Translations under genes and position numbers: made by a program | Shown here: positions 1-64,000 of the stretch, piece after piece | Position numbering within the stretch: position 1 is the first letter of the stretch | How the letters are laid out: the number at the start of each line of letters is the position of its first letter | Assembly: GCF_000332995.1 (NCBI RefSeq) | Contig: NZ_BANS01000022.1 | Location: 1-64,000, forward strand | DNA length: 64,000 bases | From: Gordonia amicalis NBRC 100051 = JCM 11271 | Lineage (GTDB): Bacteria; Actinomycetota; Actinomycetes; Mycobacteriales; Mycobacteriaceae | Direction of reading: 5' to 3' | Notes under the pieces: generated by a model | Told to the model about the DNA's origin: nothing | Seen by the model: only the letters and a program-made list of their open reading frames with translations | The model's database searches: none

Positions 1-449
1 CACGGCACAGGAGAACTAGATTGCCAAATCCGTGGCGCTCCTCGTCCGTTTGACTGTCTAGGTACCGAGGACCACCAGGGTTATGAGCGCGTATGTGGCA
101 GACCTCGCCAAGAATCGTCCCGGTCTCGGATGACACCAGTTGTGTCGTGCAGTCTGGCATCGCGCACTGGTTCATCGACACTGCGAAGAGCCGCCGAACA
201 ACCGCCTCACGCGGACGGGTAAGGGTCGCCACCAGTTCGATTCTAGGGACTCGATCCAGAACGCCGACGCGTTTCGGGGCCGCAAGGGGCCGCGTCCGAG
301 ACCGAATCCCAGCCGTCCGGGACCGAATCGGAGGCGTCCCGAAACGGACCAAAAGCGGCCTGTTTACCTGTTCTGACCAGCGACTACTTGCAAACCACCG
401 GGGCGTCTACCTGCACCGACTCGAACCCACGTGCGGACGCTGAAAATTC
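1..449. mobile_element. putative right end of an integrated element (non-coding)
   Basis: No convincing gene lies in the first 449 bases. The short open frames here have no recognisable domain. Because the tRNA fragment at 450-493 lacks its 5' half, this DNA is most simply read as the inner right end of an element integrated at the 3' end of tRNA-Gly, continuing left beyond the window. No integrase is visible, so this rests only on the tRNA fragment and the flanking direct repeats. Confidence 0.4.
293..350. repeat. short direct repeats, 21-bp period
   Basis: Two near-identical copies begin at 293 and 314 (CGTCCGRGACCGAATC core). A weaker third copy begins at 335. They lie about 100-150 bp inside the putative attachment core, where integrase arm-type sites could be expected. 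That role is an inference. Confidence 0.45.
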
Positions 450-493
450 TTCCCAAGCTGAATACGCGGGTTCGATTCCCGTCATCGGCTCCA
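450..493 (+). tRNA. 3' fragment of tRNA-Gly(CCC), putative attachment site
   Basis: The fragment has a 7-nt anticodon loop TTCCCAA (anticodon CCC at 452-454). It continues through the variable region, a T-arm (GCGGG TTCGATT CCCGT), the acceptor 3' strand CATCGGC, discriminator T, and encoded CCA ending at 493. The 5' acceptor strand GCCGATG, the D-arm and a pairing 5' anticodon strand are absent upstream. It is therefore a displaced 3' half, not a working tRNA. Displaced tRNA 3' ends are the usual footprint of tyrosine-integrase elements. Confidence 0.75.
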
Positions 494-513
494 CGATCCG
501 GTCACGCTCAGCC

Positions 514-1455
514 CTAAGTCTGGCCGTCGTCTCGACTCAACACCCGGTTCACCGCATCGATGACCGCGTCAGGTCGCTGCGTCTGGAGGTAGTGCGTCGT
601 CCCCGGGACAGTGATCAGTTCTGCATCAGGCAAGCCCGCGACGAACGCGGCCTGCGCCCGAGGCTCGGCGTCGTGCAGGGCTTCGAGGTCGGCCGCCGAC
701 ATGCCGGCAGGCAAATGGTCGGGCAACGGCTCGTTCACCCCGCGAACGAGGGCCACCACCGGCACCGGGGGCAGCGGAGGCCCACCCTCGATCTCATCGA
801 AAAGCTCATCCATCGAATAGGTTTCGGCGATGTACCCCTCCGGGTAGCTGCCAGGCGTCAACTGCGGATGGGCCATCAGCTCCCACTGTTCCGGGGTCAC
901 GCTGTCGCGCAGCACCGGCATCGGCGCGTCGACCAGGACAAGTCCGGCCACGTCAGACGGGTATGTGGCCGCGAACAGCGCCTGGAGCGGCCCTCCCATC
1001 GAATGCCCCACCAACACGTATGGTCCGGTTTCACCGGCCGACTCGAGCAGGTCGTGCAGCTCGTCGACCACCTCAGCCGGGTCCCGCGGCATCGCGACCT
1101 CGTCACTGCGACCAGGCGTCGGCTCTTCCGCGTCGACGACCACGCCGTCGCGGACCGTCGTGGTGACTAGTGAGCCGGGCCGGTCGTAGGCGCACACCCG
1201 CGTCGACTCCGCGAGCGCGGGATGCACTGCCAGAGAATCTGATTCGCTCGAACTCCAGATGTCGCCTGCGTTCCCGAACCCGGATTGCAGGACCACAGTG
1301 GGACTTCCGGTTCCGCGACAGTCCAGGTACAGGTGGTGTCCGTCGCCGATGTCCACTCGCCCCGCCGTGTCACTGTTCTGGGTGTCCGTGTCGCACGCAC
1401 AGATCAGCGCGCCGACCACGAAGCCGACGCACATACCGCGCCACAGACCGATCAT
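514..1455 (-). CDS. alpha/beta-hydrolase lipoprotein
   Basis: A secreted or membrane-anchored serine hydrolase of the alpha/beta fold, about 313 aa. The N-terminus is a short hydrophobic signal ending in an ICAC lipobox near residue 21, followed by a polar linker. The nucleophile elbow GHSMGG puts Ser near residue 152 and GTTH supplies the catalytic His near 288. The RPG segment after the CAYD motif and an oxyanion-type QSGFG fit the family. I chose ATG at 1455 because GGAGG lies 6 nt upstream; a GTG one codon earlier is possible. Its substrate cannot be told. It is the first chromosomal gene beyond the tRNA fragment and is transcribed toward it. Confidence 0.82.
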   Translation of the reverse strand: MIGLWRGMCVGFVVGALICACDTDTQNSDTAGRVDIGDGHHLYLDCRGTGSPTVVLQSGFGNAGDIWSSSESDSLAVHPALAESTRVCAYDRPGSLVTTTVRDGVVVDAEEPTPGRSDEVAMPRDPAEVVDELHDLLESAGETGPYVLVGHSMGGPLQALFAATYPSDVAGLVLVDAPMPVLRDSVTPEQWELMAHPQLTPGSYPEGYIAETYSMDELFDEIEGGPPLPPVPVVALVRGVNEPLPDHLPAGMSAADLEALHDAEPRAQAAFVAGLPDAELITVPGTTHYLQTQRPDAVIDAVNRVLSRDDGQT

Positions 1456-1711
1456 CACGCACCTCCGGAGATACCGATCGACCCCCGGACCGTTCTATCC
1501 GACCCTAGTCCCCAGCCGTTATGCATTTTTCGGATTCCGTTCGGTTCCGTTCTTCTCTTCAGCCGTGTAGCGGCGCCGCCCGTCGGCTACCGCCCCTGCC
1601 GTAGCGCAGGACGATCTCACGATCGCGCGGGTCCGGGCGTTGCTGACGGTGCGCTGATCCGCGGCGGTCACGTGTCGCCCACATGACGAGGTTTCTGCGA
1701 CACGGCACACC

Positions 1712-1717
1712 TACACT
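1712..1717 (+). promoter_or_regulatory. -10 box TACACT, leaderless start
   Basis: TACACT ends 6 nt before the GTG at 1724 and there is no Shine-Dalgarno sequence. This spacing puts transcription at or next to the start codon. Confidence 0.5.
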
Positions 1718-1723
1718 GCCTAT

Positions 1724-2440
1724 GTGACAACCGAACTGACAGTCGCGACGTGGAACGTCATGTGGGCCACCGGATCAAGTGCCCGTGGCCGGCGAGTCCG
1801 GAACATACTGCGTGAGGTCGACGCCGATCTGCTGATCGTCACCGAGGGCCAACGCGATCTGCTTCCCGAAGGTGGTCACATCGTCGACGCCGGGTCCGAT
1901 TGGGGTTACGACATCACCAAGAGCCCGGAGCGTCGCAAGACGATGCTGTGGTCGCGCAAGCCACTCACCGACGTCACCACCGTGCCCAGCGGTACTGGGG
2001 CAGGCCGCGTCCTCGTCGCACACACCGACACACCACTCGGTCAGGTCCGCGTCCTGGCAGTGTGCATCCCCTGGGCGAGTGCTCATGTGAGCACTGGTCG
2101 CCGCGACGCGTCGAACTGGTCCGAGCATCTCGAATGCTGCGACCAAATCGAGGTGTTGACGGCAGGGTTCGACCCACGGATACCCACCATCGTGGCCGGA
2201 GACTTCAACCAGCGGCTACCGCGGGTGCGGCAGCCGATCCGGGTCCACGAGCGCCTCCTGGAAATGCTGGATCGCTGGACCCCACATACCGCAGGCGACG
2301 TCCAGTACGGGCCGCTCATCGATCACATCGCCTCCGACCTGAGCTGCATCAACTTGCGAACCTGGTCCGGCACCGACGACGTGGGAAGGTTGAGCGATCA
2401 CTCGGGAGTGACATGCACTCTTGTGCGCCGTGACAGTTAG
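1724..2440 (+). CDS. endonuclease/exonuclease/phosphatase-family protein
   Basis: A 238-aa protein of the EEP (DNase I-like) fold, predicted cytoplasmic. The family signatures are in order: ATWNVMW at the N-terminus (metal/phosphate-binding Asn), TEGQRD near residue 40 (catalytic Glu), AGDFN near 155 (Asp/Asn pair) and SDHSGV near the C-terminus (Asp-His dyad). All core catalytic residues are present, so it should be an active metal-dependent phosphodiesterase or phosphatase. Whether its substrate is nucleic acid, an inositol phosphate or a lipid cannot be read from sequence. It is monocistronic between divergent and downstream unrelated genes, with a leaderless-type GTG start. Confidence 0.75.
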   Translation: MTTELTVATWNVMWATGSSARGRRVRNILREVDADLLIVTEGQRDLLPEGGHIVDAGSDWGYDITKSPERRKTMLWSRKPLTDVTTVPSGTGAGRVLVAHTDTPLGQVRVLAVCIPWASAHVSTGRRDASNWSEHLECCDQIEVLTAGFDPRIPTIVAGDFNQRLPRVRQPIRVHERLLEMLDRWTPHTAGDVQYGPLIDHIASDLSCINLRTWSGTDDVGRLSDHSGVTCTLVRRDS

Positions 2441-2564
2441 CCCACGAGCCTTCCCTTCGTGACATATCACCCACTCCGCCCCGAAAACCCGGTCCCGGGG
2501 AATGCACCTACGCCGACCACCGTTGCGCGAAGAGTCCACGAGATCATCGAAGAAGAGGTACAGC

Positions 2565-3227
2565 ATGAAGATCGGGATCATCGGAGCAGGATTCATCGGC
2601 GGAACGCTGACCCGTCGGCTCACCGAACTGGGACATGAGGTCCGCGTATCCAATTCACGAGCACCCGAGACGCTTTCGGAGCTGGCCGCGGAGACCGGCG
2701 CCACGGCGGTGTGGGCCAACGAGGCCGCCCGGGACGCCGACCTCGTCATCGTGTCCATCCCGCAGAAGAACACCCCTGACCTGGCCGCGGGCATCGTCGA
2801 CGCACGTAAACCGGGCGCGCCGGTCATCGAGACCAACAACTACTACCCGCAGCAGCGGGACGGGAAGATCGAGGCGATCGAGAACGGCACCCCGGAAAGC
2901 GTCTGGGTGTCCGAACACATCGGTGCGCCCGTGTACAAGGTCTTCAACGGGATCTACTGGAAGCACCTGCTCAAGAAGGGTGTCCCCGCCGGAGCCGAAG
3001 GTCGGATCGCACTGCCGATCGCCGGCGACGACGCGGACGGCAAGAAGATCGTGTTCGGCATCGTCGACGAACTCGGTTTCGACCCGGTCGACGCCGGCCC
3101 GCTCGCCGAATCTTGGCGCCAGCAGCCGGGAACACCGGTGTACGGCAAGGACTTCGGCGTCGACGACACCCTCGCGGCACTCAAGGAGGCCTCGCCGGAA
3201 CGAACGCCGGAGTGGCGCGCCGCCTGA
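2565..3227 (+). CDS. NADPH-dependent F420 reductase-like oxidoreductase
   Basis: A 220-aa Rossmann protein of the F420H2:NADP oxidoreductase / NAD(P)-binding COG2085 type. GIIGAGFIGG at residues 4-13 is the dinucleotide-binding loop, followed by VSNSRAPE, where the NADP 2'-phosphate pocket would be. The middle shows DLVIVSIPQ and ETNNYYPQ, as in reductases of this group. Start ATG 2565 is preceded by AGAGG; the open frame upstream of it is not conserved-looking. It may use F420 or simply NADPH. The short, soluble, single-domain form matches many actinobacterial stress-associated paralogues with no assigned substrate. Confidence 0.75.
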   Translation: MKIGIIGAGFIGGTLTRRLTELGHEVRVSNSRAPETLSELAAETGATAVWANEAARDADLVIVSIPQKNTPDLAAGIVDARKPGAPVIETNNYYPQQRDGKIEAIENGTPESVWVSEHIGAPVYKVFNGIYWKHLLKKGVPAGAEGRIALPIAGDDADGKKIVFGIVDELGFDPVDAGPLAESWRQQPGTPVYGKDFGVDDTLAALKEASPERTPEWRAA

Positions 3228-3347
3228 ATCCCCTACCGCGCAGGCGCGTTCCACGACGCACGGACGAGGGCCGGACGCATCTCGCGTCCGGCCACCTCGC
3301 CGTTTACGAGATCACCACGGCCCGACCGCCATCTCGGGCGTGAGCCA

Positions 3348-3956
3348 TCAGTCGCGGAGCAACCCGTCGACGATCGCGCGCGCAGTCTCCAGAGCGGATT
3401 CATCACCGAAACGAGCGCCCGTGTTTGCCGCAGCGACGACGGCATCGAGTTGGAACGCAAGGCTGTGCGCATCACGCCCGGCCAGGTGCCCCTCATTCTG
3501 CGCGCGCCGGATCTCCTTCTCCAGCAACGCGAACCAGTCACGACGATCGGCGTCGATGGCGTCGCGAACCGGGCCGGTCCGGCTGTCGAACTCCACCGTC
3601 GTCGCAACGCGGAAGCAGCCACCCGGTAGAACCGGTGTGGCCACATAGTCGAACCAGCGATCTATCAGCGCCCGTAGCCGCCGAATACCCGGAGGCTCCG
3701 CAGACGTCGGCGCGACGACGTGATCGATGAACACCTCACGCGCCGCCTGAACCGCCGCCAACTGCAACTTCTCCTTGGTGCCGAACAGCGTCGCCACCCC
3801 GCTCTTGCTCACGCCCAGATCGGTGGCGAGCTTCCCGAGACTCAAGCCGGTGAGCCCCTCCACCGAAGCCACGTCAGCGGCGTGCCGCGCGATCGCCGCG
3901 CGAGCCCGCGCCCCCTTGATCAACCGCTGGTCAGACGTCTGCGTCGCTTCAACCAC
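3348..3956 (-). CDS. TetR-family transcriptional regulator
   Basis: About 202 aa. The N-terminal TetR helix-turn-helix (TGLSLGKLATDLGVSKSGVATLFGTKEKL) is followed by a ligand-binding region resembling the TetR_C_16/YfiR type (LPGGCFRV, VRDAIDADRRDWFALLEKEI). I place the start at GTG 3956. The frame stays open to ATG 4022, but that would put the twin palindromes inside the coding region and add an unrelated 22-residue tail. It is divergent from the SGNH hydrolase at 4054, with both operator-like sites in the ~97-bp gap, so it most likely represses itself and the hydrolase. Confidence 0.82.
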   Translation of the reverse strand: MVEATQTSDQRLIKGARARAAIARHAADVASVEGLTGLSLGKLATDLGVSKSGVATLFGTKEKLQLAAVQAAREVFIDHVVAPTSAEPPGIRRLRALIDRWFDYVATPVLPGGCFRVATTVEFDSRTGPVRDAIDADRRDWFALLEKEIRRAQNEGHLAGRDAHSLAFQLDAVVAAANTGARFGDESALETARAIVDGLLRD

Positions 3957-3994
3957 CCCTCCATCCTGGCAGCAAAGTCTTGCCAAGTCGAACG

Positions 3995-4008
3995 AACGGT
4001 CGTACGTT
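3995..4008. promoter_or_regulatory. TetR operator-like site 1
   Basis: AACGGTCGTACGTT is a pseudo-palindrome of the form AACGKWCGWMCGTT. It lies in the divergent gap and recurs 25 bp downstream. Confidence 0.6.
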
Positions 4009-4019
4009 TTCACAATACG

Positions 4020-4033
4020 CACGACCGTACGTT
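4020..4033. promoter_or_regulatory. TetR operator-like site 2
   Basis: CACGACCGTACGTT matches site 1 at 11 of 14 positions, in the same orientation. It ends 20 bp before the hydrolase ATG and 7 bp before its GGAGGAG ribosome-binding site, so occupancy would block transcription of the hydrolase. Confidence 0.6.
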
Positions 4034-4053
4034 CTTTTTCTGGAGGAGATCAG

Positions 4054-4758
4054 ATGACCATCGACCAGGCGCAGACCGACACCGAGACGCTGACCGAGGC
4101 GAATGACCCGATACTGCTCCCCGCCGCCGCGGCCCGCGAACTACTGAGAGGCCTGCCCTGGCAGCGGTTCGCCGTGGTCGGCGATTCGGTCGCCGCAGGC
4201 ACCGGCGACCCGTGGCCCGGCTACGAAGACATTCCATGGGCCGACCGCCTCGCGGCGACGATGACCGCCGTACGCCCCGACCTCACCTACCTCAACACCG
4301 GCGTGTACGGGGTGACAACCGATCAGGTTCGCCGCGAACAACTCTCGACGGTGCTCGACTTCCGCCCCGATCTGATCCACGTCTCGTCCGGCGCGAACGA
4401 CCTGCTCCACGGCTCCGACCTGGCGGACGTCGAACGAGACCTCGACTCACTGTGCGCAGTCCTCGCGGCAGGCGGCGCACAGCTGTCCCTGTTCACACTC
4501 GCCGATGCGTTCACCGACCGGCTTTCACGCTTCCGGCCCACCTTCGCGGCCTACGCCGACATCGTCCGCCGCGTCGCCGCCACCCACGATGCGATCCTCA
4601 CCGAGTTCTGGGATCACCCGGCGCGGTTGCGAACCAGCTGGCTGAGCGCCGACCGGATTCACCTGACGAGGGCCGGACACGCGGTGGTCGCCACCGAGGT
4701 CACCCGAACGCTGGGCCAGTTCATCCGAACACCGCACCCCTGGCAGCGAACTCAGTAG
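4054..4758 (+). CDS. SGNH/GDSL-family hydrolase (esterase/lipase)
   Basis: A 234-aa SGNH hydrolase without a signal peptide. Block I is VGDSVAAG (catalytic Ser near residue 41), block III SSGANDLLHG (Gly-Ala-Asn-Asp) and block V DRIHLTRAGH (catalytic Asp and His). These are the classic four-block residues, so activity on an ester is expected. The ATG at 4054 has a strong GGAGGAG; the long frame upstream is the antisense of the TetR gene. Its divergent TetR neighbour and the twin operators imply induction by a small ester-type ligand or its product. It overlaps the convergent gene at 4752 by 7 bp. Confidence 0.85.
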   Translation: MTIDQAQTDTETLTEANDPILLPAAAARELLRGLPWQRFAVVGDSVAAGTGDPWPGYEDIPWADRLAATMTAVRPDLTYLNTGVYGVTTDQVRREQLSTVLDFRPDLIHVSSGANDLLHGSDLADVERDLDSLCAVLAAGGAQLSLFTLADAFTDRLSRFRPTFAAYADIVRRVAATHDAILTEFWDHPARLRTSWLSADRIHLTRAGHAVVATEVTRTLGQFIRTPHPWQRTQ

Positions 4759-5237
4759 ACGCGCAACACATTCCGCTCCAGCAGATGCGGCCGATCCGTG
4801 GTCAGCGTGAATTCGACTGGGCCAGATCCGGTCCGGACAACCCTGGACACCATCTCCTGCGGCGCAGGCGGAACGAGATTCCCGCTCGTCAACCCCGCGA
4901 CGACCCCGGAGGCACCAGTCCACAGATTCCGCCAGCGCACCGTCGTCGTGACCCGGCACGGCCGCCCGGGATGATCCGACACGCCGACGAAACCACCACC
5001 GGCGCTGATGTACACGACGCCGCGATTGTCCTGCGCGGGAAGCCCCGGACCCGGATACGACACCCGCGTCGACACCATCTGTGCGAACACCTGGCCGACG
5101 CACGCCGGACCGTATGCGACGGTGGCCGTTCGCAGTTCGGCACGTCGCGGCCCGTCGGCGTTCGCCACTCCCGCCTGCACGCTTGTCGCGGCGGCCGCCG
5201 CCAAGGTGACTGCTCCCGCAGTCCGTATCCAGCGCAT
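4752..5237 (-). CDS. small secreted protein of unknown function
   Basis: A 161-aa protein with a clear Sec signal peptide: RWIR, a hydrophobic Ala-rich stretch, then cleavage near QAGVANA-DG at about residue 28. The mature part is beta-rich, with two cysteines (PACVGQ and RPCRVT) that could form a disulfide, and has no catalytic motif. It resembles the many small exported proteins of mycolata with no assigned role. It converges on the SGNH hydrolase and overlaps its stop by a few bases. The function is not recognised. Confidence 0.6.
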   Translation of the reverse strand: MRWIRTAGAVTLAAAAATSVQAGVANADGPRRAELRTATVAYGPACVGQVFAQMVSTRVSYPGPGLPAQDNRGVVYISAGGGFVGVSDHPGRPCRVTTTVRWRNLWTGASGVVAGLTSGNLVPPAPQEMVSRVVRTGSGPVEFTLTTDRPHLLERNVLRVY

Positions 5238-5324
5238 GATGTTCCCCCGAACGTCGAGATGAGACCTCGTCGGCTCACCGGGATCATCGCGCCGGCCGGC
5301 CGTGGGGTTACATCCGTCCGGTCG

Positions 5325-6263
5325 TCACCGCCGCTTCGGACGCACCCCGGGCTTCTTCCGCGCACTCTTTCCCGGGATCTTGCCCGCCGCCTCGCGCGCG
5401 GCACGTTTCGCCGCGGCCTTCTCCTTGGCCGATCGTTTCGGTGCCGGTTCGGACTGTCCCCGCGATGAAGTCGCCTTGCGACCGCGCACGATTCCGATGA
5501 ACTCGTCGGCCAGTTCGGTGGTCGGAGCGGGCCACAACAGACCGACGGTGCCGGTCGGCGCGTCGGTCACCGGACGGAAGACGAGGTCCTTGCGGTGATG
5601 CAGCCGCGCCAGAGATTGGGGAACGAGCAGGACACCTATGCCGGCGGCCACGAGTTCGATTGCATCGCCGGTGGTTTCCGGGCGGTGCTCGACGGCGGTG
5701 CCGGGGTGACCTCGATACGCGGCGTCCTCGCTACGCTCGGCCGGCGCTACTCGGCCAGCAGAACCACCCACACCCTCACCCAACTCGGTCGGCGCTACTC
5801 GGCCAGCAGAACCACCCACACCCTCACCCAACTCGGTCGGCGCTACTCGGCCGGCAGAACCACCCACACCCTCAGCAGGAGCGTCGAAGCCGGTGACCGG
5901 CTCGTCGAGCGGCCACAGGAACTGCTCGTCGGCGAGGTCGGCCAGCGTCAACTCGTCACCCGCAGTGAGCACATGGTCCTTGGGGACCACGACGACGGTG
6001 GTCTCCTCGTAGAGCTCGATCGTGTGGTGCGGACCGGCGTCGCCGTGACTCAGGGCGTCGGGCAGACGGGTGATCGCCATCTGCACATCTCCCTGGCCGA
6101 TGGCCTTCGCGCATTCGGCGACCTCGAGGGCGACGAGCTCCAGCGGGACGTCGGGTCGCCGCTCCTCCCAGATGCGGATCCACTTGCTCGGGGTCACACC
6201 GGGGACGTACGCCAGACGGAACGTCGAAGCCCGAAAATCGCCTGCGCGGTCGGGTGTGGTCAC
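5325..6263 (-). CDS. LysR-type substrate-binding-domain protein without HTH, with in-frame repeat insertion
   Basis: About 312 aa. After ~15 residues the protein goes straight into a LysR-type ligand-binding domain (FRLAYVPGVTPSKW, VQMAITRLP, TTVVVVPKDH, AAGIGVLLVPQSLARLHHRKD). The usual N-terminal winged HTH is missing. The C-terminus is instead a Lys/Arg/Ala-rich basic tail of about 40 residues that could bind nucleic acid. Between WPLDEPVTGFDAP and EHRPETTGDA sits a foreign insertion: three copies of a 16-residue unit plus a translated interspersed repeat. I place the start at GTG 6263, 6 nt after a TAGCCT -10 box; a TTG two codons upstream is the alternative. It is divergent from and probably linked with the DUF5997 gene. 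Confidence 0.75.
   Translation of the reverse strand: MTTPDRAGDFRASTFRLAYVPGVTPSKWIRIWEERRPDVPLELVALEVAECAKAIGQGDVQMAITRLPDALSHGDAGPHHTIELYEETTVVVVPKDHVLTAGDELTLADLADEQFLWPLDEPVTGFDAPAEGVGGSAGRVAPTELGEGVGGSAGRVAPTELGEGVGGSAGRVAPAERSEDAAYRGHPGTAVEHRPETTGDAIELVAAGIGVLLVPQSLARLHHRKDLVFRPVTDAPTGTVGLLWPAPTTELADEFIGIVRGRKATSSRGQSEPAPKRSAKEKAAAKRAAREAAGKIPGKSARKKPGVRPKRR
5708..5877. repeat. interspersed repeat (family 1) with 48-bp tandem expansion inside a gene
   Basis: Positions 5708-5740 carry the GACCTCGATACGCGGCGTCC element also found at 10782 and, in part, at 57599. It runs into three tandem 48-bp units beginning at 5742, 5790 and 5838. All remain in frame in the minus-strand LysR-like gene, and each full unit encodes EGVGGSAGRVAPTELG. 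Confidence 0.8.
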
Positions 6264-6269
6264 GACCAA

Positions 6270-6275
6270 AGGCTA
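6270..6275 (-). promoter_or_regulatory. -10 box TAGCCT for the LysR-like gene
   Basis: It lies 6 nt upstream of the minus-strand GTG at 6263, fitting a leaderless transcript. It sits back to back with the plus-strand -10 box at 6284 in a 32-bp intergenic gap. Confidence 0.5.
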
Positions 6276-6283
6276 CCGCCCGA

Positions 6284-6289
6284 TACCCT
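6284..6289 (+). promoter_or_regulatory. -10 box TACCCT for the DUF5997 gene
   Basis: It lies 6 nt upstream of ATG 6296. The two divergent promoters overlap so closely that each -35 region must lie in the other gene. Confidence 0.5.
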
Positions 6290-6295
6290 GGGGCA

Positions 6296-6697
6296 ATGAG
6301 CTCGCAGTCGATGAAGCCGGCCACCGCCGCCAAGAAGCTGGACGTCTACCTGCCGGCGACCCCTGCCGAGTTCCGCGACGGTTCCATCACCCGCGCCGAA
6401 CTCGCCGCCCTGCAGGCCGACCCGCCGGAGTGGCTGAAGACCCTCCGCGCGGAGGGACCGCACCCGAAGAACCTGGTCGCGGCCAAGCTCGGTGTCTCCA
6501 ACTCCGCCCTGGTCCGCAACGGGATCACCGAGGCGCTGACCACCGCGCAGATCAACGAGCTGCTGGCCGACATGCCCGAGTGGCTGGTCGCCGAGCGCGC
6601 CACCCAGGTCGAGGTCCGGCGCGAGGAACGACGCGTCAAGTCACTCCACGAGGACCGTCGCCGGGACCGCGAGGAAGCCGAGAACCCCGACGACTGA
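6296..6697 (+). CDS. DUF5997-family protein
   Basis: A 133-aa soluble protein rich in helix, of a small actinobacterial family without assigned function. The N-terminal half holds KPATAAKKLDVYLPATPAEF. The middle (VAAKLGVSNSALVRNGITEALT) reads like a helix-turn-helix, and the C-terminus is a highly charged coil (EVRREERRVKSLHEDRRRDREE). The start ATG 6296 has no Shine-Dalgarno but a TACCCT box 6 nt before it; an upstream in-frame start would run into the divergent gene. Pairing with an HTH-less LysR ligand domain suggests that this protein could supply DNA binding, which is an inference. Confidence 0.7.
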   Translation: MSSQSMKPATAAKKLDVYLPATPAEFRDGSITRAELAALQADPPEWLKTLRAEGPHPKNLVAAKLGVSNSALVRNGITEALTTAQINELLADMPEWLVAERATQVEVRREERRVKSLHEDRRRDREEAENPDD

Positions 6698-6716
6698 CCC
6701 GGCGGTTCCCTCCCGG

Positions 6717-7397
6717 CTACCGCACCGGTCGTCGCCCCGGCACCACGAGTCCGCATTCATGCGCCACCACCACCAGCTGTGCGCGGTCCCGCGCACCGAA
6801 CTTCGTCATCGCCCTGTTCACATGGGTTTTCGCGGTCAGCACGCTGATCTGCAGGTGCTCGGCGATCTCGGCGTTGCCGAACCCCTCGGCCACCAGCACC
6901 ACGACCTCGCGTTCGCGCGGGGTCAACGTCCCGACGATCGCAGACTCGGCGGCCGGGCCGGCCGCCGGCCGGGACAGGAAGTGACTCACCAGCATCCGGG
7001 TGGCGGCGCGAGACATCAACGTATCCCCCTGCGCCACCGCACGTATCGCGTCGAGCAGCTCCTGCGGCGAGGCGTCCTTGCCAATGAAACCGCTTGCGCC
7101 CGCACGCAATGCGGCGGCGACGTTGTCGTCGTACTCGAAGGTCGTCAGCACCATCACGCGGGTTCCCCGCAGCAGCGGGTCCGAGGTGATCGCCCGGGTG
7201 GCCGCGATGCCGTTGATGCCGGGCATCTGGATGTCGGCGACCACGACGTCCGGATGGAACCGGCGGGCAGCCCGAACGGCCTCGCCGCCGTTGGTCGCCT
7301 CGGCGACGACCTCGAGATCGGGTTCGGTGTCAACGAGTAGTCGCAGGGTGCTTCGGAACAGCCCCTGGTCGTCGGCCAGCACGATCCGGATGGTCAT
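6717..7397 (-). CDS. NarL/LuxR-type response regulator
   Basis: A 226-aa two-component response regulator. The receiver domain has the acidic pair DD at residues 9-10, the phospho-acceptor Asp near 55 (VVVADIQMPG) and the TT switch in VLTTFEYDD. The C-terminal LuxR HTH has LTPREREVVVLVAEGFGNAEIAEHL and the recognition helix ending KTHVNRAM. I chose ATG 7397 because GGAGGAG lies 6 nt upstream; the frame opens further upstream. The gene overlaps the 3' end of the kinase gene by 68 bp, so the pair is translationally coupled. Its target genes are unknown. Confidence 0.9.
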   Translation of the reverse strand: MTIRIVLADDQGLFRSTLRLLVDTEPDLEVVAEATNGGEAVRAARRFHPDVVVADIQMPGINGIAATRAITSDPLLRGTRVMVLTTFEYDDNVAAALRAGASGFIGKDASPQELLDAIRAVAQGDTLMSRAATRMLVSHFLSRPAAGPAAESAIVGTLTPREREVVVLVAEGFGNAEIAEHLQISVLTAKTHVNRAMTKFGARDRAQLVVVAHECGLVVPGRRPVR

Positions 7398-8640
7398 CGA
7401 CATCTCCTCCCGCGGTGACCTCGCAGTCATCCGATTCGGTGCCGGTCGGCAGGACGGCGTCGACGACGAACAGGTCGTCGACCCACCGCACGTCGAGGGT
7501 CCCGCCGACCGCGACGACCCGCTCGCGCATGCCGATCATTCCGAGTCCGTGCAGGTCACCCCCGTCCCCGGTCCCGCTGACACGGGCGTCGTCGGGTCGC
7601 AGCCGATTCTCGACGACGATCGCGACGGCATCGTCGTCGTAGCGGCATCGCACCGCGACCGGCATCCCCGGCGCATGCCGGACCGCGTTGGTGAGCGACT
7701 CCTGGATGACCCGGTAGGCAACCTGATCCACGTCGCCGGGCAGCGACCGCTGCTCACCGGCAACCGTCACGACGATGGACGCGCCGGCATTGCGGTAGAC
7801 CTCGACCATGCCCGGCATGCTCGACATACCGGCGCCGGGTTCGGGCACCGTCAGGGAGTCGCGGCGGAGCATCCCCACCGTCGCCTTCACCTCGCTCAGC
7901 GCGGCGCCGGCGATGTCGTGCATCTGCGCCAGCATCTGTTCGGCCACCTCCGGACGGGTGTGCACCAGTCGCTGCGCGGTCCCGATCTGCAGGTTGATGG
8001 CGGTGAGATGGTGCGCCACCGCGTCGTGGATGTCGCGGGCGATCCGCATCCGCTCCGCGAGGACCGCCTGGGTGGCCTCCACCTCCCGCTGCGATTCGGC
8101 CGCCTCGGCGCGTGCCTCCATCGCCTCCACGTAACCGCTGCGCGCCCGGCCGAGCGCCCCGATGCACGTGCCGAGCAAGAGCCAGCCGACGGCGGCGATC
8201 CGCTCGACGGGTAGCCAGTTGTCTCCCCAGATGAACGACGCCGCGAGGATCGCACCGGCCGCCGACACCGTGACGGTCATCGCCCGTCGCATCGGGGAGC
8301 GGCCGGCGACGGCGCACAACGCGACCGCCGAAGGCAGGCTCATCGCGGAGTTGAACGAGCCCGTCGCGACGATGTAGATCACCGCTCCGGCAGTCGTTCC
8401 CACCACCGACAGCACCGGCACACGGTTCTTGAGCACCAGGAACGCCGACGCCGCGACACCGAGCAACGCCGCAGCGAGGCTCGTGTCGCCCGGCCCGCCG
8501 CGCTGGACCACCCGTAACGCGAGCACCGTGCCGACGGCGACCACCACCGTGACGACGATCGACGAGACGAGCGGACGACGCCGCGAGAATCGCACCCACC
8601 GTTCGTCGAGGTCCACGCGCGAGAGATTACCGCTGATCAC
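7330..8640 (-). CDS. two-component sensor histidine kinase (HisKA_3, DesK/NarX type)
   Basis: A 436-aa membrane kinase. Residues ~25-155 hold four to six hydrophobic segments with no large extracellular sensor loop. A coiled helix (EARAEAAESQREVEATQAVLAERMR) leads to the dimerisation/phospho-acceptor motif RDIHDAVAHHL with His near 205. The HATPase has QESLTNAVRHAPG (N box) and GLGMIGMRERV (G box). The last ~25 residues overlap the start of the regulator gene. The signal is probably membrane-associated stress, as for related kinases without periplasmic domains; this is inferred from topology only. The start is GTG. Confidence 0.88.
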   Translation of the reverse strand: MISGNLSRVDLDERWVRFSRRRPLVSSIVVTVVVAVGTVLALRVVQRGGPGDTSLAAALLGVAASAFLVLKNRVPVLSVVGTTAGAVIYIVATGSFNSAMSLPSAVALCAVAGRSPMRRAMTVTVSAAGAILAASFIWGDNWLPVERIAAVGWLLLGTCIGALGRARSGYVEAMEARAEAAESQREVEATQAVLAERMRIARDIHDAVAHHLTAINLQIGTAQRLVHTRPEVAEQMLAQMHDIAGAALSEVKATVGMLRRDSLTVPEPGAGMSSMPGMVEVYRNAGASIVVTVAGEQRSLPGDVDQVAYRVIQESLTNAVRHAPGMPVAVRCRYDDDAVAIVVENRLRPDDARVSGTGDGGDLHGLGMIGMRERVVAVGGTLDVRWVDDLFVVDAVLPTGTESDDCEVTAGGDVDDHPDRAGRRPGAVPKHPATTR

Positions 8641-8877
8641 CGGCTTCGCACCCCGCTCGCCGAAATCGCGGCAAATGCGACATATGCAGTACCCCTCGAC
8701 TACTACGAACGCAGTATGCGAAGGCCGTTACCAGTCCGAACGGGCCTGGCATCGCACGACTGCCCCGCCACGACACACCGGACGGGCACCGGTTCCGGAT
8801 ACGCTCCGGAGCGTTCCCGAGCCACGACCCCCGACACCCGACGTCGGGCAGGTCAGCACGTCCCGCAAGGAGTTCCC

Positions 8878-10783
8878 GTGCCACTGAAGAGAATCCCCGT
8901 CACGCTGCTGGCGACGGTGGGCGCGGTCGCCTCGTTGTGCGTCGTCGGCGTCTCCGATGCCGACGCTGCGCCCGGCGGTGTGGCCGGGGCGGTCGTCACC
9001 GACGGTCCCGCGCGGGCGTGGGATGTGCGGGCCTGGATCACCGGTACCGACGCGACGCCGGTGCGCAGCGCCGGGGCCGTCCGCACGGACCGGACCGGTC
9101 GCTTCACCCTTCGGCCGACCTCGCAACCCGGCGCAGACGAGGCCTTCTACGTGACGGCCACCCCGGCGGGACAGTCCTCGTCGTTCACCACCCTCGCCGC
9201 GATCTCCCCGACCGTGCCCTCACGCCTGACCGTGAACGAGCTGACCACCGTGGCAACGGGTTACGGGATGGCGCAGTTCGTCGATGCCACCCGCATCGGC
9301 GGGAAGGCGCCGGGAGTGCGCAACGCTGCATCGATGGCGGGCAACCTGGCCGACCCGACCAGCGGCCGGATCGGCTCCACACTCGCCTCCGCACCGAACG
9401 GCGGTCAGACGTCGACACAGGCGGCATTCATCTCCCTGTCCAATGCGCTCGCCGCCTGCACGACCTCTCCCGAGGGCTGCTCCGCCCTGCGCTCGGCGAC
9501 GACGACGCCGCTGAGCGGCCGGCCGTCGAACATGGTCGAGGCGATGGCCAACATGGCGAAGAGCCCGGAGCACAACCCGGCCGGGCTGTTCGGTGTGACG
9601 CTGCGTAGACCCGCACGCGCCGGCGGACTTCCACTCCCGCCCGCCGCCTGGACGCTTGCCCTCCGCTTCGACGGTGGCGGTGGGCTCCTCGCCGGGCCGG
9701 GCAACTTCGCCATCGGCCGACGGCGGGGACATCTGGGTCAACGCGAACTATCAGTACAACGCCGACCCGCGAACCCCGGTGTGCGACAGCAAATATCTCT
9801 TCCGCTTCGGACCGAACGGCAAACTCGTCGGCGGACGGCCGATCACCGGCGGCGGCCTCAGCGGCGCCGGGTACGGCATCACCCGGGACCATTCCGGTGA
9901 CATCTGGGTGAGCAACTACGGCTTCGCCGCCCCGGAACCGGGCTGCCCCGCCGACCGCCAGCCGCCGCACAACTCGGTGTCCAAGTTCAGCGCTCAGGGC
10001 GAGGTCCTCTCGCCCGCAGCCGGATTCACGCAGGGTTGGATCAGCTGGCCGCAGGGAATGACCACCGACCGCACCGGCTCGGTGTGGACCACCAACTGCG
10101 CCACCGACTCGCTCACGGTCTTTCCCGACGGCGACCCCGGCCGCGCCCGCAACATCAAGGTGGGTGTGAAGCAGCCCTTCCACCTCATCGACAACGGCCG
10201 GGCTCTCTTCGTCAGCGGACTGCAGAGCAGCTCGATCGCCATGCTGGACCGCTCCGGAAAACCCCTGCGCACGCCGATCACCGGCCCCCACGTCGACAAT
10301 CCGCTCGGCCTGGCCACCGATGCCCGCGGCAACGTGTGGATCGCCAACTCCGGTGTCATCACCCTGCCCTGTCCCGACCGTCCCACCGGCACCGCATCGG
10401 TCGGCTCGGTGTCGGCGCTCGACCCGACGGGCAGGACACTCGTCGGTCCGCTGCGCGGCGGCGGCATCACCATCCCGTGGGGCATCACCACCGATGGCGA
10501 CGGCAACGTCTGGGTGGGCAACTTCGCCGGTAAGCGGGCCTCGAAGTTCTGCGGTGCGAACGCCGCCACCTGCCCGCCCGGCAAGCGCACCGGCGACGCC
10601 ATCTCCCCGGAGGTGACCGGATACTTCTTCGACGGACTGGCCCGCAGCACCGGCATCATCGTCGACCCCGCGGGCAACGTGTGGACGACCAACAACTGGA
10701 AAGAGGTTCCGCTCCAGACCAATCCGGGCGGACTCCACATCGTCGCCCTGGTGGGTGCCGCGGCTCCGGTCCCGTTGCGCTGA
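8878..10783 (+). pseudogene. secreted beta-propeller (NHL/SMP-30-like) protein, interrupted by a frameshift
   Basis: The first frame (from GTG 8878, after AAGGAG) encodes a Sec signal peptide cut near DADA-AP. A beta-sandwich, carboxypeptidase-regulatory-like domain (VAGAVVTDGPARAWDVRAW) and an Ala/Thr-rich region follow. After LAGPGNFAI the frame is lost at about 9711-9716, where one extra G appears. The next frame continues directly as ADGGDIWVNANYQ and then about six propeller repeats (GDIWVSNYG, GSVWTTNCA, GNVWIANSG, GNVWVGNFAG, GNVWTTNNW) to the stop at 10783. Removing one base gives a ~634-aa exported protein. This may be a real recent mutation or a sequencing error. Enzymatic function, if any, is unknown. 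Confidence 0.72.
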
Positions 10784-10832
10784 CCTCGATACGCGGCGTC
10801 CTCGCTGCGCTCGGTCGTCGCTACTCGGCCGA
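10781..10832. repeat. interspersed repeat (family 1) in a convergent gene junction
   Basis: TGACCTCGATACGCGGCG starts exactly at the TGA stop of the propeller gene and continues CCTCGCTGCGCTCGG to CTACTCGG. The same sequence lies inside the LysR-like gene, and its left part lies at the end of pknG. Internal partial palindromes and the convergent setting suggest a bidirectional terminator. Confidence 0.7.
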
Positions 10833-10867
10833 CGGGGGCTTACCGGCACCCAGCCATGGTCCACGGG

Positions 10868-12178
10868 TCAGCTCGACAATCGGTGCTCGAGCATCGTCGT
10901 GAGGTCGTTCGCCAGCGCTCGCGAGTCCGCGGTCACCAGCACTCCGTCGCGGACCACCCAGCGGCCACCGACCATCACGTCGCGGGGTCGTCTGCCGGGC
11001 CCCGCCCAGAGAAGACCGTCGAGCGGGTCCGGGACGCCGGCGTCGACGACATCGGAGCAGTCCCACACGCACAGATCCGCCGCGGCCCCGAGCCGAAGGT
11101 GCCCGAGTTCGGGACGGGCGAGACCCGCCGCCGACCCCTCGGTCGCCATCGCCAGACAGTCGCGGGCCGACACCGGGTCGCCGATCAGTCCGGAGACCTG
11201 CATCGCCAGTCGCGCATCCGCGAGGAGGTGGCCGGCATCGTTGCTCCCGCCGCCGCTGGTACCGAGCCCAATGCGTACGCCGGCGCGGCCGAGGGCGGCC
11301 ACGCGGGCGACACCCCAACCCATCGGCACGTCACACCCCGGGGCGTGGGTTGCGTGGGCACCCGACCTCGCCACCAGATCCAGTTCGTCATCGGTGATCT
11401 CGCACAGGTGCGCGACGGTGACATCGGCGGCCAGCCAACCCCAGTCGCCCAGTAGTTCCAGAGGGCGCCGGCCATACCGTTCGGCGGCGACATCGACGTC
11501 GATCTGTTCGTTGGCCTGAGTTCGACGACGCAGTCCGAGACGTGCTGCGACATCGGACAGTGCCGCGAAGGTCTCCGGTCCGTCGGCATGGACCCCGGAC
11601 GGGCCGACGGCGAGTTGGGTCATGCCGTCGACCGACACACCGTCGGTCGCCCCGTGCAGGTGTGCGTCATGGATGTCGACGACCGACTGTGCGGCCGACT
11701 CCGGGTCGTCTCGGGCGGTGCCGCGCACGAAGACCAGCCGTGCGCCGACGCGGCGGGCGGCGCCGATGGTCGCGCCCGCCATCGCGACCGGGTCCTGGTC
11801 GCGGGGCCACGTGAGGTGGTGGTCGGCGACCGTGGTCACCCCGCACAACAGGGATTCGGCGACACCGACTCCAGCCGCGGTGGCGGTGAGCTCGGGGTCC
11901 ACCGCGGCCTCGGTGTAGCGCCGCGCCATCCCCGCGAGCCAGTCCCGCATCGGCCGGAATCGACCGTACGGACGTGAGCGAAAGGCACTCTGCAGCAGGT
12001 GATGATGGGCATTCACCAATCCGGGTGTGATCACGCACCCCAAGGTGTCGACGACCTCGGCATCCGATGGCGCCGGACCCGACGCGATGACCGCGCCGTC
12101 GACGACGATCGGGCCACGCGTCACGGTACTACCGTCCACCAGCACCGCTTCCGCCCCGGTGAGGACGGTCGGCCTCAC
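10868..12178 (-). CDS. amidohydrolase-fold protein with lost metal ligands
   Basis: About 436 aa of the atrazine/8-oxoguanine-deaminase branch of the amidohydrolase superfamily. The HxH motif NAHHHLLQ (His 58 and 60) and VAHL (His 257) are present. The HTH motif that normally supplies the third His reads R-T-Q (Gln 221), and the usual GVDGS Asp is Ser 308 in GLGTSGGGSND. With two of the metal or catalytic residues changed it may be inactive, or use a different chemistry. GTG 12178 overlaps the reductase stop as GTGA; a start 10 codons upstream is less likely. It is the last gene of the operon regulator, reductase, amidohydrolase. Confidence 0.8.
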   Translation of the reverse strand: MRPTVLTGAEAVLVDGSTVTRGPIVVDGAVIASGPAPSDAEVVDTLGCVITPGLVNAHHHLLQSAFRSRPYGRFRPMRDWLAGMARRYTEAAVDPELTATAAGVGVAESLLCGVTTVADHHLTWPRDQDPVAMAGATIGAARRVGARLVFVRGTARDDPESAAQSVVDIHDAHLHGATDGVSVDGMTQLAVGPSGVHADGPETFAALSDVAARLGLRRRTQANEQIDVDVAAERYGRRPLELLGDWGWLAADVTVAHLCEITDDELDLVARSGAHATHAPGCDVPMGWGVARVAALGRAGVRIGLGTSGGGSNDAGHLLADARLAMQVSGLIGDPVSARDCLAMATEGSAAGLARPELGHLRLGAAADLCVWDCSDVVDAGVPDPLDGLLWAGPGRRPRDVMVGGRWVVRDGVLVTADSRALANDLTTMLEHRLSS

Positions 12179-13155
12179 AGCTCGAGCACCAGACGCCCGC
12201 TGGTACAACGTGATACGCAGATCATCATCGACTCGTTCTCGGAGCGTTCCTCCGGCGAGAGCACCGCGTCCCGATGGTCGACCTCACCGCTCACCACCCC
12301 GGTCTCGCAGGTGCCGCACATCCCCTCGCGACACGACGAGGGCGCCACCACCCCGGAGCCGTCGAGGGCTTCGAGGATCGTGCGGTCCTCCGGAACCGTC
12401 AGCGTCACACCGGACATCGCCAGCGACAGCTCGAACTCCCGGTTGGGAACACTCTCCGCGACCGCCGCCGTGAACCGCTCGGTGAACGAGTCCACCGCCG
12501 GTTGCGGTGCACACGCGTCGGCGATCGCGTCGAGCATCGCCGCCGGACCGCAGCCGTACACCGCGGTTCCCCGGGCCGACCCGGTGAGCGCATCGCTCAG
12601 AGTCAGCCGGCCCGACACCCGCGACTCATGCACGGTGACGTGGTCAGGATGAGCCGAGACGAGGTCGTCGGCGTACGCCATCTCCGCCCGCGTTCGCCCG
12701 ATGTACAGCAGTCGCCACGGCCGGCCGGCCGTACGAGCCTCGTCGACCAGCGCGAGTATGGGGGTGATCCCGATCCCACCCGCGACGAACACGTACTCGA
12801 GAGCACGGGTGAGCGCGAAATGGTTCCGCGGCAGACTGATCCACGTCTCATCACCCACCGCGAGATCGTCGTGCACCGACACCGAACCGCCGCGGCCGTC
12901 GGCCCGGCGTTCGACCACGACCCGGTAGACCCCGGGATCGGCGGGACACAACGAGTACTGGCGCACCACTCCCGAGGGCGCGACGAGGTCGACGTGGGAA
13001 CCCGCCGACCAGGCGGGGAGCGGGTCACCGGACGCGGCGGTCAGGACGAACTCCTCGACACGCTCGGCGACCGGCCTGCGCGCGGCGACGCGCACACGTA
13101 AGGGTTGCGCACGACCAGGAGAAGACAGTGCAACCCCGGAGGAAGACAGGGACAT
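12175..13155 (-). CDS. PDR/VanB-type oxidoreductase (FMN reductase plus [2Fe-2S] ferredoxin)
   Basis: A 326-aa electron-transfer protein of the phthalate dioxygenase reductase family. The order is an FMN domain (RQYSLCPAD near residue 85), an NAD domain (VAGGIGITPI; YGCGPAAML) and a C-terminal plant-type [2Fe-2S] ferredoxin (CREGMCGTCETG with a later MMICVSRC). All four cluster cysteines are present. ATG 13155 follows GAGGAG. Such reductases normally feed a Rieske oxygenase such as VanA, but no oxygenase is encoded nearby. Its partner is therefore encoded elsewhere, or it serves another acceptor of the cluster. It is coupled to the amidohydrolase gene by a 4-bp overlap. Confidence 0.88.
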   Translation of the reverse strand: MSLSSSGVALSSPGRAQPLRVRVAARRPVAERVEEFVLTAASGDPLPAWSAGSHVDLVAPSGVVRQYSLCPADPGVYRVVVERRADGRGGSVSVHDDLAVGDETWISLPRNHFALTRALEYVFVAGGIGITPILALVDEARTAGRPWRLLYIGRTRAEMAYADDLVSAHPDHVTVHESRVSGRLTLSDALTGSARGTAVYGCGPAAMLDAIADACAPQPAVDSFTERFTAAVAESVPNREFELSLAMSGVTLTVPEDRTILEALDGSGVVAPSSCREGMCGTCETGVVSGEVDHRDAVLSPEERSENESMMICVSRCTSGRLVLEL

Positions 13156-13235
13156 CGGTGGACTCCTCGATTCGGCGAGGCCCGTCCGGCTCCCAGCCAC
13201 AGGAACCACACCCTCACCGACAGCCGCGACGATCG

Positions 13236-13832
13236 CTACGACGACGCCTGCACCACGATCAGATGCGCGACATCAGGGCCGACCAGTCGCCACCGATGAG
13301 GAATGCCGCCAGCGTAGTAAAGGCTGTCGCCGGTCCGCAATTCGACGATGCGGCCGTCGGACAGATCCACCTCGATCTCACCGGACACCACATGTAGCCA
13401 CTCATCCTGCTCGTGCCGGTAGAAGTCGCCGAATTCCCTTGCACCCAAAGCATGTTCCTGGGGATAGAACGCCGCGTCACCGTTCACCAGCAGCCGGGCA
13501 TGCCCGGCGTCGTCCCCCGTCTGCGGGAGCACGGCACCCTGATCGGCGCGCACGATCTGCGCGCCCGGGGGTGCGTCGGCCGGGGCGTTCCCGGCCCGTC
13601 CCGGGTCCGCGGCGAGCATGAGACTCACCTGCGTCGTCCCCAGCGCACGGGCGATGCGCTCCAGCGTCGTCATACTCGGCCGCGCGTACCCGCGTTCCAG
13701 CTGCGACAGGAAGGAATGCGAGATGCCAGCCTGCGCAGCTAGATTCGCAAGGGTCGTATCCTGCTGTTTGCGTCGCCGGCGGATCTCGGCACCCAGCGAC
13801 GCCTGCGCCGCATCCGGCTCCTCCAGTGCCAT
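13236..13832 (-). CDS. XRE-cupin transcriptional regulator
   Basis: A 198-aa regulator. Residues ~12-65 form an HTH_3 domain (LANLAAQAGISHSFLSQLERGYARPSMTTLERIARAL). Residues ~125-195 form a cupin_2 barrel (HEQDEWLHVVSGEIEVDL, GDSLYYAGGIPHRW). This architecture is typical of regulators of amine, amino-acid and aldehyde catabolism, which sense a small ligand in the cupin. ATG 13832 is chosen because AAAGG lies 8 nt upstream; a GTG three codons earlier is possible. It is divergent from the CodA-like gene across 254 bp containing a perfect 17-bp palindrome, so it is the obvious candidate regulator of both arms of the cluster. Confidence 0.88.
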   Translation of the reverse strand: MALEEPDAAQASLGAEIRRRRKQQDTTLANLAAQAGISHSFLSQLERGYARPSMTTLERIARALGTTQVSLMLAADPGRAGNAPADAPPGAQIVRADQGAVLPQTGDDAGHARLLVNGDAAFYPQEHALGAREFGDFYRHEQDEWLHVVSGEIEVDLSDGRIVELRTGDSLYYAGGIPHRWRLVGPDVAHLIVVQASS

Positions 13833-13919
13833 TCGATGCACCTTTCACACTCCGGCGTTGGTTACACATCCGCAGCCGTGGTTAACAGCGAGGCAACAAC
13901 ACGTTCCTATATTCAGGGG

Positions 13920-13936
13920 TGTTGACGTGGTCAACA
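13920..13936. promoter_or_regulatory. perfect 17-bp palindrome, putative operator
   Basis: TGTTGACGTGGTCAACA has 7-bp arms around a 3-bp centre. It lies in the divergent gap, just after a TATATT box at 13908-13913 on the plus strand. It would overlap or abut the transcription start of the catabolic operon. The best candidate binder is the adjacent XRE-cupin regulator. Confidence 0.6.
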
Positions 13937-14086
13937 AATATCACGAAACCGCTCCCGCCGATCCCAGCCCCGGCGGAACCACCGAGACCGGCGCACCGAG
14001 GCGCCGAGATCGATCTCTGCCGCACAGCCCACGAGCGCAACGTCGCACTCACGTCCAGAACCACCGGCCGCCAACGGAGTTCACTC

Positions 14087-15388
14087 ATGCAGGACACGCC
14101 GCACGGACCCGTGCACGGCATCACCGCGTCGTTGACCGACGGCACGCTCGCCGATGTCGAGCTGCTGTCCGGTCCCGACGGAGTGGTGCGCGTGGCGAGG
14201 ATCGCGCCCGTCTCCGACCGGAACCCACGCGATCACACCGCCCGGGCCGACCCGCAGTGGCTCGATCTGCGCGACTTCGTCCTCACCGCGTCCGCCGCCG
14301 AACCGCACGCGCACCTGGACAAGGCCTTTTCGTGGACAGAGCTGAATCCGCCGCTCGGCGACCTCGATACGGCGATCACGGTCTGGCGAGCGGGAAGCGT
14401 CCGTCTCGACGAGGAGTCCTTCCGCCGGCGGGCGACGCGGGCGATCACCACCCTGCTTCGCAACGGGATCACTGCCGTCCGAACACATGTCGACGTGCCG
14501 CCCGGCCCAGACCCGCTCCGGGCCACCCGGGCGCTGGTCGGCGTCCGGGAGGCCATGCGCGACCTGGTCACGATTCAGATCGTCGCGCTGGCGAATCCGC
14601 TCACCCCGACCGAGGTCGTCGTCGAAGCACTCGACGCCGGCGCGGACCTGGTGGGCGGAGCACCGCACATCGCCGACGACCCGCGCGCCGAGGTGGCCCG
14701 GCTGGTCGGCCTCGCCGAATCCCGCGGAGTCGGCATCGACCTGCACACCGACGAGTTCCTCGACGGCGACCACCACACCATCGACCACTTCGCCGACCGC
14801 GTCGCCGACTGGCCCGCGGATCGTCTCCGAACCGCCGGACACTGCTGCCGTCTCGACACCATGCCTCTCGACGAACTGGAACGGGTCGCCGACGCCCTCG
14901 CCCGTGCATCGGTGTCGGTGGTCGCGTTGCCGATCACGAACCTCTATCTCCAAGGACGGCACGGCCCGTCGAAAGGACGGCGCGGTATCACCGCGATCGA
15001 CGTGCTCCGCGATCGCGGTGTCCTCGTCACCGCCGGGGCCGACAACATCCGCGATCCGTTCAACCCGGTGGGACGCGCGGACCCGCTGGAGACCGCGTCG
15101 CTCCTGGTCACCGCCGGTCACCAGAGTCCCTACACGGCAATGTCACTGGTCACCGACGCTGCCCGTACCGCGCTCGGCCTCCCCGCCGGCGGACCCGTCG
15201 TCGGGGCACGTGCAGATTTCCTCGCGGTCCGGGGCACCGACGTACTCGACACCATCGCGACCGCCCCCGCGGACCGGGTGGTCCTCGTCAACGGTTCGAT
15301 CGTGGCCCGCACCGAGACCACCACCTGGACCGCAGTCCCGGCCGAGTCCCGCGCCGGCGCCCCTGATCACGCCACACCGGCTCCCTAG
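14087..15388 (+). CDS. CodA-like amidohydrolase (cytosine/creatinine deaminase family)
   Basis: A 433-aa cytoplasmic metal hydrolase. The motifs follow cytosine deaminase closely: AEPHAHLDKAF (HxH), VRTHVDV, IDLHTDEFLDG (His and the catalytic Glu), TAGHCCRLDTM (His) and TAGADNIRDPF (Asp). All metal ligands are intact, so it should deaminate or hydrolyse an N-heterocycle; members act on cytosine, isocytosine, creatinine or related rings. ATG 14087 has GGAG 8 nt upstream, and the 56 upstream codons of open frame contain the palindrome and are not coding. It is the first gene of an eight-gene operon that continues with an importer and oxidases. Confidence 0.82.
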   Translation: MQDTPHGPVHGITASLTDGTLADVELLSGPDGVVRVARIAPVSDRNPRDHTARADPQWLDLRDFVLTASAAEPHAHLDKAFSWTELNPPLGDLDTAITVWRAGSVRLDEESFRRRATRAITTLLRNGITAVRTHVDVPPGPDPLRATRALVGVREAMRDLVTIQIVALANPLTPTEVVVEALDAGADLVGGAPHIADDPRAEVARLVGLAESRGVGIDLHTDEFLDGDHHTIDHFADRVADWPADRLRTAGHCCRLDTMPLDELERVADALARASVSVVALPITNLYLQGRHGPSKGRRGITAIDVLRDRGVLVTAGADNIRDPFNPVGRADPLETASLLVTAGHQSPYTAMSLVTDAARTALGLPAGGPVVGARADFLAVRGTDVLDTIATAPADRVVLVNGSIVARTETTTWTAVPAESRAGAPDHATPAP

Positions 15389-15402
15389 GTCCTGGAGACG
15401 TC

Positions 15403-16197
15403 ATGACCCCATCAGCGCCGACCCCCTCAGCGCCGACCCCGTCGGCCACACCCCTCGAACTCGGTCATCCGCTCGTCGGTTTCGAGCACGCCGAACTGAC
15501 CTATCCAGACGGAACCCACGCTCTGCGGGACGTGAACCTGACCGTCCGGGAAGGCGAGTTCGTCAGCGTCGTCGGCCCCTCGGGATGCGGTAAGTCGACC
15601 CTGCTGCGACTGTCCTCCGGCCTGGAGACGATCACCGACGGGTACATGCAGTGCGGTGCGGACCGCATCGGTTACGTGTTCCAGGACGCCACACTCCTCC
15701 CCTGGCGGTCGGTCGCCGACAACGTCGCCCTGCTCGGCGAACTCGACGGTGTGCCGAAAGCGGAGCGGCGTCAGAGGATTGCCGCTGCGCTGGAGACAGT
15801 GGGCCTCAACGGTTTCGAGGATCATCTGCCGCACATGCTCTCCGGCGGCATGCGCATGCGTGTATCGCTCGCCCGGTCGCTCACCCTCGACCCCGACCTG
15901 TTCCTCTTCGACGAGCCGTTCGCCGCGCTCGACGAGCTGACCCGCGAACGGCTCGGGGTCGAGCTCACCGAGCTGTTCGCCGTCAAACGCTTTGCGGGCC
16001 TGTTCATCACCCACTCCGTGGCCGAAGCAGCATTCCTGTCCACGCGGGTGCTCGTGATGTCCGGGCGTCCCGGCACGATCGTCGACGAGATCGAGATCCC
16101 GTTCGACTTCCCACGCTCTCCGGACCTGCGTTTCGAGCCCGAGTTCGCCGCGATCGCCGGTCGGATCTCCCGCTCGCTGAGGGAGGCACACTCATGA
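15403..16197 (+). CDS. ABC importer ATP-binding protein (SsuB/TauB/ThiZ type)
   Basis: A 264-aa ATPase. Walker A is GPSGCGKST near residue 57, the Q-loop is YVFQDATLLPW, the signature SGGMRMRVSLAR and Walker B LFLFDEPFAALD, with the switch His in FITHSVAEA. It starts with a repetitive Pro/Thr/Ser-Ala linker. The FQDxxLLPW form is typical of the nitrate/sulfonate/taurine/pyrimidine importer class. It follows the CodA-like gene by 14 nt and is joined to the permease by ATGA. It energises uptake of the cluster's substrate. Confidence 0.9.
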   Translation: MTPSAPTPSAPTPSATPLELGHPLVGFEHAELTYPDGTHALRDVNLTVREGEFVSVVGPSGCGKSTLLRLSSGLETITDGYMQCGADRIGYVFQDATLLPWRSVADNVALLGELDGVPKAERRQRIAAALETVGLNGFEDHLPHMLSGGMRMRVSLARSLTLDPDLFLFDEPFAALDELTRERLGVELTELFAVKRFAGLFITHSVAEAAFLSTRVLVMSGRPGTIVDEIEIPFDFPRSPDLRFEPEFAAIAGRISRSLREAHS

Positions 16198-17072
16198 CGG
16201 TCCCCACGGGCACCACGCCCGCCGCCGACACCACGGCGGTCGTCGACACCGGCTCGACCACGGAGCTCGCCGTCGCAGCCGCACGCAAGCGTCGACCACG
16301 TTCCCGATCGTTCGTCTCGATCGCGGCGCCACTCGTCGTGCTGGGCATCGTGATCGGTCTCTGGTACCTCGTCACCTACGCGATCCTCGACGAGGGCAGG
16401 CGTTTCCTCATGCCGGCTCCGCACCGCGTGGTCACCGACGGCTTGTTCGGCACTGCCGCGCCGTCGATGTGGGAAGCCCTCGGCCGGACGACGACGGTGG
16501 CCCTGACCGGTCTGGCCATCGCCGCCGTCATCGGCATCGTGTGGGCGGTGGTGATGTCCCAGTCGCGCATGATGGAGACCGCGTTGTTCCCCTATGCGGT
16601 GGTGTTGCAGTGCATACCGATCCTGGCGCTGGTTCCCCTCGTCGGCTTCTGGTTCGGGTTCGGTTTCAGCGCACGGGTTTTCGTGTGTGTGCTCATCGCA
16701 CTGTTCCCGATCGTGTCCAACACCCTCTTCGGTCTGCGGTCGGTGGATCGGCAGATGCGCGACCTGTTCGCACTGCATCACCCGAGCCGGCTCACCGTGC
16801 TGCGCAAACTCGAGTTCCCCGCGGCGATGCCCGCCATCTTCGCCGGACTGCGCATCTCCGCGGGCCTGTCCGTGGTGGGTGCGATCGTCGGCGACTTCTT
16901 CTTCAAACAGGGGAACCCCGGCATCGGCATCCTCATCGACAACTACCGGTCACGACTGCAATCCGAAGAGCTGTTCGCCTCCATCGTGCTCGCGTCGTTG
17001 CTCGGGGTCGTCGTCTTCTGGCTCTTCGGCCGGCTCGGCAACCGGATCGTCGGCCGCTGGTACCAGCGCTGA
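16194..17072 (+). CDS. ABC importer permease (SsuC/ThiX type)
   Basis: A 292-aa inner-membrane permease with about six transmembrane segments after a charged N-terminal tail of ~40 residues. The EAA-type coupling loop lies around LRKLEFPAAMPAIFAGLRISAGLS, as expected for BPD_transp_1 proteins of the sulfonate/thiamine-precursor class. The start ATG overlaps the ATPase stop (ATGA). It works with the ATPase at 15403 and the lipoprotein at 17159. Nothing in it identifies the solute. Confidence 0.88.
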   Translation: MTVPTGTTPAADTTAVVDTGSTTELAVAAARKRRPRSRSFVSIAAPLVVLGIVIGLWYLVTYAILDEGRRFLMPAPHRVVTDGLFGTAAPSMWEALGRTTTVALTGLAIAAVIGIVWAVVMSQSRMMETALFPYAVVLQCIPILALVPLVGFWFGFGFSARVFVCVLIALFPIVSNTLFGLRSVDRQMRDLFALHHPSRLTVLRKLEFPAAMPAIFAGLRISAGLSVVGAIVGDFFFKQGNPGIGILIDNYRSRLQSEELFASIVLASLLGVVVFWLFGRLGNRIVGRWYQR

Positions 17073-17158
17073 CACGCCGGCCCGGCCCCCGCTCTCCCGC
17101 TCGTCCCGCTCGTACCTGTCCGTTCCCGACCGTAATCGGCTCTACCGAAAAGGAAGTC

Positions 17159-18337
17159 ATGAACACACACGTCTGGCGTCGCCTGTCCAAGGCCACCGGG
17201 GTGATGGCCGTCGCCGCGGCCGTCGCCTTCACCGCGGCCTGCGGTTCCGACGACACCGCCGAGTCCTCCGGCTACACCGGTCCGATCGGTCCGGTCGACC
17301 TCAGCGCGAACTGCCCGGACAAGGTCGTCATCCAGACGGACTGGAACCCCGAGGCCGAACACGGCCACCTGTATCAGCTGCTCGGACCGGACCCGGTGAT
17401 CAACGCCGGCAACAAGCGGGTGACGGGACCACTGTTCGACCGCGGCCAGTACACCGGCGTCGACGTCGAGATCCGCGCCGGCGGACCGGCGATCGGCTTC
17501 CAGTCGGTCACCTCGCAGATGTACTCCGACCCCGAGATCCTGCTGGGCTACGTCGACACCGACCAGGCGATCCAGAACTCCGAGTCGAACCCGACGGTGG
17601 CCGTCATGGCTCCGCTGGACATCAGCCCGCAGATGATCATGTGGGACCCGGCCACCTACCCGCAGGTGAAGGGCATCGGCGACCTCAAGCCGGTCGATGC
17701 GCGCGTGCTCTACTTCGAGGGCGCCACCTACATGGACTATCTGACCGGTTCCGGCGTCCTGTCACCGGATCAGGTCGACGGCAGCTACGACGGCACACCC
17801 GCGAACTTCGTCGCGGCCGGCGGCAAGACGGCCCAGCAGGGCTACGCCAGCTCCGAGCCCCAGCTCTACGAGGAGGAGGTGGAGGGCTGGAAGAAGCCGG
17901 TCTCCTACCAGCTCGTCCACGACGTGGGCTTCCCCACGTACAAGTCCGCGATGGCCGTCCGCGCCGGCGCTCTTGAGGAGAACACCGCCTGCCTCGAGCA
18001 GCTCGTCCCCGTCCTCCAGCGCGGCGTGGTCGACTACCTCGCGTCGCCCGAGACCGCCAACAAGGTCGTCCTCGACGCCGTCGAGCAGTACGACACCGGG
18101 TGGGTCTACACCCAGCGCAACGCCGACTACGCACTGGAGACCATGGCGCAGCTGAAGCTCATCGGCAACGGCCCGAACGGCACGGTCGGCGACTTCGACA
18201 CCGCACGCGTGCAGCGGGTGATCGACGTGACCACCCCGATCTTCGACAAGCAGGGCACCCCCGTCGTCGAGGGCATCACCCCGGACACGGTCTCGACCAA
18301 CCGGTTCATCGACACCTCCGTGGGGTTGCCGTCGTGA
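17159..18337 (+). CDS. ABC substrate-binding lipoprotein (NMT1/THI5-like)
   Basis: A 392-aa lipoprotein. The signal ends FTAAC-GSD at about residue 25, with the lipidated Cys in a proper lipobox. The mature protein begins with VVIQTDWNPEAEHGHLYQLLG, the hallmark segment of the SsuA/THI5-like family, whose members bind sulfonates, hydroxymethylpyrimidine and flavin-like rings. ATG 17159 follows AGGAAG. It comes 86 nt after the permease and is GTGA-coupled to the FAD oxidase. Binding of a nitrogen heterocycle would fit the enzymes around it; this is inference. Confidence 0.85.
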   Translation: MNTHVWRRLSKATGVMAVAAAVAFTAACGSDDTAESSGYTGPIGPVDLSANCPDKVVIQTDWNPEAEHGHLYQLLGPDPVINAGNKRVTGPLFDRGQYTGVDVEIRAGGPAIGFQSVTSQMYSDPEILLGYVDTDQAIQNSESNPTVAVMAPLDISPQMIMWDPATYPQVKGIGDLKPVDARVLYFEGATYMDYLTGSGVLSPDQVDGSYDGTPANFVAAGGKTAQQGYASSEPQLYEEEVEGWKKPVSYQLVHDVGFPTYKSAMAVRAGALEENTACLEQLVPVLQRGVVDYLASPETANKVVLDAVEQYDTGWVYTQRNADYALETMAQLKLIGNGPNGTVGDFDTARVQRVIDVTTPIFDKQGTPVVEGITPDTVSTNRFIDTSVGLPS

Positions 18338-19665
18338 CCTCCCCGGTGATCGCGGTCGGCACCGACGACGGACGACCCGACTTCGGTCCGGGCGACGTCG
18401 ACGCGCTGGCCGACGATCTCCTGGCACTTCTCGGACCGCGCGGGATCAGCACGCTACCCCGCGCGCTGGAACGCGCAGGCCGGGACGGGTCGGGGATGAG
18501 CCCGATCCTGTCCGCGCAGGATCTCGGGACCCCCGACCTCGTGTGCTACCCGCGCACGGCGGAGGTGGTGCCCGCGATCGTCCGCGCGGCGGTCGCCCGG
18601 GGCGTTCCGGTCACCACCCGCGGGAAGGGCACCGGCAACTACGGGCAGGTGATCCCCCGGTTCGGCGGTCTCGTCCTGGACATGACCTCGCTCAACGGGA
18701 TTCACGAGATCACCGATCAGACGATCACGGCCCAGGCAGGCGCGCGGATGATCAACCTGGAGCAGACCGCCTGGGGTTCCGGAAGTCAGCTGTGGATGTA
18801 CCCGTCGACGGTGCAGTCCACGCTCGGCGGCTTCCTCGGCGGCGGGTCGGCCGGCACCGGCACGATCGTGCACGGTCGCAATCACGAGGGTTTCGTGACG
18901 GCGCTCGACGTCGTCTACGGCACCGAGGACGCCGAACTGGTGCACCTGGAAGGTGATGACGCACAGCCTTTCGTCCACACCTACGGGGTGGCGGGTGTCA
19001 TCGTGAACGCCTCGGTGCGCGTCGAACCACTCCAGGAATGGCGCTGTGTGTACGCCAGTTTCGGGTCGACCCGGGAGGCCTTCGACGCCGCCCACCGGCT
19101 CTCGTCGATCGAGCCGAGACCGCGACTGCTGTCGGCGGACGGTCCCACCGTCGTCGAGGCGCTGCCCGCCGACCCCGCCTTCGTGCGGGGTCGCGCGAAT
19201 GTCCGCGGAATCATCGACGCGAGAGCACTCGAGGAGTCCACCGATCTCATCGCCGGCGCCGGCGGCCGGGTCGAGGCGGTCCGCGAGGGCATCGCCGAGA
19301 CGATCAAGCTGTCCACGCTGTCCTACAACCATCCGACCTGGTGGCTGCAGAAAGCGCAGCCGGACAGGTGGTTTCACATGGAGGTCCGCGGCGACGCACT
19401 GGTCACCCGCCTCGAGGAGGTGGAGAAGGTCTACGAGGGCGGGATGCTCCACCTAGAGGTCGGTCACGGGATGATGTTCGGGATGCTCAACGGGATCTAC
19501 TGCAACGCACAGCAGGTCATCGACGGGGTCGCCGCCCTCGAGGAACTCGGGGTCGGCGTCCACTCACCTCACCAGTGGTACGTCGATCTCGACGCCGAAC
19601 GCGTGCAGGCGCTCGCGGCCCGGACCGACCCGAAAGGCCTTCTGAATCCCGGGAGGTGGATGTGA
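18334..19665 (+). CDS. FAD-binding oxidase (PF01565/PCMH-type)
   Basis: A 443-aa flavoprotein. The PCMH FAD domain shows PAIVRAAVARGVPVTTRGKGTG (pyrophosphate binding), the QAGARM segment and STLGGFLGGGSAGTG near residue 165. The C-terminal region ends DPKGLLNPGRWM, as in GlcD/VAO-type oxidases. It should oxidise a C-H or C-N bond, with oxygen or a carrier as acceptor. Start GTG overlaps the lipoprotein stop, and its own stop overlaps the next GTG. Together with the FMN protein two genes on it implies at least one redox step in the pathway. The substrate is unknown. Confidence 0.85.
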   Translation: MTSPVIAVGTDDGRPDFGPGDVDALADDLLALLGPRGISTLPRALERAGRDGSGMSPILSAQDLGTPDLVCYPRTAEVVPAIVRAAVARGVPVTTRGKGTGNYGQVIPRFGGLVLDMTSLNGIHEITDQTITAQAGARMINLEQTAWGSGSQLWMYPSTVQSTLGGFLGGGSAGTGTIVHGRNHEGFVTALDVVYGTEDAELVHLEGDDAQPFVHTYGVAGVIVNASVRVEPLQEWRCVYASFGSTREAFDAAHRLSSIEPRPRLLSADGPTVVEALPADPAFVRGRANVRGIIDARALEESTDLIAGAGGRVEAVREGIAETIKLSTLSYNHPTWWLQKAQPDRWFHMEVRGDALVTRLEEVEKVYEGGMLHLEVGHGMMFGMLNGIYCNAQQVIDGVAALEELGVGVHSPHQWYVDLDAERVQALAARTDPKGLLNPGRWM

Positions 19666-20441
19666 CCGCAGCGTTCGGGTCCCGCCGCTACGCCGAACTC
19701 ACCACCGCCGAGATCGACTCCGCACTCTCCCGGGACTCGATCCTCGTCCTGCCGACCGGGGCGATCGAACCGCACGGCCCGCATCTCCCGCTGGCGACCG
19801 ACCTCATCGTCGCCGAGGCCGTGTCGGCCGCCGTCGTCGGACGCGGAGCCGCAGCCGGACATGACGTCTGGCTGCTCCCCGCACTCGGTTACACCAAGTC
19901 CGACGAGCATGCCGCACTCCCCGGCACGATGTGGCTGCGACCGTCCACTCTGTTCGAGACCATCGTGGACATCGGGTCGTCGATGGCCGCGACCCCCGCA
20001 CGACGGCTGCTGTTCCTCAATGCGCACGGCGGCAATTCGGCGCTGATCGAGGTGGCGGCACGTGAACTGCGTCGACGCTTCGGCCTGCAGACGTTCTTCA
20101 CCTCCGGCCCCGGTCGGGCCGGCCCCACCGAACGAGGACTGGGGATCCATGCCGGGTGGGCCGAGACGTCGATGATGCTGCATCTGCGACCGGATCTCGT
20201 CCAGATGGACAAAGCCGTCGCCGCGGTGGCCGACGCGGTGGCCGATTCGAACCACGTCGGCTTCACCAAAGCCGTCAAGTTCGGTTGGCTGTCGACCGAT
20301 TTCGCCGAGTCCGGGGTCATCGGCGACCCCACCGGGGCAGACGCCGCCATCGGGGCGGAACTCTTCGAGGAGCGCGTCATCGCCCTCGTGGATGCGCTCG
20401 CCGACATCGCGACCTTCGACCCCGGACGGGTGCGGCGATGA
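19662..20441 (+). CDS. creatininase-family hydrolase
   Basis: A 259-aa metal hydrolase of the creatininase/MftE/ArfB family. Family motifs are intact: LPTGAIEPHGPHLPLATD (Glu and His ligands), FLNAHGGNSAL, and GIHAGWAETSMML near residue 165, where the second His and Glu bind metal. Members open lactam or amide bonds (creatinine, formamidopyrimidines) or cleave a peptide. No mycofactocin genes are nearby, so MftE is unlikely. GTGA and ATGA overlaps tie it to both neighbours. It most likely opens a ring amide made by the upstream oxidase or deaminase. Confidence 0.88.
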   Translation: MTAAFGSRRYAELTTAEIDSALSRDSILVLPTGAIEPHGPHLPLATDLIVAEAVSAAVVGRGAAAGHDVWLLPALGYTKSDEHAALPGTMWLRPSTLFETIVDIGSSMAATPARRLLFLNAHGGNSALIEVAARELRRRFGLQTFFTSGPGRAGPTERGLGIHAGWAETSMMLHLRPDLVQMDKAVAAVADAVADSNHVGFTKAVKFGWLSTDFAESGVIGDPTGADAAIGAELFEERVIALVDALADIATFDPGRVRR

Positions 20442-21049
20442 TCACCAGCGGGGTGGAGTTCGGAAGCGATTGTCCGCCCGAGGAATACCGCACCATCGAT
20501 CCCATGGTGTTGCTCCGACGCTGGCTACCGCCCGCCGACGCCGCCCCCGCACTCATGGCGCTCTCGACTCTCGGGCGCGACGGGTATCCGCGCGTGCGCC
20601 ACGTGCTGCTCAGTGACGCCGACGACGCCGCGGTGTACTTCCACACCGACAGCCGGTCGTCGAAGGTGGCCGAGCTGGCCGAACTGCCACGGGCCGGGAT
20701 CGCGGTGGCGTGGCCGCAGCGGGGACGCCAGGTGGTCGCGCACGGCATCGTGCGACGGCCGGCGGAAGACTCTCTCCGCGAGACCTTCTCGCGCCGCACC
20801 CGCTACCTGCAGCTGCTCGCCTGGTGCAACGATCACGAGATGTCGGCACTCCCCACCCACGGTCGGCATCGACGATGGGCGGAGTTCGACGCCACCCATC
20901 CGACACTGAGCCCGCCGGACACGTGGACGGGTTTCGCCATCGACATCCGCGAGATCGCCTTCTGGCGCGGCGATCCGGACGGCCCCTCGCAACGGGTCCG
21001 CTTCACCCGCACCGACCATTCCTGGACATCGGAGGTTCTTCCCGGATGA
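20438..21049 (+). CDS. pyridoxamine-phosphate-oxidase-like FMN protein
   Basis: A 203-aa split-barrel flavoprotein. RVRHVLLSD, VYFHTDSRSSKVAEL and RQVVAHGIVRR match the FMN-contact motifs of PNPOx proteins, and the C-terminal FWRGDPDGPSQRVRF resembles the PNPOx dimer tail. It is shorter at the C-terminus than PdxH, and its setting in a catabolic operon argues against vitamin B6 synthesis. It could be an FMN-dependent oxidase or reductase for a ring substrate. The start overlaps the creatininase stop (ATGA) and its stop overlaps the next ATG. Confidence 0.82.
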   Translation: MITSGVEFGSDCPPEEYRTIDPMVLLRRWLPPADAAPALMALSTLGRDGYPRVRHVLLSDADDAAVYFHTDSRSSKVAELAELPRAGIAVAWPQRGRQVVAHGIVRRPAEDSLRETFSRRTRYLQLLAWCNDHEMSALPTHGRHRRWAEFDATHPTLSPPDTWTGFAIDIREIAFWRGDPDGPSQRVRFTRTDHSWTSEVLPG

Positions 21050-22458
21050 CGGCCACGACCTTTCACAATGCGCTGATCCTGCCGGTCGCGGGAGACAAGC
21101 CCTGGTTCCGCGGATGGCTGACCGCGGACGCCGGCGGGCGGATCTCCGGCATCGGCGAGGGCGCCCCACCGGCGGATGCGCCGGGAGTGCGACACGACCT
21201 CGAGGGATGTTTCCTCGCACCGGGTTTCGTGTCGGGTCACAGCCACATCTACACCGGCGGCATGCGCGGTGTCGCCGCGGACAGCCCGCTCTACGAATGG
21301 GTGTCCCGCAACAGCCTGATGCTGCTCGGCGCCGACGCCGACGACCTCTACTGGATGACCCTGGCCGGCGGCCTGGACCACCTGTCGTCGGGTATCACCT
21401 CGGTGTACAACTTCACCCAGTCACGGGTGATCGCACTGTTCGACTACGAGAAGTCGGTGCTCCGCGCCGAACGGATCCACCCCGCCGAGTTCGTCAACCG
21501 CCAGGTCGACGGGTTGGCGGCGTCGGGTATCCGGTTCGTCACCAGCGTGCGACTCGACGACGAACAGTTCGCCGAGGACGAGGCCTTCCACGGATTCGAC
21601 GAGGTCATGCGACATCTCGCCACCGTCGACCCGGCCCTGAACCTGGGCGGCTCGGTGTACGGCTCCGTCCAGTGGTCCTCCGCGCCGGTGACCGCCGAAC
21701 GCGAACGCGCCCTGATGGATCGGTACGGCATCACCAACCAGGCCCACTTCGTCGAGACCGCGGAGCAGATCGACATCCAGCAGGCCAAATTCGACTGGTA
21801 CGACGCCGCCGGTGTGCTCGGCCCCGATTTCGCGTTCGGTCACTTTGTGCATCCGACGGACCGGATGGTCGCGCGTGCGCGCGACACCGGTTCGTCCGTC
21901 GTCTGGCAACCGATGTCCAACGGTCGGCTCGGCTCCGGCATCGCCGACATCCCGCGCCTCCTCTCCGACGCCGTCACGGTCGGCATGGGTGTCGACGACC
22001 AGTCCTGCACGGACGTGTCGGATCCGTTCGAGAACATGCGCACCGGGCTGTTCCTGCAGCGCGGTCTGCGCAGCGATGCCGCGGTGCTGTCCCCGGCGGA
22101 CGTACTCGCCCTGCACACCATCGGATCGGCCACCGCGATCGGGGTCGCCGACCGGGTCGGCTCCCTGGAGGTCGGGAAGTACGCGGATCTGGTCGTCGTC
22201 GATCCGTACTCACCGCACACCGGGCCGATCTGGGACCCGGTTGCCACCTACGTTCTCGGATGCGGACTCCGGAACCTGCGTGAGGTCTTCGTCGGCGGTC
22301 GGTCGGTATGGGCACGCGGCGTATCGGACCCGATGCGGTCCGAGGCCGATCTCGAACTCACCGAGCGGATGATCCGCTCGGCGGCCCGCTCGGGGATTCG
22401 CCCGGCCGTCTCCCCGCCTGCCGATCGCGCCCGGACTCTCGCCATCCGAAGCAGATGA
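21046..22458 (+). CDS. amidohydrolase (TrzA/AtzA/SsnA branch)
   Basis: A 470-aa metal-dependent hydrolase with all ligands present: GHSHIY near residue 65 (HxH), NQAHFVET (His, Glu), FGHFVHP (His) and GMGVDDQSCTD (Asp). The C-terminal VADRVGSLEVGKYADLVVVDP is the composite barrel closure of this branch. Members deaminate or dechlorinate ring substrates such as triazines, guanine or S-adenosylhomocysteine. This intact enzyme contrasts with the degenerate paralogue at 10868 in the same cluster. It is last in the operon, coupled by ATGA. Confidence 0.85.
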   Translation: MTATTFHNALILPVAGDKPWFRGWLTADAGGRISGIGEGAPPADAPGVRHDLEGCFLAPGFVSGHSHIYTGGMRGVAADSPLYEWVSRNSLMLLGADADDLYWMTLAGGLDHLSSGITSVYNFTQSRVIALFDYEKSVLRAERIHPAEFVNRQVDGLAASGIRFVTSVRLDDEQFAEDEAFHGFDEVMRHLATVDPALNLGGSVYGSVQWSSAPVTAERERALMDRYGITNQAHFVETAEQIDIQQAKFDWYDAAGVLGPDFAFGHFVHPTDRMVARARDTGSSVVWQPMSNGRLGSGIADIPRLLSDAVTVGMGVDDQSCTDVSDPFENMRTGLFLQRGLRSDAAVLSPADVLALHTIGSATAIGVADRVGSLEVGKYADLVVVDPYSPHTGPIWDPVATYVLGCGLRNLREVFVGGRSVWARGVSDPMRSEADLELTERMIRSAARSGIRPAVSPPADRARTLAIRSR

Positions 22459-22512
22459 CCTGACCTGCACCTTCTGTCACCCCCGCACGGCGCGACACAC
22501 CTCACAGCCGTT

Positions 22513-22527
22513 CGCTCACGGTGAGCG
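22513..22527. terminator. short hairpin after the catabolic operon
   Basis: CGCTCA-CGG-TGAGCG forms a 6-bp stem 55 nt after the amidohydrolase stop, with no T-tract. It is weak and only a candidate. Confidence 0.3.
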
Positions 22528-22666
22528 TCGACGCCACGGATGCGTCCGAAAAGCGCAATATGTCACAAATTTCCACTTGATACGCGTGACTAACGGAAGC
22601 GAGCAGGTCACCCTTGGTTCCGTGCCGGAACCGGGGGCCTGTGCAAAAGTGGTACTCAATAACTAC

Positions 22667-22681
22667 TGTTAGTGACTAACA
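22667..22681. promoter_or_regulatory. 15-bp palindromic operator before the MMPL gene
   Basis: TGTTAGTGACTAACA is a perfect palindrome with a G centre. The half-site GTGACTAACG recurs at 22586-22595. The 309-bp gap 22459-22767 holds nothing else that I could assign. The TetR gene at the end of the same operon is the likely binder. Confidence 0.65.
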
Positions 22682-22767
22682 CGTATGGCGGCAGTGCCAT
22701 ATGTCGCACGATCGGTCGGCACTGCCGCCGACCCCTGCGCTCGAAAACCGAAAGGGTTTACCACGCC

Positions 22768-24984
22768 ATGGCGTCGTATCTGTTCAAGCTCGGGAGGTTC
22801 TCCTTCCGGCACAAGTGGGCCGTCATAGCGGTCTGGCTGATCGCGATGATCGCGGTCGTCTCGCTCGTCGGCGTGCTGAAGCCGAAGTTCGCCCAGGACT
22901 TCAGCCTGCCCGGAACCGATTCGGGCACCGCCACCGAGCAGGTGGAGGAGTACTTCCCGCAGGTCATGAAGGAGCAGGAACGCGCGTCCACGAGCATCGT
23001 CGTGGCCGCGAACGACGGCCTGCAGAACCACACCGAGCAGATCAACAAGCTGGCCGAGGATCTCCGCACGCTGCCGGACGTCATCGCCCCGGAGACCGTG
23101 GTGAACCCGGTGATGGCTGCTGCCGTCGACCCGGCCATCGCCGCGTCGGTCCTCGGCGACAACGATCGCGTCGGCCTGATCCAGGTCCGTCAGAACATCA
23201 CGATCATGGACCTGACGACCGAGAACAAGGACCAGCTCGTCAAGATCCTCGACGAGAACCGCGGCAACGGCCTGCAGGTCGAGGCCACCGGCGCGCTGAT
23301 GCAGGTGATGGAGCAGGGCGGCGCCGCCGAACTGATCGGCTTCGCCATCGCGTTCGTCGTCATGATCGTCGCCTTCGGCGCCCTGATCGCCGCGTTCATC
23401 CCGCTCGTCACCGCCATCGTCGGCGTCGCGATCACCATCATGCTGCTCACCCTGTCGGCCGAGCTGCTCTCGATCAACCAGTCGGCGACCGCCATCGTCA
23501 CCATGCTGGGCATCGCCGTGTCCATCGACTACGCGCTGTTCATCGTGTCCCGGTACCGGGCCGAACTGAGCCGGGGCGGTGATGCGGCCGATGCCGCCGG
23601 CCGCGCGGTCGGAACGGCCGGATCGGCTGTCGTGTTCGCCGGCCTCACGGTCATCATCGCGGTCGTCGCCCTCGTGGTCATCGGCATCCCGATCATCACC
23701 CAGATGGGTGCCGGCGCCGCCGTCGCCGTCCTGATCGCGGTCGTCGCCGCACTCACGCTCATCCCGGCACTCCTCGGCGCGTTCGGTCGCTTCGCCTTCC
23801 GTCCGAAGATCCCGTGGATCAAGCACGCCGAGCAGTCCGAGGACGGCGACACCCTGGGCGTCCGCCTCGGCCGCACCGTCGTCAAGGCTCCGATCCCCTT
23901 CATCGTCCTCGGCCTGCTGGCTCTCGCCGCGGCCGCCATCCCGGCCACCAAGATGGAGCTGGGCCTGTCGCTGTCGACCGAGGACGAGGCACCGGCGCAA
24001 GCCTTGCTGAGCAAGGGTTTCGGTGAGGGCATCAACGGCCCGCTGCTCGTCATCCTGCACGACGCCGACGCCCCGATCGCGCCGGCCGCGGACGACGCCG
24101 TCAAGCACATCGCCACCCTGAAGGACGTCGTCAACCCCGACTCGCTCACCTGGATCGGCAACGAGGGCGGACAGAACGGCAACACCGCACTCATCACCGT
24201 GACACCGAAGAGCGCACCGTCCTCGCCGGCGACGCACACGCTGATGGAGAACATCCGCGCGTACGCACCGGTTGTCGACGAGCAGGGCGCCGAACTGCAT
24301 GTCGGCGGACAGACCGCGATCATGTCGGATCTGTCGCAGAAGCTCGACGACGCGCTGATCCCCTATCTGATCGTCGTCGTCGGCCTGGCGTTCCTGATCA
24401 TGATCGGTGTCTTCCGCTCCCTGTGGGTGCCGCTGATCGGCACGGTCGGCTTCATCTTCTCCGTGCTCGCGACCTTCGGCATCACAGTTGCGATCTTCCA
24501 GGAGGGCTGGTTCGGCATCATCTCGCACACCCAGCCGATCATCTCGTTCCTGCCGATCTTCCTCATCGGCGTGGTCTTCGGACTCGCGATGGACTACCAG
24601 GTGTTCCTGGTGACCCGAATGCGCGAGGAGTACATCCACGGCATGACCGCCAAGGAGGCCATCGTCGCGGGCTACCGGCACGGCGCCCGTGTGGTGACGT
24701 CGGCGGCGATCATCATGATCAGCGTCTTCGCCGCGTTCATGCTGTCCCCGGAGACGACCGCCAAGATGATGGGCTTCGCCCTCGCCTCGGCAGTCCTGTT
24801 CGACGCCTTCGTGATCCGCATGCTGGTCGTCCCGGCCGTGATCGCCCTCCTCGGCGACCGCGCCTGGACCCTGCCGCGCTGGCTCGACAAACTCGTCATC
24901 AACTTCGACATCGAGGGCGAGTCGGTCCGCCACCGCGGGCTCGCAGATCCGGACGACACGAAGACGCCGGTACCGGCGGGCTGA
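22768..24984 (+). CDS. MMPL-family RND transporter
   Basis: A 738-aa inner-membrane transporter with two repeated halves. Each has one helix, a large periplasmic domain and then a five-helix block (first block ~residues 190-350, second ~530-710). FDY/GIAVSIDYALFIVSRYR and FGLAMDYQVFLVTRMREEY are the two MMPL/RND proton-relay signatures with paired Asp-Tyr. It resembles the ActII-3/YdfJ type that exports antibiotics, lipids or dyes. ATG 22768 follows AAAGGG; the frame open upstream crosses the operator. It is followed 2 nt later by its TetR regulator, so efflux of a toxic ligand sensed by that protein is likely. Confidence 0.9.
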   Translation: MASYLFKLGRFSFRHKWAVIAVWLIAMIAVVSLVGVLKPKFAQDFSLPGTDSGTATEQVEEYFPQVMKEQERASTSIVVAANDGLQNHTEQINKLAEDLRTLPDVIAPETVVNPVMAAAVDPAIAASVLGDNDRVGLIQVRQNITIMDLTTENKDQLVKILDENRGNGLQVEATGALMQVMEQGGAAELIGFAIAFVVMIVAFGALIAAFIPLVTAIVGVAITIMLLTLSAELLSINQSATAIVTMLGIAVSIDYALFIVSRYRAELSRGGDAADAAGRAVGTAGSAVVFAGLTVIIAVVALVVIGIPIITQMGAGAAVAVLIAVVAALTLIPALLGAFGRFAFRPKIPWIKHAEQSEDGDTLGVRLGRTVVKAPIPFIVLGLLALAAAAIPATKMELGLSLSTEDEAPAQALLSKGFGEGINGPLLVILHDADAPIAPAADDAVKHIATLKDVVNPDSLTWIGNEGGQNGNTALITVTPKSAPSSPATHTLMENIRAYAPVVDEQGAELHVGGQTAIMSDLSQKLDDALIPYLIVVVGLAFLIMIGVFRSLWVPLIGTVGFIFSVLATFGITVAIFQEGWFGIISHTQPIISFLPIFLIGVVFGLAMDYQVFLVTRMREEYIHGMTAKEAIVAGYRHGARVVTSAAIIMISVFAAFMLSPETTAKMMGFALASAVLFDAFVIRMLVVPAVIALLGDRAWTLPRWLDKLVINFDIEGESVRHRGLADPDDTKTPVPAG

Positions 24985-24986
24985 CC

Positions 24987-25622
24987 GTGTCCACAGGACG
25001 ATCCACCCCCGACGCCCCGGGCACCGGCCCGGGGCGTCGGCCCGGCTTGCGCGAGCGGCAGAAGATGCGCACGCGCAACGCCATCCGTGAGGCCGCTCTG
25101 CACCTCATCGCCGAGCACGGTTACGCGAAGACGACGGTCGAACAGATCGCCGAGGCCGCCGGTGTCTCCCATATGACGTTCTTCCGCTACTTCCCCACCA
25201 AAGAGCAGGTGGTCGTGGGTGGGGAGCATTTCGAGGCGGAGGCTCGTGCGATCGTCGAGTCGATGCCCCGAGGCCTCGGGCACTTCGACCTCATCCGTCG
25301 GCTGTTCACCGAACTGGACCGCCTCACCGCCGACGACCCCTGGGTGGGCAATCCCCTACGGATGCAACTGATCCGATCGGAACCACTGCTGCAGAAGACC
25401 TTTCACGTCGAGGTCGAGCGAACGATGGCCGGGATGCGACAGCTCCTCGCCGACTATCTCGGCCGCGACGCCGACGACTTCGCGCTCGGAGTGTTCCTCG
25501 ACGCGGTGGCCGGCGTGACCTTCCGCCTCGCGGCCCAGGCCGAGGAGAGTTCCACGCAGCCGCAGATCGAGACGACCCTGCGGGCCATCGACCTTCTCGA
25601 GCAGGGTCTTCCGCTCGACTGA
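24987..25622 (+). CDS. TetR-family regulator of the MMPL transporter
   Basis: A 211-aa repressor. After a disordered Pro/Gly N-terminus, the HTH spans LRERQKMRTRNAIREAALHLIAEHGY to SHMTFFRYFPTKEQVV. The all-helical C-terminal domain contains DAVAGVTFRLA. The GTG start is 2 nt after the transporter stop, so the two are co-transcribed and the repressor probably acts on the palindrome at 22667. The C-terminal pocket gives no ligand clue. Confidence 0.85.
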   Translation: MSTGRSTPDAPGTGPGRRPGLRERQKMRTRNAIREAALHLIAEHGYAKTTVEQIAEAAGVSHMTFFRYFPTKEQVVVGGEHFEAEARAIVESMPRGLGHFDLIRRLFTELDRLTADDPWVGNPLRMQLIRSEPLLQKTFHVEVERTMAGMRQLLADYLGRDADDFALGVFLDAVAGVTFRLAAQAEESSTQPQIETTLRAIDLLEQGLPLD

Positions 25623-25635
25623 GCGGCCCCGCTGA

Positions 25636-25772
25636 AGACCCTCCCTGAATACCGCCGCCGGAAACCCCGTGGGATCCGCCCCCGAAATCCTCCCTCAGCA
25701 GGAATGTCGGATACACATAGTCGACGGCCGGCCTGGGGAGGGTCGATTCCAGGGGTGCATTTCAGGGACGGC
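25636..25772. repeat. interspersed inverted-repeat element (family 2), copy A
   Basis: The left part (CCCTCCCTGAATACCGCCG) and the reverse complement of the right part (TCGATTCCAGGGGTGCATTT) pair imperfectly, giving a long hairpin. A clearly related element lies at 50806-50931. Both sit downstream of a gene end. Confidence 0.5.
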
Positions 25773-25852
25773 GTTCTCGAGCGTTTCCGAATGTCGCAGT
25801 GCGCCGGTGTGACCCGGCCTACGATGAGCTGACCCGCGCAGGAGGGATCAGC

Positions 25853-27136
25853 ATGCGACTCACCCGACGCCTCCAGATCAGGCTCTGGCCATGCACTCTC
25901 GCGGTCTCTGCACTGACATTCGCCCTCGCCGCGACATCACTCATCGCGGCCTCGCCGCCGACGGCCCGGGGTTTCGCCGAGGACATCTGCTACACGCCGG
26001 GAGCTCCACCGCACAGCTGCGGACCGCTGCCGGTCGTCTGTCCCCCGGACAACCCGAACGACCCGATCTGCGGGGCACGCGCCTTCCTCCGTTACGCCTA
26101 CACGCTTCGCCAGCCGCTCGGCGGGCGCAGCCTGGTGCACACCGATTCCACGTACATCATCGCGCGCAAGGTCGGGTTCTCCGTGCGCGACGCCTACTGG
26201 ATCGCCGCGTACAGCGAGGCGACCGACCTGGGCACCTTCGTTCCCCGTGACCTACGCGGAAATCTGCTGCCGAACGCGGGAGCACTCACCACGAAGGACA
26301 TCGGCGGCCTCGTACGCACCCACTTCGCGACCGGCGGCTTCCTGTTCCACTTCCTGCCGACCATGCGCGGGCCCCGATCCCCCCAGCCGAACGGCTTGCA
26401 GCCCAACGTGAACGACCCGCGGCACGAGGTGATGCTCACCCACATCCGCAAGTGGGCGATGGACGGCCCGGGCAGCGCCGCACCCCTGTGCACCGGCGGT
26501 TTCACGAACCGCACGGCCACCGGCGACTACGCCACCGGCGCAACTTGTTACGGCGGTGAGCAGCCTGTTCCGATCAACGGTCAGTACAGCCTCGTCGATC
26601 CGATGGACATCCCCTTCCAGAACATGACCGGCCGCCAGGTCATCTCCGACGGGGTGACCTCGGACCGCTTCGACTCCTACATCGGCAACCAGTCGGCCAA
26701 TGCGCGGACCGGCATCTACATCCACGCGCTCGGCGACCGCATCTCGCACCACGTGTGCACCGACGAAGGACGCATCACCCCGCCGACGCCGCGCCAGCGC
26801 GCGTTCGACATCGACCTGTTGGTGCCGGGATGCGATCAGGGGCCGCACGCGGTGCGCCACGAGTTCGAAACCGGAGTGGACTTCGGCAAGCTCGAGCGGC
26901 AGGACCGCACGACCGAGGCGACGCTGTCCATGGTCTACGACGAGCTGGTGAACTTCGCCCGCCTCCGCGGCACCCTGGACCCGTCGGCGACCACGCCGGC
27001 CGCGAAGACCGCGGTCGTGACCAACGGCCTGCTGCCGGCCCTCGAGCGCCGCAACCCGGAAGCCCGTCTCCGCGCGGTCACCTCGGTCGGCTGTCGTCTC
27101 GGTGTGCCGGCCTTCCCCGGTAGCCCGGCCTGCTGA
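25853..27136 (+). CDS. secreted protein with a phospholipase C-like HxxGDxxSH motif, unknown function
   Basis: A 427-aa exported protein: a twin-Arg-like charged start, a hydrophobic core and cleavage near TARG-FAE (~residue 40). The mature part is Cys-containing (ICY, HSC, PVVC, PICG near its N-terminus). It carries an AYSEATDLG segment and YIHALGDRISHHVC around residue 300, the spacing seen in zinc-dependent phospholipase C/DUF6765-like helical hydrolases. Zinc binding is my inference. ATG 25853 has GGAGGG and a TACGAT box at 25820. The next gene, a PAP2 phosphatase, suggests extracellular phosphate-ester metabolism. Confidence 0.65.
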   Translation: MRLTRRLQIRLWPCTLAVSALTFALAATSLIAASPPTARGFAEDICYTPGAPPHSCGPLPVVCPPDNPNDPICGARAFLRYAYTLRQPLGGRSLVHTDSTYIIARKVGFSVRDAYWIAAYSEATDLGTFVPRDLRGNLLPNAGALTTKDIGGLVRTHFATGGFLFHFLPTMRGPRSPQPNGLQPNVNDPRHEVMLTHIRKWAMDGPGSAAPLCTGGFTNRTATGDYATGATCYGGEQPVPINGQYSLVDPMDIPFQNMTGRQVISDGVTSDRFDSYIGNQSANARTGIYIHALGDRISHHVCTDEGRITPPTPRQRAFDIDLLVPGCDQGPHAVRHEFETGVDFGKLERQDRTTEATLSMVYDELVNFARLRGTLDPSATTPAAKTAVVTNGLLPALERRNPEARLRAVTSVGCRLGVPAFPGSPAC

Positions 27137-27218
27137 CACCTCCTCCGTCGGGGGCCGCCTCATCGAGTCCGGCAGGAGGCACCCCGACGCCCCGGCCGTT
27201 TGTCCGGCGAACAACCTC

Positions 27219-27224
27219 TAGGAT
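27219..27224 (+). promoter_or_regulatory. -10 box TAGGAT, leaderless start
   Basis: It ends 6 nt before GTG 27231. The GAGGG between them is too close to serve as a normal Shine-Dalgarno. Confidence 0.45.
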
Positions 27225-27230
27225 CGAGGG

Positions 27231-28478
27231 GTGACCCGCGACAGCGACGCCCGGCCCCGCACCAGTTCCGCACGTCGCCCGCGGCGACGGACCGTCGCGC
27301 GGTTGCTGGCGCCGCTGATCGCGACCGCTGCCGCCGTCACCGCCACCGCCGCACTGGTCGCCCCCACCCAGGCCGCACCCGCGAAGCCCGCACCGGCGCC
27401 GTTCCCGATCGGCGACCTGGCACGGCTCTACCCGTCGGACGTCTCCTCATTCCCCGGCGGCATCTACCTACAACCGATCGAGACGTTCAGCGCGCTGCGC
27501 CGGGACCATCCCGAGATCATGGCGCAGAACCTCGACAAGGTGGTGGCGATCAACCAGGCCGCGGCCGACGACCCCGCCCTGCAGCGACGCGCCCTCACCG
27601 ACGCCCACGACGATCCGCTCGTGACGATGTCGGATGCGTTCGGGCAACAGCTCGGACGCCACTTCCGGGACGCCCTGACCGCCGGCCGGCTGCCCAAGAC
27701 CAAGGCGATCTTCAGCGACTACCTGGCACGCGGTGGCGGCCTCGCCAACACGACACTCGTCGAGAAGTACGTGTTCGACAACGACCGTCCGTTCGTCGTC
27801 GCCCCCACGCGAATCCGGAAGTACACACGCGCCGGCGCGAACGAGTACGACGCCCTCGGAACCAATCCGTCCTTCCCCTCGGGACACGCGGGCATGTTCT
27901 TCTGGCGGGGAACCCTTCTCGCGCTGATGCTTCCCGAGTTCGCCCCGCAGTTCCTCACACGCGCTTCCGAGGGTGGATATCACCGCATCGTCCTCGGTGT
28001 GCACTACCCGCTCGACGTGATCGGGGGCGCGATGGTCGGGCAGGCGGCGGCCGCCGACCGGTGGAACGACCCGGGCTTCAACCGGCTGCTCCGCGCGTCC
28101 GCCGCCGAGATCCGTCGTGAACTCGAATGGCGTTGCGGCGCCCCGTTGCCCATCTGCATCGAGCAGGACACCCCGTATCTGACCGACGCCGAGGCGAGGC
28201 ACATCTACACCGATCGCCTCACGTACGGCTTCGGTCGCGTTGCCTCACCCACCCATCGGATGGTCGTTCCGCAGCAGGCCGTCGACATGATCGCACCGGC
28301 CTTCCCGTCGCTGTCGGACGCGCAGCGTCGTCAGATCCTCGTCGCGACTGCACATCCCGCCGGGTACCCACTCGACGACCAGCGGCCGGGACGCGCCTCC
28401 TGGCAGCGACTCGACCTCGTGCGGGCTTACACCGCGCGCGTGACCGTCGACCGCGACGGCGACGTCACCGTTCACTGA
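27231..28478 (+). CDS. secreted PAP2-type (class A) acid phosphatase
   Basis: A 415-aa exported enzyme with an Arg-rich N-region, a hydrophobic signal and cleavage near TQA-APAKP (~residue 50). The three PAP2 motifs are present: KYVFDNDRPF (KX6RP), PSFPSGHAG (PSGH) and YHRIVLGVHYPLDVIGG (SRX5HX3D-like, with His and Asp kept). It should hydrolyse phosphomonoesters outside the membrane through a phospho-His intermediate. The C-terminal 120 residues extend beyond the core domain and are of unknown role. It follows the secreted protein at 25853 on the same strand with its own promoter-like box. Confidence 0.85.
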   Translation: MTRDSDARPRTSSARRPRRRTVARLLAPLIATAAAVTATAALVAPTQAAPAKPAPAPFPIGDLARLYPSDVSSFPGGIYLQPIETFSALRRDHPEIMAQNLDKVVAINQAAADDPALQRRALTDAHDDPLVTMSDAFGQQLGRHFRDALTAGRLPKTKAIFSDYLARGGGLANTTLVEKYVFDNDRPFVVAPTRIRKYTRAGANEYDALGTNPSFPSGHAGMFFWRGTLLALMLPEFAPQFLTRASEGGYHRIVLGVHYPLDVIGGAMVGQAAAADRWNDPGFNRLLRASAAEIRRELEWRCGAPLPICIEQDTPYLTDAEARHIYTDRLTYGFGRVASPTHRMVVPQQAVDMIAPAFPSLSDAQRRQILVATAHPAGYPLDDQRPGRASWQRLDLVRAYTARVTVDRDGDVTVH

Positions 28479-28819
28479 CGACCCGCTCCACTTTTCTTAC
28501 TGAATCGTTTGCCCCACTGCGCGTTGCGAACTCGCCGAACGCGCCAGTTCGGCGTGCCGATTGGACCAGTGTGAGTCCAGTTTGCCGGAACAGCCTGACA
28601 CCGCCGTAAGGATACGGCTAATTTTCGGGTGGTCCACGTCACATCCGACGGGGACTCACCGCCCGTGACCAGGGCGGACGGTGCCGATTCTCGGACCCAG
28701 TCCGACGACTGGGTTAACGAACTCAATCACCCTCAAGCCCCGCCGGGGCGATGTCGTCATGCCCTCGTTCTCGGGCTGCTTCGTCGTGCCCGGAGATCAT
28801 CGGGAAAGGCAGTCGAAAC
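28479..28819. other. 341-bp intergenic region with a hairpin
   Basis: A perfect 7-bp inverted repeat, GCCGAAC-6-GTTCGGC, lies at 28534-28553 and could end the PAP2 transcript or bind a regulator. Downstream, two GC-rich stretches precede the importer gene at 28820. No gene or clear promoter is recognisable. Confidence 0.4.
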
Positions 28820-30088
28820 ATGCGTTTGTCGAACTCTCGAAGAGCCGGTCGGTTGGCGGCGGTCGCCGTCGCCGCGGCGTGCGTCTTCTCGGTCGTGTCG
28901 TGTAGCAGCGACGACGGCGGATCGGATGGCTCCGCCGCGGATTCCAGCGGCGCCAAGGCCTCCGGCGAAGCGATCAAGGTCGGGTTGTTCAACCCTTCGA
29001 AGGGCCCGGCCACCCAGCCCGGGGTCACGACCGGCAAGCAGGCGGCCGTCGATTACATCAACAACCAGATCGGCGGCATCAACGGTCGTCCCATCGAGAT
29101 CGTCGACTGTGGCATCGACCAGACCGCACCCGAGTCGACGGTGTCCTGCGCCAACCAGTTCGTCGAGGCCGGCGTGGTCGCCGCGATCGACGGGTTCAAC
29201 GCCGAATCCGCCGCCGCCGTACCGATTCTCACCGCCGCGAAGATCCCGCTGGTCGGCCAGATCCCGTTCAGCACCATCACCGGGGCATCGCCGGCGAACC
29301 GCGTGTACTTCGGTCCGCCGCCGGCTGCGTTCCTCGTCGGCTTCATGCAGCAGCTCAAAGCCGAGGGCAAGACGTCACTGACCCTGGCGAACGCGGACCT
29401 GCCCCAGGCCCACCAGGTCTTCGACGGGCTCATGAAACCGCTCGGCGCACAGCTCGGCATCGACGTGAAGTCGGTCTACTACCCGCCGACCGACCCCAAC
29501 TTCACGCAGCTGGCCAGCCAGCTCGCCGAGGGCAATCCGGCCGCCGCCGGACTCATGACCTCCCCCAACGACAACGTCTGCACCAAGCTCGCACAGTCGC
29601 TGCGCTCGGTGAAGTACGAGGGGACCATGTTCATGGCCGCGTGCACCGACTTCATCGACACGCTCGGCGCGCAGGCCGTCGGCGCACAGACCTACTCTCC
29701 GTTCTGGCAGCCGCCCGCCCTCGACGCCACCCCAGCTGAGGTCAAGGGCAACCTGGAGACCGCACAGAAGTTCATCGACGATCAGAACGGCACCGCCGGC
29801 TTCTACGCCTACGGCACGTTCTCGATCCTCGCGGACTTTGCGACCACGGTCGGCAACGCGAAGCTCACCGAGTACACCGGGCCGAGCGTCCTGCGCACCC
29901 TCAAGGCGATCAAGGACTACCAGTCCTTCATCGGCCCGAAGCTGACCTGCGGCAAGACGACGAGCCCGAACTGCACCACCGAGATGCTGCTGTTCAACGT
30001 CGTCGGTGACAAGAAGACCGAGCCCGCCACCGGCGGTTTCATCACCCCGCTCCCGGCAGCGCTCCAGCGCATCCCGGGCGCCTACTGA
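28820..30088 (+). CDS. branched-chain amino-acid-type ABC substrate-binding lipoprotein
   Basis: A 422-aa LivJ/K-family (peripla_BP_6) lipoprotein. Its signal ends FSVVSC-SSD near residue 29, followed by a Ser/Gly/Ala linker. The mature fold begins IKVGLFNPSKGPATQPGVTTGKQAAVDYIN and continues with GGINGRPIEIVDCG, the usual first-lobe features. ATG 28820 is preceded by GGGAAAGG; the frame upstream of it is not conserved. It is the solute receptor for the permease and ATPases at 30238-33867. Family members bind Leu/Ile/Val, amides, urea or aromatic acids, so the solute is unassigned. Confidence 0.85.
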   Translation: MRLSNSRRAGRLAAVAVAAACVFSVVSCSSDDGGSDGSAADSSGAKASGEAIKVGLFNPSKGPATQPGVTTGKQAAVDYINNQIGGINGRPIEIVDCGIDQTAPESTVSCANQFVEAGVVAAIDGFNAESAAAVPILTAAKIPLVGQIPFSTITGASPANRVYFGPPPAAFLVGFMQQLKAEGKTSLTLANADLPQAHQVFDGLMKPLGAQLGIDVKSVYYPPTDPNFTQLASQLAEGNPAAAGLMTSPNDNVCTKLAQSLRSVKYEGTMFMAACTDFIDTLGAQAVGAQTYSPFWQPPALDATPAEVKGNLETAQKFIDDQNGTAGFYAYGTFSILADFATTVGNAKLTEYTGPSVLRTLKAIKDYQSFIGPKLTCGKTTSPNCTTEMLLFNVVGDKKTEPATGGFITPLPAALQRIPGAY

Positions 30089-30100
30089 GCGATACACCGC

Positions 30101-30139
30101 GCGGTGGGGCGGGCCTCGACCCGAGGCGCGTCCCACCGC
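30101..30139 (+). terminator. hairpin between binding-protein and permease genes
   Basis: GCGGTGGG pairs with CCCACCGC, and an inner CCTCG/GAGG-type pairing lies inside it. There is no T-tract. It could act as an attenuator or 3' stabiliser, giving more receptor than permease. Confidence 0.45.
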
Positions 30140-30237
30140 ACCCGCTCTCCACGAACCGATCTCCGGGTGGCGCGTCCACCCGTCCGCGCCATCCGACCGC
30201 GTGAGATGCACACGCGCCGAACGAATGAGTACGCCAC

Positions 30238-32244
30238 ATGGGCCAGTTCCTCCAGTTCGCCTTCCTCGGGCTAGCCGCCGGTGCCATCTATTCGGTACTC
30301 GCGTCATCCCTGGTCGGCATCTATGCCGCCACCGGCATCATCAACTTCGCCCAGGGCGCCATCGGCCTCTACTCGGTCTATCTCGTCGCGGCGTTACGCA
30401 CGGACGGCAGCCTCGTCCTGCCCATCGGCACCGTGAGTCTCGGCAGTGAGGACAACCCCACGTCGATGGAACTGGCACTGATCCTCGGTGTGGTCAGTGC
30501 CGTGGTCTGGGCGTTGCTGGCACATGTCCTCGTCTTCCGGCCCCTGCGACACGCGCCCGTGCTGGCGCAGGTGGTCGCGTCGGTCGGTCTCATGTTGTTC
30601 CTGCAGGCCCTCGTCCAGTTGCGCTTCGACACGGAAAACCTCTTCGCCCAGTCGATCCTGCCGGAAACCACCGTCGAGATCGGCGGTGCCGTCGTCAACG
30701 TCTCCGATCTGATCCTCGCCGGCGTCGCCATCGCGGTGTCCCTGCTGCTGTGGGCCTACTTCCGGCTCACCACCCTCGGTGTCGCGACGCGCGCCGGGTC
30801 CGAGGACGAACTCGCCGCCCGCCTGTCCGGCTACTCCCCCGACCGTCTCGCCGCCATCGTGTGGGCGATCACCGGCGTGGCAACGGGTCTGATCGTCGTG
30901 CTCGCCTCGTTCACCATCGGGCTGACCGTCACGAGCTACACGTTCTTCGTCATCCCCGCGCTCGCCGTCGCCCTGGTCGGGCGGCTGACGTCCTTCGGGA
31001 TCGCTTGCGCCGCAGGCCTTGTGCTCGGGGCCTTCCAGTCGGTCATCTCCTGGCTCGCCACCAAGAGCTGGTGGCCGGAATGGGCGCAGTCCGGGCTCGG
31101 CGACGCCGTGCCCTTCGTCATCGTCGTCGTCGCACTGTTCCTCCTCGGCGGCCGTATCCCGTCGCGCGGATCGCTCGGCGAGGTACGCATGCCGGCGGTG
31201 CGCATCCCGCGCATCCGGATCATCCCGACCGTCGCGATCATCGCAGCCGTCGTCATCGCGATCCTGCTCACCTCCGGCACCTGGCGGTTCGGCGTGGTCA
31301 CCTCGGTGATCCTCTCGCTCATCGCCCTGTCGCTGGTTCTGCTGACCGGCTACCTGGGCCAGATCTCGTTGGCGTCCATGGCCTTTGCCGGAGCCGCCGG
31401 ATTCGCCCTGTCGAAGCTGACCACCAACTGGAACGTGCCGTTCCCGTTCAGCATGCTGTTCGCGGCACTCATCGCGACCGGTCTCGGCGTGTTGGTCGGC
31501 GTCCCGGCCCTCCGCATCCGCGGCGCGCAGCTCGCGGTGGTGACCCTGGCAGCGGCACTGGCGATCCAGAGTTTCGTGTTCAACAACCCCGCCATCACGG
31601 CATTCGAGGGCAACATGATCGCCGACCCGACGATCTTCGGCATCGACCTCGGTGTACGCGACGGCACCAATCTCGTCACCCTTCGGTTCGCGCTGATGGT
31701 CCTCGTCGTCGTCGCGCTCGCCACCCTCGTCGTCCTGCGGTTCATGGGCGGCTCGACCGGCCGCGCGTTCCTCGCGGTCCGTTCCAACGAGCGCGCCGCG
31801 GCGTCGGTCGGGATCAACGTCGCCGCAACCAAACTCCTCGGCTTCGCCCTGTCGGCCTTCCTCGCCGGCATCGGCGGCTGTCTCATCGGCTACAGCCGCG
31901 GCCAGCTCTCGGCCGGTTCGTTCACCGTCATGATCGGCCTGACCCTGCTCGCGATGACCTACGTCGGCGGCATCACCTCGTTCGCCGGCGCCGTCATCGC
32001 CGGCATCATCGGTCCGCTCGGCGTCGGCTATGTGTTCCTCACCCAGACCCTCAGTCTCGGTGAGTACTACGAACTCATCGCCGCCGGCAGCCTCCTGCTG
32101 ATGGCCGTGCTCAACCCCGTCGGCGTGGCCGGCGCGGCGTCGGAACTCGGTGACAAGATCCGGGCCCTGCGGCACCGGAAACCAGACCCCAAACCCGAGG
32201 CGCCCGGCGCGGCGCAGAGCACACAGGCAGGTGTCCATGTCTGA
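30238..32244 (+). CDS. fused branched-chain amino-acid ABC permease (LivH-LivM)
   Basis: A 668-aa double permease. Residues ~1-300 are LivH-like (GAIYSVLASSLVGIYAATGIINFAQGAIG; coupling loop GSEDELAARLSGY). Residues ~325-640 are LivM-like (LLTGYLGQISLASMAFAGAAGF; coupling loop NERAAASVGINVAATKLLGFALSAF). Each half carries 8-9 helices and the expected EAA-like loop, so one chain replaces the LivH/LivM heterodimer. The ATG at 30238 has little ribosome-binding site. It overlaps the ATPase gene by 8 bp. Confidence 0.9.
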   Translation: MGQFLQFAFLGLAAGAIYSVLASSLVGIYAATGIINFAQGAIGLYSVYLVAALRTDGSLVLPIGTVSLGSEDNPTSMELALILGVVSAVVWALLAHVLVFRPLRHAPVLAQVVASVGLMLFLQALVQLRFDTENLFAQSILPETTVEIGGAVVNVSDLILAGVAIAVSLLLWAYFRLTTLGVATRAGSEDELAARLSGYSPDRLAAIVWAITGVATGLIVVLASFTIGLTVTSYTFFVIPALAVALVGRLTSFGIACAAGLVLGAFQSVISWLATKSWWPEWAQSGLGDAVPFVIVVVALFLLGGRIPSRGSLGEVRMPAVRIPRIRIIPTVAIIAAVVIAILLTSGTWRFGVVTSVILSLIALSLVLLTGYLGQISLASMAFAGAAGFALSKLTTNWNVPFPFSMLFAALIATGLGVLVGVPALRIRGAQLAVVTLAAALAIQSFVFNNPAITAFEGNMIADPTIFGIDLGVRDGTNLVTLRFALMVLVVVALATLVVLRFMGGSTGRAFLAVRSNERAAASVGINVAATKLLGFALSAFLAGIGGCLIGYSRGQLSAGSFTVMIGLTLLAMTYVGGITSFAGAVIAGIIGPLGVGYVFLTQTLSLGEYYELIAAGSLLLMAVLNPVGVAGAASELGDKIRALRHRKPDPKPEAPGAAQSTQAGVHV

Positions 32245-33130
32245 GTCCACCGCATCCGATACCGCCGTCCTGGACGGGACCGCGCTGCTCCGAACCGGCG
32301 GGCTCTCCGTCCGATATGGCGGCGTCAGCGCCAATTCCGATGTCGACATCACCGTCGGCGCCGGCGAGATCGTCGGATTGATCGGCCCCAACGGCGCGGG
32401 CAAGACCACCTTCGTCGACGCCGTCACCGGGTTCACCAAGTCGACCGGCACGGTCTCACTCGCCGGTGAACGCCTGGAGAAGGCGTCGCCGCACCGTCGG
32501 CGGCGAGCGGGTATGGCACGCACGTGGCAGGCCGGTGAGCTGTTCACCGACCTCACCGTCTCCCAGAACCTGGCCGTCGCCGTCCAGCCCGTCGGTCTGC
32601 GCGCGATGCTGTCCGACGTCGTCAACGGTTCGCGGCCGCCCGCCGAGACCCTCGATCGGGCACTCGACCTGGTCGGCCTGCGCGACGCCGCCGATCAGCT
32701 GCCCGGCGAACTCACGCTGGGACAACAGAAGTTGGTGGGCGTCGCCCGGGCGCTGGTCGGCGGGACAAGGCTCGTCCTGCTCGACGAGCCCGCCGCGGGC
32801 CTCGACACCCACGAGAGCCGTGACTTCGGCGCCGAACTGCGGCGCATCGCCGCCACCGGCATCGGCATCCTGCTCATCGACCACGACATGTCGCTGGTCC
32901 TCGACGTCTGCGACCGCCTCTACGTGCTCGACTTCGGGAAGGTCATCGCCAGCGGCACACCCGCCGCCATCCAGGACGACCCGGCGGTGATCTCCGCCTA
33001 CCTGGGAAGCCCGGAGGTCGACCCGGATGTCGTCGCCGAACTCGACGCGGCGGATTCGTCCGGTGCCCCATCCGACCCCGCGACCGGCACCCAACCCTCC
33101 CTCACCGACGCGCCCGAGGAGAACCGATGA
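32237..33130 (+). CDS. ABC importer ATPase, LivG type
   Basis: A 297-aa ATPase. Walker A is GPNGAGKTT near residue 55. The signature is LTLGQQKLVG rather than LSGGQ, Walker B is LVLLDEPAAGLD and the switch His is in LIDHDM. LivG proteins commonly have this GQ-type signature. About 40 residues of acidic/Pro-rich tail follow the domain. The start overlaps the permease gene and the stop overlaps the next ATG. It pairs with the LivF-type ATPase to drive the LivHM fusion. Confidence 0.9.
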   Translation: MSESTASDTAVLDGTALLRTGGLSVRYGGVSANSDVDITVGAGEIVGLIGPNGAGKTTFVDAVTGFTKSTGTVSLAGERLEKASPHRRRRAGMARTWQAGELFTDLTVSQNLAVAVQPVGLRAMLSDVVNGSRPPAETLDRALDLVGLRDAADQLPGELTLGQQKLVGVARALVGGTRLVLLDEPAAGLDTHESRDFGAELRRIAATGIGILLIDHDMSLVLDVCDRLYVLDFGKVIASGTPAAIQDDPAVISAYLGSPEVDPDVVAELDAADSSGAPSDPATGTQPSLTDAPEENR

Positions 33131-33867
33131 GCACCGACACCTCCGCCGAAAAGCCGGTCCTCGAACTCGACGACATCACCGTCGGGTACGGCGGTGTGCC
33201 GGCGGTACGCGGTCTGAGTGCCTCGGTCCGCCCCGGGGAGATCCTCGCCCTGCTCGGGCCCAACGGTGCCGGCAAGACGACGACCCTGCTCGCCGCCGTC
33301 GGCGCACTGCCGCTGATGTCGGGCTCCGTCACCGCGCTGGGCGAGCCGATCGACCACCACATCGAACGCAACGCACGCCGTGGCGTGACCCTGGTCCCCG
33401 ACACCCGCGGTCTCTTCCACAAGCTGTCGGTCTCGGACAACCTGCGGCTCGCCAAATGCAAGAACGGCACCGACCTCGACACCGTCTTCGAGTACTTCCC
33501 GAAACTGAAGACCATGCGTTCGCGGCACTGCGGCAACCTCTCCGGCGGTGAGCAGCAGATGCTCGCCCTCGCCAAGGCCCTGCTCGCGCGTCCGCGGGTG
33601 CTGCTCATCGACGAGATGAGTCTCGGCCTGTCGCCGGTGGCCGTGCAGGATCTGCTTCCGCGGCTCCGCTCGTTCGCCGACGAACACCAGATGGCGGTGG
33701 TCCTCGTCGAACAGCACATCGACCTCGCGCTCGGGATCGCCGACTCGGCGATAGTCCTGCATCACGGCCGGGTGGCCCTGTCGGCGAGCGCCGCCGAACT
33801 GCGCAGCAGACGAGACAAGGTGGAGGCCGCGTACTTCGGCCGCACCATCGAAGAACAGGCCTCCTGA
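33127..33867 (+). CDS. ABC importer ATPase, LivF type
   Basis: A 246-aa ATPase with Walker A GPNGAGKTTTLL near residue 43, signature LSGGEQQMLALAKAL, Walker B VLLIDEMSLGLSP and the VLVEQHID switch region, all as in LivF. LVPDTRGLFHKLSVSDNL matches the family's Q-loop region (VPegRgiFp), although RRGVTLVPDT has Asp for Glu. It overlaps LivG by 4 bp. It is the last transport gene; a TetR gene follows after 44 bp. Confidence 0.9.
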   Translation: MSTDTSAEKPVLELDDITVGYGGVPAVRGLSASVRPGEILALLGPNGAGKTTTLLAAVGALPLMSGSVTALGEPIDHHIERNARRGVTLVPDTRGLFHKLSVSDNLRLAKCKNGTDLDTVFEYFPKLKTMRSRHCGNLSGGEQQMLALAKALLARPRVLLIDEMSLGLSPVAVQDLLPRLRSFADEHQMAVVLVEQHIDLALGIADSAIVLHHGRVALSASAAELRSRRDKVEAAYFGRTIEEQAS

Positions 33868-33911
33868 GACCGGTCGCGACGAACGACACCACCGACGAAT
33901 CCGGGGACGAC

Positions 33912-34625
33912 GTGGTCATCGCCGACGATCAGAACACCGACGATCGGAACGCGAACGGGACCGACGGGTCCGCTCGCCGGCGCGTCGGGCGTGACCGCCC
34001 GGCGCGCAGCACCCGCAACCGCCCGACCGACGAGGAGTTGCTGGACGCCGCCTGCGAGGTGATCGCCGAGGTGGGCGCCGACCGCGCGACCATGACCTCG
34101 ATCGCTGAACGCGGCAGCACCACGCGGGTGACCCTCTACGCCCATTTCGGGTCCCGCGACGAGCTCGTCTCACGCGTCATCGCCCGCGAACTCGACATCT
34201 TCACCTCGTTCATGTTCCGCGTCTACGACGAGAGCGAGGACATGCCCTACGGGGCGCGTGCCCGCCATTCGGTGCGGTGCCTGTTCGATTACGCCCGCAA
34301 TCACCCCGCGGGCCTCCGCGTGCTGATGGGACGCAGTGAGGGCGGAGGCGGCAACCGGCGCTTGTACGCGGCGCTCGAACCGCGTATCTCCGCCCGGCTC
34401 CGAAAGAACTACGCCGAACAAGGCGCCGACATCGCGGCAAGCGCGGACACGCTCGCGTCCCTGCTGCTGGGCATGAGCCTCGACGTCGCGCACCGTGCGC
34501 TCATCGTCGACGGCGCCGGCATCGACGAGGCGTGTGACCTCGCGGTCACCGCCACCATGGCCGTACTCCGGGACGTCCGGCCGGAACAACTCCAAGCGCT
34601 CGACGCGTCCCTCGAACAGCGCTGA
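33912..34625 (+). CDS. TetR-family regulator next to the importer
   Basis: A 237-aa TetR protein with a 40-residue acidic then basic disordered N-terminus, the HTH (LLDAACEVIAEVGADRATMTSIAERGSTTRVTLYAHFGSRDELVSRV) and a divergent C-terminal domain. The GTG start at 33912 is the first in frame; a start nearer the HTH cannot be excluded. Its place directly after livF suggests co-transcription and control of the importer or of an unseen catabolic set. No operator is evident in the short gap. Confidence 0.8.
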   Translation: MVIADDQNTDDRNANGTDGSARRRVGRDRPARSTRNRPTDEELLDAACEVIAEVGADRATMTSIAERGSTTRVTLYAHFGSRDELVSRVIARELDIFTSFMFRVYDESEDMPYGARARHSVRCLFDYARNHPAGLRVLMGRSEGGGGNRRLYAALEPRISARLRKNYAEQGADIAASADTLASLLLGMSLDVAHRALIVDGAGIDEACDLAVTATMAVLRDVRPEQLQALDASLEQR

Positions 34626-34809
34626 CAGCCGGATCACCCGGCGTCGCCCGCACGATCGGCGGCCGGTCCCGGGCCCGTATCCAAGACCCGGACAAGTCGA
34701 CCCCAAGTTTCCCGCAAGCGGGTCCGGCGATTCTTTCTCCTGTCACACGAACCCCCGCGGTCGAACCGCCCCGGTACCCCGGACCACGGCCGCCCAGGAG
34801 AGGAACACC

Positions 34810-35442
34810 ATGTCGCGTCCGCAGAACATCCAGTCCGACACCGATCAGCTCGAGACCGAGGAGATCGGCCCGCTTCCCGGCCCGCGCCGGCCGCTGTGGC
34901 AGATCGGTCGCCGCGCCACCGTCATCGTGGCCTGCCTGGGCTTCAGTGCCCTTGCGGCGTGCAGCTTCAGCGTCGGCACCCAGACGGTCGAGGAGGCCTC
35001 CGACATCGATGTCGGCGAGTGCCTGCAGATCGGTGAGGAGGAAGGCGACGGCAAGGTGGCCGCCACCAAAGAGGACTGCGAGGGCACCGAGGGGCTGACA
35101 TTCTACGCCGCCGACAAGGTGAGTTCCGGTGCGGAATGCACCGCCGACTACACCTCGAGCCTCACCTTCAGCGGAGGTGACGAGAAGCTCTGCATGACAC
35201 CGAATTTCGCGACTGACACCTGCTATCAGATCCCACTCAACGGCGGAGACCTCGCCGACTACCGCGAGGTCGGATGCAGCACCTCGCCGGTGGCGAACAC
35301 GATCATCGCCAAGACGGTCAGCCGTGGCGACGGATCGATCACCTGCCCCGGGGATCAGACGAGGTGGACCTTCACGCAGCCGGCGTCGATCGGTTACTGC
35401 CTGACCGAGGATGTCACCGCCGCAGGCGAATTCGGCGGCTGA
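34810..35442 (+). CDS. lipoprotein with a long cytoplasmic N-terminal tail, unknown function
   Basis: A 210-aa protein. Its membrane segment is preceded by about 33 mostly acidic/polar residues (QSDTDQLETEEIGP) and a RRPLWQIGRR positive stretch. The segment ends SALAAC at about residue 51, a good lipobox. The mature part has nine or more cysteines in pairs (GECLQ, DCEG, AECTA, LCMT, TCYQ, GCST, TCPG, YCLT), implying a disulfide-rich fold. ATG 34810 has AGGAGAGGA. The last 49 bp overlap the convergent oxygenase gene. I recognise no family function. Confidence 0.65.
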   Translation: MSRPQNIQSDTDQLETEEIGPLPGPRRPLWQIGRRATVIVACLGFSALAACSFSVGTQTVEEASDIDVGECLQIGEEEGDGKVAATKEDCEGTEGLTFYAADKVSSGAECTADYTSSLTFSGGDEKLCMTPNFATDTCYQIPLNGGDLADYREVGCSTSPVANTIIAKTVSRGDGSITCPGDQTRWTFTQPASIGYCLTEDVTAAGEFGG

Positions 35443-36656
35443 GTCGCCGGTTCGGCCATCGGCGGCTGGCCCGACGATGCGGAGTTCGTCGCCGCGTCGA
35501 CCAGGCCGTGACCGACCCGGTAGTCGGCGCGCATCCGGGCCATCTCCGCATCGCGCACGCGATAGGCCTTCTCGATCCGCGCACGGGCTCGCCGTGCGCC
35601 GCCCCGGCGCTGTGCCGAGCCGGCCAATGCGAGGGCCGGACCGACCCGACCGAGAACGTGCTTGATCGTCCCGTCCGGGATACCCAGGGCGTCCGCGTCG
35701 TGGTCGCCGATGAACACCCGCTGCAACCCGTACATGACGGTGGTGGCCAACCGGTTTCGCAGGACACGCGGGCCGGGGAGCACGTTGGCGAGTTCCGGGA
35801 CGAGATAGTCCTCGGTGAGCGCGACCACGAAGTCGTGATCATCGGGTCCGGGTCCCGGCGACGTCAGGCGATACAGCTCCTCGATGCGGACATGATCGGC
35901 CTCGCAGCTCGGATTCAGTTCTGGACTCATGCCGACGACATGCCCGACGTAACGCCAGAGATGGTAGATGTCCTCGAGTTCCCGATCGGTGAACCGGACC
36001 CCGAGGGTGTGCATGGCGTCGATCGCGATATGCCCGAACTCGGCGATCGTGAAGGCCATGTACGGCTGTGGAATCGGTACACCCCAGGCCTTTTCGTCCC
36101 AGTCGCCCCGCTTCCACAGCATCTGCCGCACATGCGCGTGGATCATTCGGACCCGCACGGTGTACGCGAAACCGTCTCCGTCGCGGCGCATCCCGCCCGG
36201 CGTGATGACCTGGCTGAGCCACTCCCCGACCTCCACCGACCGCATCGCCGGCTGCGACACGTAGCGCCCGGTGATCGCGAGCGGCTTGGCGGCGATGGTG
36301 TTCCCCGCTCCGCGTACCAGTGATGCCGCACCCAGCACGATGCCGAGCGGTGCGGTGTTGACGATGAGCGCATCCGCGGCCCGGGCCATCCGATCGTGGT
36401 CGGCCCAGGCCGGCTCGTCGTCGAGGAAGGCGAACAGCGCGCGCATGGAATCGGTGGACTCGTCGAGCGAGGAGATCCCGTGGGCGAGTGCGTTCCGCAG
36501 CACGGAGGTCGTCGACCCGCCCGGGTGCGAGTCGGCCGCGACCGCCTCGGCGAGGGGATCGGCGAGCCACATCTGGTCGAGCCAGACCCGCCCGGCCTCG
36601 CCATAGCGCTGCACCGCGAGGTCGGCATTCACCAGATCAGACGGGATCGATTCCAT
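35394..36656 (-). CDS. MpaB/Lcp-type oxygenase-family protein (DUF2236)
   Basis: A 420-aa all-helical protein of the DUF2236 group, which includes the haem-dependent rubber oxygenase Lcp and the mycophenolic-acid enzyme MpaB. The conserved core VRVRMIHAHVRQMLW lies near residue 170 and carries the Arg/His set used for haem and catalysis in Lcp; EFGHIAIDAMHTLG follows. No secretion signal is evident, unlike secreted Lcp, so a polyisoprene substrate is doubtful. It may cleave or oxygenate another hydrophobic molecule. The C-terminus is Ala/Pro-rich and its coding end overlaps the convergent lipoprotein gene. Confidence 0.75.
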   Translation of the reverse strand: MESIPSDLVNADLAVQRYGEAGRVWLDQMWLADPLAEAVAADSHPGGSTTSVLRNALAHGISSLDESTDSMRALFAFLDDEPAWADHDRMARAADALIVNTAPLGIVLGAASLVRGAGNTIAAKPLAITGRYVSQPAMRSVEVGEWLSQVITPGGMRRDGDGFAYTVRVRMIHAHVRQMLWKRGDWDEKAWGVPIPQPYMAFTIAEFGHIAIDAMHTLGVRFTDRELEDIYHLWRYVGHVVGMSPELNPSCEADHVRIEELYRLTSPGPGPDDHDFVVALTEDYLVPELANVLPGPRVLRNRLATTVMYGLQRVFIGDHDADALGIPDGTIKHVLGRVGPALALAGSAQRRGGARRARARIEKAYRVRDAEMARMRADYRVGHGLVDAATNSASSGQPPMAEPATQPPNSPAAVTSSVRQ

Positions 36657-36710
36657 GGAGTAATGAGAACACGGGCGTTGCCACTTTCCGAAGACTTTCC
36701 GGATGACGGC

Positions 36711-38291
36711 TCACAGACTTCGCTGCTTCGCATACTCCGCCATCGCCGCGCGCTCGCCGTCGTGCTTCGGGTAGAAGAAGAACACGATCGTGGCGCCCGC
36801 CAGCACGATGGCCGCGGCGGCGCCGTAGGCGCGGTTGTCTCCGTGCACGAAGGCGTCCCGGGCGGCGCCGATGATCTGGTCGGCGTACTGCGGATAGCGT
36901 TCGGCAAGCACCTCGGCGCTGGAGAAGGACTTGGTGAGTGCGATTTCGGTCTGCTCGGTGATCTGGTCGGCCTGCGGCGACGCCGCGATGGTCTCCCGCA
37001 GCTGGTTCGCGTAGCCGGCGGTCAGGATGGCACCGAGTGTCGACTGCAGGATGGCCCCGCCGAGGTCGCGCTGCAGATCCGACATGCTCGACGCCATACC
37101 CGCCCGCTGGACGGGAACCGATCCGGTGAGAGATTGCGAGGCCGGGGTCCCGGCCAGTCCCACACCGACACCCACGAGGACGTAGACCAGGCCGACGTGC
37201 CAGAAGTGGGCGTGGGAGTCCCAGGTCAGCATCGCGAACACGAGCCCGGCCACGATGAAGGCGTAACCGGACAGCAGGGTGAACCGCGATCCCATGCTCT
37301 GCACGAGTTTGGCCGACTGCGGCGCGACGATGACCATCGCACCTGCGGCGGGCAGGATCGTCGCGCCGGCGGCGAGGGTCGAGTAGTCGAGCACGTTCTG
37401 CATGTACTGCTGCCCGATGAACATCGCGCCCATCAGCGTGCCGAAGACGATGAGCCCGCCGACCGCGGCGACCCAGAAGGTGCGTCGGGCCGCGATCCGG
37501 AGGTCGAAGAGCGGAACACGCACGCGCAGTTGCCGCCACACGAATCCGGCACCGGCGACGACCGCGATCACAGCGAGGATGTAGACCTGGAGCCGCTGAT
37601 CTCCGTTGGGCGCGAAGTTGATCGCGAGGACCAGCGCGCCGACCATCACGATCGAGACGACACCGCCGAGGTTGTCGACGACCGCCGCCTCGTCACCGGT
37701 GTCGGTGGGCACCAGCCGCCACGCCGCCGCCAACGCGAGAACGGCCAGCGGCAGGGTCACCAGGAACACCGCGTGCCAGCTGAACACCTCGAGCAGCGCA
37801 CCCGACATCAACGGGCCGAGTGCCGAGATCGCCCCGCCGAATGCCGACCAGGCGGCGATCGCCCTGGTGCGCCTGGGTCCCGACCACAGGGCGGTGATCA
37901 CCGCGAGGGTCGTCGGGAAGGCCAGGCCCGCAGCGATACCGCCGACCAGGCGGGCACCGAAGAGGACCTCGATGGTGGGCGCGAGCCCGGCCACGAGCGA
38001 CGCCGGGATCGACAGTGCCATGCCGAAGACGAGCATTCGTTTGCGGCCGTGGCGATCTCCCAGCGCACCGAAGTACAACACCGATGCGGCGAGGCCCAGC
38101 GAGTACCCGACGGCTATCAGGTTCAGTTGCGTCGAACTGGCGTCGAGATCCTTGCCGATGTCGGGCAGAGCGACGTTGGCGACCGCGAGATTGATGTTGG
38201 CCACGCCCGCGACGAGGATCAGCGCGATGAGAATCGCACGCGCGCGTGCCGGTGCCGTGCCTGTTTCGACCTCGGGCGTCGTCGACGTCAT
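36711..38291 (-). CDS. MFS drug-efflux transporter (DHA2, 14-TM type)
   Basis: A 526-aa major facilitator. The N-terminal half has LAVANVALPDIGKDL (motif D1-like), YFGALGDRHGRKRML (motif A) and IAAWSAFGGAISALGPLMSGAL (motif C, antiporter Pro-Gly element). The helix count is about 13-14, with a periplasmic loop near residues 420-480. This fits proton-driven drug or dye export. Start ATG 38291 lies 6 nt after a TACGAT box and has no Shine-Dalgarno; a start 15 codons upstream would cross that promoter. No dedicated regulator gene adjoins it. Confidence 0.85.
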   Translation of the reverse strand: MTSTTPEVETGTAPARARAILIALILVAGVANINLAVANVALPDIGKDLDASSTQLNLIAVGYSLGLAASVLYFGALGDRHGRKRMLVFGMALSIPASLVAGLAPTIEVLFGARLVGGIAAGLAFPTTLAVITALWSGPRRTRAIAAWSAFGGAISALGPLMSGALLEVFSWHAVFLVTLPLAVLALAAAWRLVPTDTGDEAAVVDNLGGVVSIVMVGALVLAINFAPNGDQRLQVYILAVIAVVAGAGFVWRQLRVRVPLFDLRIAARRTFWVAAVGGLIVFGTLMGAMFIGQQYMQNVLDYSTLAAGATILPAAGAMVIVAPQSAKLVQSMGSRFTLLSGYAFIVAGLVFAMLTWDSHAHFWHVGLVYVLVGVGVGLAGTPASQSLTGSVPVQRAGMASSMSDLQRDLGGAILQSTLGAILTAGYANQLRETIAASPQADQITEQTEIALTKSFSSAEVLAERYPQYADQIIGAARDAFVHGDNRAYGAAAAIVLAGATIVFFFYPKHDGERAAMAEYAKQRSL

Positions 38292-38297
38292 CGGTGA

Positions 38298-38303
38298 ATC
38301 GTA
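38298..38303 (-). promoter_or_regulatory. -10 box TACGAT for the MFS gene
   Basis: It ends 6 nt before the minus-strand ATG at 38291, which has no ribosome-binding site, so a leaderless start is likely. Confidence 0.5.
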
Positions 38304-38401
38304 CGTGCGGAAGCACTGCCCGAGCAGGGCTTCCACGCGTCAGCGGCACGGAATTGCCACGCCCCGGGCACCGAACAGCCCGGGGACGGGATCGTCGTGT
38401 G

Positions 38402-38605
38402 TCAGATGCAGACGCTGAACGACAAGGAGCCGAGCGGAATGTCCAGGCAGATCGCCAGCGAACCGACGGCCTGTTGCGGCTGGATCGGTGGCGACTGGGC
38501 GGGCGCAGCCGACGCCGCCGGCACTCCGGCGAGTCCGAGTGTGCACACCGCGGCCACCGTTGCGGCACCGACGGTCAGACGACGGGTGATCGTTGACTTG
38601 TTCAT
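38402..38605 (-). CDS. very small secreted protein (67 aa)
   Basis: It begins MNKSTITRR with GAGGGGG 8 nt upstream of ATG 38605. It has a textbook signal peptide ending ASA-AP near residue 33. That leaves a mature peptide of about 34 residues: PAQSPPIQPQQ followed by a hydrophobic end with two Cys (AICLDIP and FSVCI). The strong start signal supports it being real. It is transcribed alone between the MFS and ATP-grasp genes. No family is recognised; a surface or cell-wall peptide is possible. Confidence 0.65.
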   Translation of the reverse strand: MNKSTITRRLTVGAATVAAVCTLGLAGVPAASAAPAQSPPIQPQQAVGSLAICLDIPLGSLSFSVCI

Positions 38606-38748
38606 GATTGAGCCCCCTCGAGCACATTTCCCCCGCACCGAGACCTGCTCACGTGACCCATCGCCGCAGGTGGTGCTGGGTCCTGAGTCTACGCCGCGGC
38701 GTGCCCGATCGCGTCCCACATCTTGGGGACATTCGAGGAGGACCGGGC

Positions 38749-39933
38749 TCAGAGGCTGATGCGCAGACCGTCCCACTCGTGGTCGTGCATGAACCCCTCG
38801 GCGAGTCCGACCCGGTACTTCGCACAGCTGCGCAGGATGCCCGCGTATGCGAACGGGAGCATCACCGCCGGCATCTGGTCGCCGGGCCGGGTGATCACAT
38901 CCGATGCCCCGCGGAAGTCGCGGATGAACTGGCGGAGGGACCTGCCGTTTCGGGAGGGGGCACGCCAGCCGTAGAGCATCATCCCGAGTCCGATCATCCG
39001 GTCGACATCCGTTGCGGGGGTGATGATCTCGGTGTCGGGATCGGAGGTGCCGAGGAAGGCGCGGTCCACGCCGTCGCCCGGGGAGAACATCATGATCCCA
39101 CTCGTCGCGCGCGGATTGCACTCGATGCAGAACAGGTCCTTGTCAGGGCCGTCCTCGATGAAGTCGAAGCCGATCTGCCCGGTGAAGTCGACTCGCTCGA
39201 CGATGTCGGCGACCCACGCCTGGATGCGCGGATGGTCGACGGACCGGAAGTTCAGACATGAACTGCCGTCGATGGCGTAGTCGACCGGATAGGTGGCGTG
39301 CGCGTAGATCCGGCCCTCGTGGCACACCGAGTAGGTGCAGTACTTGTCGCCCGAGATCCACTCCTGCGCGACCCACGGGTTCTGCTCGTCGTGCTCGAGC
39401 CAGGTCAGCGGATCCCCGGGCTGCACCTTGTGCACCTTCTGCGAACCGCGCGAGTAAGACCGCTTGAGCGCGAAGGGCTTGTCGAAATCGAGCGATCCGG
39501 CGTCCTCTGGTCCGGCGACCCGCGCGAACTTGCGCGTCGGGGTTCCGAGTTCGACGAGCAGTTCCTGGAATTCGTACTTGTGGTGCAGCCGGTTCTCGAT
39601 GTCGAAATCGGAGAGGAAGAGCCGGCATCGCGGCGGAAACAAGTCCGCGAGCATCGCGATGATGTCGGTCTCCTCGTGGACCGGGATCACCATGTCGACG
39701 TCGTTCTCCTCGACGATCCGCGCGAGCGCACGACAGTACGCGAGCGGTTCGAACTTCGGCGGCGGAACACGGTGAAAGTCGCTCACCCCGTTGGAGAATC
39801 TGCTGATCGCGACGGCCACCGAATCGACGGTCGTCACCCGGTGGCCACCCGCGGCCATGAGCCGTGCGAGTTCCAGGGAGAGGAACGACCGACCGAAAGT
39901 GATCAGTACATGAGCTCGTCCGGCGCTGTCCAC
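38749..39933 (-). CDS. orphan ATP-grasp enzyme
   Basis: A 394-aa protein. The N-terminal VLITFGRSFLSLELARLMAAGGHRV is the Rossmann-like pre-ATP-grasp domain. The ATP-grasp part has KPFALKRSYSRGSQKV (ATP-binding Lys), NPWVAQEWISGDKYCTYSV and GFDFIEDG with FCIECNPRATSG (Mg-binding Glu/Asn). It should ligate a carboxylate to an amine or thiol through an acyl phosphate. There is no clear partner gene, and the closest types are carbamoyl-phosphate-like or natural-product ligases. The GTG start at 39933 lies 7 nt after a TACACT box. The product is unknown. Confidence 0.78.
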   Translation of the reverse strand: MDSAGRAHVLITFGRSFLSLELARLMAAGGHRVTTVDSVAVAISRFSNGVSDFHRVPPPKFEPLAYCRALARIVEENDVDMVIPVHEETDIIAMLADLFPPRCRLFLSDFDIENRLHHKYEFQELLVELGTPTRKFARVAGPEDAGSLDFDKPFALKRSYSRGSQKVHKVQPGDPLTWLEHDEQNPWVAQEWISGDKYCTYSVCHEGRIYAHATYPVDYAIDGSSCLNFRSVDHPRIQAWVADIVERVDFTGQIGFDFIEDGPDKDLFCIECNPRATSGIMMFSPGDGVDRAFLGTSDPDTEIITPATDVDRMIGLGMMLYGWRAPSRNGRSLRQFIRDFRGASDVITRPGDQMPAVMLPFAYAGILRSCAKYRVGLAEGFMHDHEWDGLRISL

Positions 39934-39940
39934 TCGACAG

Positions 39941-39946
39941 AGTGTA
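39941..39946 (-). promoter_or_regulatory. -10 box TACACT for the ATP-grasp gene
   Basis: A 7-nt gap to the GTG at 39933 with no Shine-Dalgarno fits a leaderless transcript. The rest of the 233-bp divergent gap to 40167 shows no other clear signal. Confidence 0.5.
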
Positions 39947-40166
39947 GGGGGTACCGGGTGCCCGGGCGCGACGCCTCGGTTCCCGTGCCTGTTGAACGGA
40001 ATTCGGACACCGCGGGAATATTCGGTACCGATCTGTCGGTTCGACCTGTTAGTTTGCGCTCGACCGGTCTCTTCGGGCCGGTCGGACGCGTAGTGGCACG
40101 CGATCGGGTTGGACGACGGACCGGATGTTCGGCGAGACCGGGCGTCCGGACCGGGTTGGAGGTGGC

Positions 40167-41291
40167 ATGCAACTGTTCGTGGTCGGTGTCATCGCCGCAT
40201 GCCTTGCCGCCGTCGCCTACGGGATGTCGACGGTTCTCCGTGCGCTCGGCGCGCGCCGGGTCGCCGCGACGGCCGCCGAGGAGGGCAAGGGCATCACCAC
40301 CGGGACCGGTGCCCCCACCATCTCCTCGACGATGTCCACCTTCGTCGATCCCGCCTTCATCCTCGGCACCACGATGGTCGTCATCGGTTTCGCCGGTGGA
40401 TCGCTCGCCGCGCGGTTCCTCCCGCTGTTCCTGTCGCAGACCATCGTGTCCGCGAACCTCGTCGTCACGGCACTCCTCGGGACGATCATCCTCAACATCG
40501 CGCTGCACACGCGCGAATGGGTCGCCATCTGGCTCGTCGTGATGTCGCTGTGCCTTCTCGGTGTCTCGTCGTCGCACCACACCGGCGGCGGTGAAGAGAT
40601 CGGCTTCCACTGGGGCCTGTTCCTCGTGACCCTCGCGCTGTGTGCGTTCGCCCTCGTCGGCGTCTACAACCTCGGTTCGGCCGCGGCCGCCATCGCCGGC
40701 GGTGCCGCGGCCGGTCTGCTGTTCGGCATCATCGCCATCGCCGTGCGCATCCTCGGCGGCGTCGAACCGTTCGATCCCGTCGCCCTCCTGACCGACCCGG
40801 CGGCATGGACGATCGCCACGGCGGGCGCGGTCGGCTTCTACGTCCAGACCGTGGCCCTGCAACTGGGTGCGGTCAACGGTGTGACCGCAGTGCTGGTGGT
40901 CGGCGAGACCGCCGGCCCGAGCCTCGTAGGCGTCGTGTTCCTCGAGGACACCGCCAAGCCGGGACTCGGCTGGCTGGCCATCGTCGGCTTCGTCGGCGCG
41001 GTCATCGGCGCCGTGCTGGTCGCCTGGTACGGCTCGGTCGACCCCGATCACCTCGGCGAGGCCCCGCCGATGAAGGGCGGCTGGCGCCGCGGCCGCGAGG
41101 AGCCGGAGGACGAAACCGACGGGCTTCCCGACGACTTCGATGCCGATGAGTTCGAAGCAGAGGCCTTCGAAGAGGACTTTCGCCGGGAACCGTTCGAGCC
41201 CGGCCCGCTCGCCGAGGCCGTCGAGCCGCACCCGGGTGACCCCGGGTCCGACCACCGGTCCGCCGGCAGACGGGACTCGCAGCGCAACTGA
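40167..41291 (+). CDS. DMT-superfamily-like membrane protein
   Basis: A 374-aa protein with about nine or ten hydrophobic helices in two EamA-like halves (first ~5-140, second ~150-295). The halves contain FLSQTIVSANLVVTALLGTIIL and YVQTVALQLGAVNGVTAVLVVGETAGPSLVG, the small-residue helices typical of drug/metabolite transporters. A ~75-residue very acidic, Pro/Glu/Asp-rich cytoplasmic tail follows. ATG 40167 has TTGGAGG upstream. The solute is unknown. It is divergent from the ATP-grasp gene, so export of that enzyme's product is conceivable but unproven. Confidence 0.75.
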   Translation: MQLFVVGVIAACLAAVAYGMSTVLRALGARRVAATAAEEGKGITTGTGAPTISSTMSTFVDPAFILGTTMVVIGFAGGSLAARFLPLFLSQTIVSANLVVTALLGTIILNIALHTREWVAIWLVVMSLCLLGVSSSHHTGGGEEIGFHWGLFLVTLALCAFALVGVYNLGSAAAAIAGGAAAGLLFGIIAIAVRILGGVEPFDPVALLTDPAAWTIATAGAVGFYVQTVALQLGAVNGVTAVLVVGETAGPSLVGVVFLEDTAKPGLGWLAIVGFVGAVIGAVLVAWYGSVDPDHLGEAPPMKGGWRRGREEPEDETDGLPDDFDADEFEAEAFEEDFRREPFEPGPLAEAVEPHPGDPGSDHRSAGRRDSQRN

Positions 41292-41352
41292 TCGGGACGT
41301 ATCTCCCCACCAGATGGTTGACACCCGTTCCACCGGTGGAGATGGTGGGGTG

Positions 41353-42219
41353 ATGACGCCCACCGCGACGGAGTCGCTCGCCCGCCTCGCCTACGAGACC
41401 CTCGAACCCTTCCACGTCCTCGCCTACTTCAACCCGGGACTCGGCCGGGCACAAGAGGACACCGGTCTCGACGGCCACGCGTTCTACGTCGGCGCCCGCG
41501 GAGCTCCACTCGGTCCCTGCGCCGCCCCGGTTGTCTCCGCCGCCTTCTACAACTTCAACCCCGAACTGATCGCCAAGTCGTGGAACGCCGCGATCGACGC
41601 CGGTCTCGACCGCGTCCACGAACGTCGCCACGCGATGCTCGACGATTCCCTGCGAGAGATCCTGGGTGATTCCGCCGACGACGCCCTGCTCGACGAACTC
41701 GCCTCCGAGTACACCGAACTCGCCGTCGGCCTGCCGCTCGGCGGTCGTCCCCTGACGGCCGCGTGGGCTTCGGCACCGATCCCGGACACGCCGCGCCTGC
41801 GGCTGTGGCAGGCGACCGCGATCCTGCGGGAATGGCGAGGCGACAACCACATCGCGGCCCTCGTCCTCCACGGACTCAACGGATTCGACGCGGCCGTCTT
41901 CCATGAGGCCCAGCTGCCCGATCCGGAGGTGATACGCCGGGTCATGGGCAAACGCGTCGTGCTGCTCACCCGCGGCTACTCCGAACAGGACTGGGAGGAC
42001 AGCGTCGACCGGCTCGTCGAAGCAGGCCTCGCCGAACGCGTCGACGACGGTCATCGCCTCACGGCACAGGGCGCCGCGGTGTACGACGACATCGAGGCGA
42101 CCACCGACGCCGCGGGTGAATCCCGGTGGGCCGGGACCGCCGAGTTGCTCGAGCGGACCCGTCCGATCGTCAAGGCCGTGATCGGCGCCGGGGTCCTGCC
42201 CGGAACGAGGCGCAGATGA
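41353..42219 (+). CDS. SCO6745/SalK-family protein
   Basis: A 288-aa helical protein of an actinobacterial family. The N-terminal half has FHVLAYFNPG, GHAFYVGARGAPLGP and AAFYNFNPELI. The C-terminal half reads like a winged helix (VLLTRGYSEQDWEDSVDRLVEAGLAERV, HRLTAQGAAVYDDIEATTD), resembling MarR-type domains. It may therefore be a regulator or an adaptor; no catalytic residues are obvious. ATG 41353 is preceded by a G-rich stretch (GTG one codon earlier). The stop overlaps the next ATG, starting an operon of three genes. Confidence 0.7.
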   Translation: MTPTATESLARLAYETLEPFHVLAYFNPGLGRAQEDTGLDGHAFYVGARGAPLGPCAAPVVSAAFYNFNPELIAKSWNAAIDAGLDRVHERRHAMLDDSLREILGDSADDALLDELASEYTELAVGLPLGGRPLTAAWASAPIPDTPRLRLWQATAILREWRGDNHIAALVLHGLNGFDAAVFHEAQLPDPEVIRRVMGKRVVLLTRGYSEQDWEDSVDRLVEAGLAERVDDGHRLTAQGAAVYDDIEATTDAAGESRWAGTAELLERTRPIVKAVIGAGVLPGTRRR

Positions 42220-42677
42220 GTGGCCACGCCGAGGATGTGCGCGAGATCGAGAGCCTCAAGTACCGGTACCTGCGGGCACTCGACACCAAGGACTGGACCA
42301 CGTTCGCCTCGACGCTCACCGCGGACGTGACCGGCAACTACGGCGCGACGCTGTCCTTCGGCACCCGGGACGAACTCGTCGGATACATGGAGGCCAACGT
42401 CGGGCCGTCGGTCATCACCGAGCACCGCGTGGCCCACCCGGAGATCGAGATCTCCGGCGACACCGCCCGCGGCCGCTGGTATCTGCAAGACCGGGTGATC
42501 GTCGTGGACTTCTCGTTCATGCTGATCGGCGCCGCCTTCTACGACGACACCTACCGCCGGACCGAGGACGGCTGGCGCATCAGCGCCACCGGCTACGACC
42601 GCACCTACGAGGCCACCATCGGACTGGTCGACCTGCCGAGCTTCGCGCTCGAGGTCGGCCCGGCCGTACGAATCTGA
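42216..42677 (+). CDS. SnoaL-like / NTF2-fold protein
   Basis: A 153-aa single-domain alpha+beta-cone protein (SnoaL_4 type). Its features are IESLKYRYLRALDTKDWTTF, an acidic cleft, EHRVAHPEIEISGDTARGRWYLQDRVI and DDTYRRTEDGWRIS. Relatives act as small dehydratases or isomerases, or bind hydrophobic ligands. Start ATG overlaps the upstream stop (ATGA) and the next gene starts 9 nt after its stop. No substrate can be named. Confidence 0.8.
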   Translation: MSGHAEDVREIESLKYRYLRALDTKDWTTFASTLTADVTGNYGATLSFGTRDELVGYMEANVGPSVITEHRVAHPEIEISGDTARGRWYLQDRVIVVDFSFMLIGAAFYDDTYRRTEDGWRISATGYDRTYEATIGLVDLPSFALEVGPAVRI

Positions 42678-42686
42678 GGACGTGAC

Positions 42687-43355
42687 ATGTCTGAGCGAGT
42701 CTTCTCCGACCGGGTGGCGGCGGGACGAGCCCTGGGTGAGCGGGTCGCCGAGGTACTGCGGGCACGCCCCGACACCCGCACGGCGAGGCCGGTGGTGATC
42801 GGACTGGCCCGCGGCGGTGTGCCGGTGGCACGCGAGGTCGCCGATGCGGTCGACGGCGATCTCGACGCCCTGGTGGTACGCAAGATCGGGGCACCGGGGC
42901 ATGCGGAGTTCGCGATGGGGGCCCTCACCGCCGGCCATCTGGTGGTCAACGACGACATGCCCCGGCGACTCGGGGTGTCGAGCGCCCAGTTCGACGCGGC
43001 CGCCGACCGGGAACGCCGCATCCTGCACGACCGCGAAGCGCTCTACCGCAGCGGCCGGCCGCCGGTCGAGGTCGAAGATCGGGTCGTGGTGCTGGTCGAC
43101 GACGGCCTCGCCACCGGCTCCACGATGGCGGTGGCCATCGACGCGCTGGACGCGGCCGGCGCGTCGCGGCTGATCGTGGCCGTGCCCACGGCACCGTCGG
43201 ATTCGGTCGGCCGGCTCATCGACCGCGGGGTCGACGAGGTCGTCGTGCTGACCATGCCCGAACCGTTCGAGGCGGTCGGACTCTCCTACGAGGACTTCAG
43301 TCAGGTCGACGACGATGAGGTGATCGCATGTCTGGATCGCGATCACCGGCCTTGA
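42687..43355 (+). CDS. phosphoribosyltransferase-domain protein
   Basis: A 222-aa type I PRTase fold. The PRPP loop is VVVLVDDGLATGSTM near residue 130, preceded by VIGLARGGVPVAREVA and VRKIGAPGHAEFAMGA, which form the pyrophosphate and hood regions. This subgroup (COG1926) is often found beside dienelactone-hydrolase or erythromycin-esterase genes and has no proven substrate. It could salvage a base or act as a regulator. The last 59 bp overlap the convergent LAL gene. Confidence 0.85.
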   Translation: MSERVFSDRVAAGRALGERVAEVLRARPDTRTARPVVIGLARGGVPVAREVADAVDGDLDALVVRKIGAPGHAEFAMGALTAGHLVVNDDMPRRLGVSSAQFDAAADRERRILHDREALYRSGRPPVEVEDRVVVLVDDGLATGSTMAVAIDALDAAGASRLIVAVPTAPSDSVGRLIDRGVDEVVVLTMPEPFEAVGLSYEDFSQVDDDEVIACLDRDHRP

Positions 43356-45936
43356 GCAACAACCTGGCGATGCCCTCACGATCGGTGACGTCCAGTTTGG
43401 TGGACGCACGGTAGAGGTGGCCCTCGACGGTGCGTACCGAGACCGTGAGCCGTTGCGCGATCTCCTTGTTGGACAGTCCTGCCGCAACGAGATTCGCGAT
43501 CTCGCGTTCACGCGCGGTCAACGGGAGCGGTTGTGCCGCGGCGATCAGTGCGGGCGTGCGCAGTCCGCCGCACTCCGACGCGAGTCGATTGGCCGACGCC
43601 GCCGAGGCCACGGTCGCCGACCGTGCGCCCGCCGCGTCGTGCAGAACACTCGCCTGCGCGGCCGCGTCGGCTGCCGACAGCCGCACGCCCAGTGCCTCCA
43701 GATCGGCTGAGCACAAGTCGAGTTCGACCGCGTCGCCGGCGGCGAGAGCGGTTGCGTGCCGGGCGTAGAGCGGCGCCAGCGGACCGTCGACCAGTCCCGC
43801 GAGTTCGGTGAGACGCTCGGCGACGCCGGCATCGCCGAACCGGGCCGCAGAGTGCAGTGCCTCCGCCTCGACGGCGAATTGTCCCGACTCCCTTGCTTCT
43901 TCCGCTGTCCGGTGAACCAGCGCGACGGCTCGTGAGATGGTTCCGGCGGCCCCCGACTGCCAGGCCTCGGCGATGTCGAGCATCGGACCGAAGATCGCGA
44001 CGTGCTTGCCGTACCGCGCCCGGGCCTTCTCCAGGACCTCGGCGGCACGGTCGGCCTGACCGAGCGCACTCAGCGCCTGGATCAGGAAGATGTGAGCCGG
44101 GAAGTTCCACGACTCGGAGAACTTCCCGCTGTCCAGGATCGCGAGGGTCTGCTCCATCCGCCGGGTCACGGAGACACATGCACCGCGCGAGAGCTCCACG
44201 GCGGCAACGAGAATCTCCGACATCGCCCAGCCCAGGTACTGCGCGGTCTGCGCGGCCGTCATGAACCGCCCGGCCGCCGCATCCGCGTCGTCGAGCCGAC
44301 CGGTCAGCGTGAGGGCGAGGATCTCGCCGAAGCCGGTCGGGAATCGGAGCAGACCATCGACCTCCACCTCCCGGGAGTGCGCGGCGAGGGCCTCGACCTC
44401 GTTCCCGCAGCCCGCGACCGCCCTGGCGAGACTGCCGCCGAACACCGCCCATTCGATCGCCCAGGGCAGCTTCCGCTTCTCGGCGAAGACGCTGTCCGAG
44501 AGCGAGATCGCCTCACCGATGCGGTTCTCGAACAGCGCGCATGCCGAGGCGATACCGGTGACGATCGGGACGAGCGCCGGCCGCATGTCCCGCGTGCGCA
44601 GCATCTGCAGGATCTCGTCGGCGCGGTCGGCGTCGCCCAGCGCCCAGAAGGCGTTGCCGATTCTCAGGTTCCCCCACAGCAGGAGTTCTCCCTCGTCGAG
44701 ATCGCCCGGCGAGAACCCCGAGAGGATCTCCTCGGCCTCGTCGGGATGGCCCTGCCACATCCGGGCGCGGGCAAGCAGTTCGGCGACGTCGACCCCGGCG
44801 CCCTCGTCCAGGGCCGCCCGCGCGAACCGTTCGCCGAGCGAGGTCTGCGCGAGTTTCAGGGCATCACTCGCCGCGGTCCGGACGAGCGACAGGTCGATGT
44901 CGACGTCGCTCTCGATGGCGAGGTCGGCGAGCCTGATCCGCTCGGCAGGGGTGTTGGTGGGACGCGACCTCAGCGCCGCGACGAGGTTGCCGCGCAGACG
45001 CCGTGACGACACCAGGCCGAGCCGGCGGCGGATCACCTCACCGAACAACGGATGGAGGAAGGCCACATCCAGTCGGCGACCGTCCCGCGTGATGCGGACG
45101 AGTCCGGCGATCTCGGCCTCCTCGACCGCCTCCTCGCCGGCGAGTTCGGCCAGCACGTCGATGTCGAGCGGTTCGCACAGGCTCAGGTACTTGAGCGCGT
45201 TGAGAACCGAGGCGTCCAGTTGTTCGATGCGTCCCTCGAGCAACGATGCGAGTTCGGAGGTGATCGCGGCGCGCCCGCGCAACTGCCAGACCCCGTTGAC
45301 CTGTCGCAGCGTGTTCGCCTCCCGGGCACCGTCCACGAGATGCCTCAGGAACAGTGCGTTCCCACCGGACGCCTCCCACATCTGGGTGGCCGAATGTTCC
45401 TCCAGCTGCCCGCCGAGGACCGATTCGATCAGCTCGACACACTGCTCTTTGGTGAACGGCGACAACGTGATACGGGTGAGGTGGTTGTCCTTCCACAGCG
45501 ACGTCACGGCATCGGGCACCGCTTCACCGCTACGGACGGTCGCCACGATGTGCACCGCCCGATCGATCGCGAGCTGGTGCAGCAGGGTCGCGGACAACTC
45601 GTCGAGCAGGTGCGCATCGTCGACGCCGATGACGACGTCACCGTCGGCGAGCAGTGACTCCCGGGCTGCCGCCAGATAGCTGACCGGATCGCTCGACGTC
45701 GCGGGTCCGACGAGATGGGCGAAGACCCCCAGCGGAATCGATCGCGCCGACTCCGTCCCGGCCACCCACCGCACGCCGGTCGGCAGTTCGGCGGTGGCAT
45801 GCCGGGCGAGGGTGGTCTTGCCCACCCCCGAATCGCCGGTGAGCACGACTCCGCATCCGCTCGTCTTCCCACTGAGCGCAGCGAGGATCGTGCGGAATTC
45901 GCGCTCGCGCTCGACCAGCGGCCACGTGGTGGACAT
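43297..45936 (-). CDS. large ATP-binding LuxR-type regulator (LAL/MalT-like)
   Basis: An 879-aa STAND regulator. The AAA-like NTPase starts ERERE, then Walker A VVLTGDSGVGKTTLARH near residue 35 and a Walker B-like VVIGVDDAHLLD near 105. A long alpha-helical, TPR-like sensor of ~500 residues follows (EEILSGFSPGDLDEGELLLWGN, HIFLIQALSALGQADRAAEVLEKARARYG). The C-terminal LuxR HTH is LTAREREIANLVAAGLSNKEIAQRL. The inducer is unknown. It starts at ATG 45936, 8 nt after a TAAAAT box. Its 3' end overlaps the convergent PRTase operon, which could give antisense interference. Confidence 0.88.
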   Translation of the reverse strand: MSTTWPLVEREREFRTILAALSGKTSGCGVVLTGDSGVGKTTLARHATAELPTGVRWVAGTESARSIPLGVFAHLVGPATSSDPVSYLAAARESLLADGDVVIGVDDAHLLDELSATLLHQLAIDRAVHIVATVRSGEAVPDAVTSLWKDNHLTRITLSPFTKEQCVELIESVLGGQLEEHSATQMWEASGGNALFLRHLVDGAREANTLRQVNGVWQLRGRAAITSELASLLEGRIEQLDASVLNALKYLSLCEPLDIDVLAELAGEEAVEEAEIAGLVRITRDGRRLDVAFLHPLFGEVIRRRLGLVSSRRLRGNLVAALRSRPTNTPAERIRLADLAIESDVDIDLSLVRTAASDALKLAQTSLGERFARAALDEGAGVDVAELLARARMWQGHPDEAEEILSGFSPGDLDEGELLLWGNLRIGNAFWALGDADRADEILQMLRTRDMRPALVPIVTGIASACALFENRIGEAISLSDSVFAEKRKLPWAIEWAVFGGSLARAVAGCGNEVEALAAHSREVEVDGLLRFPTGFGEILALTLTGRLDDADAAAGRFMTAAQTAQYLGWAMSEILVAAVELSRGACVSVTRRMEQTLAILDSGKFSESWNFPAHIFLIQALSALGQADRAAEVLEKARARYGKHVAIFGPMLDIAEAWQSGAAGTISRAVALVHRTAEEARESGQFAVEAEALHSAARFGDAGVAERLTELAGLVDGPLAPLYARHATALAAGDAVELDLCSADLEALGVRLSAADAAAQASVLHDAAGARSATVASAASANRLASECGGLRTPALIAAAQPLPLTAREREIANLVAAGLSNKEIAQRLTVSVRTVEGHLYRASTKLDVTDREGIARLLLKAGDRDPDMRSPHRRRPD

Positions 45937-45944
45937 GACAGGGG

Positions 45945-45950
45945 ATTTTA
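45945..45950 (-). promoter_or_regulatory. -10 box TAAAAT for the LAL gene
   Basis: It is an AT-only hexamer in GC-rich sequence, 8 nt upstream of ATG 45936, with no ribosome-binding site. Confidence 0.5.
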
Positions 45951-46065
45951 GTCCGCACCGGAGCTCCGCGTGCTCTGACGAATCGTCATGGACATGTCAG
46001 CAGGACGCGCAATGCCATGTTCCCGCCGCGCTTGTGGCGGACGGTGGGGCCGTCAAGTCCGCGAA

Positions 46066-46824
46066 TCACGCATCCCGGGCATTGGTCACGATGATCGCGA
46101 TCGACAAGAGGATCGCGGTGAACGTGGCGAAGTACACCAGCGAGCCAAGGGCATTCCAGTGAAAGGTGTCGTTCCCACCGGACAGGAAGTTCCACCCGTT
46201 GAGGAAGGGCAGGAACGGCGTGATGTTCTCACCGATGCGCGGGAGCACCGAGAGGATGCGTTCGAACGCGAACATCCAGCCCAACACGATGGCCACCGCG
46301 CCGGCGGAATGCCGGACCAGCGCACCCACCGCGAGCCCGATCAGCGCACACAGCATCGCGAACACCGGCGTGCCCCAGAGCTGTCGTACGGTGTCCGGCC
46401 CACCGAGCGCGATGCCGTTGCCGGTGAGCGCCTGCCCCAGGACCACCCCGAGGAGACCCACGACCGCTGCCACCACGAAAGTGAGACCGCCGAACACCAC
46501 GGTCTTCGCGAGAATCACCAGCGGCCGTCGGGGGGTCGCGGCGAAAGTCGTTCGGATGGTGCCGAATCGGTATTCGGTGGTGACACCGAGGACGGCCATG
46601 ATCGCGAAGATCGCCACGCCGAACTGGTTCACGCCGACCAGATAGTCGATGGTCCGGGTGTCGACCGACGCGGGGTCGGCATAACCACCGGACAGCAGCC
46701 AACCGAGCAGCGCCGCAACGCCGATGCCGAACACGACCACCATCGCCAGGCACCAGTACGGGGACCGGGTGCTCGTCAGTTTGATGCGTTCGGCGTCGAT
46801 CGCCGCAAGCGCCGGGCCGATCAT
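46066..46824 (-). CDS. ABC-2-type exporter permease
   Basis: A 252-aa membrane protein with six hydrophobic segments after an N-terminal amphipathic stretch (IDAERIKLTSTRSPYW), the usual ABC-2 elbow helix. Helix-loop VLGVTTEYRFGTIRTTFAATPRR is the conserved EYRxGTxRxT element of actinobacterial ABC-2 permeases. It overlaps the ATPase gene by 4 bp. The exported substrate may be a peptide, antibiotic or lipid; nothing narrows it down. Confidence 0.85.
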   Translation of the reverse strand: MIGPALAAIDAERIKLTSTRSPYWCLAMVVVFGIGVAALLGWLLSGGYADPASVDTRTIDYLVGVNQFGVAIFAIMAVLGVTTEYRFGTIRTTFAATPRRPLVILAKTVVFGGLTFVVAAVVGLLGVVLGQALTGNGIALGGPDTVRQLWGTPVFAMLCALIGLAVGALVRHSAGAVAIVLGWMFAFERILSVLPRIGENITPFLPFLNGWNFLSGGNDTFHWNALGSLVYFATFTAILLSIAIIVTNARDA

Positions 46825-47789
46825 CGCCGACCCCCTTCCGGAGTGGGAGAACCGGATTCGACGGGCCGGAAACCGTCGCCCCCGTGATAGTCGACGGCGT
46901 GTGCGGTCATCGACATGAACACCTCCTCCAGCGAGGCCGACTCGGCGGCGAGTTCGTGCAGCGTCACACCGGTCGCCGCCGCGATGTCACCGACCCGGTC
47001 GGTCGTCGTGTCGGGCACCCGCATCACCGGCCGCCCCTGGGCGTCGGGCGCACCCGGTGCCGGCGCGAGTCCGGCCTCCACCAAGGCGGTGTGCAACCTC
47101 TCGAGTTCGGGTCCGCGCACCCGCACCGACTGCCGTGCCCTTCCGGTGAACTCGCCGACCGAACAGTCGGCGATCAGTCGTCCACGCCCGATGACCACGA
47201 GATGGTCTGCGGTGAGCGACATCTCGGTCAGCAGGTGGCTGGAGACGAGTACGGTGCGTCCTTCAGCGGCCAACTGCCGCATGAACCCGCGTATCCAGAC
47301 GATGCCCTCGGGATCGAGCCCGTTGACCGGTTCGTCGAACAGCAGGGTGTGCGGGTCGCCCAGGAGCGCACCGGCCAGTCCGAGCCGCTGCGACATGCCG
47401 AGTGAGAATCCGCCGGCCCGTTTGCGGGCCACCGACGTCAGTCCGACCGTCTCGAGCACCTCGTCCACCCGGGACACCGGAATCCGGTTGCTCGCCGCGA
47501 GCCACCGCAGATGTGACCGCGCGGTGCGGTTGGGGTGAACCCAGTGTGCGTCGAGCAACGCACCGACCTGACGGAGCGGATGGTCGAGGTCGCGGTACTG
47601 CACGCCGTTGATGGTCGCGGTCCCCGAAGTGGGGCGGTCGAGACCCAGCATCATGCGCATCGTCGTCGACTTACCCGCGCCGTTGGGCCCCAGAAAGCCG
47701 GTGATCCGTCCCGGGTTCACCTCGAACGTGAGATCGTCGACCGCGCGCTGACTCCCGAAGTCCTTGGTCAGATTCGTTACCCGCAACAC
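46821..47789 (-). CDS. ABC exporter ATPase (CcmA/DrrA type)
   Basis: A 322-aa ATPase. Walker A is GPNGAGKSTTMRM near residue 38, the signature FSLGMSQRLGLAGAL, Walker B HTLLFDEPVNGLDPEG and the switch His VLVSSHLL. The C-terminal ~100 residues form the DrrA-like accessory domain. The start GTG at 47789 sits 6 nt after a TATGGT box. It forms a two-gene exporter with the permease at 46066. Confidence 0.88.
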   Translation of the reverse strand: MLRVTNLTKDFGSQRAVDDLTFEVNPGRITGFLGPNGAGKSTTMRMMLGLDRPTSGTATINGVQYRDLDHPLRQVGALLDAHWVHPNRTARSHLRWLAASNRIPVSRVDEVLETVGLTSVARKRAGGFSLGMSQRLGLAGALLGDPHTLLFDEPVNGLDPEGIVWIRGFMRQLAAEGRTVLVSSHLLTEMSLTADHLVVIGRGRLIADCSVGEFTGRARQSVRVRGPELERLHTALVEAGLAPAPGAPDAQGRPVMRVPDTTTDRVGDIAAATGVTLHELAAESASLEEVFMSMTAHAVDYHGGDGFRPVESGSPTPEGGRR

Positions 47790-47795
47790 GACACG

Positions 47796-47801
47796 ACCAT
47801 A
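47796..47801 (-). promoter_or_regulatory. -10 box TATGGT for the ABC exporter
   Basis: It ends 6 nt before GTG 47789. There is no Shine-Dalgarno, consistent with a leaderless start. Confidence 0.5.
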
Positions 47802-47853
47802 GCCGCCCGCCCTTCGAGCGGGATGGCTCCTCTCGCCGAGAACTCGATTCGGG

Positions 47854-48870
<1,017 letters not shown>

Positions 48871-48874
<4 letters not shown>

Positions 48875-49947
48875 GCTCCTTCCAGAATTCCCAGCACATT
48901 GTCCGCAGTGCCCGGCGCGAGGACGATGCCGTTGCGCCCGTGTCCGGTCGCGACCACCGTGCGGTCGTCGACCCGCTTCACGATCGGTAACCCGTCGGCG
49001 GTGCACGGCCTCAGTCCGGCACCCGCCTCCACCAGCTCGTAGGTGCGCAGACCCGGCATCACCTCGATGGCGTCCGCGAGCAGATCGGCGACCCCACCCG
49101 CCTGCGGGGTGCGGTCACCGAAACCGCCGGCCTCGTATTGCGTTGCGCCGACCACGATCCCGTCCTCGCGCGGCACCAGGTACACCGCTCGGCCGTGGAG
49201 CCGGGCACGGACCACGTGCCCAGGCGGCGGCACCGACCACCGCGTCCGGCGCAGTCTCAGGATCTCCCCTTTCGCCGCGTGGAGCGGCACGTCGGGAAGC
49301 AGTTCCGCCGTGCCGAGTCCGGCGGCGACAAGGATCTGGTCCCGCGGGCCGGCATGGTCGTGGACGTCGGCCAGGCTGCCCACCCGCGCCTCGGTGAACC
49401 GCACCCCCGCGGCGGCCCCTGCGCTGCGCAGGGTCGCCAGCAGACGACGGTTGTCGATCGACCACTCGCCCACCGCCCGGTAGCCACCGACGAGCCGCGA
49501 ACTCAACGACGGCTCCAGCGAACGGATCTCGCGACCCGTGACCGTGCTGAGTGTGGCGTCGGTCCGCGGTTGTTCGGCCCAGACGAAGTCCGCGAGATGC
49601 TGCAGGTACTCGGCGTCGGCGGCGGACGCGGCGACGAACAGGGAATCAGTGGCCGTGACGATCGCGGGGTCGCCGAGACGCTTCACCAGCGTCGGCCAGC
49701 GCCGCACCGACTCTACCGACATCGCGAGCGCCGCTTCTTCACCCGGATGCCCCTCGCCGAGCGAACCGAGCATGCCGCCCGCCACCCACGACGCCCGCTC
49801 CTCGTGCCCGGCGTCGACGACGCGGACCTGCCAGCCCGCATCTGCGGCAGCGAGCGCACAGGTCAGACCGATCACGCCACCGCCGACGACGGTCAGCGCA
49901 CGGTCGGGCTGCTCCGGGTGGGGTTGTTCCTCGACAACATGGCTCAC
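48871..49947 (-). CDS. thiO: glycine oxidase ThiO
   Basis: A 358-aa FAD-dependent amine oxidase that turns glycine into the imine needed by Thi[31 protein letters not shown] is the FAD-binding beta-alpha-beta. [21 protein letters not shown] and [18 protein letters not shown] (second FAD contact) follow in order. The GTG start at 49947 is the only in-frame start, and its AAGGAAGG ribosome-binding site forms the 3' edge of the riboswitch. It is the first gene of the thiamine operon. Confidence 0.93.
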
Positions 49948-49956
49948 GCCAGATCA

Positions 49957-50046
49957 CCTTCCTTCGCCGGAATGACCCGGATCAGGTTCGACGGTCAGCG
50001 GAGGGTCCGCACTCTCAGCCCGGCCGGTCCGGGCTCCCGTGTGTTC
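49957..50046 (-). ncRNA. TPP riboswitch controlling thiOSG
   Basis: Read on the minus strand, it starts ACACGGGAGCCC and continues with the GGGCTGAGAGTGCGGACC pyrimidine-binding core. The CCGTCGAACCTGATCCGGG pyrophosphate arm and CGGCGAAGGAAGG close it. All hallmark TPP (THI element) segments are present. The final AAGGAAGG is the thiO ribosome-binding site, so control is probably at translation initiation. Confidence 0.95.
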
Positions 50047-50084
50047 TCGCGGTCCACCCTACGCCCGGCCCGCACCGGCGCGGC

Positions 50085-50090
50085 TAGCCT
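50085..50090 (+). promoter_or_regulatory. -10 box TAGCCT for thiE
   Basis: It ends 7 nt before GTG 50098, with no Shine-Dalgarno. thiE is therefore probably leaderless and outside riboswitch control. Confidence 0.55.
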
Positions 50091-50097
50091 GGTCGCC

Positions 50098-50799
50098 GTG
50101 ACGACTGCCCCCGAATCGCGTGCTCGCGAACTGCGCCGCCGCCTGGACTCCGCCCGGCTCTACCTGTGCACCGACGCGCGGCGTGAACGCGGCGACCTGC
50201 TCGAGGTCGTGAACGCCGCCCTCGCCGGCGGCGTCGACATCGTGCAGCTTCGCGACAAGGGGTCACCCGGGGAGAAGAAGTTCGGCACTCTCGAAGCCCG
50301 CGAGGAGCTCGAGATCCTCGCCGCGATGCGGGACGTCGTCGACGCCCACGGCGCATTGCTCGCGGTCAACGACCGCGCGGACATCGCCGCACTGTCCGGC
50401 GCCGACGTCCTCCATGTCGGACAGGGTGACCTGCCGCCACGGGTCGCGCGCCGGATCGTCGGCCCCGAGACGATCGTCGGTGCATCCACCCACGACCCCG
50501 GGCAGGCTGCAGCAGCCGCCGCCGACCCCGACGTCGACTACTTCTGCGTCGGCCCGTGCTGGACCACCCCCACCAAACCGGGTCGGACCGCCGCCGGGCT
50601 CGATCTGGTGACGACGACCGCCGCGGCGATGTCCGAACCCGGGACTCCGGACAAGCCGTGGTTCGCGATCGGCGGCATCGATGCTCCGCGGGTGCCGGAG
50701 GTGACCGCCGCCGGAGCGCGCCGCATCGTCGTGGTGCGGGCGATCACGGCCGCCGCCGACCCTGCTGCGGCGGCCGCGGAGCTCGTCGCACGGCTGTAG
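50098..50799 (+). CDS. thiE: thiamine-phosphate synthase ThiE
   Basis: A 233-aa TIM-barrel enzyme that joins hydroxymethylpyrimidine pyrophosphate to thiazole phosphate. [52 protein letters not shown] and [13 protein letters not shown] are the successive substrate and pyrophosphate loops, all intact. [26 protein letters not shown] closes the barrel. It diverges from thiO, as in mycobacteria, but starts from its own leaderless promoter within 60 bp of the riboswitch end. Confidence 0.95.
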
Positions 50800-50805
50800 C
50801 GCCCG

Positions 50806-50931
50806 GGTCCGGAAATCCGCCCCGAGAAACCGCCCCGGAAAAGCACCCTCCGGGGCGGCGCCACGTGCGTATCGTCACCGGTCACGCTCTGGAGGGCGTA
50901 CTCCGGGGGTCGATTTCAGGGGCGGATCACC
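50806..50931. repeat. interspersed inverted-repeat element (family 2), copy B
   Basis: The left arm (TCCGGAAATCCGCCCCGAGA, continuing GCACCCTCC) pairs imperfectly over ~35 bp with the right arm (GGAGGGCGTACTCCGGGGGT, continuing TTTCAGGGGCGGA). It shares its arm motifs with the element at 25636-25772. It follows the thiE stop by 7 nt and may terminate it. Confidence 0.5.
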
Positions 50932-50982
50932 GGGGCAGATCTCAGTGGTGAAAATCCATTTGCCGCACTCACCACAGAGGTC

Positions 50983-50988
50983 TAGGCT
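50983..50988 (+). promoter_or_regulatory. -10 box TAGGCT for the leader transcript
   Basis: It lies 9 nt upstream of the leader ATG at 50998, so the leader ORF begins almost at the RNA 5' end. Confidence 0.45.
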
Positions 50989-50997
50989 GGACCGATC

Positions 50998-51045
50998 ATG
51001 ATGTGCATCAAGCGCGCGCTCGTAACCCGCCGCAGCGGGGTCTGA
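50998..51045 (+). CDS. 15-codon leader peptide
   Basis: The ORF reads MMCIKRALVTRRSGV and stops at 51045, inside a strong hairpin: 51025-51042 pairs with 51054-51070. A -10 box sits just upstream. A short ORF whose end is part of a stem is the layout of translation-coupled attenuators. It precedes the LeuA-regulatory-domain gene, and the stem resembles structured leaders known upstream of actinobacterial leuA. It has only one Leu codon, so simple Leu-codon stalling is not obvious. Confidence 0.5.
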   Translation: MMCIKRALVTRRSGV

Positions 51046-51070
51046 TTCTGACCGACCCCCCGCTGCGGGT
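51025..51070 (+). promoter_or_regulatory. leader hairpin (attenuator-like)
   Basis: ACCCGCCGCAGCGGGGTC pairs with GACCCCCCGCTGCGGGT across an 11-nt loop. The left arm overlaps the last codons and stop region of the leader ORF. No T-tract follows, so it may act on translation or in a pseudoknot rather than as a classical terminator. Confidence 0.6.
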
Positions 51071-51123
51071 CGGTTGCGCGCTCTTGTCGGTCATCTGTTC
51101 TTCGACCGAAATCGGCTTTCGAG

Positions 51124-51630
51124 ATGCATCCTCTTCATCTGCCTCACCCATCCTTCTCACGACACGGACACGCGACCGCGCCGTCGGCCGACCCCATCAC
51201 CGAACACTTCCGCCGTCCGCTGCCCGCGGGTATGCGCGAGGAGGTCATCGGGATGAGCTGGCAACGATTCACCGACGAATATGCGAGCGGCGGCACCATC
51301 CGGCTCGGATCGTGGTCGGTCGCACCGGCCCGTCAGGACCTCGTCGAATGCCGCGCGACCATCGCGATCGCCGATCGCATCATGTCGTGCAGCGCCGTCG
51401 CCGCCGGACCGCTCGGCGCGATGACCTCGATCCTCTACGACCTCGGCGCGCCGGTTCAGATCCTGCGACTGCACCAGCGCGAGATCGACGGCGCAATCGC
51501 CACGTTCCTGCTGTGCGAGAACAACGGCAGGCAGGCGTGGGCGTTCGGCGAGGGCAGCACCGGCGACGAGGCGAACATCGCGGCGCTGGTCTCCGGGGCC
51601 AACCGACTGCTCGGACCCGCTCCGAAGTGA
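51124..51630 (+). CDS. stand-alone LeuA-type regulatory (allosteric) domain
   Basis: Up to 168 aa. From about residue 44 it aligns by eye with the C-terminal part of 2-isopropylmalate synthase: the MSWQRFTDEYAS linker helix, RLGSWSV, then AGPLGAMTSILYDLGAPVQILRLHQ and NGRQAWAFGEGSTGDEANIAALVSGANRLLG. The catalytic TIM barrel is absent. A second start, ATG 51253, has a near-perfect AGGAGG 8 nt upstream and would give 125 aa containing the whole domain; the upstream PITEHFRRPLPAGMREE may still be coding. With a leuA-like leader in front, it could be a relic or a leucine-sensing partner of LeuA. Confidence 0.7.
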   Translation: MHPLHLPHPSFSRHGHATAPSADPITEHFRRPLPAGMREEVIGMSWQRFTDEYASGGTIRLGSWSVAPARQDLVECRATIAIADRIMSCSAVAAGPLGAMTSILYDLGAPVQILRLHQREIDGAIATFLLCENNGRQAWAFGEGSTGDEANIAALVSGANRLLGPAPK

Positions 51631-51645
51631 GCGGTGGGGTGCTCG

Positions 51646-52128
51646 CTACGCCTGCGGGTCGAGTGCCGCGATCCGCTCGCGCAGTGTAGGCCAGGCCAGG
51701 CCGAATGCCGGATGCAGCGGAAGCTGGTCGACGTGCTGTTCGGAGACCCAGCGCAGTTCCGTCGATTCGAAGTTGGCCACCGTCTGCACCGGTTCGTCGG
51801 TCTCGGCGATGACCGTCGTATAGGTCCATCCGCCGGGCGCTTCGTGGGTGACGACCGCGGCGAGAACCCGCAGTTCGTCGCCGCTGATGCCGGCTTCCTC
51901 CTCGGCCTCCCGGATCGCGGTGTCGATGGCGCCCTCGTGCGAGTCCCGGGCGCCGCCGGGCAGTGCCCAGGTACCACCCTGATGGGACCACGCGGCGCGA
52001 TGCTGGAGCAGGACGCCCGTCACGCCGTCGGCCAACGGCGCCCGGAGCAGCAGACCCGCTGCGCCGTGAACACCCCAATACCGTGAACCGTCGGGATCGA
52101 TCACCCAGCCGTCGCCGTCTCCGCGCAC
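51646..52128 (-). CDS. mutT3: Nudix hydrolase MutT3
   Basis: About 160 aa. The Nudix box GGARDSHEGAIDTAIREAEEEAGI region fits GX5EX7REUXEEXGU exactly. SHQGGTWALPGGARDSHEG and WTYTTVIAETDEP match mycobacterial MutT3, which hydrolyses damaged nucleotides such as 8-oxo-dGTP, and gene order (between thi genes and glnX) agrees. I chose GTG 52128 because AAGGAGG lies just upstream; the frame stays open to 52323, so a longer N-terminus is possible. It diverges from glnX. Confidence 0.85.
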   Translation of the reverse strand: MRGDGDGWVIDPDGSRYWGVHGAAGLLLRAPLADGVTGVLLQHRAAWSHQGGTWALPGGARDSHEGAIDTAIREAEEEAGISGDELRVLAAVVTHEAPGGWTYTTVIAETDEPVQTVANFESTELRWVSEQHVDQLPLHPAFGLAWPTLRERIAALDPQA

Positions 52129-52450
52129 CACACCTCCTTGCAGACCCGCCGAGCCGATCGCCGGATTCCTCCACCGTAAGTGAGACACGCGCGGCCTGCC
52201 AGGGCGATCCGCCGAATCAGTGAGAGGTATGGGCTCCGGCCCGACGACGGGCCGAGCCGTCGGCGCGCGACGTGCGACCGCGATGCCCGGAGGAACCCTC
52301 ACCGATGGCATAGGCTGAAACACGCACGACCCGGTGAGCGATGACCCCGTTGAGTCATTTCTTCAGACAGGTCGCGGGAGCCGGAACGGGGGCCGGCGAC
52401 CGAGCGGCCACACCGGAGACGATCCAGCGTTCGAGAAGGGGATCAGCTAG

Positions 52451-53896
52451 GTGACCGGCGATGCGTCCTCCGTGCGGACGGCACTCACCCGTGGCGGTCG
52501 CACGTTCCGTCCCGCCCAGTCATCGCCGCCGATCCGCCAGGTCCTCGCCGATCGTCGTGAGCTCGTCGCGACCGCCCGCGAACGTGCGCAGTCACCGTTC
52601 CAGACGCTCCGGCACTATTCGGGCACCACACCGGGCAAGCTGATCATCATCTGCGTCATCCTGTTCCTCGGCTGCCTGTCCACCGGCCTGTACGCCTCGA
52701 CCGTGCTCGAAGACCGCACCCAGACCCTGCAGCGCCTGATCGATCGCACCGAACCGCTCGCCGAGGCCGCTCAGGTCCTGTACAGCTCTCTGTCGATCGC
52801 CGACGCGTCCGCGAACGCGGCATTCATCTCGGGCGGTCTGGAAACTCCGGATCTGCGGCAACGCTACTCAGACGCCCTGGCGACGGCCGCGTCGTCGTTG
52901 ATCCTCGCGACCGGCACCTCCAGCGAGCCGGGGCCCGGGATGGCCCAGAACGCGGCCGAGCGTGCCCTGTCGTCGGACCTGGACACCCTCTCGACGTCGA
53001 TCCCGGTCTACAGCGGACTCATCGAGACCGCCCGCACCAACAACCGGCTGGGCAATCCCGTCGGATCGGCCTACCTGGGCCAGGCGTCGTCGCTGATGCA
53101 GGACAAGATCCTGCCGGCCGCCCAGCGCCTCTACGAGCGGCGGTCGATGGCGATCGCCGACCCGCAGCATTCGCTGACCCGCCCGCCGTGGACGGTCTAC
53201 GTCCCGCTGTTGCTGCTGCTCACGGCGATGGTGCTGACGTCGCGCTACCTGGCGCGCAGGACCCGCCGTCGCTTCAACCTCGGACTGGTCGCCGCGATCG
53301 GCGCGCTCACCCTGGGGACGGTGTGGCTGCTGGCGTCGGGCCTGATGTCGGTCGCCGCGACCAGCAACGCCCGAACCGACGGCGCCGACCCGCTTCGCGA
53401 ACTCACGGCCGCCCGCATCCTGACCCAGCAGGCCAGATCGGCCGAGACCCTGGCCCTGATCCGCCGCGGCGACCAGGGCGGACTGGAACGGACCTTCGCC
53501 GCGACGACTGCCAGGATCGACGGCATCGTCGACGACGTGCGCACATCCAAGGAGACCGGTTCGGTGTCGGCGGAGCAGCTCGACTCGGTGAGCTCGGCGC
53601 TGGCGGAGTGGAAGCGCACCGATGCCGGCGTCCGGCGGTACATCCAGACCGGCAACTTCGACCGCGCCCGGCAACTCACCGTCGGGGACGGACTGAACAG
53701 CTCAGCCCGCGCGTACACCGCCGTCGACACCGCCCTCGTCGACGCGATCACCACCGCGCGGACGTCGTTCCGCGACGACATCAACACCGCGCAGCGAGTA
53801 CTCGGCTTCACCGGGACCGGGATACTCCTGCTCTCGGTCCTCGCCGCCATCGCGATCGTCGGCGGACTCGTCCCCCGAATACGGGAGTACCGATGA
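52451..53896 (+). CDS. glnX: membrane signal-transfer protein GlnX
   Basis: A 481-aa membrane protein with about four helices: one at ~60-85, two around 240-300 and one at ~450-475. They enclose two extracytoplasmic helical domains (LEDRTQTLQRLIDRTEPLAEAAQVLY; TAARILTQQARSAETLALIRR). This matches the mycobacterial protein encoded before glnH and pknG, which passes amino-acid binding by GlnH across the membrane to PknG. The GTG start follows AGAAGGGG. The ATGA junction couples it to glnH. Confidence 0.88.
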   Translation: MTGDASSVRTALTRGGRTFRPAQSSPPIRQVLADRRELVATARERAQSPFQTLRHYSGTTPGKLIIICVILFLGCLSTGLYASTVLEDRTQTLQRLIDRTEPLAEAAQVLYSSLSIADASANAAFISGGLETPDLRQRYSDALATAASSLILATGTSSEPGPGMAQNAAERALSSDLDTLSTSIPVYSGLIETARTNNRLGNPVGSAYLGQASSLMQDKILPAAQRLYERRSMAIADPQHSLTRPPWTVYVPLLLLLTAMVLTSRYLARRTRRRFNLGLVAAIGALTLGTVWLLASGLMSVAATSNARTDGADPLRELTAARILTQQARSAETLALIRRGDQGGLERTFAATTARIDGIVDDVRTSKETGSVSAEQLDSVSSALAEWKRTDAGVRRYIQTGNFDRARQLTVGDGLNSSARAYTAVDTALVDAITTARTSFRDDINTAQRVLGFTGTGILLLSVLAAIAIVGGLVPRIREYR

Positions 53897-54924
53897 TCCC
53901 TCGCCGACTCGCCCGCCGCCGGTCCTCCCACTCCGGCCCCGCCCGCCCGCGCCGTCCGGTGGCCGCGGCCGTCCTGCTGCTCGTGGCATTCGTCGCGACC
54001 GGTTGTGTCCGGTTCCCCGCCGCCGAGTCACCGCCCCCGACCGCGACCGTCGGCCCGCTGGTGCTGCCCGGCGTCCAGACCGACGTGCCCATCGAACCGC
54101 CGCCGAGTTCGGAGGCGTGCAACGCGACGCTCACCCTGCGCCCGCCCGCACAGATGCCCGCGCCCGGCCGCATGCCGCCGAATTCGACGATGGCCGGGAT
54201 CTTCGAACGCGGCCGGCTCATCGTCGGACTCGACATCGGCTCCAACCTGTTCAGCTTCCGCGATCCCATCTCGGGCGACATCCAGGGCTTCGACGTGGAC
54301 ATCGCCCACGAGATCGCGGGTGCGATCTTCGGTGACCCGCGGCGCGTCGAGTTCCAGGTGCTCAGCTCCGCACAGCGGATCGACGCGTTGCGCGACAAGA
54401 CCGTCGACGTCGTCATCAAGACGATGAGCATCACCTGCGACCGGCTGCGCGACATCAGCTTCTCCGCCCCGTATTACGTGGCGTCCCAACGCATCCTGTC
54501 GTTCCGCAACTCGAACATCGCCGGACCGGCCCAGCTCGCCGACAAGCGGGTCTGCGCAGCCCGCGGCACCACCTCGATCGGCCGGATGCAGTCCATCCAG
54601 CCGCGGGTCCGGATCGTCAGCACCACCACCTGGGCCGACTGCCTGGTGCTGATGCAGCAGGGACAGGTCGACGCGGTGACCAGCGACGACGCCATCCTGG
54701 CCGGACTGGCCGCACAGGACCCATGGGTCCGGGTCGTCGGTCCGAGCCTCGGGGAGGAGTTCTACGGCGTGGGTATCCCCAAGGGCGAGGACGACATGAT
54801 CCGCTTCGTCAACGGGGTGCTCGAACGTGCCCGCGCGACCGGCCGCTGGCAGGAGATCCGCGACCGCTGGCTGACCATCCTCGACAGTGGATTCGGCGCA
54901 CCACAGCCGTACTACCGGGATTGA
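53893..54924 (+). CDS. glnH: amino-acid-binding lipoprotein GlnH
   Basis: A 343-aa type-3 solute-binding lipoprotein; the signal ends FVATGC-VRF at about residue 38. After a Pro-rich linker, RGRLIVGLDIGSNLFSFRDP, QGFDVDIAHEIAGAIFG, VDVVIKTMSITCDRLRDISFSAPYYV and VDAVTSDDAILAGLAAQDP are the standard GlnH/HisJ features. No importer permease or ATPase is nearby. As in mycobacteria, it is therefore a sensor of Glu/Asp-type amino acids feeding GlnX and PknG, not a transporter subunit. Its start overlaps glnX. Confidence 0.93.
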   Translation: MIPRRLARRRSSHSGPARPRRPVAAAVLLLVAFVATGCVRFPAAESPPPTATVGPLVLPGVQTDVPIEPPPSSEACNATLTLRPPAQMPAPGRMPPNSTMAGIFERGRLIVGLDIGSNLFSFRDPISGDIQGFDVDIAHEIAGAIFGDPRRVEFQVLSSAQRIDALRDKTVDVVIKTMSITCDRLRDISFSAPYYVASQRILSFRNSNIAGPAQLADKRVCAARGTTSIGRMQSIQPRVRIVSTTTWADCLVLMQQGQVDAVTSDDAILAGLAAQDPWVRVVGPSLGEEFYGVGIPKGEDDMIRFVNGVLERARATGRWQEIRDRWLTILDSGFGAPQPYYRD

Positions 54925-57598
<2,674 letters not shown>

Positions 57599-57600
<2 letters not shown>

Positions 57601-57635
57601 CCTCGATACGCGGCCGGCGATGCGGCGACGAGGTC
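57599..57635. terminator. family 1 repeat remnant forming a hairpin between pknG and ackA
   Basis: The segment begins at the pknG TGA with GACCTCGATACGCGG. GACCTCG (57599-57605) pairs with CGAGGTC (57629-57635). It fills nearly all of the 43-bp convergent gap and could stop transcription from both sides. Confidence 0.6.
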
Positions 57636-57643
57636 GATGGCTG

Positions 57644-58861
57644 CTACCCGGCGGGCAGTGCTGCGACCAGCGCCGCCGACTGCCGTGCGATCGCGAGCTC
57701 TTCGTTCGTCGGCACCACCAGGACGTCGATCGCACTGTCGTCGGCGGAGATCCGACGCGCCGATCGGTCGGCGGCCGTGTTGCGGTCCGGGTCGACGACG
57801 ATTCCGAAACGCTGCAGCCCGTCGAGTGCATCGGCGCGGACGCGTGCCGAGTTCTCGCCGACGCCGGCGGTGAAGGTGATCGCGTCGAGCCTCTCGAGGG
57901 CGAAGGTGTAGGCGCCGAGGTAGTGCCGCAACCGGTGGATGTAGACGTCGTAGGCACGGCGGGCGTTCTCGTCACCGGCATCGACCAGCTCGGCGATCGA
58001 GCGGAAGTCGTTCTCGCCGCACAGTCCTCGGAGTCCGGACCGATGATTGAGCAGGGTGTCGATCTCGTCGACGGACAGGTGGGCCACGCGGTTGAGGTGC
58101 AGCACGAGGCCGGGATCGATGTCGCCGCTGCGGGTTCCCATCACGAGACCCTCCAGCGGGGTCATCCCCATGCTGGTGTCGACGGGCTGTCCACCCGAGA
58201 TGGCCGACGCCGACGCCCCGTTGCCGAGATGCAGCACGATCTGGTCGAGATCGGCGAGGTCCTTCCCGAGGAACCCGGCGACGCGGCCCGACACGTACTC
58301 ATGGCTGGTGCCGTGGAATCCGTACCGCCGGATGGCGTGTTCGGCCGCCACCTCGCGGTCGATGGCGTAGGTCGCGGCCGCGGGCGGCAGCCCGTGGAAG
58401 AAGGCCGTGTCGAACACCGCGACCGACGGCACGTCGGGAAGCAGGGCCCGGGCCGCCTCGATACCCACGAGATTGGCCGGATTGTGCAGCGGCGCAAGGG
58501 GCGAGATCCGCTTGATCTCCGAGATCACCCAGGAGTCGACGAGTGTCGGCTCGTAGAACGACCGGCCGCCGTGCACCACGCGGTGCCCGACCGCGGCCAG
58601 GTCCGCGTGCACCAGGTCGGTGCCGTTGTCCGCGAAGAATTGTTCGGCACGCAGGACCGCCGTCAGGTGATCGGGTAGCGACACCGGCTCGGTGACCGTC
58701 TCGCCGTTCTGTTCGTGCGTGATCGACGAACCGGCGTCGCCGATGCGTTCGGCGATCCCGTCCGCGAGGACGACGCCGGTGTCCGGCTGGACGAGTTGGT
58801 ATTTCAGCGACGACGAGCCGGCGTTCAAGACGAGGACCGCGCCGGCGGTGCCGGCGCTCAA
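57644..58861 (-). CDS. ackA: acetate kinase
   Basis: A 405-aa ASKHA kinase converting acetyl phosphate and ADP to acetate and [19 protein letters not shown] opens the first lobe. [65 protein letters not shown] and [13 protein letters not shown] are the catalytic and nucleotide loops. TTG 58861 is the start; it overlaps the pta stop as TTGA, and codons further upstream lie inside pta. It works with Pta to interconvert acetyl-CoA and acetate. Confidence 0.93.
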
Positions 58862-61089
58862 CGCGCCTCTCCGGTGGCGACCTCTTCGGTGCCGGCTTCT
58901 GCGGTGCCGGCCTCTTCGGTGGCGACCCCATCGGTGCCGACCTCTTCGGTGCCCACCTGCTGCGCCTGGATCGCGGTGATGGCGACCGTGTTGACGATGT
59001 CGGACACGAGCGCGCCACGGCTGAGGTCGTTGATCGGCTTGTTCAGGCCCTGCAGCACGGGGCCGATCGCGACGGCACCGGCGCTGCGCTGCACCGCCTT
59101 GTACGTGTTGTTGCCGGTGTTCAGATCCGGGAAGATCAGTACCGTCGCCCGCCCGGCCACCGGGGAGTCGGGCATCTTGGTCTCCGCTACCGACGGTTCG
59201 ACCGCCGCGTCGTACTGGATGGGACCCTCGACGAGCAACTCCGGCGCGCGTTGCCGCACGAGTTCGGTTGCGGTTTTGACCTTCTCGACGTCGACACCCG
59301 ATCCGGACGTGCCGGTGGAGTAGGACAGCATCGCCACGCGCGGATCGATGCCGAAGGCGGCGGAGGTCTGCGCCGACGAGATGGCGATGTCGGCGAGTTG
59401 CTCGTCGGTCGGGTCGGGGACGATCGCGCAGTCGCCGTAGGCGAGCACCTTGTCGGCCAGGCACATGAAGAACACGCTCGACACCGTCGAGACCCCCGGC
59501 TTGGTCTTGATGATCTCGAACGCCGGCCGGATGGTGTGGGCGGTCGTGTGCGCCGCTCCCGACACCATCCCGTCGGCGCGCCCGGTGTGCACCATCATCG
59601 TGCCGAAGTAGGAGACGTCGATCACCTTCTCCCGCGCGCGGTCGAGTTCCATGCCCTTGTGCTTGCGGAGATCGGTGTAGATCCGGGCGAACTCGTCCAG
59701 GTACTCCGAGGTGGCCGGGTCGATGACCGTGACCCCGGCCAGGTCGAGTCCCAGCTCGATTGCCCGCTCCTGCACGACATCCGGGTCACCGAGCAGGGTG
59801 AGGTCGGCGACCCCGCGGCGGAGGAGCCGGCTAGCCGCCCGCAGGATGCGATCGTCATCGCCCTCGGGGAGCACGATGTGCTTGCGCTGTGCCCGTGCAC
59901 GGGAGATGAGCCGGTACTCGAACATCTGCGGGGTCACGACCGACGGGACCTCGACGTTGAGGTTGCGCATGACCACCTCGGGATCGACGTGGGTCTCCAT
60001 GAGCGCCAACGCCGCCTCGATCTTGCGTGCCGACCCGGCGCCGAGCCGGCCACGGGTGTGGGCCGCGGTCCGCGCGGTGTCGTAGGTGCCGTGCGGGCAG
60101 CTGATGATCGGCAGCGTCGGCTTGAGTCCGCTGACCAGCGCCTCGATCATCGGATGCGGTTTGAGCCCACCGTTGAGGATGATGCCCGACAGCCGCGGGA
60201 ATCCCTGTGCCGTATTGGCATTCACGAGGGCGAGCAGGACGTCGGAGCGATCGGCGGGCGTGATGACGACCGTGCCGTCGGTGAGGCGCTCCAGAATGTG
60301 CTCGACGGTCATGCCGCCCACCATCACCCGCAGCGCCTCGTGGTCGAGGAGTTCCTCGTCGCCGCTGTACAAGGTGGCACCGAGCGACTCCTTCAACTCA
60401 CCCATGGTGGGCGCGAACAGGATCGGCTCCTCGGGGAGACACAGACTCGGCACCCCGGTGCGGCGCAGCGTCGCCCGGATCTCGTCGAGCCGATCAGGGT
60501 CACAGCGGTTCGCGACCATGGCGATCGGTGTGGCATGGGCGGCGCCGACCTCGGCGAGCAACCCCTCGGCGAGGTCGGCGATCTCCGCCGGGGACCGGTC
60601 GATGGCTTTCAGTGCGAGCACCATCGGCGCCGACAGGTTCGCGGCGATGCGTGCGTTGAAGCTCAACTCCGACGGGGTGCCGACGTCGGTGTAGTCCGAG
60701 CCGACGATCACCACGCGGTCGCACCGCGTTGCCAGTGCATGGAACCGGGCGACGATCTCGCCGATCGCGGCATCCGGGTCGTCGTGGACCTGCTCATAGG
60801 TCACGCCCAGGCAGTCCTCGTAGGGAACGTCCACGGAGTCGTAGTCGATCAGGAGATCGAGCAGCGGGTCCCGCTTGTCTCCGTTGGCGCGGGTGATCGG
60901 GCGGAAGACGCCGACCCGGCCGCCCGTCGCCGCGAACAGGGCCAACAGCCCCAGCGCGACCACGGATTTCCCGGTCTCCCCCTCTGCCGAGGCCAGATAG
61001 ATGCTGGTCGTCGACTCGCTTCCGGCACCTCTGTCACCGGCAACTCGATCTCCAGCAGAGCGGTCGGAAACGGCAGCGTCGGTGGCCAT
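58858..61089 (-). CDS. pta: phosphate acetyltransferase (long, DRTGG-containing type)
   Basis: A 743-aa enzyme. The N-terminal dethiobiotin-synthetase-like P-loop domain ([20 protein letters not shown]) is followed by a DRTGG domain (~residues 215-330) and the C-terminal PTA_PTB domain (~390-705: [49 protein letters not shown]-like [18 protein letters not shown]). The last ~30 residues are a Glu/Gly/Thr/Ala repeat not needed for the fold. ATG 61089 is 7 nt after TATGCT; ATG 61101 is an alternative. It makes acetyl phosphate from acetyl-CoA. Confidence 0.93.
58861..58960. repeat. 15-bp tandem repeat at the 3' end of pta
   Basis: Imperfect 15-bp units (GGTGCCGGCCTCTTC and variants) encode the pentapeptide series [30 protein letters not shown] at the Pta C-terminus. 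The run ends next to the ackA start. Confidence 0.65.
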
Positions 61090-61096
61090 GCGCCCC

Positions 61097-61102
61097 AGCA
61101 TA
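61097..61102 (-). promoter_or_regulatory. -10 box TATGCT for pta-ackA
   Basis: It has a 7-nt gap to ATG 61089 and no useful Shine-Dalgarno. The 15-bp gap to the upstream gene's stop at 61117 means that gene's transcripts could also read through. Confidence 0.45.
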
Positions 61103-61116
61103 GTGGCGCCCGGTGA

Positions 61117-62742
61117 TCAGATCAGGATGCCGGGATTGCAGACGCCGTCGGGATCGACGGTCGCCTTGACCGCCCGCAACGCGTCGAGTGCCAGCGGACC
61201 GATCTCGTCGTGGTAGGCGTCGCGATGGTCGCGACCGACGGCGTGATGGTGGGTGATGCTCGCGCCCGCGGCCCTGATCGCGTTGTTGGCCGCGGTTTTC
61301 GCCGACGCCCACTCCGCGATCGGATCGGCGCCGAGCGGTGCCACCACGGTGAAGTACAGGGACGCACCGGAGGCGTAGACATGGCTGATGTGACACATCA
61401 CGAGTGGAGGTGTGCCCGATGCGGTCAGGGTGTCGGTGATCGCGGCGGTGACCGAGGCGCGCAGCTCGTGCAGCTTCGACCAGTAGGTCACGGTCTCCAG
61501 GGTCTCGACCAGCACTCCGGCGTCGAGCAGCGGGTCGCGCAGGTAGGGCCCGGCGAAACGTCCTGTGCGCCAGGACTCTCCGGGACCGCTTCCCAGGGCC
61601 GTACCGCCGGCGTCGACGAGCACCTCCGACGCGGCGTCGCGGCGTCGGCGCACCTCCTGATCGCCGCCCTCGTATCCGGTGATGACCAGGCAGCCCGTCG
61701 AATCACCGCCGAGCTGCGCGGGATCGGCGAGATTGATCGCGGTCTCGACCTCGTCGGACAGCCGGATCACGGTGGGCAGCGGGCCGTCCTGGGCGAGTCG
61801 TCGCAAGGCGGTCGCGCCGTCGGCGAAGGAGTCGAACCGCCAGCCGTCGAAGAGCCGGGTGGCCGGGACGGGACGGATCCGGACCCGGACGCCGGTGATG
61901 ACGCCGAAGGCGCCCTCGGAGCCGAGGATCAGCTGGCGGAGGTCGGGTCCGGCCGCGGACCGTGGCGCCGTGCCGAAGTCGAGGGTGCCGCGCGGGGTGG
62001 CGAGGACGAGCCCCTCCACCATCTCGTCGAAACGGCCGTACCCCGCCGACGACTGGCCCGCCGACCGGGTCGCCGCGTACCCGCCGATCCCGGCTCCCTC
62101 GTAGGACTGCGGGAAGTGTCCGAGCGTCCAGCCCCGGTCACGCAGGAGTGCTTCGGCGGCACTCCCCCGCAGACCCGCCTGCAGGGTGGCGACACGGGAG
62201 ACCTCGTCGATCTCGACCAGACGGTCGAGACGCCGGAGGTCGAGGCTGAGGACACCGGCGAATCCGGCTCGGTCGGGCGCGAGCCCGCCCACCACCGAGG
62301 TCCCGCCGGTGAACGGCACGACCGCGACCTTCGCGGCGGCGCAGACCTGCAGGATTCGCACGACCTCGTCGTGATCGGCCGGGTAGATCACCAGGTCGGG
62401 GGCGTCGACGGCGTCACCCACACGCAGACGCAGGAGGTCGGGAGTCGAGTAGCCGCGGGTGTGCTGGACGCGCTCGTCGTCGGAAGCGGCCACGTACCCG
62501 GCGCCGACGACGGCTTCGAGGTCGGCGCGAACGGCCGCCGGCAGGGTCGATTCGCGCGGGGTGATCGACTCGGGTGGGACGCCCCGGTCCTCGGTGGCGT
62601 CGCCGGCCAGCGCGGCCGCAGCAGCGGGTAGCTCGGTGACGCGCGCCGGGTCGCCCCAGCGCGGCCGCCGCATCTCGACGACGGGGATCGCGGTCTCGTC
62701 CGGCTTCGGCTCGTCACCCGTCCGATCCGTGCCGGTCGTCAT
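61117..62742 (-). CDS. FAD-binding oxidase (alkyl-DHAP synthase/GlcD-like)
   Basis: A 541-aa flavoenzyme of the VAO/PCMH fold. The FAD domain has VCAAAKVAVVPFTGGTSVVGGL (pyrophosphate loop, near residue 140) and GHFPQSYEGAGIGGYAATRSAGQSSAGYGRFDEMV near 220. The second of these is the segment shared with alkyl-dihydroxyacetonephosphate synthases and D-lactate dehydrogenases. HISHVYASGASLYFTVV and ITHHHAVGRDH provide the C-terminal His cluster of AGPS-type enzymes. DPDGVCNPGIL ends it. It lies 4 nt after a TetR gene. It may make ether lipids or oxidise a 2-hydroxy acid. Confidence 0.85.
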   Translation of the reverse strand: MTTGTDRTGDEPKPDETAIPVVEMRRPRWGDPARVTELPAAAAALAGDATEDRGVPPESITPRESTLPAAVRADLEAVVGAGYVAASDDERVQHTRGYSTPDLLRLRVGDAVDAPDLVIYPADHDEVVRILQVCAAAKVAVVPFTGGTSVVGGLAPDRAGFAGVLSLDLRRLDRLVEIDEVSRVATLQAGLRGSAAEALLRDRGWTLGHFPQSYEGAGIGGYAATRSAGQSSAGYGRFDEMVEGLVLATPRGTLDFGTAPRSAAGPDLRQLILGSEGAFGVITGVRVRIRPVPATRLFDGWRFDSFADGATALRRLAQDGPLPTVIRLSDEVETAINLADPAQLGGDSTGCLVITGYEGGDQEVRRRRDAASEVLVDAGGTALGSGPGESWRTGRFAGPYLRDPLLDAGVLVETLETVTYWSKLHELRASVTAAITDTLTASGTPPLVMCHISHVYASGASLYFTVVAPLGADPIAEWASAKTAANNAIRAAGASITHHHAVGRDHRDAYHDEIGPLALDALRAVKATVDPDGVCNPGILI

Positions 62743-62746
62743 GAGG

Positions 62747-63304
62747 TCACTGCTCGTTCTTGACGACCGCGCGTACGACGAGGTCGGCGATCTGCTCGTC
62801 GGTGAGCGAACTGTCCGGGATGAGCATCAGGGAGTAGATCGTGCGCACCAGGAACTCGGCGGCCCCACGCGGGTCCGGGACGAGCTGGTCCCCGATCTGC
62901 GGTTCGAGATCGGGCAGCGTCTGGTCGACGATCTGGTGGATGAGGGTCGGACCCGACGAATCGCTGGTCGCGACCAGCGCCCGGACGACTTCCTCGGGTT
63001 CCTTGCGCAGCACGTACTGCAGGGCCTCGTGCTCGCGGATGTAGGACAGCACGTTCACGACCTGCGCGCGCACCTTCCCCGCCGCGTCGGGCGCGGAGGC
63101 CGACCATTCCCGCAGCTTCACCCGCAGAAGGGACACCTCACGGTCGACGATCGCTGCGACCAGCGCATTCCGTCCGCCGAACATGCGGTAGGCGGTGGCC
63201 CGGGCGACGCCGGCATGACGCGCCACGGACGTCAGACTCAACGTCTTGGCGCCGAAGCGGGAGACGAGTCCCACTCCGACCTCCACCATGCGGTCACGAT
63301 CCAT
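62747..63304 (-). CDS. TetR-family regulator
   Basis: A 185-aa TetR protein with HTH MVEVGVGLVSRFGAKTLSLTSVARHAGVARATAYRMFGGRNALVAA. A C-terminal helical domain with LQYVLRKEPEEVV and FLVRTIYSLMLIPDSSL follows, resembling regulators of fatty-acid or lipid genes. It is co-transcribed with the FAD oxidase (4-bp gap), so it is likely its local repressor. ATG 63304 lies 6 nt after TAAGTT. Confidence 0.85.
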   Translation of the reverse strand: MDRDRMVEVGVGLVSRFGAKTLSLTSVARHAGVARATAYRMFGGRNALVAAIVDREVSLLRVKLREWSASAPDAAGKVRAQVVNVLSYIREHEALQYVLRKEPEEVVRALVATSDSSGPTLIHQIVDQTLPDLEPQIGDQLVPDPRGAAEFLVRTIYSLMLIPDSSLTDEQIADLVVRAVVKNEQ

Positions 63305-63310
63305 GCGAAA

Positions 63311-63316
63311 AACTTA
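63311..63316 (-). promoter_or_regulatory. -10 box TAAGTT for the TetR-oxidase operon
   Basis: It lies 6 nt upstream of ATG 63304, within the 53-bp gap after gdh. No Shine-Dalgarno is present. Confidence 0.5.
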
Positions 63317-63357
63317 TCGAATCAGGGTGCCCGCAGGTCCGGGCGCCTCCGATCAGG

Positions 63358-64000
63358 CTACCGTCCATCGGCCACCGACCGGATGTGCCGGGCGGCCACC
63401 GCGAGCGTCGCCAGGCGAAGCGTTCGGCCGCCTCGATCTCGCCCTGGGTGACCGTCACCCTCTGCAGCGCCGTCTGGTTGGAGAGTTCCCAGGCCTCGAT
63501 GGCCTCGGTCGGCCAGTAGGAGACCGCGGCCGCCCGGACCGGGTCGTCGGCCAGGGTTCCGACGACGTCGCAGGTGAGGTCGCGGAGTGCGCGGTACAGG
63601 TCGTCCCGCAGCCCGGAGCGGGCCAGCGCATGCCAGCGATCCCCTCGGGGCAGTGCCGAGAGACGGATCAGCCCATCGGTCGACGTCGATGTGGTCGGAC
63701 AGCGCGAAATAGACGGCCCCGACGGTCGCGATGTCGCACCCCGTCTCCTCGGCCACTTCCGCGATGTCGAGGACGCTGTAGCGGTACAAGCCCTCGGCCA
63801 CCCGCCGTGCGATCGCCGGCGGAACCCCGGCCTCGGTGTATTGGGCCACCGCCGATTCGATGCGGGCCGCCTCGTCGCGGCGCAGCCAGATCGACACCTG
63901 CGGCGCCGAGTCCCGGACGATCCGGAAGCGCTCGATCGTCTCCGTCACCGGGATCGGCTGCGGGCGGCGCGTCAGCAACCAGCGCGACGCACGGTCGAGG
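63358..64000 (-). pseudogene. gdh: NAD-specific glutamate dehydrogenase, C-terminal part, with two compensating indels
   Basis: The window ends inside this gene; only the last ~210 codons of a ~1600-residue enzyme are seen. The visible part has IWLRRDEAARIESAVAQYTEAGVPPAIARRVAEGLY and ATVGAVYFALSDHIDVDR. At 63672-63674 one extra base shifts the frame. The other frame reads LIRLSALPRGDRWHALARS to QGEIEAAERF, and near 63415 a missing base returns it to LATLAVAARHIRSVADGR and the stop. With both corrected, the family sequence is continuous. Either ~85 residues are truly altered or these are sequencing errors. The enzyme converts glutamate to 2-oxoglutarate and in mycobacteria is inhibited by GarA, a PknG target. 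Confidence 0.75.

Follow-up and report, generated by a model that had tools for sequence, protein, structure and literature searches.

The divergent cluster of eleven genes in the analysed window of Gordonia amicalis NBRC 100051, a stretch of 64,000 nucleotides, raises the question of which compound its products take up and degrade. All eleven reading frames listed in Table 1 are open, in frame and terminated by a stop codon, with positions 13832 and 13841 both being possible starts of the XRE-cupin gene. Together with the profile assignments and the recurrence in other genomes, these data bear out the cluster of eleven genes with assigned families that had been proposed by a sequence-only reading of the same DNA. 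The number of 4-bp overlaps had been given as six out of seven plus-strand junctions and has to be corrected to five, since the CodA-like and ABC ATPase genes are separated by 14 bp and the ABC permease and lipoprotein genes by 86 bp. None of the cluster enzymes reached the NCBIfam cut-off of its namesake family.

Table 1. Genes of the divergent cluster, with positions in the window
Gene product	Position	Strand	Basis of assignment
AH_minus, TrzN/8-oxoguanine-deaminase-like amidohydrolase (TRZ/ATZ-type)	10868..12208	-	family profiles, homology
VanB/PDR-type reductase, NAD-binding and 2Fe-2S ferredoxin	12175..13209	-	family profiles
XRE-cupin regulator	13236..13841	-	family profiles
CodA/AtzC-like amidohydrolase	14087..15388	+	family profiles; canonical metal residues
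ABC importer ATPase, TauB/SsuC type	15403..16197	+	family profiles
ABC importer permease, TauB/SsuC type	16194..17072	+	family profiles
Substrate-binding lipoprotein, ThiY/THI5 fold	17159..18337	+	predicted fold
FAD_binding_4 (PCMH-type) flavoenzyme, 6v42 subfamily; proposed oxygenase	18334..19665	+	profiles, tree, motif
Creatininase-family hydrolase	19662..20441	+	family profiles; conserved residues
PNPOx/PhzG-like FMN protein	20438..21049	+	family profiles
AH_plus, second TRZ/ATZ-type amidohydrolase	21046..22458	+	family profiles; canonical metal residues

A search of 298 genomes detected a close homologue of the FAD enzyme in 16 other genomes, and in all 16 two or more other members of the cluster lie beside it. 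The set recurs, with much of its order, in 16 named genera. Among 80 loci, the ABC permease was found in 62, the ABC ATPase in 61 at an identity of at least 55% (62 without an identity floor), the CodA-like amidohydrolase in 57, the FAD enzyme in 55, the creatininase-family protein in 53 (at least 45% identity), the VanB-type reductase in 48, the PNPOx-like protein in 43, the XRE-cupin homologue in 34 and AH_plus in 25 (at least 40% identity). The co-occurrence in related genomes, whose absence had been named beforehand as an argument against the cluster, was found, and it supports the proposal that the genes act as one functional unit which, by means of flavoproteins and C-N hydrolases, imports and degrades a nitrogen heterocycle. 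No dominant additional family appeared among the best 25 of 110 Pfam families in 87 flanking ORFs (216 candidates), a census in which M20 carboxypeptidases may stand beyond these 25. The caller applied to neighbouring ORFs is crude, relying on codon bias and length, and some of its ORFs resemble antisense frames. Plasmid searches with the FAD enzyme and AH_minus as queries gave no matches at 1e-30 and 1e-50.

The FAD enzyme carries the motif GTGNYGQ and is nearest in both sequence and fold to PDB entry 6v42, entitled a folate-catabolism flavin oxygenase. This is the only functional label found within the subfamily; it derives from one PDB title, the publication behind which was not found in our literature search. 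As the two proteins share 27% identity and belong to separate deep clades of one subfamily, common membership is no proof of a common substrate. A second motif, written as [SF][YWF]NH, was present in none of nine proteobacterial rows, eight of which contain [WY]NHTT at this site, as does 6v42. The gene set around the proteobacterial relatives of 6v42 (6v42/6v43) largely equals the actinobacterial one and comprises the FAD subfamily with GTGNYGQ, the creatininase family, a CodA-like amidohydrolase, an ABC importer and often a reductase, so that the earlier statement that no described pathway contains this set is not supported. Most of the proteobacterial stretches encode LysR or TetR regulators and RidA, whereas the actinobacterial set encodes an XRE-cupin protein instead and additionally includes the TrzN-like AH_minus, AH_plus and the PNPOx-like protein; in Klebsiella, a divergent arm encodes a separate amidohydrolase of the TRZ/ATZ type. 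That the genes form a unit, and that this unit is related to the gene set of 6v42, is well supported. A likeness also exists to the Rut pyrimidine pathway, in which a flavin-dependent ring attack is combined with a reductase and a hydrolase, with RidA and TetR companions in Proteobacteria, but no RutA-type family is listed for the eleven proteins and the cluster flavoenzyme differs in its FAD_binding_4 fold.

With respect to the reaction, an oxygenase supplied with electrons by the VanB-type reductase appears more likely than the plain oxidase proposed previously. The lack of a VanB-type, NAD(P)H-dependent or 2Fe-2S companion in three of 12 proteobacterial stretches (L147, L148 and L149) argues against this electron donor. 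Profile searches detected no Rieske domain among the eleven proteins, and the seven Rieske matches of the G. amicalis genome are all located on other contigs; an N-demethylation system, suggested by the VanB-type reductase, was rejected because the cluster has no Rieske oxygenase and because the stretches from Klebsiella and Pantoea likewise combine a VanB-type gene with no annotated Rieske oxygenase. In 4 of 60 loci, a VanA-like oxygenase is encoded close to the cluster.

The hydrolases were compared with curated families and by residue conservation. The CodA-like amidohydrolase and AH_plus retain the canonical metal residues in 67 of 67 and 32 of 32 aligned sequences, respectively; the former scores below the cut-offs for true cytosine deaminases (PRK07583, 176.9 versus 403 bits; PRK09230, 122.9 versus 483 bits). 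AH_minus is homologous to TrzN over residues 33-439 (E 5e-53) and has TrzN and 8-oxoguanine deaminases as its closest relatives, but differs from them at two metal-ligand positions, where His is replaced by Gln231 and Asp by Ser318 in all 45 aligned sequences. A true 8-oxoguanine deaminase was rejected, as PRK08203 yielded 239.6 bits against a curated cut-off of 532 and the canonical ligands are missing. That these ligands are consistently lost suggests an unusual enzyme of the amidohydrolase fold; the loss was counted against a pteridine substrate. Conserved residues of the creatininase-family protein were kept in 62 of 62 aligned sequences, although it is neither a creatininase proper (TIGR04448, 91.5 versus 235 bits) nor the mycofactocin protein MftE (TIGR03964, 143.3 versus 172 bits). 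The PNPOx-like protein falls short of the pyridoxamine phosphate oxidase PdxH (TIGR00558, 93.8 versus 180 bits).

The lipoprotein matched no Pfam or NCBIfam family at E 0.001 and no PDB sequence, also when a profile of the substrate-binding protein was used. Its predicted fold is of the ThiY/Thi5 type and nearest to pyrimidine and thiamin binders. Accordingly, the proposed NMT1/THI5-type importer is retained at the level of the predicted fold but not at that of profiles or PDB sequences, and the lipoprotein has no sequence-level match to ThiXYZ/THI5-type pyrimidine importers (ThiY, 3ix1). Nor does the cluster encode enzymes of thiamin salvage.

We give nearly even chances to uptake and catabolism of a pteridine, either a pterin or a product of folate breakdown, with its exact identity as the weak step of this assignment. 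The lipoprotein and the ABC importer would take up the pteridine, the CodA-like amidohydrolase and AH_plus may strip exocyclic amino groups, and the FAD enzyme would introduce oxygen into the ring. The creatininase-family protein might then cleave the resulting cyclic amide or formamide, with the PNPOx-like protein acting as a putative flavin reductase or dihydro-ring oxidase and the XRE-cupin protein as the likely regulator. The products would feed into purine catabolism, for which genes of the xanthine-dehydrogenase type and for HIU hydrolase, OHCU decarboxylase and allantoinase are present in the G. amicalis genome away from the cluster. Profile searches detected no uricase of family PF01014 in this genome, and 9 of 48 carriers likewise lack it, so that a purine outlet in G. 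amicalis would require another urate-oxidising enzyme. The idea that the FAD enzyme replaces uricase was dismissed as a general rule, since PF01014 is present in the other 39 carriers. Further points against a pteridine are that no gene for p-aminobenzoyl-glutamate cleavage was recognised on inspection of the regions covered, and that an MTHFR-like gene, discarded as an obligatory part, has no match in the G. amicalis genome or in 13 of 17 sampled carriers. A quite unlikely extension is that these are the genes hitherto missing for aerobic pteridine ring catabolism, whose products would import, deaminate and flavin-oxygenate a pterin and contract its ring to a purine-type product for the xanthine/urate route, with the metal-depleted AH_minus catalysing a rearrangement instead of a hydrolysis.

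Among the alternatives, we consider it somewhat unlikely that a pathway of the same kind acts on a modified purine, such as an N-alkylated, methylated or oxidised guanine or xanthine, which would be stripped by the three amidohydrolases and oxidised by a Mo-hydroxylase and the flavoenzyme towards urate and allantoin. The kinship of AH_minus would fit such a substrate, as would the neighbouring genes for uricase (15), allantoinase (16), the XDH-type enzyme (11), XdhC (16) and a true 8-oxoguanine deaminase or close relative (7) among 60 loci. However, these purine neighbours are confined to Microbacteriaceae and Dietzia, none of the eleven cluster proteins was recognised as an enzyme of purine catabolism, the G. 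amicalis genome is devoid of PF01014 uricase and the title of 6v42 refers to folate catabolism.

Another nitrogen heterocycle, for instance a pyrimidine or thiamin fragment, a flavin product, an s-triazine or a hydantoin, is an unlikely substrate, even though the fold of the binding protein, the CodA-like and TrzN-like enzymes and, next to the cluster of Nocardia jiangxiensis, an amidase containing an AtzH-like domain would be in line with it; the families listed for the eleven proteins include no barbiturase, cyanuric acid hydrolase or thiaminase, and the single label of the FAD subfamily is again folate. The original proposal of a nitrogen heterocycle is supported, but its candidates pyrimidine, flavin, triazine and creatinine omit pterin or folate and purine, which are favoured by the comparative data. 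That the genes form a loose neighbourhood of unrelated catabolic functions is very improbable: the VanB, PNPOx, AH_plus and XRE genes are absent from many loci, and L040, L044 and L046 have no more than parts of the set in the sequence examined, but the tight spacing and the recurrence across two phyla and 16 named genera largely contradict this explanation.

To our knowledge, little is known of the genes by which bacteria degrade the pteridine ring of folates and pterins, and a literature search with little coverage of subscription journals yielded no description of a gene cluster of this kind. Since the PDB labels a protein distantly related to its oxygenase as folate-degrading, the module is novel in its details but not in its kind. 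AH_minus is of interest as an unusual enzyme of the amidohydrolase fold, and the question of pteridine breakdown becomes directly testable with a compact, widespread set of actinobacterial genes in which an importer and an oxygenase can be recognised.

The cluster comprised eleven genes, all open and in frame, and its G+C content was 0.687 versus 0.684 in the flanks. Five of the seven plus-strand junctions were 4-bp overlaps, one fewer than the six counted in the sequence-only reading, and the remaining two were gaps of 14 and 86 bp. Structure prediction assigned the substrate-binding lipoprotein (SBP) to the ThiY/THI5 fold of importers. A large open reading frame located downstream of the cluster and outside it resembles, as judged by eye, an MMPL-type transporter gene.

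Coordinates of the cluster and of further features in this and other genomes
Feature	Sequence	Coordinates	Strand
Eleven-gene cluster	Window	10868-22458	
Minus arm: TrzN-like amidohydrolase (10868-12208), VanB-type reductase, XRE-cupin regulator	Window		-
Plus arm: CodA-like, ABC ATPase, ABC permease, lipoprotein (17159-18337), FAD_binding_4 enzyme (18334-19665), creatininase family, PNPOx-like, second amidohydrolase (21046-22458)	Window		+
Large downstream ORF	Window	22672-24984	
XDH-type gene, HIU hydrolase, OHCU decarboxylase	Own-genome contig C94, L142 and L143	L142 11404-15118; L143 2298-3163	
Split SBP homologue	L043	13471-14811	
Amidase fused to AtzH-like domain	L073 (Nocardia jiangxiensis)	3432-5012	
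Cluster version with divergent arm	Klebsiella plasmid NZ_CP074582.1 (L156)	18799-31315	

A search of 298 genomes of the order yielded homologues of the FAD enzyme with 53-59% identity in 16 genomes besides its own, and none in the four other Gordonia genomes of this sample. All 16 homologues were flanked by at least two further cluster genes, namely the VanB-type and PNPOx-like genes in 15 genomes and the CodA-like, creatininase-family and SBP genes in one. The cluster is a conserved unit, in line with the single regulon claimed from the sequence. Stretches of 20 kb were fetched for ten of the 16 genomes, and nine contained CodA, both ABC genes and the SBP, which were missing from L040. The divergent clusters L045, L047 and L048 contained XRE, CodA, ABC, SBP, FAD-enzyme, creatininase-family and minus-strand amidohydrolase genes and were devoid of VanB, PNPOx and the plus-strand amidohydrolase, while L049 retained only CodA, ABC, SBP and FAD-enzyme genes, and L044 and L046 only ABC ATPase, FAD-enzyme and XRE genes. 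This gene content therefore suggests a core set complemented by accessory genes. In L043 the SBP homologue was divided between two reading frames that abut, which may reflect gene breakage or misassembly.

An SBP alignment detected 542 relatives in bacterial genomes, and the best 80 loci were examined without an identity floor and, in brackets, with floors of 33-55% set gene by gene: ABC ATPase 62 (61), permease 62 (62), CodA 57 (57), creatininase family 55 (53), FAD enzyme 55 (55), VanB 48 (48), PNPOx 43 (43), minus-strand amidohydrolase 42 (41), XRE 34 (34) and plus-strand amidohydrolase 28 (25). Gene absence carries little weight in several of these loci, because they are short contigs. At least five cluster genes besides the SBP occurred in 56 of the 80 loci, representing 16 named genera and one further member of the Microbacteriaceae, and CodA, both ABC genes, the FAD enzyme and the creatininase family co-occurred in 48. 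The SBP stood alone in 15 loci, which belong to the genera Herbiconiux, Agreia and Subtercola of the Microbacteriaceae. Solitary SBP paralogues of Microbacteriaceae were seen in L074, L094 and L101, beside genes some of which, judged by eye, resemble those for a flavin reductase, a urea-carboxylase-associated (DUF1989-like) protein and a GntR regulator. A fused amidase gene adjoins the Nocardia jiangxiensis cluster.

The FAD enzyme belongs to the subfamily of the folate-labelled flavin oxygenase 6v42, whose sequence had matches in 141 plasmid records. Twelve proteobacterial stretches were viewed: the five chosen by a 6v42 match (L144, L152-L155) all contained the CodA-like and both ABC genes, and four the creatininase family, while all seven chosen by a creatininase match (L145-L151) contained the FAD enzyme. 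A VanB-type reductase was present in the Pantoea and Klebsiella stretches, where no Rieske oxygenase was annotated. Seven of the other ten instead had an NAD(P)H-dependent oxidoreductase or a 2Fe-2S protein annotated, and none of these three companions was found in the stretches L147, L148 and L149. The reductase slot would supply electrons to the flavin oxygenase, and the VanB-type reductase may be the partner of the FAD enzyme. The divergent arm of the version on the Klebsiella plasmid carries a second SBP, a TRZ/ATZ-type amidohydrolase and a 2OG-Fe oxygenase.

Metal-ligand positions in the amidohydrolases, which we place by alignment and by the ligand pattern of the superfamily, were compared after removal of rows with a stop and matches below 75% coverage, with identity floors of 50% (minus-strand amidohydrolase), 38% (CodA) and 40% (plus-strand amidohydrolase). 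The canonical residues were kept in 67/67 CodA-like and 32/32 plus-strand sequences. Gln231 and Ser318 replaced two canonical ligands in all 45 aligned sequences of the minus-strand enzyme, as located via the TrzN alignment.

Neighbouring genes were counted in the 60 of the 80 loci with an FAD-enzyme or creatininase-family match at a coverage of at least 75%, including L114 and L129 with a weak creatininase-family match only and L085 with the FAD enzyme only. This census yielded the MTHFR family (24 loci), allantoinase (16), XdhC (16), uricase (15), short-chain dehydrogenase (15), XDH-type Mo-hydroxylase (11), isochorismatase (9), VanA-like Rieske oxygenase (4), 2OG-Fe oxygenase (3) and allantoicase (1). 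An 8-oxoguanine deaminase or relative (at least 51% identity) occurred in seven loci (L061, L068, L088, L089, L096, L098, L124), fewer than in an initial tally of 14 that had included the minus-strand amidohydrolase; the Dietzia copy is a true member, with 611 bits versus a cut-off of 532. The loci with uricase and XdhC were from Microbacteriaceae, and Dietzia possesses XDH-type, allantoinase, allantoicase and 8-oxoguanine deaminase genes in another arrangement. The cluster is thus tied to purine genes in some lineages.

Of the 48 carrier genomes searched, 39 had a uricase; the nine in which none was detected comprised four of Gordonia, one of Mycobacterium and two each of Dietzia and Corynebacterium. 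The own genome encodes an allantoinase scoring above cut-off, along with an XDH-type protein (58% identical to its counterpart in the Agreia cluster), an HIU hydrolase and an OHCU decarboxylase. Since the latter three are present and a profile search found no PF01014 uricase in this genome, it likely encodes another urate-oxidising enzyme.

In classical work bacteria reportedly turned an oxidised pteridine into a xanthine carboxylate, which serves as a lead for a possible pteridine ring contraction. The order of the pathway steps would be a putative one. The cluster may serve the uptake and catabolism of a pteridine of the pterin or folate type.
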